35,639 nt of DNA from the IMG/VR virus record IMGVR_UViG_3300037202_000197, positions 1 to 35,639 of that record; one strand, written 5' to 3'. Below, in pieces: positions 1 through 35,639 of this stretch (its first letter is position 1; every line of letters starts with the position of its first letter). Both the position numbers and the translations under genes were made by a program. Source of the stretch: a virus. Below the pieces are notes generated by a model. It was not told where the DNA came from and did not search any database. It saw only the letters and a list, made by a program, of their open reading frames with translations.

Positions 1-393
1 ATGCTCACCGTCGCGCCCGAGATGTGGGGGCCGGTCCATCTCTGGTGCACGGAATGCCAACTGCCGTTCGCAAAGGATCGCGTGCGGAAGCTGGCGCGCG
101 GCGAACGTCCTTTTGCAGTGGGTGACCGCGTCCTGGTGCAGGGGCCGCCGGGCGAGGTTATCGGAGACGTGCTGGAGGCGGCTACACCATACGAGATGCC
201 GGACCTGGGCCAAGGGGCGCGGTCCCATGAGGCACACCAGATCATGCACGAATGGCGGATCGACTTCATGCTCTTCATCGCGCACAAACACGATGAGAAA
301 GAGTTGATGTTCGTGGCTCTCCAGCATCCGGGCGGGTGGCGCGATCTCCGCGGCCAGGACCTTCGGATCACGAAAGTGAGGAAGGACCAATGA
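1..393 (+). CDS. Hypothetical protein, possibly cut by the window edge
   Basis: A 130-residue reading frame that opens with ATG at the first base of the window, so the true start could lie further upstream. I do not recognise the family. It carries one CxxC pair near residues 16-19 (WCTEC) that could be half of a metal site, but no second pair follows. The middle has a short beta-rich stretch (VGDRVLVQGPPGEVIGDV) like the small barrel folds of many phage accessory proteins. The gene ends at TGA just before the repeat-bearing non-coding stretch. It is most likely a phage accessory protein, given the neighbours; no function can be assigned. Confidence 0.55.
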   Translation: MLTVAPEMWGPVHLWCTECQLPFAKDRVRKLARGERPFAVGDRVLVQGPPGEVIGDVLEAATPYEMPDLGQGARSHEAHQIMHEWRIDFMLFIAHKHDEKELMFVALQHPGGWRDLRGQDLRITKVRKDQ

Positions 394-461
394 CAACCGG
401 GCATGCGCAGCCACGCCTGCCAGGTTGACGTCCTGACCTTGCGGATGCCACATGCAAGCGC

Positions 462-590
462 CGGACGCGTGGAACCGAAAAATCCCTTTATATATAAGGG
501 GCCGGTTTTCGCAGTGTCACAAGGAAAATCGAAACGCCATGCGATCGCGCGAGGCATGTGGAATGCCAAACGTGGGCCCAACAAACGGAC
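462..590 (-). repeat. Long repeat copy R1 (inverted)
   Basis: First of three related units of about 130 bases. Read on the minus strand it runs from GTCCGTTTG through TTGTGACACTGCGAAAACC and CTTATATATAAAGGGA to GTTCCACGCGTCCG, the same block order as the two units downstream. The AT-rich core (CCCTTTATATATAAGGG on the + strand) is a near-perfect palindrome. This copy is inverted relative to the other two. It is the most diverged in its first half, where mainly block spacing is kept. Confidence 0.7.
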
Positions 591-606
591 AGAGGGACGC
601 CAAGAT

Positions 607-742
607 GTGACCGCCCGCAAGTCGATGTGGCGACGTGCTTTGGTACATGTGGACACATCGGACGGATGTTTTGACCGTTCTTTGTGACACTGCGAAAACC
701 ACTCTCTTATATATAAAGGGATTTTTCCGTTCCACGTGCCCG
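607..742 (+). repeat. Long repeat copy R2 (direct)
   Basis: Second unit. It contains, in order, GCAAGTCGATG, GGTAC, CATCGGACGGATGTTTTGACC, TTTGTGACAC (681-690), CGAAAACC, the AT-rich core CTTATATATAAAGGGA (706-721) and GTTCCACG. It is clearly alignable to R3 along its whole length. No convincing reading frame explains the conservation: the overlapping frames on both strands differ between copies and run through the palindromes. Confidence 0.7.
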
Positions 743-787
743 GTATCCGCGGCCATGGCGACTGCGCGTACTGATAACGACCGCAAT

Positions 788-916
788 GTGTCCGTTTGCA
801 GGTCGATGTAATTACGTCGGCTGGTACGCACGGACGCATCGGACAGATGTTTTGACCGTTGTTTGTGACACGACGAAAACCGCTTATAAAGGGAGTCTTT
901 CGTTCCACGCGTCCGG
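788..916 (+). repeat. Long repeat copy R3 (direct)
   Basis: Third unit, starting 181 bases after R2. Shared blocks are GCAGGTCGATG, GGTAC, CATCGGACAGATGTTTTGACC, TTTGTGACAC (862-871), CGAAAACC, CTTATAAAGGGA and GTTCCACGCGTCCG. The AT-rich core is about six bases shorter than in R1 and R2, so spacing between the GTGACAC block and the TATA block varies. Possible roles are an origin-like iteron set, a cluster of phage promoters or operators, or a small non-autonomous mobile repeat. The sequence does not decide between them. Confidence 0.7.
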
Positions 917-945
917 AGGGCTGAAAGGGAAGATCGTGGGCACCT

Positions 946-1197
946 ATGATCGTCCCACCGAAGGCACCTCGTTATCCTCAATGGAGTTGGCCACAGGAAT
1001 GGCACGTGCCGCGCGCCGGGGCCGCCAGGAACGCGCCGGCGGCAGCCAGACGAGCATTGGCCGCCCTAACGGATGCGGTGCGCCACAGGGGGAGAGATTT
1101 TTGCGCTGCAGAATGCCCGCCGATTTCCAAGAACGAAGTTCCCAGTTCGCGTTTCAAACATGGACACCACTTAATCGCCTCATTTCAATCGCAATAA
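946..1197 (+). CDS. Doubtful small reading frame after the repeats
   Basis: An 83-residue frame rich in Ala, Arg and Pro, with a Trp-rich start (PQWSWPQEWHVPRAG). The nearest purine-rich ribosome-site candidate (GGGAAG) lies about 15 bases upstream, which is far. Third-position GC is only moderate compared with the clear phage genes. It has no recognisable domain. It is listed because nothing else explains 917-1200, but it may well be non-coding. Confidence 0.22.
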   Translation: MIVPPKAPRYPQWSWPQEWHVPRAGAARNAPAAARRALAALTDAVRHRGRDFCAAECPPISKNEVPSSRFKHGHHLIASFQSQ

Positions 1198-1202
1198 AGT
1201 CC

Positions 1203-1233
1203 TTGACATACCGGGGGTGAGATCGCTTATTGT
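1203..1233 (+). promoter_or_regulatory. Candidate sigma-70 promoter
   Basis: TTGACA (1203-1208), a 19-base spacer, then TATTGT (1228-1233). The -35 box is perfect and the -10 box matches 4 of 6. It lies about 80 bases upstream of the GTG start at 1311. A second site at 15499-15528 has the same -35 box and a very similar -10 surround (ATCGCCTATTGC against ATCGCTTATTGT), which supports both. Confidence 0.45.
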
Positions 1234-1240
1234 GGCCCCA

Positions 1241-1257
1241 GAACGCGCAACGCGTTC
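1241..1257. promoter_or_regulatory. Perfect palindrome at the predicted transcript start
   Basis: GAACGCG and CGCGTTC are perfect 7-base arms around a CAA centre. The palindrome begins 8 bases after the candidate -10 box, where a transcript would start. It has no T run, so an operator for a dimeric repressor is a better guess than a terminator. Confidence 0.4.
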
Positions 1258-1310
1258 TGCTTCCCTTTGCGGGCATACCCGCAACTCCAAACCAGGACAT
1301 CACACCACCC

Positions 1311-1643
1311 GTGCGTAAAAACATCCGAATTGACAACCCGCTTTCCGGTGCGGGATTCACGTCAAGGAACCGCGCCAAGCGCTTCGTGGCGCACGGACTG
1401 GCCGAATGGGTGGAGTTCGGCGTCTCGATCCGGTTCCTTCGCGATCCCAGGGATCACCGTGAATGCTCCGCGCGCAAGCAGGTTGACGCGACTCGCTATT
1501 GGTATGACCGGGCGGCTAATACCGGCATGGCGCAGGTCGCGGATTTGGCGAACCTGCCCATGATTGCGCCTGCCGTATTCATGGGGATCGGGCGGCGCAA
1601 GGGCGCCAGCAGGCACACGTTCCTGTCGACGCAGGGACTTTGA
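1311..1643 (+). CDS. Small conserved phage-type hypothetical protein
   Basis: A 110-residue protein read from a GTG start (VRKNIRIDNP). This start is preferred to the ATG at 1230 because that one overlaps the candidate promoter and palindrome, whereas the sequence from VRKNIRIDNP onward looks like a typical basic phage accessory protein. Residues 1-45 (FTSRNRAKRFVAHGLAEWV) resemble a short motif I have seen in small phage proteins beside replication or methylation genes. That resemblance is recollection, not a verified family. It is probably transcribed from the promoter at 1203 and is followed after 9 bases by a zinc-ribbon gene. Function unknown. Confidence 0.55.
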   Translation: MRKNIRIDNPLSGAGFTSRNRAKRFVAHGLAEWVEFGVSIRFLRDPRDHRECSARKQVDATRYWYDRAANTGMAQVADLANLPMIAPAVFMGIGRRKGASRHTFLSTQGL

Positions 1644-1652
1644 TTCCAACCC

Positions 1653-1874
1653 ATGTGCCCCGAATGCGAAAGCAACAACCTCACGATCAAGCCTTACGAT
1701 TACGGCATCAGCCGGGAGACCGGCTACCACGATGCGGGCGAGCGCTTCGAGTGCCGCGATTGCGGTGCGACGGGCGACGCCAGTGAACTCGCGTCAAATC
1801 CGGCGCGCCGGCGAATCGCGGGACCTGACTCCCAGCCGCCGGCCGCGGCTTGGAGTATTGCGCAATCTCGTTAG
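1653..1874 (+). CDS. Small zinc-ribbon protein
   Basis: A 73-residue protein with a clear four-cysteine zinc ribbon: CPEC at residues 2-5 and CRDCG near residues 34-38, with GATGDASEL after the second knuckle. Such one-ribbon proteins are common in phage early regions, where they may bind nucleic acid or partner proteins. The role here is not known. The ribbon occupies most of the first 45 residues; the tail is low in complexity and rich in Pro and Ala. It lies 9 bases after the preceding gene, probably in the same transcript. Confidence 0.6.
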   Translation: MCPECESNNLTIKPYDYGISRETGYHDAGERFECRDCGATGDASELASNPARRRIAGPDSQPPAAAWSIAQSR

Positions 1875-1887
1875 TCAGCAATGTTTT

Positions 1888-1913
1888 ACGAGGTGGCCAC
1901 ACGAGGTGGCCAC
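1888..1913 (+). repeat. Tandem 13-base repeat
   Basis: ACGAGGTGGCCAC occurs twice back to back (1888-1900 and 1901-1913) in the gap between the zinc-ribbon gene and the first methyltransferase gene. Each copy holds the palindrome GTGGCCAC. It could be a pair of protein-binding sites. Confidence 0.75.
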
Positions 1914-1921
1914 CCTACCGC

Positions 1922-1942
1922 ATCTTGTGAAATTCACAAGAT
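1922..1942. promoter_or_regulatory. Perfect 9-base inverted repeat before the methyltransferase gene
   Basis: ATCTTGTGA and TCACAAGAT are perfect arms around a 3-base AAT loop. The site ends 36 bases before the ATG at 1979. There is no T run, so an operator or RNA hairpin controlling the downstream methyltransferase is more likely than a terminator. That role is inferred from position only. Confidence 0.5.
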
Positions 1943-1978
1943 AGACTCGCACGGCGACCCGCAACGGTCACTCCCCGC

Positions 1979-3547
1979 ATGAGCACACCGACAATCACGC
2001 CCGCGATGGCGCGGCGCATCGAGATCTGGCCGACCGAACGGCTGGTGCCGTACCAACGCAACGCGCGGACGCACTCGCCAGAGCAGATTGCACAGATCGC
2101 GGGTTCAATCGTGGAATTTGGTTTTGTGAATCCGATCCTCGTGGACTCCAGCGCGGGGGTCGTAGCCGGGCATGGGCGTCTCCTGGCGGCGCGCAAGTTG
2201 GGTCTCGCTGAGGTTCCGGTGGTGGTGCTGGATCACCTGAGCGAGACCCAACGGCGGGCTTACATCCTGGCCGACAACCGATTGGCGTTGAATGCCGGGT
2301 GGGATGACGCGCTACTGGCCGCGGAGTTGCGGGACCTGAAAGCGGATGGCCTCGATCTTTCGCTGGCGGGTTTCTCCGATGACGAACTCGAGGCGCTGCT
2401 GGCCGACGCCGACGAACCCGAGCCAGCAACCGACGTCGATGACGTTGTTCCGGAAGCACCGGTCGAGCCGGTCACTCGGCCTGGCGACGTGTGGTTGATC
2501 GGAGACCACCGGCTCATCTGCGGCGACTGCCGGGAGTTGGCCGCAGTCCAAAAGCTCCTCGACTGCGTGCGAGCGAACGTTTGCATCACGTCGCCGCCCT
2601 ATGCCACCCAGCGCGAGTACGACTCCGCGAGCGGATTCAAGCCGATCCCTCCGGACCAGTACGCAGAATGGTATCGGGACGTGGCGGCGAACGTGGCCGC
2701 GATCCTCGCGGATGATGGCTCCTATTTCCTGAACATCAAAGAGCACGCCGACAACGGCGAGCGCGATCTATATGTGAAGGATCTGGTCATCGCCCACCGG
2801 CGCCAGTGGGGCTGGCGGTTCGTGGACGAACTCTGCTGGAGGAAGACGGACAATGGCGTGCCTGGCGGTTGGGGGAACCGGTTTAAGAACGCCTGGGAAC
2901 CGGTGTTCCATTTTTGCCGCCAGCAGAAAATCAAGTTCCGGCCCGAGGCAGTCGGCCACGAGTCGGAAGACTGTTTTGATTACTCGCCCAATAATCCAAA
3001 GTCCACCTCCGGAAGTGGCTTGCTGGGCACCGGGCCGCGCGGCGCTGCGGCCGATGGCGGGAAGAACCAGGGAGCGTGGGGACGAACGCGGTCCAGCCTT
3101 TCCTCCGATTCGGAAGGCCGGCACACTGGCATCGCGCGCCCGAGCAACGTGATCGAAGTGAAGAGCGAGTCCTCCCAGGGATCGCACTCCGCTCCGTTCC
3201 CGCGCGCGCTGGTCGAATTCTTTCTGAAGGCATTTTCCGATCCCGGTGACGTGGTCTTCGACCCGTTCATGGGAAGTGGAACGACCATGGCGGCCGCCCA
3301 TCTGCTTGGCCTTAAGGGGTACGGCTGCGAGATCTCTCCGGCCTATTGTGACGTGATCCTTCGCCGGGTGATGCACCTTACCGGCGAGACGCCCGTCCTC
3401 GCGGAGACTGGCGAGACGTTCGCGGCGGTCGCCGCAGTGCGCGGCGTGCCGGTCGATGAGGCTCTGAACCCCAAGCTACAAGACTCGCGGGCGATCAAGC
3501 ATCACGGCCCGAATCCACATTATGGCCCACGGCGGAAGGCATCTTAA
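1979..3547 (+). CDS. ParB-domain DNA methyltransferase (beta class, SPPY)
   Basis: A 522-residue protein. Residues about 15-110 form a ParB/Srx-like domain with the motif VVAGHGRLLAARKLG (61-75). Residues about 168-470 are an S-adenosylmethionine-dependent amino-methyltransferase. The catalytic motif TSPPY is at 204-208 and the cofactor-binding motif DPFMGSGTT at 428-436. Catalytic motif before cofactor motif is the beta-class order. SPPY is commonest in N4-cytosine enzymes, so N4-cytosine methylation is the likelier product. An insert at about 335-395, rich in Gly, Ser and Arg, separates the motifs. Phages use such orphan methyltransferases to mark their DNA against host restriction; no restriction enzyme gene is adjacent. 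It is a paralogue of the gene at 4287-5540. Confidence 0.9.
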   Translation: MSTPTITPAMARRIEIWPTERLVPYQRNARTHSPEQIAQIAGSIVEFGFVNPILVDSSAGVVAGHGRLLAARKLGLAEVPVVVLDHLSETQRRAYILADNRLALNAGWDDALLAAELRDLKADGLDLSLAGFSDDELEALLADADEPEPATDVDDVVPEAPVEPVTRPGDVWLIGDHRLICGDCRELAAVQKLLDCVRANVCITSPPYATQREYDSASGFKPIPPDQYAEWYRDVAANVAAILADDGSYFLNIKEHADNGERDLYVKDLVIAHRRQWGWRFVDELCWRKTDNGVPGGWGNRFKNAWEPVFHFCRQQKIKFRPEAVGHESEDCFDYSPNNPKSTSGSGLLGTGPRGAAADGGKNQGAWGRTRSSLSSDSEGRHTGIARPSNVIEVKSESSQGSHSAPFPRALVEFFLKAFSDPGDVVFDPFMGSGTTMAAAHLLGLKGYGCEISPAYCDVILRRVMHLTGETPVLAETGETFAAVAAVRGVPVDEALNPKLQDSRAIKHHGPNPHYGPRRKAS

Positions 3548-3596
3548 GCCATTCGCAGCGGGAGCACCCCATAAACCTTGACCACTCCTTAACGCG

Positions 3597-3612
3597 GCCC
3601 GGCCTTCCGGGC
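3597..3612. other. Short GC hairpin in an intergenic gap
   Basis: GCCCGG and CCGGGC pair around a CCTT loop, 50 bases after the methyltransferase stop. No T run follows, so it is at best a weak terminator or an RNA processing site. Confidence 0.3.
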
Positions 3613-3655
3613 TGCACAACCCAAAACGCACCATGAACCGAAAGGAATTTCCCGT

Positions 3656-4168
3656 ATGGAAGGTAATCCGAACCTCTCTCCGTGCGTCACCCACCAGCCG
3701 AGTTTGCTGGGCGGCGCGGAAAACATCAAGCTTCTCTTTGACGAGGAGCTGGACAACCGGCGTGAAAGCCTGGCGCGGCAGCGCGCCTGGGAAGCGATCT
3801 CCCTGGACCTTGCGCAGACGGCCAGCCGGCGCGCGCAGAATGCGGCCACCATCGATCACGCCATCAATGCCGGTATCGTGCTGTCCAGTCAGGTGGGCAC
3901 GACCGAGAGCCAACAGACCGTCTCTCCGGCCGGCACGGCAGCCAGCGAAACGACCAAGGGCGCCGTCGCCGCAGCCGGCGCGGGCGAAGCGGTAAGCGCC
4001 GAGGCTGTCACCGCCAACGTCGCGAACCTGTTCACGTCGCTGACGCCGGTGATTGCCAGCGCTCTGGCTGCCGCTATCTCGCAGACGGTGGCGGCTCTGG
4101 TGCCGGTGGTGGTGACCGCTTCGGGCGGGGCATCCACGCCTTCCCAGACGCAGCCCAAGCCGGCGTAA
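3656..4168 (+). CDS. Hypothetical phage protein with a hydrophobic C-terminal segment
   Basis: A 170-residue protein starting at ATG 3656, chosen because GAAAGGAA sits a short distance upstream. Residues 1-75 are helical and charged (FDEELDNRRESLARQRAWEA). Residues 80-120 are a low-complexity Thr/Ala/Ser linker. Residues about 131-155 are strongly hydrophobic (VIASALAAAISQTVAALVPV), long enough for one membrane helix or a buried helix. It lies between the two methyltransferase genes. I do not recognise the family; a membrane role is possible but unproven. Confidence 0.6.
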   Translation: MEGNPNLSPCVTHQPSLLGGAENIKLLFDEELDNRRESLARQRAWEAISLDLAQTASRRAQNAATIDHAINAGIVLSSQVGTTESQQTVSPAGTAASETTKGAVAAAGAGEAVSAEAVTANVANLFTSLTPVIASALAAAISQTVAALVPVVVTASGGASTPSQTQPKPA

Positions 4169-4286
4169 ACTCCCCATACGGGAGAGCTCTGTGGGGCGGT
4201 GACGGCGCCTTCCGGCACCGCGCCGCCTTCATAGGGCCTTCTCGGGTGACGTTCCGTTTCAGAAATCCCCTCAACCCAAACAACGC

Positions 4287-5540
4287 ATGCCGAACCTGCA
4301 GGTAGTGACGTGGCTGGTCGAGAAGCTGATTCCCTTCGCCCGGAACGCGCGCACGCATAGTGACGAACAGGTCGCCCAGATCGCGGCGTCGATCGCCGAA
4401 TTTGGCTGGACGAACCCTATTCTCGCCGGCGCCGATGGGATCGTTATCGCCGGCCACGCCCGCCTGCTGGCCGCCCGCAAGCTGGGCCTGACCGAAGTCC
4501 CGGTCATCGTCTTGGACCACCTGACCGATACGCAGCGGCGCGCGCTCGTGCTGGCCGATAACCGCCTGGCGATGAATGCCGGATGGGATGAGGAGATGCT
4601 TCGGGTCGAACTGGAGTCGCTTAAGGAAGAGGACTTCAACCTCGATCTCATTGGCTTCTCCGATGAGGAACTGGAAGACTTGCTGTGCGATCCGGAGGAA
4701 ACTCGCGACGGGCTGACCGACGAGGATGCCGTTCCCGAGACGCAGGAGAAGGTCATCGCCGTCTCAGGCGATGTGTGGCTCCTGGGCCAGCACCGGTTGC
4801 TCTGTGGCGATTCGACGCAGATGGAATCCGTAGAGAAGGTCCTGGCCGGCGGATTGGCCGACATAGTCTTCACCGATCCTCCGTACAACGTGAACTACGG
4901 CGCGACGATGAAGGACAAGCTCCGCGGCAAGACGCATCGCAAGATCGCCAACGACAATCTGGGCGATGGCTTTGAGCAGTTCCTCCGGGATGCATGCACC
5001 AACATGCTGGCGGTTACCAAGGGTGCGATCTACATTTGCATGTCGTCGTCGGAGTTGCATACACTGCACCGCGTGTTCACCGAGATGGGCGGCCATTGGT
5101 CCACGTTCGTCATCTGGGCCAAGCACCATTTCTCGATGGGCCGTTCCGATTACCAGCGCCAATACGAGCCGATCTTGTATGGGTGGAAGGAAGGCACGGA
5201 TCACTTCTGGTGCGGTGCGCGGGATCAGGGCGATGTCTGGTTTATCAAGAAGCCGGCGGCCAACGATCTGCATCCGACGATGAAGCCGGTGGAGTTAGTG
5301 GAGCGGGCGCTGCGCAACTCCAGCAAGAGCCGGGATACTGTGCTCGATCCGTTCGGCGGATCGGGAACCACTTTGATTGCTTGCGAGAAGGCCGGGCGCC
5401 AGGCACGCCTGATCGAACTGGACCCGAAGTATTGCGACGTCGTGATTCGCAGGTGGCAGGATTGGACTGGTGGGCAGGCGCGACACGCGGAGTCGGGGCG
5501 CGCATTCAACGACATGACGAATCACCAGCCGCAGAACTAA
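4287..5540 (+). CDS. ParB-domain DNA methyltransferase (beta class, DPPY)
   Basis: A 417-residue protein. The N-terminal ParB-like domain carries VIAGHARLLAARKLG (53-67). The methyltransferase domain has DPPY at 197-200 and DPFGGSGTT at 354-362, again the beta-class order. DPPY is the usual N6-adenine motif, so N6-methyladenine is the predicted product. The first 135 residues align almost without gaps to the protein at 1979-3547 (NARTHS, AGHxRLLAARKLGL, LADNRLAxNAGWD), so the two arose from a common parent. The methyltransferase halves differ more, and this one lacks the Gly/Ser-rich insert. The pair suggests modification at two different sequences. It ends 4 bases before a strong hairpin and faces a convergent gene. 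Confidence 0.9.
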   Translation: MPNLQVVTWLVEKLIPFARNARTHSDEQVAQIAASIAEFGWTNPILAGADGIVIAGHARLLAARKLGLTEVPVIVLDHLTDTQRRALVLADNRLAMNAGWDEEMLRVELESLKEEDFNLDLIGFSDEELEDLLCDPEETRDGLTDEDAVPETQEKVIAVSGDVWLLGQHRLLCGDSTQMESVEKVLAGGLADIVFTDPPYNVNYGATMKDKLRGKTHRKIANDNLGDGFEQFLRDACTNMLAVTKGAIYICMSSSELHTLHRVFTEMGGHWSTFVIWAKHHFSMGRSDYQRQYEPILYGWKEGTDHFWCGARDQGDVWFIKKPAANDLHPTMKPVELVERALRNSSKSRDTVLDPFGGSGTTLIACEKAGRQARLIELDPKYCDVVIRRWQDWTGGQARHAESGRAFNDMTNHQPQN

Positions 5541-5543
5541 GAA

Positions 5544-5566
5544 GCCGCCAGCGCGAGGCTGGCGGC
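5544..5566. terminator. Hairpin between convergent genes
   Basis: GCCGCCAGC and GCTGGCGGC form a perfect 9-base stem with a GCGAG loop, 3 bases after the methyltransferase stop and 15 bases from the stop of the minus-strand gene. There is no U run on either side. It probably ends or stabilises transcripts from both directions. Confidence 0.5.
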
Positions 5567-5581
5567 GTGGGACGGGGATGG

Positions 5582-5911
5582 CTACCACTCGATCTTATTC
5601 TCGGTCCCCTCGATTGTGTGTTCTCGGAGGAGCCGGTAGTCACCACCAAGACCTTGGGCCCAGATTGCGTACCGGGCGGGGCAAGCCACGTCCTCACATC
5701 CCATCGCGATCTCCTTGAGGCGGTGGGCGAAGTTGCTGGCGGCGATCTCGCGCGCCTCGTCGATAGATACGACTACGGCGACCGGCTCGTAGCGGCCATC
5801 GTCCGTTTCCGCGATAAGCATCGCGAGTCCCAATTCCGTGTTCGGCTTAATCGCTATCGCGAATCCGGGGGTTGGCGTCTCCGTCGTTTTCTTGTTCTTG
5901 GCTCGTGCCAT
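5582..5911 (-). CDS. Hypothetical phage protein, minus strand
   Basis: A 109-residue protein. The start MARAKNKK at 5911 is chosen over the ATG at 5929 because a strong ribosome site (AAGGAG, 5920-5925 on the + coordinates) lies 8 bases before it and would be coding otherwise. The first 15 residues are basic and disordered. The rest is a compact mixed alpha/beta sequence (GFAIAIKPNTELGLAMLIAE, then VVVSIDEAREIAASNFAHRL). It has two cysteines (GCEDVACP) but no recognisable motif. It sits downstream of the DUF3489 gene on the same strand, beyond that gene's terminator, so it probably has its own promoter. Family not recognised. Confidence 0.65.
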   Translation of the reverse strand: MARAKNKKTTETPTPGFAIAIKPNTELGLAMLIAETDDGRYEPVAVVVSIDEAREIAASNFAHRLKEIAMGCEDVACPARYAIWAQGLGGDYRLLREHTIEGTENKIEW

Positions 5912-5984
5912 CTGCTGATCTCCTTGCATGACGATTCATCGCTTCGGTACGCCCTGGAAGCAAGCGAATAATCGTCGTTGGCCG

Positions 5985-6011
5985 CAAAAAAGCCGCCCGT
6001 TTCCGGGCGGC
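5985..6011 (-). terminator. Rho-independent terminator of the DUF3489 gene
   Basis: On the minus strand GCCGCCCG and CGGGCGGC form a perfect 8-base stem with a 5-base loop, followed at once by six T residues. It lies 21 bases after the restored DUF3489 stop codon. It shows that the fragment at 6032-6142 is the genuine 3' end of a minus-strand gene. Confidence 0.85.
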
Positions 6012-6031
6012 GGTTTGGAGGCCGGCGTACC

Positions 6032-6142
6032 TTACTCGGCGATCCGATAGCAACGGTCGCCCGCCTCGTTTTTGTTGGACTCGACCGTCAGGCCCATCTT
6101 CTTGGTGAGCGTTCCGCTGATGAAGCCCCGGATGCTGTGCGC
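6032..6142 (-). pseudogene. 3' fragment of a DUF3489 gene split by a RIT element
   Basis: Read on the minus strand from the edge of the mobile element, this encodes AHSIRGFISGTLTKKMG and then a normal C-terminus (LTVESNKNEAGDRCYRIAE) to a TAA stop. It is the second half of the DUF3489 winged-helix-like domain. It continues the frame of the 5' piece at 9510-9959, whose last native residues are TDWQN. The join WQN-HSIRGF fits the usual family pattern (WQxHSxRGF). The fragment has no start codon and is very unlikely to be translated. Removing the element would restore a protein of about 185 residues. Confidence 0.85.
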
Positions 6143-6143
6143 C

Positions 6144-6163
6144 TTATGCCGACATCGGCATAA
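6144..6163. repeat. Extra palindromic end unit of the RIT element
   Basis: TTATGCCGA and TCGGCATAA are perfect arms around CA. It lies just outside the left inverted repeat and has no counterpart at the right end. It could be a leftover or duplicated recombinase-binding site. Confidence 0.7.
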
Positions 6164-6169
6164 AGAACA

Positions 6170-6253
6170 TTATGCCGACGTCCGGATTATGCCGACCTGT
6201 GTTGGCAACCCGGTCTGTGGGGCGGGGATCGCCGCGATGGAGTCGGCATAATC
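6170..6253 (+). repeat. Left terminal inverted repeat of the RIT element
   Basis: This 84-base repeat pairs with 9427-9510 with six mismatches. It carries TTATGCCGAC at 6170 and 6187 and its inverse GTCGGCATAA at 6242-6251. The 17-base step between the two outer copies is the same at both ends, as expected for ordered recombinase binding. The sequence just outside (AGAACA against AGAACCA) is also similar at the two ends. Confidence 0.9.
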
Positions 6254-6279
6254 AGAGACGTTTGACCACGTGCTACGGT

Positions 6280-6305
6280 CTCCTCTTTCAAACCTAGAAG
6301 AGGAG
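6280..6305 (+). promoter_or_regulatory. Hairpin that would hide the ritA ribosome binding site
   Basis: CTCCTCTT (6280-6287) pairs perfectly with AAGAGGAG (6298-6305) across a 10-base loop. The right arm is the Shine-Dalgarno sequence of ritA, 5 bases before its ATG at 6311. Folding would block ribosome access, so recombinase synthesis is probably held low by RNA structure. This rests on sequence pairing only. Confidence 0.6.
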
Positions 6306-6310
6306 TTTTC

Positions 6311-7525
6311 ATGTTGGTCAAACCCATCGAAACACCGGCCGTATGCTCACGCGACGCCCTTTTGCAGGGCTTTGAAGGCGAACTGCTGCAGCAAGGATAC
6401 CCACCAAGTACCGTTCACAGAAAGAAGAGACTGTTTGCCGATCTGAGCGATTGGCTGCAGGCTCAGGAATTAACCGCGGGCGATCTGTCATTCCGACTGG
6501 CGGATCGTTTCTTACGCGACCGTAGATCCGCAGGCTTCGCTAGACACAAGACGCACATGACCCTGCGTCCGATCCTTGATTATCTCCATCGACTGAAGCT
6601 AGCTCCTCCCCTTGAGGCGCCTGTGGGGGAAGGCCCTGCAAGCGTAATTCTGGACCGGTACCGGCGCTTTTTGACCATGGAGCGTTCCTTGATAGCCACT
6701 ACGGTCGAGCGGTATATCGATCGTCTGCGCCCATTTCTGGATAGCAGGAATTCTGCAGATGCTCTGGAGCTTGGTAACCTGCGCCCGGCCGATATCATCT
6801 CGTTTGTGGTGGCGCGGTGTCCTCGCGAAAGCAGCAGCAGCGCGAAGTTGACAGTCACGGCGCTTCGGTCGTTCCTTGGCTTTCTTCATCTTGAAGGCAT
6901 CACGGAAAGATCGCTCGTCTGCGCCGTGCCATCGGTTGCCCGTCGCCGATTGGTGGGTTTGCCCAAGGGGCTTGAGCCCGATCAGGTTCAGCGCCTACTT
7001 GCGTCATGCCATGCAAATACTCCCGTCGGCTGTCGGGACCTTGCCATTCTGACCCTGCTGGTCCGGCTGGGACTACGACGCGGCGAGGTCGCAAAGCTCA
7101 TGTTGGACGATATCGACTGGCGAGCGGGCACGATCGTGGTGCGCGGCAAGGGAAACTGTATAGAACGCGTTCCCTTGCCGCAGGACGTCGGCCTCCGGCT
7201 GGTCGAATACCTGGAGCAGGCCCGCCCCATGAACGCACTGGGCCGCGCCGTATTCGTCAGGTGCGTCGCTCCCTATCACCATCTCACTCCGACTCGCGTG
7301 AGCACGATCGTGGCGGATGCTGCACGGAGGGCCGATCTCGGGCGCGTCCACGCGCATCGCCTGCGCCATACCGCAGCTACGCAACTTTTACGTGCCGGTG
7401 CGTCACTACCGGAAATCGGTCAACTCTTGCGTCACGTTCGTACCGGGACGACAGCGATCTATGCGAAGGTCGACCGTAACGGCTTGCGCATGATTGCGCG
7501 CCCATGGCCGGGAGACGTCCAATGA
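6311..7525 (+). CDS. ritA: Tyrosine recombinase RitA
   Basis: A 404-residue tyrosine recombinase (phage integrase family), first gene of the RIT trio. An N-terminal extension of about 105 residues precedes a SAM-like DNA-binding domain (about 112-200) and the catalytic domain (about 220-395). The catalytic set is complete: Arg256 in GLRRGEV, Lys280 in VRGKGN, His349 and Arg352 in HRLRH, His375 in LLRHV, and the nucleophile Tyr384 in TAIYAKVD. The ATG at 6311 follows the strong ribosome site AGAGGAG, which lies in a potential hairpin. The stop overlaps the start of ritB in ATGA, indicating coupled translation. The product is predicted to act with RitB and RitC on the element ends, not as the phage integrase. 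Confidence 0.93.
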   Translation: MLVKPIETPAVCSRDALLQGFEGELLQQGYPPSTVHRKKRLFADLSDWLQAQELTAGDLSFRLADRFLRDRRSAGFARHKTHMTLRPILDYLHRLKLAPPLEAPVGEGPASVILDRYRRFLTMERSLIATTVERYIDRLRPFLDSRNSADALELGNLRPADIISFVVARCPRESSSSAKLTVTALRSFLGFLHLEGITERSLVCAVPSVARRRLVGLPKGLEPDQVQRLLASCHANTPVGCRDLAILTLLVRLGLRRGEVAKLMLDDIDWRAGTIVVRGKGNCIERVPLPQDVGLRLVEYLEQARPMNALGRAVFVRCVAPYHHLTPTRVSTIVADAARRADLGRVHAHRLRHTAATQLLRAGASLPEIGQLLRHVRTGTTAIYAKVDRNGLRMIARPWPGDVQ

Positions 7526-8442
7526 GCGCCATTCGCCAAGCTCTCACAGAGTATCTGGCCATGCGCCGCGCCCTTGGTTACAAGCTTGACAAAACAGAGA
7601 GACTTCTCGGTCAGTTCGTTTCCTTCGTCGAAGATCGCGGCGAAAACTGTTTGACAACCGAAACGGCGCTGGCTTGGGCAACTCTCCCCGCAGGCGCCGA
7701 CGCAAGCTGGACTTCCAGGCGACTTGCCGAAGTTCGTATCTTCGCCCGACACCTCCATGGGCTCGACCCTGCCACCCAGGTGCCGTCAATGGGCATCCTG
7801 CCAGGCCGAGCACGCAGAGCAACACCGTACCTCTACTCGTCACACGAAATCTCGAACCTGATGTCGGCGACGGCGATCGTGCGCGGGTCCCACTTGCAGG
7901 CAACGTATCGGACACTGATTGGCGTGCTGGCGGCAACCGGAATGCGTGTCGGAGAGGCGATCGGACTCGACAGCGATGACTTCGACGCGATCAATGGCCT
8001 GCTCACGATCCGCAACGGCAAATTCGGCAAGCTGCGCGAATTGCCGTTGCACCCAACCGTGGTCACGGCCCTGCAGGACTACTTGCGCCGCAATGATCGT
8101 CCTCATCAGGCGGGCACGTCGGCATTGCTGTCGTGTTCGGCAGGCAGGCGACTGCGCTACAAGAACGTGCTGGAGACATTCCGGAAACTGCTACGCCATT
8201 GCGGTATCTCACCACGTTCGGCCGCATGCAGGCCGAGGATCCATGATCTCCGGCATGGCTTCGCCGTCAATACCATCATTGATGGTTACAAGGCAGGCGA
8301 ACCCGGGACCCGCATGGCGATCTTGTCAACCTATCTTGGTCATGTCGACCCTGCCAACACCTACTGGTATCTTTCGGCCGCACCGGAATTGCTGGGGTTG
8401 GCTGGCGATCGACTTGAGCGCCACCTTGGAGGTGACGCATGA
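7522..8442 (+). CDS. ritB: Tyrosine recombinase RitB
   Basis: A 306-residue tyrosine recombinase, second gene of the trio. The start at 7522 is chosen over the ATG at 7504 because it gives an ATGA overlap with ritA and is preceded by GGGAGA. The catalytic residues seen are Arg142 in GMRVGEA, Lys170 or Lys167 in NGKFGKLR, His241 and Arg244 in IHDLRH, His274 in YLGHV and Tyr283 in NTYWYLSA. A second tyrosine (Tyr281) sits two residues earlier, so the nucleophile assignment rests on the usual spacing. The N-terminal DNA-binding region is about 1-95. The gene ends in another ATGA overlap with ritC. Confidence 0.92.
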   Translation: MSAIRQALTEYLAMRRALGYKLDKTERLLGQFVSFVEDRGENCLTTETALAWATLPAGADASWTSRRLAEVRIFARHLHGLDPATQVPSMGILPGRARRATPYLYSSHEISNLMSATAIVRGSHLQATYRTLIGVLAATGMRVGEAIGLDSDDFDAINGLLTIRNGKFGKLRELPLHPTVVTALQDYLRRNDRPHQAGTSALLSCSAGRRLRYKNVLETFRKLLRHCGISPRSAACRPRIHDLRHGFAVNTIIDGYKAGEPGTRMAILSTYLGHVDPANTYWYLSAAPELLGLAGDRLERHLGGDA

Positions 8443-9428
8443 CCGCACTTGCCACGACTTTGCAGGCGTTCTTCACTGATCGCCTCGTCCGTCAGCGTCA
8501 GGTCAGCCCGAACACGCTCTGTGCATATCGGGATACCCTGCGGCTATTGCTGGTCTTCGCATCAGACAGGAAAGGCAATGCCCCAAGCAAGCTGGATATC
8601 GACGATCTGGATGCTTCGCTGGTCGGGGCCTTCCTCAACGACTTGGAACAGCAGAGAAAGAACAGCGTGCGCACCCGCAATGCGCGGCTTGCTGCCATCC
8701 GTTCCCTGTTTCGATACGCGGCGCTTCGGCATCCAGAGCATGCTTCTGCCATCGAGCGCGTTCTTGCCATTCCACCAAAGCGCTTCGAGCGACGGCTCGT
8801 GACCTTCCTGACCGAGGAGGAAATCAACGCCTTGCTCGCCGCGCCCGATCGGTCGAAGTGGGCCGGGCGGCGCGACACCGCACTGTTCAGCCTCGCTGTC
8901 CAGACCGGTCTTCGGGCGTCTGAACTGACCGGCCTGAGCTGCGCCGATGTCCATCTCGGAACCGGTGCGCATGTAAGCTGCAACGGGAAGGGACGAAAGC
9001 AACGGATCACGCCGCTCACCTCGGGCACAGTCGCCGTCTTGCGTTCCTGGCTGGCCGAACGGGCCGGTCAGCCAGATGCGCCGCTCTTCACCACACAGAC
9101 TGGAAGAAGACTCAGCCGGGACGCTCTGGAGCACAGGCTTGCCAAATACGTCGGGAACGCCACCGGCGTTTGTCCCTCGCTGGCAGAAAAATCGGTGACC
9201 ATGCATGTATTGCGGCATTCAGCCGCCATGCGATTGCTGCGCGCCGGCATCGACACCTCGGTGATCGCACTCTGGCTCGGCCACGAACAGATCGAGACGA
9301 CCCAAATCTACCTGCACGCGGATCTGGAGATCAAGGAACGCGCTCTGGAGAAGACAGCTCCGATAGAGACAAAACCCGGCCGTTTCCGACCGACCGACAA
9401 ACTGCTCGCCTTCCTGGAGGCTCTCTGA
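8439..9428 (+). CDS. ritC: Tyrosine recombinase RitC
   Basis: A 329-residue XerC/D-like recombinase, third gene of the trio. The N-terminal core-binding domain spans about 5-110 and the catalytic domain about 122-300. Catalytic residues are Arg159 in GLRASEL, Lys184 in NGKGRKQR, His256 and Arg259 in MHVLRH, His282 in WLGHE and Tyr291 in TTQIYLHAD. All are present, so the enzyme should be active. The stop codon TGA at 9426-9428 touches the first bases of the right inverted repeat, leaving no spacer. Its size and sequence are closest to ordinary Xer-type integrases of the three. Confidence 0.93.
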   Translation: MTALATTLQAFFTDRLVRQRQVSPNTLCAYRDTLRLLLVFASDRKGNAPSKLDIDDLDASLVGAFLNDLEQQRKNSVRTRNARLAAIRSLFRYAALRHPEHASAIERVLAIPPKRFERRLVTFLTEEEINALLAAPDRSKWAGRRDTALFSLAVQTGLRASELTGLSCADVHLGTGAHVSCNGKGRKQRITPLTSGTVAVLRSWLAERAGQPDAPLFTTQTGRRLSRDALEHRLAKYVGNATGVCPSLAEKSVTMHVLRHSAAMRLLRAGIDTSVIALWLGHEQIETTQIYLHADLEIKERALEKTAPIETKPGRFRPTDKLLAFLEAL

Positions 9429-9510
9429 TTATGCCGACTCCATCGCAGCGATCCTCGCCCCAAAGGCCGGGTTGCCCACACAGGTCGGCATAATCTGGAC
9501 GTCGGCATAA
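9427..9510 (-). repeat. Right terminal inverted repeat of the RIT element
   Basis: Inverted copy of 6170-6253 with six differences. It holds TTATGCCGAC at 9429-9438 and GTCGGCATAA at 9484-9493 and 9501-9510. Read on the minus strand it is open in the frame of the broken DUF3489 gene, adds about 26 foreign residues and then supplies the stop codon TAA at 9429-9431. Confidence 0.9.
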
Positions 9511-9959
9511 TGGTTCTGCCAGTCGGTCGCCTTGGCAATCTCGGCCAGCGTCGCGCCGCCCTTGCGGCGCAGCAGTTCGATCACGATGGCCTTCTTGCTG
9601 CCTTCGCGCGCCGTGGGCGCGCCGTCCTCGGCCTTGGCCGCCTTCCTCGACCTCTTGGCCTTCGGTGCAACGTCGGCCACTTGGGGCGCGGCTGGGGCCT
9701 CCAGTTTCTGGATGGCCTTCCAGATTCGCGCTACGGCGCTCTTGCGGTCCGTGAACTTCTTGACCGGCTTCAGGTCGGTACCGAATCCGGCGACTCCGGC
9801 GAAGCTGTTCCAGATCTGGACCAGCCGGTCGCTGGCCCAGTTGGCGGCGAGCTTGGCCAGCTCCTTTTCGCTGGCGAATTGCTCTTGGCCTTCCGGAATC
9901 TGCTCGGCGGCGGGGAAGGCTGTGATGGTGTTGTCGTTATCGATGGCAAATAGTCGCAT
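9510..9959 (-). pseudogene. 5' part of a DUF3489 protein, truncated by the RIT element
   Basis: The frame starts at 9959 (MRLFAIDNDNTITAF) and reads about 150 native residues to TDWQNH, then runs into the element's right repeat and stops at 9429. Residues 1-90 form a conserved N-terminal region. Residues 95-118 are a Lys/Ala-rich linker (KAKRSRKAAKAEDG). Residues 119-150 begin the DUF3489 helix-turn-helix-like domain (SKKAIVIELLRRKGGATLAE), which is cut in its recognition-helix region. Its 3' half lies at 6032-6142. DUF3489 proteins are phage-linked with unknown function, and the domain resembles a DNA-binding fold. The truncated 176-residue product may still be made but should lack DNA binding. 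Confidence 0.85.
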
Positions 9960-9972
9960 GGTGTTTTCCTCT

Positions 9973-10155
9973 CTACTGCTCGTTTGCGGGGCGGCGCAGG
10001 CGGGCAGCCCCCCGGACGCGAACCTCGCGTCCGGTTGCCAGGTTGGTTCCGTACCAGCCGCCGTGCGGCGACTCGCGGGTGATGCGCACCTTGGCCAGCA
10101 CTCCGCTGACCTTGGCGATGTAGGTCGATCCGATCTGTACGTCCTGCTTCTTCAT
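9973..10155 (-). CDS. Small conserved protein upstream of DUF3489
   Basis: A 60-residue basic protein starting MKKQDVQIGSTYIAKVSG. The start at 10155 is chosen because GAGGTG lies just before it, rather than the ATG 39 bases further upstream. The sequence looks like a small beta barrel (TYIAKVSGVLAKVRI, GGWYGTNLATGREVRVR), a form I associate with small proteins placed directly before DUF3489 genes. It ends 13 bases before the DUF3489 start, so the two were probably one transcript ending at the terminator at 5985-6011. The function is unknown; the Arg-rich C-terminus suggests nucleic-acid contact. Confidence 0.65.
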   Translation of the reverse strand: MKKQDVQIGSTYIAKVSGVLAKVRITRESPHGGWYGTNLATGREVRVRGAARLRRPANEQ

Positions 10156-10298
10156 GGCACCTCGATTCATCACTCCGGTCGCGTGGAACCTCAAGGGGAA
10201 TGTTCGAGAATCGCGCAGAAAAATGAGCGACCCGAATGGGAGGCGAAGCGTCGGCCTTTCCCAAATCTGATCGCTCCGAGGGCGGGAAAGCTTTAATC

Positions 10299-10826
10299 AT
10301 GGGCATCTCCATTCGCGCTTATGCCCGGATGCGCGGTTGCGCGAAATCCGCGGTTGAGAAGGCCATCAAAACGAAGCGGATCACACCATTGCCGGACGGC
10401 ACCATCGATCCGGAACGGGCCGACCAGGAGTGGGCGAAGAACACCTTCGCCGGGCACACGCTCAACCGCGCGCAGGCCGCGCCGGCGCCGCGTAGTAGCT
10501 CCGCGCTGCCGCCGGAACCTGGTCCGTCCGGAGATCCGGTCGCAGCCTACCTCCGCGCGCGGGCGGTCAACGAGACATTCAAAGCGAAGGTCTCGCAGAT
10601 GGAATACGAGGAGCGGGCCGGCAAGCTGATCCCGGCAGCCCGCGCCTCTGAGTACGCCGCAAGTTTCTCCGCGATCGTCAAGGACGGCCTGATGGCCATG
10701 CCCGACCGCCTCTCGCCGATGCTGGCGGCCGTGGCTGATGAGAAGGCGATCCATCGCATGCTGGTGGCAGAAGTTTCGGCTCTGCTGCGGAAGGTGAGCA
10801 AGGCTGTCGCGGACGCGGGCCTCTAA
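10299..10826 (+). CDS. Terminase small subunit (Nu1-like)
   Basis: A 175-residue protein directly upstream of the large terminase, with only 2 bases between them. Residues 1-45 form a helix-turn-helix (MGISIRAYARMRGCAKSAVE, then ITPLPDGTIDPERADQEW) typical of Nu1-like small terminases that bind the packaging site. Residues 50-85 are a Pro/Ser-rich linker. The rest is helical (RARAVNETFKAKVSQMEYEE) and likely oligomerises or contacts the large subunit. The start at 10299 is preferred to the ATG at 10236 because the first 21 residues of the longer form look like random translation. It is the first gene of the late operon. Confidence 0.8.
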   Translation: MGISIRAYARMRGCAKSAVEKAIKTKRITPLPDGTIDPERADQEWAKNTFAGHTLNRAQAAPAPRSSSALPPEPGPSGDPVAAYLRARAVNETFKAKVSQMEYEERAGKLIPAARASEYAASFSAIVKDGLMAMPDRLSPMLAAVADEKAIHRMLVAEVSALLRKVSKAVADAGL

Positions 10827-10828
10827 AC

Positions 10829-12721
10829 ATGCAACCGTTCTCCATACATGAAGTGGGCGCCGCGGCGATGCTGCCGCCGCGCGAGATCACGGTTTCGCAA
10901 TGGGCCGACGAGAACCGGGTGCTCACCGGCGGCGCTGCGGCTGAGCGGGGCCAGTGGCGCTCGCGGCCGTACCAGCGTGAGCCCATGGACGTCCTCAGCC
11001 CGTCGCATCCCTGCCGCCAGGCGGTGTTGCTATCCGGGTCGCAGCTCCTGAAGACCGAGGTGCTGCTGAACTTTCTCGGATTCATTGCGGACGTGGATCC
11101 GGGCCCGGTGCTGGTGGTGGAGCCTCGCACCGAGGATGCCAAAGCGCTCTCGAAGGACCGCGTAGCGCCGATGTTCCGCAGCACGCCGGCACTGCGCGGG
11201 AAGATCTCGCCGGTCAAGTCGCGCGACTCAAATAACACTACGCTGCACAAGGTCTTCGCCAACGGCGCCGGCCACATCACGTTAACTGGCGCGATCTCGC
11301 CCTCCGGGCTGGCCATGCGGCCGATCCGATATGCGCTGCTCGATGAGGTGGACCGGTATCCGGCCAGTGCCGGCAGCGAGGGCGATCCGGTGTCGTTGGC
11401 GGTCCAGCGCACCGCCGAGTTCGCCCACAACAAAAAGATCGTCATGGCATCCACGCCGACGATCAAGGGCATCAGCCGGATCGAACTCGCGTGGGGGGAA
11501 AGCGACCAGCGCGATTACTTCGTGCCCTGCCCCAAGTGCGGCGACTTCCAGATGCTCGTGTTCGGCGACGGGACCGGGCCCGGCCTGGTGTGGCCCGAGG
11601 GGAAACCCGAGGAGGCCATGTACCGTTGCGCCGGGTGCCAGGAGTTGATTCCCCACCACCAGAAGGCCTGGATGGTGGAGCGCGGCGAGTACCGAGCGCA
11701 GAATCCGTCCTCGCCGATTCCGGGGTTCCGGCTGTCGCAGTTGATCTCGCCGAAGAAATCCTGGGGCGACATCGCTTCCGAGTTCCTGGCAGCGAAAAAG
11801 TCTCCGGAGACTCTCAAGGCGTTCAAGAATACGGTTCTGGCCGAGCTGTGGGAAGACACCCACGAAGTGCCTACCGACGCGCACGCTCTGTGGAGCCGCT
11901 GTGAACCTTTCGAAGCCGAGGCGCCGGATGGGGTCGCACTGGTCACTGCCGGAGTGGACGTACAGGCCGACCGGCTGGAGTTGGAAATCGTGGGCTGGGG
12001 CCGGGACGAGGAGTCCTGGTCGATCGCGTACCACGTGATCCCTGGCGATGTGATGCGCACGGAGGTGTGGGATCACTTGGAGGGCTTGCTGCTCAGCGAG
12101 TACTTGCACGCCTCCGGGCTGCCGATGCGGATTGTGGCGACGTGCATCGACTGCGGGTTCAAGGACGCGACCGTATTGCGCTTCACGCGCGACCGCTACA
12201 ACCGTCGTGTCTACGCCACCAAGGGCCGCGCTGGCGAATCGCCGATCTGGCCGCGGAAGCCGGGCCGGAAGAATCAAACGCCGTTCTTCATGATCGGCGT
12301 GGATGCGGGGAAGGCAGCACTCTACGACCGGCTGAAGATCGGGAAGCCGGGGCCGGGATATTGTCATTTCCCAATTGGACGCGACCTGGAGTACTTCGAG
12401 CAGTTGACCGCTGAGAAGAAGTTTACGCGCTATCACAACGGCTTTCCGAAGCAGGAGTGGCGAAAGCCGGCCAACGCCCGGAACGAGGCGCTCGATGCGC
12501 GGAACTACGCTTACGCAGCACTGCATGCGCTTTACGCCAGCGGGTTGAAGCTGCCGGTTCATTGTGACCGTTTCGCACGGATGGTCGCGGCGAGGCGAGG
12601 AGAGAGTGAGTCGCAAGTAGCGACGCCAAGGCCGGCCAGTCCCCAAACGCACGCTCCAACTGCCGTTGAGCGCGGCGATGACCCTTGGATACCGCGCCGT
12701 AACTGGTTCGGACGGAGTTGA
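10829..12721 (+). CDS. Terminase large subunit (lambda GpA family)
   Basis: A 630-residue packaging motor and nuclease. The ATPase domain has a Walker A-like loop SGSQLLKT at 69-76 and Walker B YALLDEVD at 168-175, followed by the coupling motif ASTPT (207-211). A zinc finger is formed by CPKC (234-237) and CAGC (267-270). The nuclease domain begins near TAGVDVQADRLELEIVGWG (373-391). The length is close to lambda gpA (641). The Walker A loop reads SQLLKT where GpA relatives often have a Gly before the Lys. The protein would cut and pump phage DNA through the portal encoded at 13015. Confidence 0.95.
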   Translation: MQPFSIHEVGAAAMLPPREITVSQWADENRVLTGGAAAERGQWRSRPYQREPMDVLSPSHPCRQAVLLSGSQLLKTEVLLNFLGFIADVDPGPVLVVEPRTEDAKALSKDRVAPMFRSTPALRGKISPVKSRDSNNTTLHKVFANGAGHITLTGAISPSGLAMRPIRYALLDEVDRYPASAGSEGDPVSLAVQRTAEFAHNKKIVMASTPTIKGISRIELAWGESDQRDYFVPCPKCGDFQMLVFGDGTGPGLVWPEGKPEEAMYRCAGCQELIPHHQKAWMVERGEYRAQNPSSPIPGFRLSQLISPKKSWGDIASEFLAAKKSPETLKAFKNTVLAELWEDTHEVPTDAHALWSRCEPFEAEAPDGVALVTAGVDVQADRLELEIVGWGRDEESWSIAYHVIPGDVMRTEVWDHLEGLLLSEYLHASGLPMRIVATCIDCGFKDATVLRFTRDRYNRRVYATKGRAGESPIWPRKPGRKNQTPFFMIGVDAGKAALYDRLKIGKPGPGYCHFPIGRDLEYFEQLTAEKKFTRYHNGFPKQEWRKPANARNEALDARNYAYAALHALYASGLKLPVHCDRFARMVAARRGESESQVATPRPASPQTHAPTAVERGDDPWIPRRNWFGRS

Positions 12722-12722
12722 T

Positions 12723-12977
12723 ATGGCTTTAACGATTCAACAGTTGCAAGCGAACCTGGATGCGGTCAACCAGGCACTCGGCAATCCGACGCTGAAGGTG
12801 CGCTTTCCGGACGGGCGCGAGGTGACGTACCGTTCCGTAGACGAACTCCGCAAAGCGAAAGCGGAGATCGAAGATGACATTCGGAAGGCCAGCGGGCAAA
12901 CCGGGAGCCGGGTGCGGTTCGCTCAGCATCAACGCGGCGATGGACCTACCGGGCCGACGCTGGACGACCGCTGGTGA
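12723..12977 (+). CDS. gpW-like head-tail connector
   Basis: An 84-residue protein starting MALTIQQLQANLDAVNQ at 12723, one base after the terminase stop. The start is chosen because the longer frame would overlap the terminase by about 55 bases. It shows the gpW pattern: an N-terminal helix, a small beta hairpin (LKVRFPDGREVTYRSV), then a second helix (DELRKAKAEIEDDIRKASG). In lambda gpW seals the portal after packaging. The position between terminase and portal is the same as in lambda. Confidence 0.8.
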   Translation: MALTIQQLQANLDAVNQALGNPTLKVRFPDGREVTYRSVDELRKAKAEIEDDIRKASGQTGSRVRFAQHQRGDGPTGPTLDDRW

Positions 12978-13014
12978 AAGGCCAGGCACATCATATGGAA
13001 ATCAGCTCGCCGAA

Positions 13015-14709
13015 ATGAATCTCCTCGATAAGGCGATCAGCGTCGTGGCGCCGCGCGTGGCGTTGCAGCGTGCGCGGAGCCGCGTGGCCCTGGAACTGAC
13101 CACCGGCTATCTCGAGCGGCACGCTCAGCGGTTCCGATATGACGGCGCCGCCGCCGGCCGTCGAAGCCACGGCTGGTACGCGGCCTCGACCGACGCCAAC
13201 GTCGAGTTGATGGGGTCGCTTATCTGGCTCCGCAACCGCAGCCGCGATCTGATCCGCAACAATCCTTATGCCGCCCGCGCGGTCGAGGAGTTGGCCGGCA
13301 ACGTGGTCGGAACCGGGATCGTACCGAAGGCCAAGACCGGTAATACGGCAATCGACAAGGTCATCGACGCCGAGTGGCCGTTCTTCGCCGAGGCTTGCGA
13401 CACGCCGCAGCGTCTCGATTTCTATGGCATGCAGACCCTGACCGTCCGCACCATGGCCGAGAGCGGCGAAGCGATTTTGCGATTCCGGCCGCGGCCCGCC
13501 GATGCAGGCCTTCGCATTCCGCTGCAGCTTCAGATGCTCGAAGCGGATTTTCTGGATCAGGCCCGAACCATGGGCCTGGTCAACGGGCACGTGATGGAAG
13601 GCGTGCAGTTCGATGAGACGGGCCGGCGCGTAGCGTATTGGCTGTTCACCTATCACCCGGGTGGGGTGCTGATCCTCAATCCGCGAGGCGGAATTGTGAG
13701 CCAGCCGGTTCCAGCCGATCAGATCATGCACGTCTATCGCGTGCTTCGGCCCGGCCAGGTTCGCGGCGTGCCGTGGCTCGCGCCCGTGATGATGGCGCTC
13801 CGGGATCTCGACGATTATTGCGACGCAGAGCGGGTGCGAAAGAAGATCGAGGCCTGCGTAACCGCGTTCGTCGAGCAGCCGGAAGGCATCGACGGCGATC
13901 CGTTGGGACTCGCCGGGACTGACCCGTCGAGCGGGCTTCCCGTCGAAAGCTTCCAGCCCGGCATGGTCGAGTATCTGAAACCCGGCCAGGTGGTCAAGTT
14001 CAACAATCCGCCGGCAGCGGGCGGGTACCGCGAATACAAGATGACCGAGCTGCAGGGCATCATGGCCGGTATCGGCCTGCCGTATGAACTCGGCACCGGC
14101 GACATGTCCCAGGTGAATTACTCTTCCTGGCGTGGCGGCATGTTGGGCTTCCGCAACACAGTCGAGGCCTTCCGATGGCTCACTTTGATCCCGCTGTTTG
14201 CAATGCCGGTCTGGCGGCGGTTCATCGACACGCTGATTCTTCAGGGCAAGATTCCACAATCTGCCGTCAACGAACCGAAGATCGGCCTGCGGACAGTCCA
14301 GTGGACCGCCCCGCGATTCGAGTCCGTCGATCCGGTGAAGGATGCGGAGGCGGTCTTGAAGGACGTCCGCATGGGTCGGAAGACATGGTTCGAGGCGGTG
14401 CTGGAGAACGGCTACGATCCCACCACGCAGATCGAGCAGATTGCGTTGTTCAACAAGCTGGTCGACAAATTCGAAATCATCCTGGATTCGGACCCGCGCA
14501 ACACCACGCTGCGCGGCCAGGAGCAGCCGGCCGGAACGGAGGAGCGCACGCCGAGCAGCAAAGCCGCTCCCGGTAAGTCCAAAGGCCAGGGATTCGCGGC
14601 GCTCTCGGAAGAGGACCTCGGCATGGTGAAGGATCTGCTGGTCGCCGGGATGTCGCGCGCGGGCGGCAGCTTCGAATCCGTGTCTCGCCTCTATCGCGGC
14701 TTTTATTAG
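13015..14709 (+). CDS. Portal protein (lambda gpB family)
   Basis: A 564-residue portal protein forming the ring through which DNA enters and leaves the capsid. The start MNLLDKAISVVAP at 13015 is used; the longer frame to 12874 would overlap the gpW gene. Family features include RNRSRDLIRNNPYAARAVEE near residues 70-89, MQLEADFLDQ-like and MHVYRVLRPGQVRGVPWLAP segments in the core, and the conserved YSSWRGGMLGFRN block near residue 370. The C-terminal 50 residues are charged and low in complexity. A 7-codon frame (12995-13018) ends in an ATGA overlap with the start and could couple its translation. The stop overlaps by 4 bases the stop of the convergent gene at 14706-15425. Confidence 0.92.
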   Translation: MNLLDKAISVVAPRVALQRARSRVALELTTGYLERHAQRFRYDGAAAGRRSHGWYAASTDANVELMGSLIWLRNRSRDLIRNNPYAARAVEELAGNVVGTGIVPKAKTGNTAIDKVIDAEWPFFAEACDTPQRLDFYGMQTLTVRTMAESGEAILRFRPRPADAGLRIPLQLQMLEADFLDQARTMGLVNGHVMEGVQFDETGRRVAYWLFTYHPGGVLILNPRGGIVSQPVPADQIMHVYRVLRPGQVRGVPWLAPVMMALRDLDDYCDAERVRKKIEACVTAFVEQPEGIDGDPLGLAGTDPSSGLPVESFQPGMVEYLKPGQVVKFNNPPAAGGYREYKMTELQGIMAGIGLPYELGTGDMSQVNYSSWRGGMLGFRNTVEAFRWLTLIPLFAMPVWRRFIDTLILQGKIPQSAVNEPKIGLRTVQWTAPRFESVDPVKDAEAVLKDVRMGRKTWFEAVLENGYDPTTQIEQIALFNKLVDKFEIILDSDPRNTTLRGQEQPAGTEERTPSSKAAPGKSKGQGFAALSEEDLGMVKDLLVAGMSRAGGSFESVSRLYRGFY

Positions 14710-15425
14710 GGCTGAAGGGATTCTGATGTAATGCTGCAAAACTCTTTCTTAACTGCCGCGGCGGACGTCGTGAGTCCTCCGGTCAATGCCAAGGTCAGCT
14801 CCACTCTGAGTAATGTTGGGGATACGTCGCTCACGACCATGTTGATCGAGACTTCCTTATGGTTGGCGGCGGGTTGAATGGCGGTGAGGACCCCCGCGTC
14901 CCTGTTTGCGGTCACGCTCTTGAATCCATGCAATGCCAGCACCTGGGCCGACTTGTCGATAGTCTTCAGCCTGTTGAAACCTCGAACTTCCGCAAACGTT
15001 TTGTATGTCTTGTCCTTGATGAGCATGCCTTTATGAGTGACTTCCTCAGTGAAGTTGGTCGTACACTGCTCGCTTGCGGGTGGCCGTGAACCTTCCTTGG
15101 TGGAGGCATCGACCGAGGATGTGGCGGCAACGGTCTGGGTAGACCTCTCCGGGCTACGCTTCGCCGCGCGTTCAACCATTGCTTTGATGACCCCCTGCCC
15201 GACACCAGCCTTGCTGAGGTTAAGGACGGTTTCAGTTGAGACGTCGAGGGCTTCTTCAGGGGCCTGCTGTATCTTCGCGATGATGACCTCGTCTGCGAGG
15301 CCGACCTTCACGAGGACCAAGATGTCTTCGTTCGTCAGAGCTTTGGCAGACTGCGCAGCGGCAGAAGCAACTCCGAGGAGCAAGCAAGCAGACACAAACA
15401 TCGCGGTACGAACTGCGTGTTTCAT
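14706..15425 (-). CDS. Secreted protein, antisense cargo gene
   Basis: A 239-residue protein on the strand opposite the late operon. Residues 1-24 are a clear Sec signal peptide (MKHAVRTAMFVSACLLLGVA, then SAAAQ); the cysteine is not in a lipobox. Residues 28-88 have the pattern LTNEDILVLVKVGLADEVII, then TVLNLSKAGVGQGVIKAMVE, a repeat common in secreted proteins of Acidobacteriota. After a Ser/Thr-rich linker, residues 118-239 form a second domain (FAEVRGFNRLKTIDKSAQVL, then DAGVLTAIQP) like those of small exported proteins. AAGGAG lies about 11 bases before the start. It is not a virion-gene type and is best seen as host-derived cargo expressed from the prophage. Its role is unknown. Confidence 0.8.
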   Translation of the reverse strand: MKHAVRTAMFVSACLLLGVASAAAQSAKALTNEDILVLVKVGLADEVIIAKIQQAPEEALDVSTETVLNLSKAGVGQGVIKAMVERAAKRSPERSTQTVAATSSVDASTKEGSRPPASEQCTTNFTEEVTHKGMLIKDKTYKTFAEVRGFNRLKTIDKSAQVLALHGFKSVTANRDAGVLTAIQPAANHKEVSINMVVSDVSPTLLRVELTLALTGGLTTSAAAVKKEFCSITSESLQP

Positions 15426-15498
15426 AAAGTCGCGTTCTCCTTCGTCTCTTATCCGCCTAACGATACCACAACAACAAAAACTGCGGTGAAGGGCTGCC

Positions 15499-15528
15499 TT
15501 GACAACAGGCTGCCGAATCGCCTATTGC
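15499..15528 (+). promoter_or_regulatory. Candidate sigma-70 promoter restarting + strand transcription
   Basis: TTGACA (15499-15504), an 18-base spacer and TATTGC (15523-15528). It resembles the site at 1203-1233 in both boxes and in ATCGC just before the -10. It lies after the antisense cargo gene and upstream of the ferritin-like and capsid genes, where a fresh promoter would be useful. Confidence 0.4.
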
Positions 15529-15593
15529 GCTAAGCGTCTTCAATCGCTCGATCGGCGCGAAACTAATCTCTGCTATCTCTATTCGGAATTAGC

Positions 15594-15914
15594 TATGGGC
15601 GGCCACTGGCGGCTACACCCTTAGCCGCGCTCAACGCGGCGTGCCTCAAGACCTTTGGGACGCCGGCCTACCAACAGGTAGGCGACGCTCCATTCTCGGT
15701 CAGCGGAATCTTCTTGAAGGTGACCGATGAGGAACGTCTCGCGGACGGTCTTTACGCCCGGCTGTTCGTGAGTCTCGCGGACTTCGCCGCAAGTCCAGCC
15801 AGCGGGGAAGAGATGAGGTGGTTGGCGTGACGTGCACGGCTTCCGGGTGAGGGCCGATCCGACCGCTGGCGTCTGCTCTTGGTGCGCGAGAAGCTTGCCC
15901 ATTCTTACCGATGA
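15594..15914 (+). pseudogene. Frameshifted remnant of a second head-tail attachment gene
   Basis: The frame from about 15594 to the TGA at 15828 encodes ALNAACLKTFGTPAYQQVG, then FSVSGIFLKVTDEERLADG and LYARLFVSLADFAASPASGE. This matches the layout of the attachment protein at 19572-19913 (IMQQTFGEPVVYQ, then ISVSASDLANFPQRGD). The expected C-terminus continues in other frames: DEVVGV, then VHGFRVRADPTAG, then WRLLLVREKLAHSYR ending at 15914. There is no in-frame ATG at the front. So the gene has lost its start and carries at least two or three frameshifts. It looks like a scar of recombination with a related phage. The frameshift interpretation is mine. Confidence 0.55.
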
Positions 15915-15960
15915 ATTCTTGTAACGAGCCAAAAAGTCCACCACAAAAAGGAAGTGAAAC

Positions 15961-16446
15961 ATGAAAGGCAACCCGCAGGTAATTGGCGGCCTTCAAGAGG
16001 CCGCGGACATCGAAGCCTCCCTGATGCTTCAGTATCTTCTCGACCAGCGTGATGTAAAGCGTCTGGGACTTGATCTGGCCGACGGCTTGAAGCAACTGCA
16101 CGAGCAGTGCGAAGACCACATGAAGCACCTCGTCAGCCGGCTGCTGTTCCTCGAAGGCGCGCCCACCATACAGCCGAAGCCCGCCGCCACGCACGACAGC
16201 GTCACCGAGATTCTGAACGATGCCTTCGCAGCCGAGCAGGCTGCCGTCGCCCGCTTCACCGATCTGTGCAAGCAGTGTTACGACGCGGGTGACATGTCGA
16301 ACTTCCATTTCTACCAGCACCTGGTGAAGTGGCACCGCGAGGGCGACGACAAGTTCAATGGCCATGTCGCGTGGCTTCAGAAGCAGCTCTACCAGATGAA
16401 CAAGCTGGGCGAGAACGATTACATCGCCGTCAACGCGAAGGGATAA
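15961..16446 (+). CDS. Bacterioferritin-like protein (ferritin-like four-helix bundle)
   Basis: A 161-residue protein very like bacterioferritin: it opens MKGNPQVIGGLQEAADIEAS, has MKHLVSRLLFLEGAPTIQ at 54-71 and ends in the HVAWLQKQL and KLGENDYIA pattern. Comparing by eye with E. coli Bfr, Glu18, Tyr25, the heme-ligand Met (Met54), the diiron His (His56), Glu92 and His135 are kept. The second bridging Glu position falls on His53 and the helix-D Glu on Phe132, so the ferroxidase centre looks altered. It may bind iron or heme, protect against oxidation, or serve a structural role. AAGGAAGTG lies just before the ATG. It sits between portal and capsid genes on the same strand, with the capsid gene starting 12 bases after its stop. 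Confidence 0.85.
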   Translation: MKGNPQVIGGLQEAADIEASLMLQYLLDQRDVKRLGLDLADGLKQLHEQCEDHMKHLVSRLLFLEGAPTIQPKPAATHDSVTEILNDAFAAEQAAVARFTDLCKQCYDAGDMSNFHFYQHLVKWHREGDDKFNGHVAWLQKQLYQMNKLGENDYIAVNAKG

Positions 16447-16458
16447 GGGAGGCCATCG

Positions 16459-18711
16459 ATGCCGCTTTTGCGAACAGAGTATTTGCAGAGGGATGCCGGC
16501 GCGCCGCCGCCCGCCAGTCCCAACACGGAAGTCTTTTCCGCCGACGCGCAGGTCCTGCCCAGCACGGCCAACGCCAAGGACGGGACCATCGATGTGGTCT
16601 GGTACAGCGGGGCCGCTGTTCCCAGGATTGATCGCGCTACCGGCGAGCCGTACATGCTCCAGCTCGACATGCAGGGCTGCCGCTTCGACCGGCTGAACAA
16701 TGGCGCGCCGGTCTTCGACACCCACTTCACGGGCGACGATTTCAAGTCACTGATCGCCGGCAAGGTCGGCACGCGTGCTCAGGTGGGCGTAGTGCGCCGC
16801 GCCTGGCCCAATGGCGACAAGGGCATGGCCACCCTGCAATTCGATCTCGGCGATGAGGACGGCGCCGAGATGTTCCGCAAAGCCAGTGCGGGCATCCTCC
16901 AGAACCTCAGCTTCGGAACCTTCGTTTACAAGCGCGAGAAGCTCCAAACAGAAGGGATGCCGGAAGGCAAGCCGCCCTACCTGAACGACAAGGAAATCGG
17001 CATGTTCCAGGCGACGGACTGGGAGCCGTTCGAGATTTCGCCCTGCACGGTGCCGGCCGATTTCAACACCTGCTTTCTGAGCGCGCAGCCGACCGGGGAA
17101 GTTACGATTTTCGGCACGCCGGACTCCGGCGTGATCGATGCATTACGGGCAATCAGCCCACAAAAGGAGAAACCTGCCATGGAACCGACCACGCAGGATA
17201 CGGGCGCGGATGCCCGTGCTGTGAACGAACAGGCATTGGCCGCCGCGCGGGAAGAGGCGGTCCAGGCCGAACGGCAGCGCGTTAGCGAGATCCAATCGCT
17301 GGGCGTGACCGCAATTAGGTATGGCGTCGACGACACCGTCATCAGCGAGTTCATCGCCAAGGGCGTGCCCGTCGATCAGGCCCGGAAGGAAGTGTTTGCA
17401 CAGCTCGAAAAGAAGGGCAAGAAAGACGCAAACGGCAACGACTTCGATCCTCCCGGCACGGTGATCGTCACCCGCGACGGCGGTGAGCAGCGCCTTGCTT
17501 GCATGCAAATGGCGCTGTTGCTGCGCGCGGATGGCCGGTTCTTCCTGGCGCGGCGCAGGGACCACAACGGCAACGATCTCGGGGAGTACCTCGACGGCTA
17601 CGGCCCCGAGCAGCAGAAGCGGGCCGTCGAGATGGCGCGCGAGTACCGCAATTTCAAGCTCATCGACATGGCCAAAGAGGCGCTGACGTTCCGCGGCATC
17701 AACCCCCGCGGGATGGATGTGACGCGGATCGCGGAGCTGGCGCTGAAGGGCCCGTCGCGGGGACCGGAGTTTTTTGCGGGCGGCGCCGAATCGACCTCGG
17801 ATTTTCCGGGGATCCTGGCCAATGTCGCCAACAAAACTCTGCGCCAAGGCTACGAAGCCTATCCCCGCACCTTCCAGCCCTTCTGCCGGCAGGTCACGGC
17901 GCAGGATTTCAAGCCCATCAACCGCGTGATGCTTGCCGATGCGCCCGTCCTGCAGGCGCTGAACGAGAAAGGCGAGTACCACCGCGCCAATCTGACCGAC
18001 AACAACATCAACTACGCGCTCGGCACTTATGGCGAGATCGTCGCGCTGACCCGCAAGGTGATCATCAACGACGACCTTCAGGCGTTTACGCGCGTCCCGG
18101 CTCTGCTCGGCGTGGCTGCGGCGCAGCTCGAATCGAACACCGTTTGGGCCATCATCACGACGAATCCGGCGGCAATCTACGCGGGCGACAAAAACTCCAC
18201 GGCGCTGTTCCACGCCAATCACGGCAACCTGCTGACCGGCGTGGCCAGCGCCATCGATTCCACCGTTGCCAACTCCGCTCCGCTGACCGCGTTGGGCAAG
18301 GGGCGCGGTGCCATGCGGCTGCAGAAGGGACCCCAGGGCACTCCGCTGAACCTCATTCCGCGGTTCATTGCCGTGCCGACGGCGCTGGAGACTTACATGC
18401 TCCAGCTCGTGTACCCGATCAATATCGCGTCGGCGGATGCGACCAAGGTCGTACCCGAGTGGGTGCGTAGCCTGATTCCGGTGGTCGAGCCGCGTCTCGA
18501 TGCCGCGACGAATGGGACCACCGGCTGGTATCTGATTGCGGACCCCGCACAGATCGACACCGTGGAGTACTGCTACCTGGAAGGACAGCAGGGCGTGTAC
18601 ATCGAAACCAAGCAGGGTTTCGAAGTGGATGGCGTCGAGATCAAGGCGCGCATGGATTTCGGCGCGGCGGCTCTCGATTATCGCGGGCTTCAGAAGAACG
18701 CCGGCCAGTAG
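16459..18711 (+). CDS. Prohead protease fused to major capsid protein
   Basis: A 750-residue fusion. Residues about 25-210 are an HK97-type prohead protease: His89 in FDTHF, Ser151 in NLSFGTF, and the later block DWEPFEISPCTVPAD. Residues about 241-345 are charged and helical (AAAREEAVQAERQRVSEIQS), like a scaffold. Residues about 435-750 resemble the Mu gpT type of major head protein (SDFPGILANVANKTLRQGYE, then ALTRKVIINDDLQAF). In most phages protease, scaffold and capsid are separate genes. A strong internal ribosome site precedes Met241, so a protease-free scaffold-capsid product may be made in excess. The start at 16459 lies 12 bases after the ferritin-like gene and follows GGGAGG. Confidence 0.9.
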   Translation: MPLLRTEYLQRDAGAPPPASPNTEVFSADAQVLPSTANAKDGTIDVVWYSGAAVPRIDRATGEPYMLQLDMQGCRFDRLNNGAPVFDTHFTGDDFKSLIAGKVGTRAQVGVVRRAWPNGDKGMATLQFDLGDEDGAEMFRKASAGILQNLSFGTFVYKREKLQTEGMPEGKPPYLNDKEIGMFQATDWEPFEISPCTVPADFNTCFLSAQPTGEVTIFGTPDSGVIDALRAISPQKEKPAMEPTTQDTGADARAVNEQALAAAREEAVQAERQRVSEIQSLGVTAIRYGVDDTVISEFIAKGVPVDQARKEVFAQLEKKGKKDANGNDFDPPGTVIVTRDGGEQRLACMQMALLLRADGRFFLARRRDHNGNDLGEYLDGYGPEQQKRAVEMAREYRNFKLIDMAKEALTFRGINPRGMDVTRIAELALKGPSRGPEFFAGGAESTSDFPGILANVANKTLRQGYEAYPRTFQPFCRQVTAQDFKPINRVMLADAPVLQALNEKGEYHRANLTDNNINYALGTYGEIVALTRKVIINDDLQAFTRVPALLGVAAAQLESNTVWAIITTNPAAIYAGDKNSTALFHANHGNLLTGVASAIDSTVANSAPLTALGKGRGAMRLQKGPQGTPLNLIPRFIAVPTALETYMLQLVYPINIASADATKVVPEWVRSLIPVVEPRLDAATNGTTGWYLIADPAQIDTVEYCYLEGQQGVYIETKQGFEVDGVEIKARMDFGAAALDYRGLQKNAGQ
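17164..17181 (+). promoter_or_regulatory. Internal ribosome binding site and in-frame start in the protease-capsid gene
   Basis: AAGGAGA (17164-17170) stands 8 bases before an in-frame ATG at 17179 (Met241, MEPTTQDTGADARAV). The site lies exactly at the linker between the protease and the scaffold-like region. Lambda uses an internal in-frame start in gene C to make its scaffold; this would be an analogous arrangement yielding a 510-residue scaffold-capsid protein. Confidence 0.6.
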
Positions 18712-18745
18712 GGCGTGGCGGGCATAAGGAACAGGAGAGAAACCG

Positions 18746-19540
18746 ATGCAGAATTACGTTCAAAAAGGTCAAACCCTCACGCTCGTCGCGCCCTACGCGC
18801 TGCTCAGCGGCGGCGGTTGCCAGGTAGGCAACATCTTCGGCGTGACGGTCAACAGCCAGAACATAGGCGACTCGAGCGAGTTAGTGGTGGAGGGCGTGTT
18901 CGATCTGGCGAAGGACACGAGCACCTTCAATTCCGGAGACAAAGTCTTCTGGAACAACACGGCCTTGCAGGCCACGTCCAGCCCGTTGACGGCAGCCGGC
19001 GTCTCGAACAAAGAGATCGGCTACGCGGTGTTGAGCCAGGCGAGCGGCGTGAATGCGCCGGGCGGCCTGACTGGCGATGCGACCGTTCGCGTGCGGCTCA
19101 ATCCGCTCGGCTTCGGGCCGGTGCAGGCGGCGGACACCGACCCGTCGCTGATTCAGAAAACCGTGGTGACGCTCACGGCGGCGCAGATCATGGCCATGTT
19201 TGGAGCGGCGGTCAGCATCTTGCCGGCGCCCGCGGCAGGACAGGTACTCGTGGTGGATCAGTTCATCGTACAGATGAAACCCGGCGCCACGCAGTTCACC
19301 GGCGGCGGTGCAGTGTCGTTCCAGTATCACGGGACCGGCGTGGTGCCGCACTCGTCCACCATCCCCGCAGCGACCGTCACCAGCGCGGCCGCGAGCGAGA
19401 ACGTCGTGCCGCCGCCCACGGGCGTCATCCAGCCGCCATCGGCGACCGGCATCGACATCGTCAACGCCACGGGCGCCTTCGCCACCGGAAACGGCACGAT
19501 GGTGGTGACGGTGTTCTACTCCATCATCACGCTCAACTAA
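18746..19540 (+). CDS. Capsid decoration-type protein (DUF2190) with C-terminal extension
   Basis: A 264-residue protein. Residues 1-115 match the DUF2190 pattern (MQNYVQKGQTLTLVAPYALL, GGGCQVGNIFGVTV, VVEGVFDLAKDTS, KVFWNNTA), a small beta fold found as a head decoration or cement protein next to capsid genes. Residues about 130-264 are an added beta-rich domain (LVVDQFIVQMKPGATQF, then MVVTVFYSIITLN) that is not part of the core family and could be exposed on the capsid surface. It starts 34 bases after the capsid stop with AGGAGAG before the ATG. Confidence 0.8.
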   Translation: MQNYVQKGQTLTLVAPYALLSGGGCQVGNIFGVTVNSQNIGDSSELVVEGVFDLAKDTSTFNSGDKVFWNNTALQATSSPLTAAGVSNKEIGYAVLSQASGVNAPGGLTGDATVRVRLNPLGFGPVQAADTDPSLIQKTVVTLTAAQIMAMFGAAVSILPAPAAGQVLVVDQFIVQMKPGATQFTGGGAVSFQYHGTGVVPHSSTIPAATVTSAAASENVVPPPTGVIQPPSATGIDIVNATGAFATGNGTMVVTVFYSIITLN

Positions 19541-19571
19541 GCGCGGCCGCCGCGCCGCCGCATCATTATAT

Positions 19572-19913
19572 ATGTCAGACTGGCCCACCATCGACGCGGC
19601 GGCAAACGCCATCATGCAGCAGACTTTTGGTGAGCCGGTGGTGTATCAGTCCGCACAGGCTGGCGCGGCGGTTGGCAATCCGGTGACCATCACCGCCATC
19701 CGCCACGCTCGTGTGCGCGAAGAGGCTGGCGCACTGGCGAATATCGAGGAGATCTCCGTCAGTGCCTCCGACCTTGCGAACTTCCCTCAGCGCGGCGATT
19801 GGGTGACCGCTTGGGGATCGCAATTCGTGGTGACCACCGTGCGCCAGCCGGACCCGTACGGGCTGGTCGAGCTTTCGCTGATGGCGCGGGCCGGGCAAAA
19901 TCCCAATGACTAA
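19572..19913 (+). CDS. Head-tail attachment protein (gpFII-like)
   Basis: A 113-residue protein of the lambda FII-like attachment group: a short N-terminal helix (TIDAAANAIMQQTFGEPVVY), then beta strands (NPVTITAIRHARVREEAG, ISVSASDLANFPQRGDWVTA, SQFVVTTVRQ). It would form the ring joining the connector to the tail. It overlaps the next gene by 8 bases. A degraded relative lies at 15594-15914. The family name is assigned by pattern and gene order. Confidence 0.65.
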   Translation: MSDWPTIDAAANAIMQQTFGEPVVYQSAQAGAAVGNPVTITAIRHARVREEAGALANIEEISVSASDLANFPQRGDWVTAWGSQFVVTTVRQPDPYGLVELSLMARAGQNPND

Positions 19914-20403
19914 TCCGAAAACGATTCTGGCCGAGTGGGTGACGGCGCTCCAGGCTCTTCCGAACCTGGTGGATGCCCTGGGCGGGGATGGCAGTTACAT
20001 CCAGTTCTACACCGAGAACGCCCTCATCTTCGGCCAGCCAACGCAGAACAACATCCGGCTGGCGATCCTTTCGATGCCGCCCGGTTCGATCATGATCGCA
20101 TGGCAAGGCACCGGGCCCGGCAGACTTGGTAATGCGCTCGTGTTTGTGCATGATTTCTCGCTGTATTTACGCGCGCCGGAAGAGGCCGACGTCGGCTACG
20201 AGGATCTCTTCAACTGGATCGTAAACGACGTGCCGACGGGCAGCAGCCTCCGGATGCTGCACACTGCCATCGATCCGAATTGCGAGCCGATGGATTTCTA
20301 CCTGCCGTCGGCGCGCCGCAACACGGTCGTGATCAGCCCGGACGGAGCCACTTTCGAGTACTTCGAGGTGCCGGTTCGGCTGATCGAGTCCTACAACCCG
20401 TAG
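19906..20403 (+). CDS. Putative tail terminator or neck protein
   Basis: A 165-residue protein beginning MTNPKTILAEWVTALQALPN, overlapping the attachment gene by 8 bases. It has an N-terminal helix, then a mixed sheet (QNNIRLAILSMPPGSIMIAW, NALVFVHDFSLYLR) and a C-terminal strand (FEYFEVPVRLIESYNP). The size and the position between the attachment protein and the tail tube suit a tail terminator (gpU-like), but I see no decisive motif. The assignment rests on gene order. Confidence 0.55.
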   Translation: MTNPKTILAEWVTALQALPNLVDALGGDGSYIQFYTENALIFGQPTQNNIRLAILSMPPGSIMIAWQGTGPGRLGNALVFVHDFSLYLRAPEEADVGYEDLFNWIVNDVPTGSSLRMLHTAIDPNCEPMDFYLPSARRNTVVISPDGATFEYFEVPVRLIESYNP

Positions 20404-20423
20404 TTGTCCGAGAGGAAGAAGCA

Positions 20424-20594
20424 ATGGCGGACATGGTATTTCTTCGATCGCCTCAGGGCGATGAGATCAAGGAAGTCGAGGCGACTGCGGAAAAACTCTC
20501 ACCGTGGATGTCCTCTGGATGGCATCAGGTTCCGGCGCCGGCGGCGGCGCAGAAGCCGGCAGGTGAGGCTGAGGAGGAGAAGCTGCATGGCTAA
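20424..20594 (+). CDS. Small phage protein before the tail tube gene
   Basis: A 56-residue protein (MADMVFLRSPQGDEIKEVEA) with GAGAGGAAGAA just before the ATG. The N-terminal half is a compact beta unit; the C-terminal half is Ala/Pro/Glu-rich (PAPAAAQKPAGEAEEEKLHG). It overlaps the tail tube gene by 8 bases, indicating coupled translation. It may be a head-tail accessory or tail-tube partner; no family recognised. Confidence 0.6.
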   Translation: MADMVFLRSPQGDEIKEVEATAEKLSPWMSSGWHQVPAPAAAQKPAGEAEEEKLHG

Positions 20595-21615
20595 CATCAG
20601 TGAATTGCTGAACGGTTGGGGATTCGGCAAACAGACTGCCATTGGAACGGCCAACTTGGTGGCGACCATCTGGCGTCACACGAATCTCAATACGAAACCG
20701 TGGGCGAAGGTCCCCGTGAACGAGGATGACCGGGCGGAAATCGGCAAAGGCCACGAGTTCCCAACCCAGCTTTTCAAGTCGCATTACAACATGCCGGCCT
20801 ACGAGCTTTCGAAGTACGCCTCGTCGGAGTTCCTCGCGTGGGCGCTGTCCTTCTCCATGGGCAACGTTGTCGTGAGCGGTAGCGGTCCGTACGTTTACAC
20901 CATCGTTCCGGCCCTGGGAGCGACGAACCCGACAGGCCTGGAGTTGCCCTACTTCTCGTTCGTGCAACAGATCCGGCCCGGTGGGTCGGCGGTGTTGGAC
21001 GAAATGCTGGTGGGCTGCGCGGTCAAGGGCTGGAAGCTCTCCATCAAGAACTCTCCAGGCCGCGCCAGTGCGATGTGCGCGGTGGAGTGCGTCACCACCG
21101 GCCAGTACACTTCGCCCAGCGGCATCACGCTGCCGGCCATCTCCACGCCGCATGAATTCAATGCCGGCATGATCAGCGCTCTGACGTTTAACGGCATCAA
21201 CTATCTTACCGGCGGCAGCGCCAAGCAATTCGTGTCCATGGAGGCGTCATGGGAGAACAACTTCCGGCCCGGCTTCTTCCCTGGCTCGGGCGCTCAGGAT
21301 GGTTACCAGATCCAAGGACGATTCGAGTGGGGCGACCGCGCGTTCGCGGTGCAGTTTGTAGTGCGTGTGCAGGCGGGGTCGACCGAGTACGCAAACCTGA
21401 TCAACCTGACCACTGGGACGGCGACGTTCACCATGACCCGCGACGCCAACAACTCCTTCACGATGCTCATCCAGAAGATGGGCTTCAACGTCGCCGAACT
21501 CGGGAACACGGATGGCATCGTGACGCTCCAGATCACCGGCGTTCAGCTTTACGACCCCACCAACGGCATGGTAACGATGACCGTCACCACGCCGCTACAG
21601 GGAATCTGCCAATAG
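20587..21615 (+). CDS. Major tail tube protein (putative)
   Basis: A 342-residue protein starting MANISELLNGWGFGKQTAIG at 20587, with GGAGGAGAAG before the ATG. The sequence is typical of tail tube subunits: an N-terminal arm with a WGFGKQTAIGTA pattern, residues about 60-120 with YELSKYASSEFLAWALSF, then a long beta-rich body (SWENNFRPGFFPGSGAQDGY, FAVQFVVRVQAGSTEYANLI) and a final strand (VTMTVTTPLQGI). Position upstream of the chaperone-like genes and tape measure supports this. The identity is inferred from context and general features. Confidence 0.7.
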   Translation: MANISELLNGWGFGKQTAIGTANLVATIWRHTNLNTKPWAKVPVNEDDRAEIGKGHEFPTQLFKSHYNMPAYELSKYASSEFLAWALSFSMGNVVVSGSGPYVYTIVPALGATNPTGLELPYFSFVQQIRPGGSAVLDEMLVGCAVKGWKLSIKNSPGRASAMCAVECVTTGQYTSPSGITLPAISTPHEFNAGMISALTFNGINYLTGGSAKQFVSMEASWENNFRPGFFPGSGAQDGYQIQGRFEWGDRAFAVQFVVRVQAGSTEYANLINLTTGTATFTMTRDANNSFTMLIQKMGFNVAELGNTDGIVTLQITGVQLYDPTNGMVTMTVTTPLQGICQ

Positions 21616-21624
21616 GAGACTTGA

Positions 21625-22212
21625 ATGTTTGACGCAAGTAAGCCGTTTGTGGTGCCGATCCTGTCGGGCGGCGAGAAGAGTTGCGAGGTGCGATTCCCCT
21701 CGGACGAGGAATGGTGCGCTTGGGCGCGCGCTCAGCGAACCGTGCGGCATTTTCTCGGGCGCGGGAAGTCGCAGAGCGAAGACGTGGACCTGCCGAAGAT
21801 CAACGCCGAACTTTTCGCCAAGATCCGCACCGACAAGGATGGTTCTGCCTTCGATGATGCCGAGGCCGGCATGGTGATCGGCCGCATTGAGCGGTGCGCC
21901 GTGGCCACCGTGGAACGCGAGGGGATCAACTACCGGATCGAAATGAAGGTCCCCGGCACGCGCGTGGTTCACGTGCTCCGCATGCCGACCGCCAAGGAAA
22001 TGCAGGACCACGAGCGGGCTTCGACCAGCGTGGTCGCGGCGCGGCGATCCATCGAGACACGGGCGTTTCTGGAGCCGAGCGGTGCCCTCTACGACAAGCT
22101 GCACATCTCCCACGATGGCTACGCTGGCGCCGTGCCCATCGTTCACAGGTCGGCGGCGGTGTCCGAGGTCATCGCGCAACTGGCGATCGAGGCCGACGAA
22201 GACCCGGAATGA
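21625..22212 (+). CDS. Tail assembly chaperone candidate (gpG position)
   Basis: A 195-residue protein placed after the tail tube, where lambda-like phages encode the tail chaperone G. It has an N-terminal strand region (MFDASKPFVVPILSGGEKSC), a charged helical middle (KINAELFAKIRTDKDGSAFD), then RMPTAKEMQDHERAST and a helical end (VSEVIAQLAIEADEDPE). Its stop overlaps the next start in ATGA. The next gene is in the -1 frame, as in the lambda G/GT pair, but I see no slippery heptamer near the junction. So coupled reinitiation rather than programmed frameshifting is more likely. Function inferred from position. Confidence 0.55.
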   Translation: MFDASKPFVVPILSGGEKSCEVRFPSDEEWCAWARAQRTVRHFLGRGKSQSEDVDLPKINAELFAKIRTDKDGSAFDDAEAGMVIGRIERCAVATVEREGINYRIEMKVPGTRVVHVLRMPTAKEMQDHERASTSVVAARRSIETRAFLEPSGALYDKLHISHDGYAGAVPIVHRSAAVSEVIAQLAIEADEDPE

Positions 22213-22628
22213 CCGCGCCCGGCGACTGGCCGGAGGAGCCGGGCGTGCGATTCCTGATCCGATCGGTGCTGCACCAGGGTGGGCTGTGTGGTCCCGACGA
22301 AGAGTGCCCCGACCGCGTCTTCCGTTGCCGCCGGTGTGGATACTCCGCGCAGACGGCTTTGGATGGCTGCCCCGCGTGTGGCGCGGATTGGAAGGCCATC
22401 GACGTCAGCCACGGGCCGGGCTGTCCGAAGAACCTCCTCGAAGAGGCGATGGACACGCCGAACGGCGCTCTCGTACGACGGTGCTTCCGCATTCTGAACG
22501 CGAAGAACATCGGGCTGACGATCACACTGGCCGACATCACGGAGGAAGAGTTCCGAGTGCTGGAACTGATCGAGGGCGAGCGCCAGGAGCAGATCAAGGT
22601 CGGCGGTGGCACGCAGGGTTCTCGGTAG
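22209..22628 (+). CDS. Zinc-ribbon protein at the gpT position
   Basis: A 139-residue protein starting at the ATGA overlap at 22209. Residues 37-59 hold a rubredoxin-like zinc ribbon, CRRCG then CPACGADW. Residues 62-90 contain two more cysteines and a helix. The C-terminal third is acidic and helical (LADITEEEFRVLELIEGERQ). A ribbon is not part of the known lambda gpT, so this could be a different kind of tail assembly factor, or a regulator carried in the operon. It ends 66 bases before the convergent antisense gene. Confidence 0.6.
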   Translation: MTAPGDWPEEPGVRFLIRSVLHQGGLCGPDEECPDRVFRCRRCGYSAQTALDGCPACGADWKAIDVSHGPGCPKNLLEEAMDTPNGALVRRCFRILNAKNIGLTITLADITEEEFRVLELIEGERQEQIKVGGGTQGSR

Positions 22629-22694
22629 CCGGTTCCGGCAGCGGGCCAGGTTGTCTGACAAGCGCCGACTTCCCCGGGAATGCCTGCGTCCAGA

Positions 22695-23462
22695 CTAACT
22701 TAGTGGCGGCGTCCAGTCATCGCAATTGGTCAACGTGACAAACTCCGGCTCCGGAAACTGGATGATTCGCCGGATATTGGATACGGGGATGGGACGTTTC
22801 GCGCGGTCCTCATGGTCAACCGACTCACTGGTTTCGAGGCCACGATTGATGAGGAATTGTCTGATGACATGATTGTCAAGAAAGCTGTGGACCTCAAGGC
22901 TCGATATTGGCACATCGGCTTCTATCAAGCACGGTGTACCAATGCTCGTAAGGATCGGTCCGGTTGACGGATCGCGCCCATGAGAATTGTACAAGGCTTC
23001 GCCGCCCCAGTGCCGGAAGAATCGTTCGATTCCTCCTTGGCCGGCAAGGTGCGGCGGGAAGAAACAGAACCAGATCATGCCCGCACGATTGGTTTCATCC
23101 GCTTGATTCCGGCTGCTGAGCCGCTCCGCAATGTGGGGTTCAATCAGCTTCGCATCCTGGATTGCTTGAATACGGGCGAGAAGCATCGCTCGATTCGGCA
23201 ACTGTAGTCCATTCGACATTATGTGTTGGATCTCGGAGTTCGTTAGGCGCGTGCAATGATAGCCGCCTTCAAGTTCATGACGGCTGAGCACGGCCCGCAA
23301 TCCGTAGATGGCACTGTCATATTCACGAGCGAATTCACGGGCGGCTTCTGGAGATGATGTGCTACCCGCGCCCCTTAGTTCCCAGGCCATGAACAGATTC
23401 CGGTGCTGTTCTAGATAGGCCAGGACCTCCGCAGGCCAAGTCATTTCCTCGTTCAAACGCAT
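22695..23462 (-). CDS. Unrecognised antisense cargo gene within the tail operon
   Basis: A 255-residue protein read from MRLNEEMTWPAEVLAYLEQH at 23462; the open frame extends upstream but that part looks like random coding over the intergenic gap. Residues 1-60 are helical. From residue 67 the sequence runs YHCTRLTNSEIQHIMSNGLQ, then AGMIWFCFFPPHLAG, IERFFRHWGGEALYNSHG and TPCLIEADVPISSLEVHS. The HxTxL...I...GL opening recalls the start of some ADP-ribosyltransferase-fold toxins, but I see no full catalytic set and do not claim that. Codon use is less GC-biased than in the flanking tail genes. It is opposite to, and inserted between, tail genes, so it is probably cargo for defence, exclusion or host benefit. 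Confidence 0.7.
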   Translation of the reverse strand: MRLNEEMTWPAEVLAYLEQHRNLFMAWELRGAGSTSSPEAAREFAREYDSAIYGLRAVLSRHELEGGYHCTRLTNSEIQHIMSNGLQLPNRAMLLARIQAIQDAKLIEPHIAERLSSRNQADETNRAGMIWFCFFPPHLAGQGGIERFFRHWGGEALYNSHGRDPSTGPILTSIGTPCLIEADVPISSLEVHSFLDNHVIRQFLINRGLETSESVDHEDRAKRPIPVSNIRRIIQFPEPEFVTLTNCDDWTPPLS

Positions 23463-23540
23463 CGTGTCCGCATGATACCGCCAAGTTGCTAGCAAGAGCC
23501 GGGTTCCGCGTGGTGACTGGCGGTTTCGTAACTGGTAATT

Positions 23541-23999
23541 ATGCCCAGATTTCAAACCGTCCTCAAACGCGCCCGCTTCGTCTACTCGCCTTACACTGCA
23601 ACCGAGATGCAGGGCTTCGCTCAGGTGTTGGCGGATTCGATCCGGGCGCGCATTCAGAGCGGGCGGAACATTTACGATCAGGCGGCGGCGCCGCTGAAGC
23701 CCGGACGGTCTGGCCGCCGCGGTTACCCCGAATTCAAGGCGGCGCGGGGTCTCCAGCCCATCCGCGATTGGACATGGAGCGGCCACACCTTGCGGTGCCT
23801 GAAGGTCCTGACCGCGAACGAGAACCGAGCGGCGATCGGGTTCCTCGACGAAGCTCTTCCCGGCCGGCGAATGACGGCTTCACAGATCGCCTTCTTCAAC
23901 AACCGGCGTGAGGCGCAGTGGGGCGTATCGCCGCGCGACCGCAAGGCGGTGCTCGCCGCATTCCTGGCGCGTCCCGTTGTGATGCTCAAGGCGGCGTGA
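23541..23999 (+). CDS. Tail completion or neck-type protein (putative)
   Basis: A 152-residue basic protein (MPRFQTVLKRARFVYSPYTA). Residues 20-45 are helical, residues 45-75 hold the PLKPGRSGRRGYPEF block, then a strand-rich part (NENRAAIGFLDE) and AQWGVSPRDRKAVLAAF near the end. This order (a Pro-Leu-Lys block, a small sheet, then a G-x-SPRD block near the C-terminus) resembles phage virion morphogenesis or tail completion proteins whose C-terminus reads PPRxFLG. It ends 1 base before the tape measure ATG. The assignment is tentative. Confidence 0.55.
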   Translation: MPRFQTVLKRARFVYSPYTATEMQGFAQVLADSIRARIQSGRNIYDQAAAPLKPGRSGRRGYPEFKAARGLQPIRDWTWSGHTLRCLKVLTANENRAAIGFLDEALPGRRMTASQIAFFNNRREAQWGVSPRDRKAVLAAFLARPVVMLKAA

Positions 24000-24000
24000 A

Positions 24001-27000
24001 ATGGCAGACCAAGCGGAACGCGTAATTCTCGAAGCTGAGGACTTGGTCACCCCAGTAGTGGACAAGGCCAACGCTGGCCTCGACAGCTTCGAGAAGAAAG
24101 CGGAATCGTCGCACGGCAAGGTCATCCGGATTTCGGATCAGACCCGGTCCTCGGTCCAGCGGCTCATCGCCTCCCTCGAAAAGCAGGCCGAGACCTACGG
24201 CAAGAGCGGCGTGGACCGGCTGATCACGCAGCGGGACCAGCTTCTGCAGCGATACAACCGCGAGCCGCAGGCCATCGACGCGATCACCCGGTCCTACGAA
24301 AAGATGATCGCTATGGAGGAGAAGGCGGCGCGCGAAGCCCTCGCGGTCAAGGCAGCCAAGGAAGCCGAAGAGGCACTGCGGAAGCAGTCCGAAGCCATCA
24401 CCTCGTTCGGCGACCGCGTCAGCGAGTTCATGGAGAACCCGCTTCAGGGGGCGAAGGGCGCTCTCTCGTCCGTGCTTTCCGCCCTTGGTCCCTTTGGCAT
24501 CGCGGTCACTGCTGGCGCTGCGGTGCTTGGCACCATTGCGGCGTCTGCATTCGAGGCCGCAAAAAGCCTGGGTGAATACGGCACCCGGGTGAAGGACGCG
24601 GAGTTGCGCACTGGTTTGACCGCGAAGGAAGTCGGCCAGTTCGGCTTCGCGGCGCGCGCGGTCGGACAGGACATTTCGATTGTCGAACGCCTGATGCGTG
24701 GTCTTTCCCAGGCGGCCGACGACAACTCCAGGGAAGGCGAGAAAGCGCGGGCTACTTTGCGCGGGATGGGCATCGATTTCCACACCGCCACGGGGGAGAT
24801 GAAACCCACGTCCGAGATTCTGACGGAAATCTCCGAGGGTCTGAACAAGCTCCCGGAAGGCCTTCAGCGGGACGCCGCCGCCATGGAGCTGTTCAAGAAG
24901 GTGGGCGTGGAGGCGATTCCGTTCATGACGGAACTCAACGAGAACCTGCGCGTTGCCCACGAGCAGGGGTTCGGGCCGACCGAGGAAGACATCCGCCGCT
25001 TTGCCGAATACCAGCGTGAAGTAACGGTGCTCGAAACCAAGTGGGACGCTCTGGTCCGCAAGTTCAAGGAGGGGCTGGTCGTCACCGTCACCTGGGTCGG
25101 GAAGGGCGTCGACTGGTTCCTCAATAACATCTCGACTGCCGGCGATGATGAACGGCAGCGCCGCGAAGAGGAACAGGCGATGCAGGACGCCGCCAACATT
25201 CGGGCGGCGGGCGGCATCGGGGCGAAGATGTCGATCTCCGGTCATCGCCAACAGGTGGCTGACATGGAGCGACAGGCGCCGGAGATCATGAAGAACCGCG
25301 ATGCCACCTTGAAGCGCATCGAGGATTTGCGGGCCCAACAGCAAGGGTTGGTCGGCGATTTCGGCATCCTGCAGGCAATTGCGCCCACCCGCGACGAAGA
25401 GGCCCGAGCGAAGCGCGCAAGTGAAATCCAGGACCAGATCCAGCAGTTACAGAAGATGCTTCAGGATGCCGAGGCGGCCACCAAGCGGACAGACCTTCGT
25501 GCAGGCAAGGAAGAAACGGATCGGCTTCGCGCCCGGTTCTTCGGCACGCACGATGGCATGGAGAAGGCTTACGCCGACGCCAAGAAGGATGTCGAGCGGC
25601 TCCAGAAGCAATTGCTCGAACCCGACAAGCCGTTGACGAAGGCTCAGGCACAGGATCTGGGCCAACAACTCCACACTGCGGAAGCTACCGAGGCACGCCG
25701 CAAGGCGGCATTGGACGCGGTGGCAAAGGGCGCGGAGCAGCTCAAGGATTTCCGTCGGCAAGCGGCCGAGTTCGAGAAGAAGGGCGATGAAGCCGAGCTC
25801 GATGCAATCGGCAAAATCTACTACCAGCGCGACCAGCTTCTGCAGCAGGCCGCGAAGGTGAAGGCGTCGGAATCGGAGATTGCGGCGATCCGAAAGGCGG
25901 CGGACGAGCAGGCAGCCGTGCTCTCGAAAAAGGCATGGGAGGAGTTCGAAAAGTACGCCGACAAGCAAGCGGCCGAGCAGCAGAAGAAAATGCTCGCACT
26001 CATGATGCCGAGCAAAGAGCAGATGAAGGAGTGGGAGGAAGGCTTCGCCGCGCAGGAACGGATCGAGGACATCGGAGTCCAGGCGCAGCGCGACGAATTG
26101 CGGCGGCGCGCCGCGCGGTCCGCGCGCATCGCGGAACTGACTGCCGGCCAGGAAACGCCGATGGCCATGTCTGAGGCCGAAAAGCGGGAGCTATCGGCGC
26201 GAAAGGAAGAGGCAGCGGCGCAGCAGGCCTACCAGATCCGGCTCGATCTGGCCGTCCAGTTGGCGGGGATCGAAGCGGAACGGATATCGAAAGAAGAGAA
26301 TGCGGCCAAGCGCTCCGTCCTGGCGGCGCAAGCGCAGAAGGATCTATACACGGAGATCGCCCAGGCGCAGGATCAGCTCGAGGAAAAGCAGGCGCAGCTC
26401 CAGCAGAAACGCCAGCAGGAGATCCAGTCGCAGTTCGACAGCCTCCAGAAGCAGGCAGAAAAGCTGATCGACGTTCTGTTCACCAAGCCCAAGAACTTCG
26501 GCAAGGATCTGCTGAACACGGTCCACGCCGCGGTGCTCAAGCCGGTGACCGAAACGCTGGGCGGTATGGCGGCGAACGTCCTCCATCCGATCATCTACGG
26601 CGCGGACGGGCAGGGCGGGCTCGCCAGTGTGTTCAAGGGCGGCAAGCAGGACCCGGTGCGCGTGTCCACCGACCAGAACACCGCCGCGACCATGCAGAAC
26701 AGCGCGGTGATGGCGGCACTGACGGCTATCCTGGCCGCAGGCATGGGAGTGGCTGCTCCATCCTTGCAGAGTGGCGCCACCGGCGCTGCTGGCGTTTTGG
26801 GAATTTCCATTCCGTCGATCTCGACGCCCGCCAAGATGAGCGCGCCTACGGGGGCTGGCGGTTACTCCCCGGCCGCGTGGAATACGGGTGGTATCGGGAT
26901 CGACCCGATTGCAATGCTGTTCGGCGGCGGCACGCGTAGCGGCGCCGGAGCGGCTGGCGGTGGAGCGGCGGCCGTGGGGACGGAACACTCTTGGTCGGGC

Positions 27001-28077
27001 GCGGTCACCGGCGGTTATACTCCCGCTCCTTGGGCTCCTGGCGGCGGAGATTGGTCCGGTGCATCGGCGGGCACGGCGACGTTGAATCGGGCACCGGCCG
27101 GGACGGGGGGATTCAATCCGCTGTCAGTGTTGTTCGGCGGAACGTCTGGCGGTGCCGCTGGTGGGAGCGGGCCGAGCGGTCTGGCGGGAATCGTCCGTAA
27201 CCTCAAGAGCACGAACTGGGGGAGCTTCAAGCGGAGCCCGTCCAATCCGACCTACGGCACGGATGAAAACGGCAACGACGTCCAGACCGGAGACTCCGGC
27301 GGCAAGATCACGGGTGTAGGTGGCGTGGCCGGGGCCGCGATGCTGGCGGGCGGCACCATGCTTGCGCAACAAGGGCTGCTCGGGAACAGCCGTGGCACAT
27401 GGACGGGCACAGTGGAAGGGACGGCTGGCGGAGCGGCGATAGGGTTCCAGATGGGCGGCCCATTGGGCGCGCTGATTGGCGGCGCCGCCGGTTTCGGCAT
27501 TGGCATCGGAGAGATGATAGCCGGCGTCAAGTCGCCGCAGAGGGAGGCACACGACGACATCAAGAGCATCTACGGTGTCGATATTCCCCAGAACAGCGGC
27601 ACGATCAAGCAGGTGGTCCAGATCGCGCAGTCGCAGTTCGGCGGCCAGATCGCGGTGGCGGTGCGATCCCCGAGCGTCCGTCAACTCGTAATGCTGTATT
27701 CGGAGGCGACCGGCCAGAAGATGCCGTTGTCGGCCACGACGCCGTACGCGGGGAGTCTGGTGGAGCAAGGCGGAAAGCTCTACCAACAGGCCAGCTACCA
27801 GGATGGTCAGGCTCATGCCTACGCTTCGAACATTCCGACGCTCGGCGGCATCGCCACCGGAACCTATCCCACGCCCGGTGGCCCGAACACGGCAGGTGGC
27901 AGCGGTGCGACGTACCTCTCGCTGAACATCAGCGGCAACGATGCCGCGAACTTCATGACCGGCCAGTTTGTGACGCCGCAGTTCGTGACCGACCAGGCGA
28001 TGGCGGCGCAGTATTCGAGCTACGGGCGCACGCAGCAATCGGCCAACATGCAGCTACCCGGATTGACGGTGGCGTGA
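24001..28077 (+). CDS. Tail tape measure protein
   Basis: A 1358-residue protein, the longest in the tail operon except the tip protein. The N-terminus (AERVILEAEDLVTPVVDKAN) and long charged coiled-coil regions (about 60-140, 380-620, 640-830) are typical. Hydrophobic segments occur at about 155-195 (LGPFGIAVTAGAAVLGTIAA) and about 1140-1170 (GAAIGFQMGGPLGALIGG), fitting membrane-active tape measure regions used in DNA entry. Residues about 930-1100 are Gly/Ala-rich with imperfect repeats (GAGGYSPAAWNTGGIG, GGYTPAPWAPGGGDW). The length predicts a tail of about 200 nm if the usual 1.5 angstrom per residue applies. The gene follows the preceding stop by one base. Confidence 0.92.
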   Translation: MADQAERVILEAEDLVTPVVDKANAGLDSFEKKAESSHGKVIRISDQTRSSVQRLIASLEKQAETYGKSGVDRLITQRDQLLQRYNREPQAIDAITRSYEKMIAMEEKAAREALAVKAAKEAEEALRKQSEAITSFGDRVSEFMENPLQGAKGALSSVLSALGPFGIAVTAGAAVLGTIAASAFEAAKSLGEYGTRVKDAELRTGLTAKEVGQFGFAARAVGQDISIVERLMRGLSQAADDNSREGEKARATLRGMGIDFHTATGEMKPTSEILTEISEGLNKLPEGLQRDAAAMELFKKVGVEAIPFMTELNENLRVAHEQGFGPTEEDIRRFAEYQREVTVLETKWDALVRKFKEGLVVTVTWVGKGVDWFLNNISTAGDDERQRREEEQAMQDAANIRAAGGIGAKMSISGHRQQVADMERQAPEIMKNRDATLKRIEDLRAQQQGLVGDFGILQAIAPTRDEEARAKRASEIQDQIQQLQKMLQDAEAATKRTDLRAGKEETDRLRARFFGTHDGMEKAYADAKKDVERLQKQLLEPDKPLTKAQAQDLGQQLHTAEATEARRKAALDAVAKGAEQLKDFRRQAAEFEKKGDEAELDAIGKIYYQRDQLLQQAAKVKASESEIAAIRKAADEQAAVLSKKAWEEFEKYADKQAAEQQKKMLALMMPSKEQMKEWEEGFAAQERIEDIGVQAQRDELRRRAARSARIAELTAGQETPMAMSEAEKRELSARKEEAAAQQAYQIRLDLAVQLAGIEAERISKEENAAKRSVLAAQAQKDLYTEIAQAQDQLEEKQAQLQQKRQQEIQSQFDSLQKQAEKLIDVLFTKPKNFGKDLLNTVHAAVLKPVTETLGGMAANVLHPIIYGADGQGGLASVFKGGKQDPVRVSTDQNTAATMQNSAVMAALTAILAAGMGVAAPSLQSGATGAAGVLGISIPSISTPAKMSAPTGAGGYSPAAWNTGGIGIDPIAMLFGGGTRSGAGAAGGGAAAVGTEHSWSGAVTGGYTPAPWAPGGGDWSGASAGTATLNRAPAGTGGFNPLSVLFGGTSGGAAGGSGPSGLAGIVRNLKSTNWGSFKRSPSNPTYGTDENGNDVQTGDSGGKITGVGGVAGAAMLAGGTMLAQQGLLGNSRGTWTGTVEGTAGGAAIGFQMGGPLGALIGGAAGFGIGIGEMIAGVKSPQREAHDDIKSIYGVDIPQNSGTIKQVVQIAQSQFGGQIAVAVRSPSVRQLVMLYSEATGQKMPLSATTPYAGSLVEQGGKLYQQASYQDGQAHAYASNIPTLGGIATGTYPTPGGPNTAGGSGATYLSLNISGNDAANFMTGQFVTPQFVTDQAMAAQYSSYGRTQQSANMQLPGLTVA

Positions 28078-28083
28078 TTCAAC

Positions 28084-28500
28084 GTGCCAGGCAATCTCGT
28101 ACAATCCGCCCCCAACGGGGTGATGCCGGCGTCCCTGTGTACCGCGTTCACGGAACTGCGCGAGTATGCACAGCTTCAGAACCAGTATCACGACGGCACG
28201 GTTCAGCGGTCGCAACTTGCCCAGACATCGCGCCGGACGTTCCGGCTCAGCAAGCGATTGAGCGCATCGGTGCTCTCGGCGCTGTATAACTTCTGGGTGT
28301 CCCAGAACGCTGGCCTGACGCCGTTCGCTTTCTACAACCCATTCGACGTGGCGTCGGGCCAGCAGATTGGCAGCAACTATGATTCCACAGGCAACAACAC
28401 GCAGGGGCGCGTGACGGTGGTGTTCCGGGGGAACTGGGCGCAGGCCACAGACGTCGCGCGGACGAACTTGCAGGGGCTGGAACTGGTGGAGGTGGCGTAG
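28084..28500 (+). CDS. Minor tail protein, gpM/DUF2460-like
   Basis: A 138-residue protein starting with GTG at 28084, 6 bases after the tape measure stop. It has the pattern seen in lambda gpM and DUF2460-type distal tail proteins: FRLSKRLSASVLSALYNFWV, then LTPFAFYNPFD, GRVTVVFRGNWAQ and a closing GLELVEV. Residues about 30-150 of the tip protein at 30008 show the same arrangement (FQFKHANLNWAETNQLKAFW, FTYTVPNP, LVTFEQVPLSF, LNLIEVVD). So two such modules flank the membrane protein gene. Confidence 0.7.
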   Translation: MPGNLVQSAPNGVMPASLCTAFTELREYAQLQNQYHDGTVQRSQLAQTSRRTFRLSKRLSASVLSALYNFWVSQNAGLTPFAFYNPFDVASGQQIGSNYDSTGNNTQGRVTVVFRGNWAQATDVARTNLQGLELVEVA

Positions 28501-28541
28501 AACCGTCCAGAAAATGGCTAAACCTCGATCACACATGGCTG

Positions 28542-28547
28542 TATAAT
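28542..28547 (+). promoter_or_regulatory. TATAAT box before the membrane protein gene
   Basis: A perfect -10 hexamer in a GC-rich setting, 97 bases before the ATG at 28645. The hexamer 17 bases upstream (TAAACC) matches the -35 consensus poorly. It may give the cargo gene its own transcription. Confidence 0.4.
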
Positions 28548-28644
28548 TCAAATTGGCGCCGCCGCTGTGCGGCTACCTGCTTTTAGGCCGTCCACCGCTT
28601 CCTGGGCGAGCCATCATCCGCCCTGGCTGTGGGAGTACCATTTA

Positions 28645-29721
28645 ATGACCGACTTCGGCTCCGTGGCGCGTTGGTTCCTGGCAATCGGCGCGTTGATCTA
28701 CGCTACCGGTTTTCTTGTCGCAGTCAGCTATGCCGACTATCTTGGAGCAACTGGGTTCTCCAACCAGTTATTCAGAGAACAGTACATTCTGATCGGCTTG
28801 CTATGTCTTGCTCTGCCCACCATCGTGATCGGCGGCGCCTACGGTCTCATGGAGCACCGCGCCGTTCAGTTAGCGGCGCGCGCGAAAAGGCAACAAGCAT
28901 TGGCGGCAGCGACCACGTCGGACGAGCGAGAATCGGCAGTGGCGACCGCGAAAGCCGAACAAGGGTCCGAACGTACGCTAGTCGCAAGAATGATTCTTGT
29001 CTTCAATCTTCTCCTGACGTTTTACCTCTTCGTGATGTTTGCGCCGCGCGGCTACCTCCAGAGCAAGCCCTGGATCATCCTAGCGATCTTTTTTTTCACA
29101 GTGCTCGGATACCGTCTCGTCGGGTGGAGCAGCAAGATCGTTAAGGACTCCTTGGTGGGCAAGGTCACAGGCTTTATGGACTGGTTACTGTGTCTGGTGA
29201 TCGTATGCGTCTTAGACGCGGCGTGCTTCTGGGAAATGCGTGCGCGTCTTTTGGAGGTGTTGTACCCACGCGGCATGAACTTCCTGCTGTTTGTCGCGAC
29301 CATCGTCTATATCACCTATCGGCTTAAGGCGCCAACCCCGATCCGCGACGCTCGATCACGCTCCGCCTCATGGGTAATCGGCGGTTGCGAACTGGCACTG
29401 CTTTATGTGTTAGCCGTATATGCCTTTGCGTATGGTGTGTATCCGGAGATCGCAGCAAGCCGAGGTGGTGGCGATCACACCGACGACTCTCGGATGATCC
29501 TAACCTACTCTCCCGACCTACAGAGCAGCATACCCATCCAAGCACAGGCGGGCAACGGACATTCACAACCCCTAGTCCTTCTGGAGGAGACTCCTGATGT
29601 TCTCGTGGTGGCGGACCCGAAGGACTCGGGTGGGCCGGCTGCATGGCGTACCGGAGCCCAGAGACCAACAGTCATGGCCATTTCTAGGCGTGCAGTTCTG
29701 GCAAGCGTGTCCGTCAAGTAG
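28645..29721 (+). CDS. Multi-pass membrane protein, cargo in the tail operon
   Basis: A 358-residue membrane protein starting MTDFGSVARWFLAIGALIYA at 28645; GGGAG lies about 10 bases upstream, and the longer frame to 28567 is not needed. Hydrophobic segments lie at about 11-31, 47-70, 120-138 (MILVFNLLLTFYLFVMF), 147-166 (IILAIFFFTVLGY), 181-202, 214-230 and 254-277, so six or seven membrane helices. A charged Ala/Arg/Glu-rich loop (80-115) faces one side. The C-terminal 75 residues are soluble. No family recognised. The TATAAT box upstream and the AT-richer codons set it apart from the tail genes. It may be a superinfection-exclusion or envelope-modifying protein; that is inference. Confidence 0.75.
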   Translation: MTDFGSVARWFLAIGALIYATGFLVAVSYADYLGATGFSNQLFREQYILIGLLCLALPTIVIGGAYGLMEHRAVQLAARAKRQQALAAATTSDERESAVATAKAEQGSERTLVARMILVFNLLLTFYLFVMFAPRGYLQSKPWIILAIFFFTVLGYRLVGWSSKIVKDSLVGKVTGFMDWLLCLVIVCVLDAACFWEMRARLLEVLYPRGMNFLLFVATIVYITYRLKAPTPIRDARSRSASWVIGGCELALLYVLAVYAFAYGVYPEIAASRGGGDHTDDSRMILTYSPDLQSSIPIQAQAGNGHSQPLVLLEETPDVLVVADPKDSGGPAAWRTGAQRPTVMAISRRAVLASVSVK

Positions 29722-30007
29722 AGGGCGTCCCCGACAGGCCCACCGAAGCCTGCAGCGGTGTTTTCTGCGGGGTTCTACAACACCACAAGCCGTCACCCCA
29801 GTTTTTCCGCGGCTTCCCCCGAGCCAGTCTGCCAAGGTCCGCTCAGTCGCAACTCGGCTGCTGGTTCGGTATCAGGATCAACCCAATGCTACGTGCGGCT
29901 GAAGTTCGGAAGATGTATCGGCCCCTACAGCAGCCTCCAACCTAACCCAATAGTGATTCCTCTGGTTCTCTGGTTCAGCACCGGTCATGTGCTCTTAACC
30001 ACACGCT
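29722..30007. other. Unexplained 286-base gap
   Basis: This gap separates the membrane protein gene from the tail-tip gene. I see no convincing gene, terminator with a T run, or promoter. Its base composition is lower in GC than the flanking tail genes, so it probably came in with the membrane protein cargo. Confidence 0.5.
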
Positions 30008-33000
30008 ATGTCAGACACCATCGGCCGCGTCACCGTCCCCACGGTGATCAACTCCGGCCAGACATTCCCGCTCACCACACAGTACCCCTTCGGCTTCTCC
30101 GTCGAGCGCCCGGTGATAGTCCACCGCTTCGGCAGCCTCGACGCCAAGCAGGAGCAGCGGTATTACGTCGGGATCGGCCCGCGTAAGTTCCAGTTCAAGC
30201 ACGCGAACCTGAACTGGGCCGAAACGAACCAACTCAAGGCGTTCTGGGAAGGCATGCAGGGACCGTGGAAGGCCTTCACCTACACCGTCCCCAATCCCGG
30301 TGGCTCGACCACGGGCGTGCTCGTCACCTTCGAGCAGGTGCCGCTGTCCTTCGAATACCTGCGCAACGCTGCCCAGGTCGGACTGAACCTCATCGAGGTT
30401 GTCGATCCGACACAAGCCCCCACCTACGCGGTCAACTCCACCTGCCTCCGGTTCCCCTCTACCGCGCTGTCCACGGCACTGCTCTCCGAAGTCCAGCAGA
30501 TCATCCCGCTGGTGCACATCCGGGTGCGCGAATCTACGGTCGCCGACATCTACGTCTCCGACCGTCGCGTCACGGTGGGCGGCCAGCTATACCTGCCGCG
30601 CCTGATCGGAATCGGCGAGCCTGGTTCCGACGTCCTGATTTCGCAGGACATCAAAGGCACCTCCGATAATGTCCGCTTCACCTTCGGCAATGGCGACCGC
30701 GTGATGACGCAGCTCGCCAACGACACGGACCTGAAATACTCCGAGATCGACCTCTGCCTTTTCCATGTGAACTCGGGGATTCTGCTCCAACTGTGGAAGG
30801 GTGTCATCCAGAATTTCACGAGCGACGGAACGCCGATCTTCCCAGTCACCTGCTCTGACGGGTTCTTCCAGATCATGAACCAGTACCCGGAGCGGCAGCT
30901 CAGCCGGCAGTGCTGGAAGACCTACAACGACGGCGTGAACTGTCCGTGGGCCTCAAGGGGTCGCAGCGCCGCAGCGGTGACGGCTGCTGGCGGCGATCCC
31001 ACAAGCTGCGACTATTACCTCGAATCGGCGAACGGTTGCCAAGTCCACGGCATGGCTCCCTATTTTGGCGGGCACCAGGCCGACCCGCAGGGCGTCGTCA
31101 TCAAGGACGATTCCACCGGCTTCCTCGGCTTCGGCCGCAACACCGTCACGGCGACGTCGATTGTTTCGGACACGATCTGGGGTCTGGCGCTGCCTGAGAT
31201 CTGGTGCAACAGCGGTGGGAACCCGCTGTTTGCCTTCCTGGCCACAGCCCTGATGGTAGATTACCGCGACGAATCGGGCTATGCCGACTCGCTCGGCATA
31301 CTCAGCGCTGGGCCACTCGGTGGGTTCGCCGCGTCGATGGTTGTCACGAACGCCGACGGCTACCGATACGTGGTGGCGCCGATGGTGGATGGCTACACCT
31401 GGCAAGGTCTGAAGGTTGACGGCAACCTGAACGTTACGAAGTACCAGCCGGGCATGGGGCTGCGTTACGTCACCGGCAGCGATCCGGCGAATTCGAGCAC
31501 CGACTATTTCTCGCTCGGCCAAGGGTCGCCGCAGGTCTGGGAGCCGAACGTCTACGCGGCAGGCACGGCGGCGTGCGAGATCCGCATCGTCAAGTCCACC
31601 ACGATTCAGCCGAGCACTCCTGACCAGCACCAGATGACCGTCCCCATCGACTACGGGATGTGGGGCTGGACGTGGGACCAGAGCGGTAACCGCACGGCGG
31701 TCAGGGGCCTTATCAATCCGTTCTGGATCGCCGTCAACATGCTGCTGCGCGCGACGGGCTTGTATGGCGATCCGTCCACCGGGTCAAATCCTGCCGGCGG
31801 AAGCGGTCCCACCTCGTTCGCGCAGCTCGCCACGTTCGTGCTGCCGTCCTTGATAGTGGGCGATGGAAGCGGCGCGGCCGAGATCGCGGCGGACCAGGTC
31901 GCGGCCATCCTCGGTACCGGCGTTGAGACACAGTTCCAGTTCCAGGGAATCATCAGCAGCCAGAAGCCGTTCCGCGACTGGCTCACCGAGGTGCTCAACT
32001 GCTGCCTGGGCTTCTACACCTGGGAGTTCGGGAAGCTGAAACTCGGCTGCCGGATCAACGCCAGCGCGGTGGATGCTTACACACTCGCCAACTCTCTGTT
32101 TCAAAGCCTGCGGCTGACGCCGATCCAAGCCGGATTCGAGCACCTGGTGCTTTCGTTCGCCGACGTTGCCTATCAATATCAAGCGAACACGGCAGAGTAT
32201 TGCGACAAGAGCCACGCGGCTTATTACGGGCGCGCCGGATCTCCGCTCACCAGCCAGATGCACTCGGTGGGGTGCTCGTCGCTCAGCCAGGCGTTGCGCA
32301 TCGGAGCAACCCGCACGCGCGAGGAGATCGGCGGCGTGAATCCCGCCGAGTGGCGCGACGCGCGCGCGGCCGCTTGGCAGACCACGCTGCTCGGCCTCGG
32401 GAACGAGGTCGGGCAGGTGGTCTCGATGACGCATCCGGACATCCCCGGACTTCATGGAACCTGCAACGTCACCGGCACCTCGGTCACTTGGGCCAGCGGC
32501 GATGCCTTCGACACGTCCATGGAGAACAAGGAAGTCGTGATCAACGGCGTGCAGGTGTTGATCACGGGCTACACGACGGACCCGACCTACCACACGGTAA
32601 CCGGCTTGCTCCTGGCTTCGGCGCCGGGCAACGGGACCAATCTTCCGTTCCAAATTGTGACGATGTCCTTCAGGATTCAGCGATGGAGCCTGAAGAAGGA
32701 CTGGTCGGTGCAGATCGAGGGCCAGACCGTCACCGATTCCATGTACGACCTGGACGTCGGGCCAAAGCCGATGGACGTCGTGCCGGGACCCCTGCCGCCT
32801 CTCTTCTATTCGATTCCGCTCGGGCCGGCGTGGGCGCCGTATCAGGTGCAGGCGGCGGCGAACGACGCGCTGTTTCCCGGCGAGTGGACCTTCGACACCA
32901 ACCAGTCCTACGCGCAGATGGCCGACGGCAGCATGCTCGCGAACCTGGTGGTGACGGGGAAACTGCCGGTGAACGAGTTCAGCGCCACCGGCGCAGGTGC

Positions 33001-34426
33001 GCCAGGAATTGGATCGATTGCGCAGTCCGCAACGGGCGGGTCGTTGCCAGCCAACGTGACGCTGCGCGTGGCCATCTGCGCAGTCGATTCGAACGGGCTT
33101 CCTTCGGCGCCGTCAAATATCGCCATCATCGGGACCGGAGCGGCGGCGGGTGGCGCGTTCACGCTGGAAGGCATCACGTGGCCGGCGGTCGCGGGCCTGG
33201 TTTCCTACGTGTTGTTCGTCGCAACCCAGGACGATCTGATCTGCGCGCAGGCCACCGGAGCGCTGACGGCGGGTCCGAACAATACCTACACTCCCGGATC
33301 GATCACGTTCGGCGGGCCGCTTGTGCGCTCGACGTGGGCCCTGCCGTCGCCATATGTCAGCAAGGTCCGGCTGAAAGCCAAGCACCTGATTCACGGCGGG
33401 ATCATCGGCGCGCCCGTCGATAGCGTCTCAACCGGGGCGCTCGTGGTCGGTTACCTGAAAGGCAGCCCGCCACCCAGTAATCCTTCGTTCACGCCGGTGG
33501 GCCGCATCATCTCGATCATCGGCAGGCCGGAAAGCGCCACGCCATACTTCAGTGCGACGGTCACTTCGTGGGATTCCAGCACCGGAACCATCGGCGTCAC
33601 TCCCGACCCAAACGGCATCGTGCAGGCGGGCGACTGCTTGGTGGTCCGGTACAGCGCCGACGCGTCGAACTCCGCCAACCCCACATCCATAACGGACTCC
33701 GGGTGCCAGAACATCGCCTACCCCGCCGGGATGACGCCCGGTGCGGAGGTGGGCAACCTGGTGCGAGTGATAAAGGGCGTCTCTCGCGGCACGCCGCCGC
33801 GGAAGATCGTTGCGAACACGGCAACCACCATCACGTGGGACCTCCCAATGGTCATCAATCCCGGCGATGTCTGGATCATCGAAGAGCCGACGTGGCCGTA
33901 CTCCTGCGATACGACGTCGCTCGATAATGGCAACCCGCTGGCGGTGACCACGATCAACATGCCCACCGGCAATTTCGTCGACGAGGCCCTCGTGATTGCG
34001 GGCTTCACGGTTGACGTGAACGGCAACGAATCCCCCGATGGCGACGCGCCGATCCGCGAGGACTGGGTGTTCGGCGCGGAAGGACTCTCGAAAGTCGCCG
34101 GCCTTGTCTTCCAGATGCAGGGCACGCTTGGTGTGGAATCCAACGCCGCGCAACCTCTCTATTTGAATCGCCCGGTCACTGTTGGCGACGTGAAGGCTTA
34201 CGTCCAGGCCGCGCCCACCGGCGCGGCGATCACGCTCACGATCTACGTGGGTGGCGCGGCCTGGCTGACCCTGACCATTCCGGCCGGCCAGACGGCGGTG
34301 GTTGCCACTCCGTCGCAGATTGGTGCTCTTACCGAGATCCCGGCGAACACGGCAGTCTCCATCGGCATCACCGCCGTTGGGACCACGTTTCCGGGAGCCA
34401 ATTTGTCGGTGTTCATCTATTCATGA
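30008..34426 (+). CDS. Tail-tip fusion protein with gpM-, gpL- and hub-like parts
   Basis: A 1472-residue protein. Residues about 30-155 form a gpM/DUF2460-like module. Residues about 165-350 resemble the BR0599/gpL group and hold four cysteines at 302, 312, 334 and 344 (C-x9-C-x21-C-x9-C). Lambda gpL binds an iron-sulphur cluster with four cysteines in a similar setting, so a cluster is predicted here. Residues about 530-960 look like a tail hub (FRDWLTEVLNCCLGFYTWEF, ADVAYQYQANTAEY). Residues about 1010-1115 are Fn3-like (LRVAICAVDSNGLPSAPSNI), and the C-terminal part is a beta-rich region ending AVSIGITAVGTTFPGANLSV. It would combine functions that lambda spreads over M, L and J. Confidence 0.85.
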   Translation: MSDTIGRVTVPTVINSGQTFPLTTQYPFGFSVERPVIVHRFGSLDAKQEQRYYVGIGPRKFQFKHANLNWAETNQLKAFWEGMQGPWKAFTYTVPNPGGSTTGVLVTFEQVPLSFEYLRNAAQVGLNLIEVVDPTQAPTYAVNSTCLRFPSTALSTALLSEVQQIIPLVHIRVRESTVADIYVSDRRVTVGGQLYLPRLIGIGEPGSDVLISQDIKGTSDNVRFTFGNGDRVMTQLANDTDLKYSEIDLCLFHVNSGILLQLWKGVIQNFTSDGTPIFPVTCSDGFFQIMNQYPERQLSRQCWKTYNDGVNCPWASRGRSAAAVTAAGGDPTSCDYYLESANGCQVHGMAPYFGGHQADPQGVVIKDDSTGFLGFGRNTVTATSIVSDTIWGLALPEIWCNSGGNPLFAFLATALMVDYRDESGYADSLGILSAGPLGGFAASMVVTNADGYRYVVAPMVDGYTWQGLKVDGNLNVTKYQPGMGLRYVTGSDPANSSTDYFSLGQGSPQVWEPNVYAAGTAACEIRIVKSTTIQPSTPDQHQMTVPIDYGMWGWTWDQSGNRTAVRGLINPFWIAVNMLLRATGLYGDPSTGSNPAGGSGPTSFAQLATFVLPSLIVGDGSGAAEIAADQVAAILGTGVETQFQFQGIISSQKPFRDWLTEVLNCCLGFYTWEFGKLKLGCRINASAVDAYTLANSLFQSLRLTPIQAGFEHLVLSFADVAYQYQANTAEYCDKSHAAYYGRAGSPLTSQMHSVGCSSLSQALRIGATRTREEIGGVNPAEWRDARAAAWQTTLLGLGNEVGQVVSMTHPDIPGLHGTCNVTGTSVTWASGDAFDTSMENKEVVINGVQVLITGYTTDPTYHTVTGLLLASAPGNGTNLPFQIVTMSFRIQRWSLKKDWSVQIEGQTVTDSMYDLDVGPKPMDVVPGPLPPLFYSIPLGPAWAPYQVQAAANDALFPGEWTFDTNQSYAQMADGSMLANLVVTGKLPVNEFSATGAGAPGIGSIAQSATGGSLPANVTLRVAICAVDSNGLPSAPSNIAIIGTGAAAGGAFTLEGITWPAVAGLVSYVLFVATQDDLICAQATGALTAGPNNTYTPGSITFGGPLVRSTWALPSPYVSKVRLKAKHLIHGGIIGAPVDSVSTGALVVGYLKGSPPPSNPSFTPVGRIISIIGRPESATPYFSATVTSWDSSTGTIGVTPDPNGIVQAGDCLVVRYSADASNSANPTSITDSGCQNIAYPAGMTPGAEVGNLVRVIKGVSRGTPPRKIVANTATTITWDLPMVINPGDVWIIEEPTWPYSCDTTSLDNGNPLAVTTINMPTGNFVDEALVIAGFTVDVNGNESPDGDAPIREDWVFGAEGLSKVAGLVFQMQGTLGVESNAAQPLYLNRPVTVGDVKAYVQAAPTGAAITLTIYVGGAAWLTLTIPAGQTAVVATPSQIGALTEIPANTAVSIGITAVGTTFPGANLSVFIYS

Positions 34427-34501
34427 CTCTGTCAGCGCCGCGTTCGGCCCAAATTCAAATACAGCGCTGTAGTGAGAATTGCCGTGAGCGTTAGCGATGG
34501 T

Positions 34502-34975
34502 TCACTTCTTGGTGACCTCAAAGCCTGCCTGCTCCAAGGCCGCACGAGCCTGTTCATCGTGATCTAATTGCCTAACCACCCGGAAAAACTCCAAGAACTG
34601 CTCGGATGTCATCTGGGTGGCCTCAACCTCAACATCTCTAACCCGCAATTTGATTCGTCTGCCGTTCCGGTTATCAGTCCAGTTCTTCAGAAGATGAAAC
34701 AAAGCCGTGGTGATGCCCGATGAACCGACAATCATCAGCAGATCACGCACGACCTGTGGAAACTCTGCTGGCCCGCCAGCGCCTGCACCCGTGCCGTCGT
34801 ATTCGAAATCGCGCAGTAAGTGATAGTCGATTCGCTCTCGTTCCACAACCACATGCTTAAGCCGGGTCAGTTCGCGGGAGGATACGCTCCCTTCACCTTC
34901 TGGCAGTGATCGGTCGTGCATCTCACCGTCGGAGCCGGGGAACACAAAGTACAGCCCAATGAATGGCTTGCTCAT
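34502..34975 (-). CDS. Small antisense cargo protein with a hydrophobic segment
   Basis: A 157-residue protein (MSKPFIGLYFVFPGSDGEMH). Residues 1-60 are soluble. Residues about 73-96 carry a hydrophobic stretch (VVRDLLMIVGSSGITTALFH). The rest is RRIKLRVRDVEVEATQMTSE and a helical acidic end. A small domain, then LLxxxGSxGxxxAL, then a basic KLxVxxxxVE strand is a pattern I associate with effector-associated components of bacterial conflict systems such as EACC1; this is recollection and unverified. On the minus strand a TATAAT lies 12 bases before the ATG. It sits between two tail genes in the opposite direction, like the other cargo genes. Confidence 0.7.
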   Translation of the reverse strand: MSKPFIGLYFVFPGSDGEMHDRSLPEGEGSVSSRELTRLKHVVVERERIDYHLLRDFEYDGTGAGAGGPAEFPQVVRDLLMIVGSSGITTALFHLLKNWTDNRNGRRIKLRVRDVEVEATQMTSEQFLEFFRVVRQLDHDEQARAALEQAGFEVTKK

Positions 34976-34987
34976 GACGCGCCTTTA

Positions 34988-34993
34988 ATTATA
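34988..34993 (-). promoter_or_regulatory. TATAAT box before the small antisense gene
   Basis: A perfect -10 hexamer on the minus strand, 12 bases before the ATG at 34975. A transcript from it would have a very short leader of about 5 bases. No good -35 box is visible. Confidence 0.35.
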
Positions 34994-35051
34994 TCTGCCT
35001 AGCCCTCCATGCAGTTGCGCCAGTAAGGGCAACAATCTGACTGAGACCATT

Positions 35052-35639
35052 ATGGTGGACCAGATCTACAAGCTGCAGCCGCATCGGACGATGGCGCTGC
35101 AAGGCTTCGACGATTACGGCGCGGCTGCGGCACTGTGGGGTGCGTCCGACACCGGGTTCACCGTGTCCGGCGTGTTCCGCGATTTGGCCGATTTCGCCGT
35201 GCTGGTCCTGTTCCAGAAAGACGATCCGTTCGGCCACACGCTGTTCTCGTATCTTCCGGACGGCGATCTCACCGGCCTCGTACTCGATTTCGACGTCACC
35301 TGGCAAGGCATTCAATCCTGGGAATCGCTCAAGAGCGCGTGGACGGATTGGAACACCCTCGATTACTCCGTCAACGGCGTCGGCCACACCGATGTGAAGT
35401 GGATCGGCACGCCTGGCATCACGATCACGTGCAACACGACTGGGCGCGCGGGGGCATCGGCCACCTTCACGCTCAATCAAACCAGCGCGCAGGCTGGCGA
35501 CAAGGTCACGCTGTGGTATCAGAACCAGTCGTTCATCAGCCCGGCGATCATTCCCGGCAATCCGACCACCGACCAGGCTCTGTGGTGGCAGGGATCGGTG
35601 GCGACTACCGACCAAGCGCTGTGGTGGCAGGGGAACGCG
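35052..35639 (+). CDS. Tail fibre or distal tail protein, incomplete at the right edge
   Basis: An open frame of 196 codons from ATG 35052 to the window end with no stop (MVDQIYKLQPHRTMALQGFD). Residues 30-100 hold beta-rich segments (TGFTVSGVFRDLADFAVLVL, then GDLTGLVLDFDVTWQGIQSW). Residues about 110-160 continue as GVGHTDVKWIGTPGITITCN. Near the edge a 12-residue unit is repeated, TTDQALWWQGSV then TTDQALWWQGNA. Following the tail-tip gene, it is likely part of the fibre or a fibre-associated protein. The Trp-rich repeats may form a repeated strand in a receptor-binding or stalk region. The true length is unknown. Confidence 0.7.
   Translation, partial: MVDQIYKLQPHRTMALQGFDDYGAAAALWGASDTGFTVSGVFRDLADFAVLVLFQKDDPFGHTLFSYLPDGDLTGLVLDFDVTWQGIQSWESLKSAWTDWNTLDYSVNGVGHTDVKWIGTPGITITCNTTGRAGASATFTLNQTSAQAGDKVTLWYQNQSFISPAIIPGNPTTDQALWWQGSVATTDQALWWQGNA

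Follow-up and report, generated by a model that had tools for sequence, protein, structure and literature searches.

A bacterioferritin-like gene with replaced ferroxidase ligands between the portal and capsid genes of Acidobacteria soil phages

In bacterioferritin (Bfr), Glu18 and His54 are ligands of Fe1, Glu94 and His130 are ligands of Fe2, Glu51 and Glu127 bridge the two sites, and Tyr25 moves to Fe2 (PMC3467274); the haem ligand is Met52 (PMC12120770). Here we analyze a gene, labeled FTN, that lies at positions 15961..16446 on the plus strand of the window, i.e., the whole analyzed stretch of 35,639 bases from a viral record in IMG/VR. FTN resembles Bfr (TIGR00754; EcBfr 1bcf, Brucella Bfr 9gzu) in its fold over nearly the whole length (TM 0.80-0.89), in its N-terminus (MKGN/MKGD) and in the equivalents of Glu18, Tyr25, His54, Glu94 and His130. 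Unlike Bfr, it has Cys, Ser or Ala in place of Glu51, no Met52 and, going by the structural model, His in place of Glu127; its helix D is at least 7 residues longer, and its C-terminal helix is altered. Hetero-bacterioferritin subunits, among them haem-free Bfr1, likewise lack Met52 or part of the ferroxidase centre (PMC12120770). However, these subunits are cellular and partnered by a second Bfr gene, each pair having one complete function (PMC12120770). No second ferritin gene was found among the window genes scanned, and a pattern scan of the window for a Bfd partner gene gave only two chance-like matches.

Other ferritin-superfamily proteins are more distant. EncFtn in encapsulin shells is tied to an HK97-fold shell (PMC5012862), and FTN is linked to such a shell by its gene neighborhood only; EncFtn has two main helices and an interface ferroxidase site (PMC5012862), whereas FTN is of the four-helix Bfr type without such a site. 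A bfr gene under purifying selection, as FTN is, has been described on a viral contig from Vrana Lake sediment (PMC10904782). That gene, however, is an archaeal-host gene regarded as encoding a functional Fe oxidase, and the accessible part of the source reports no link to a head slot and no loss of ligands (PMC10904782). A ferritin-like fold is also present in Dps/ferritin-like proteins of uncultured Caudovirales and of Bacillus and Lactobacillus phages (BFVD), but these proteins are Dps-like and match FTN weakly, with 7-19% identity (best E 2e-3). Three of the uncultured Caudovirales entries annotated as prohead protease (A0A6J7XDU5, A0A6J7WIS1 and A0A6J7WPK9) gave a weak ferritin-fold match of ~150-165 residues, and they may combine a Dps-like domain and a head protease in one fused protein. 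A literature search retrieved no paper on ferritin-like genes within phage head operons.

The original prediction of a ferritin-fold gene at 15961-16446 is borne out. The open reading frame starts with ATG, encodes 161 aa and is preceded by a Shine-Dalgarno-like leader. In the profile search, FTN matched Pfam Ferritin PF00210 with 46.8 bits (cut-off 24.5), and bacterioferritins had the best scores among its solved relatives in the sequence search (E 1e-9). It fell below the equivalog cut-off of TIGR00754, the NCBIfam bfr model (43.3 vs. 125.55 bits), and below those of the Dps models NF009990 and NF040955 (13.9 and 13.5 bits vs. 158 and 250 required). The AlphaFold model, built with 29 family members as input (pLDDT 90.9), is a four-helix bundle with a short C-terminal helix (helices 5-34, 42-65, 81-108, 112-127 plus 135-149, and the short 151-158); the C-terminal helix is weakly predicted and is absent from the model of the most divergent member. 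A Foldseek comparison of the model to the PDB placed bacterioferritins on top, at TM 0.80-0.89, and also matched a few bacterial ferritins that assemble with bacterioferritins. The predicted structure is thus a Bfr-type four-helix bundle, and both the profile match and the modeled bundle make FTN a member of the ferritin superfamily.

We found 75 distinct sequences homologous to FTN, from IMG/VR phages; in the IMG/VR search, close homologs turned up on more than 75 contigs, and additional groups had ~60%, 47-50% and 44-46% identity. The carriers are soil and peat phages of Acidobacteria, and, going by contig L077, their host order is Bryobacterales. Phage-type FTN is present in 3 of 257 host-order genomes (all MAGs), in the context of a phage, a prophage or a prophage remnant. 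One Acidobacteria MAG contig, L078, is a decayed prophage that carries a truncated FTN (9860-10345) with residues 48-159 intact, beside a short capsid remnant. The isolated-phage records that we searched contain no FTN and only host-type Bfr (two records of one Acinetobacter phage, 26%), the plasmids searched contain only cellular Bfr at ~30% and no FTN, and none of the PHROG families searched represents FTN. A tree built from 18 phage FTNs and 5 cellular Bfrs separates the two groups with 100/100 support, and a long branch divides the monophyletic phage clade from cellular Bfr; within the ferritin superfamily, the phage proteins make up one lineage, which either descends from bacterioferritin or is its sister group. 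Pfam Ferritin is matched by 15 of the 18 members at E 0.01, and the model of L136, which represents the most divergent group, still has the Bfr fold (pLDDT 84.5, TM ~0.82).

To set the ligand register, the FTN family was aligned jointly with 30 Bfrs from the host order, and conservation was counted over 71 phage FTN sequences. Helix B is free of gaps in this alignment, the A-B turn being one residue shorter, so that Cys50 of FTN corresponds to Glu51 of Bfr, Glu51 to the haem ligand Met52, and His53 to His54. The codons of Cys50..His53 (CEDH; 16108..16119, plus strand) stand in place of the Bfr ExxH motif (Glu51..His54), and Cys50 and His53 are found in 66 and 60 of the 71 members, respectively. 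The original prediction placed Glu18, Tyr25, Glu92 and His135 correctly at Bfr positions. Its further candidates, Met54 and His56, are out of register: equating His53, Met54 and His56 with Glu51, Met52 and His54 requires a gap in helix B, and these two residues are conserved in only 46/71 and 8/71 members vs. 60/71 for His53, the position of His56 being freely variable and mostly occupied by Cys. We rejected this register, which a fortuitous MKH string had suggested. We also rejected a Cys metal site common to the family and made of Cys50, Cys103 and Cys106, because Cys103 and Cys106 are Ala in several branches. The broader claim of a changed ferroxidase centre holds in that ligands have been replaced, but not in its register, in which His53 was put in place of a Glu.

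The remaining ligands are on helices C and D. Glu92 (codon 16234..16236, plus strand), the equivalent of the terminal Fe2 ligand Glu94, is present in 71/71 members, as are His125 and His135 (codons within 16333..16365, plus strand), which correspond to the Glu127 and His130 positions of Bfr. In FTN, 9 residues separate the two helix-D ligand positions, compared to 2 in Bfr (7 extra residues); the spacing is 9-15 across the phage family vs. 2 in 30/30 host Bfrs. NFHFYQHLVK is a conserved stretch of helix D. In the model, helix D runs from 112 to 127, is broken at 128-134 and resumes at 135. Counting from the conserved start of helix D (A-G-D in the phage proteins, V-G-D in a number of Bfrs) puts His125 at the place of Bfr Glu127, and counting back from the conserved GHxxW makes His135 the equivalent of Bfr His130. 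Alignment programs, working on sequence alone, open the gap at an earlier point, so that Phe132 is paired with Glu127, and this is the pairing that had been read as a replacement of Glu by Phe; in the model, however, Phe132 is in the inserted 7-residue loop, and the predicted helix boundaries suggest that His125 is probably the residue that occupies the place of the bridging Glu127. Glu127 is lost under either alignment.

The patterns at positions 18-50-53-92-125-135 of the phage proteins are ECHEHH (57 sequences), ECYEHH (5), LCDEHH (3), ESAEHH (2), ESHEHH (2), QCHEHH (1) and EAYEHH (1), whereas the host-order Bfrs have EEMHEEH at 18-51-52-54-94-127-130 in 30/30 cases. Both bridging Glu residues are replaced in all 71 members, Met is found at position 51, the equivalent of Met52, in 0/71, and the Fe1 ligands erode in some branches, with some members losing the equivalents of both Glu18 and His54. 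We looked for a full ferroxidase centre elsewhere in FTN, and none was found. Because Glu92, His125 and His135 are the only Bfr ligand positions that are invariant in the family, FTN is not a working bacterioferritin, and, with the iron chemistry gone, canonical iron storage is unlikely. This runs against two functions suggested earlier for the protein, iron oxidation by the Bfr mechanism and haem binding. It should be noted that an ordinary auxiliary role, in which the phages carry a working bacterioferritin that stores or detoxifies iron, would agree with the fold, the length and the closest relative of FTN, and that a virus-encoded Bfr elsewhere is described as probably functional (PMC10904782). 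Nevertheless, the loss of the bridging pair and of the haem Met throughout the family, the further losses at Glu18 and His54 and the score of 43 bits where the bfr model requires 125.55 make this explanation very improbable. FTN would no longer oxidize or store iron as Bfr does.

One metal ion is probably held at the former Fe2 position by two His and one Glu, and the loop inserted in helix D would cap this site, in a structural or redox role. In a rival reading, Glu92, His125 and His135 form a mononuclear two-His-one-carboxylate site for iron or another metal, with the helix-D loop as a substrate pocket, and FTN would be an enzyme or redox protein acting, for example, against reactive oxygen during assembly. 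The restriction of invariance among the Bfr ligand positions to these three residues, the location of the insertion exactly between the two helix-D ligands, and the invariance of Tyr25 (71/71), the residue that moves to Fe2 in Bfr (PMC3467274), are all in line with a metal-dependent catalyst. However, catalytic activity cannot be read from sequence alone, FTN matches no enzyme family, and His120 (71/71) and His116 (70/71), which are probably at the protein surface, are invariant or nearly so as well; we consider a catalytic function improbable.

The location between portal and capsid genes, which was also part of the original prediction, is confirmed and extends to the whole family. In the window, a lambda-family portal gene (12874..14709, plus strand; Pfam Phage_portal_2, E 6.8e-103) forms the upstream border of the slot, and 12 bp after FTN follows a head protease-major capsid fusion (16459..18711, plus strand; Pfam Phage_capsid_4; phrog_4523 "major head and protease protein", E 4.6e-168). 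The same head module includes a gpA-type terminase large subunit (10829..12721, plus strand; Pfam GpA_ATPase and GpA_nuclease) and a head decoration/cement protein (18746..19540, plus strand; Pfam Phage_cement_2, phrog_122 head decoration). Among distinct sequences with both flanks readable, the portal gene is upstream and the head protease/capsid gene downstream of FTN in 70/70; only copies at contig ends and a single decayed copy in a MAG depart from this. The usual spacing in the relatives is ~28 bp between portal and FTN and ~10 bp between FTN and capsid, and FTN has its own Shine-Dalgarno sequence. No sense-strand promoter-like site was found near FTN within the window. Like a moron, FTN is accessory, variable and swappable; a promoter and terminator of its own are not part of this arrangement, in which the genes share one strand and are separated by gaps of ~28 and ~10 bp. 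Most carriers combine the lambda-type portal (Phage_portal_2) with the protease-capsid fusion (Phage_capsid_4). In L124/L125, FTN has the same slot in a module consisting of TerL, an HK97-type portal, FTN, a ClpP-type protease and an HK97 capsid; this case is a single lineage, represented by two near-identical contigs. The fidelity of the slot among the lambda-type heads could result from homologous recombination through the flanking genes, and the HK97-type case is the only one that escapes this account.

Unlike its relatives, the window has 1251 bp of extra sequence separating portal from FTN (14710..15960), for which blastn against all fetched loci returned only the window itself. Within this insertion, a minus-strand open reading frame (14706-15425) encodes 239 aa with a signal-peptide-like start; proteins similar to the N-terminal part of the product are encoded in 49 of 100 host-order genomes, and the gene looks like a captured host gene. 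Upstream, three consecutive, slightly overlapping tyrosine recombinase genes (6311-9428, plus strand; Pfam Phage_integrase) have the layout of recombinase-in-trio elements; L114 contains copies related to these three genes, on the opposite strand. Two homologous genes at 1979-3547 and 4287-5540 (plus strand) each encode a ParB N-terminal and a DNA methylase domain.

The slot is constant, but its occupant is not. We checked the best 80 of 432 capsid relatives, chosen without reference to FTN: 66 have FTN, 12 have the portal gene without FTN, and 2 are cut by contig ends. Several FTN-less capsid-protease genes open with the first ~11 codons of FTN, i.e., MKGNPDVITDL in L213/L214 (from 2558 and 4141, respectively), MKGNPDVINGL in L216/L218 (near 3871 and from 3691) and MKGNADVITGL in L200 (near 1807). 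These starts are fusion scars of repeated FTN deletion, and L202 (MNAPPEVSSGPPES) looks like another. In L185/L186/L188, the portal-capsid junction is clean, without a scar. Four changes of FTN state are needed on the portal tree, at least three of them required by branches with good support, and most rows without FTN are placed inside groups of carriers; the HK97-type relative L163, with a portal 65% identical to that of L125, is also without FTN. FTN as an essential or core part of the head is ruled out by the FTN-less heads and the deletion scars.

Alleles are exchanged as well. For example, the FTNs of L050 and L139 are 44% identical while their portals are 92% and their capsids 90-93% identical; those of L189 and L129 are 81% identical, with portals at 73% and capsids at 53-66%; and L254 has a portal 95% identical to that of L133, yet an FTN of the L126 type. 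The slot is fixed, the FTN allele is not, and the gene is swappable as a cassette. Since FTN alleles diverge to 44% identity in heads that are 90-93% identical, FTN does not co-evolve tightly with the head proteins.

The repeated losses with scars would be expected if FTN were a passenger in decay, i.e., a captured host gene that is being lost from the slot. The signature of purifying selection contradicts this: median dN/dS is 0.13 over 1,831 pairs, with no pair above 1, which points to a working rather than a decaying gene and likewise marks the predicted gene as real. In addition, 26 positions are invariant across 18 members with identity down to 44%, and the frames are intact in the members read, other than the remnant L078 from a MAG and copies that run off a contig end. 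We regard decay as hardly credible.

The presence/absence pattern and the swapping of divergent alleles would also fit a host-matched accessory gene that interferes with host iron. FTN might co-assemble or compete with host Bfr late in infection, and mixed cages with a crippled ferroxidase and no haem would shift iron storage or release to the benefit of the phage. A true Bfr scoring above the cut-off is encoded in 46 of 61 host-order genomes, and Bfr subunits, haem-free ones included, are known to mix in vivo (PMC12120770). However, FTN differs from host Bfr at the A-B turn, in helix D and around the C-terminal E helix, which makes mixing doubtful; a free host-directed gene would not have to stay in the head slot, as FTN does without exception and even in an unrelated module; and a separate promoter would hardly fit into the 28-bp gaps of the relatives. 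Interference with the host is therefore unlikely, although it deserves to be kept in view.

We tentatively favor, at somewhat less than an even chance, a head-accessory role for an FTN with a single-metal site. FTN would be translated along with the late head genes, as an accessory that the phage can do without, and would most likely act inside the head or on its surface, in decoration, as an internal protein or as an assembly accessory, and not as a free iron store. Such a role would account for a slot that never varies, for the tight spacing between FTN and its head-gene neighbors, and for the occurrence of FTN at this place in a second, unrelated head module. It is common for decoration proteins and internal head proteins to be dispensable. 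The FTN-less heads, the alleles of 44% identity in nearly identical heads and the possible upkeep of the slot by recombination among lambda-type heads count against this reading. BFVD includes ferritin/Dps-fold proteins in uncultured phages, some of which are named "prohead protease"; these weak structural matches point the same way and fall short of proof. A more specific version, in which the particle has FTN as a non-essential, Bfr-derived component whose metal site holds a single ion, the viral counterpart of the ferritin cargo of encapsulins, is possible but on the unlikely side.

If the head-accessory reading is correct, soil phages of Acidobacteria acquired an iron-storage protein that lost its ferroxidase and haem chemistry under selection while its gene was retained in the head cluster. 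Such a conversion of a host metal protein into a phage accessory would be unusual. Automatic annotation would list FTN as a bacterioferritin metabolic gene even though the defining residues are gone, and this should serve as a warning. The finding would also bear on the question of how HK97-type shells became linked with ferritins, as in encapsulins, and on whether virions carry metal.
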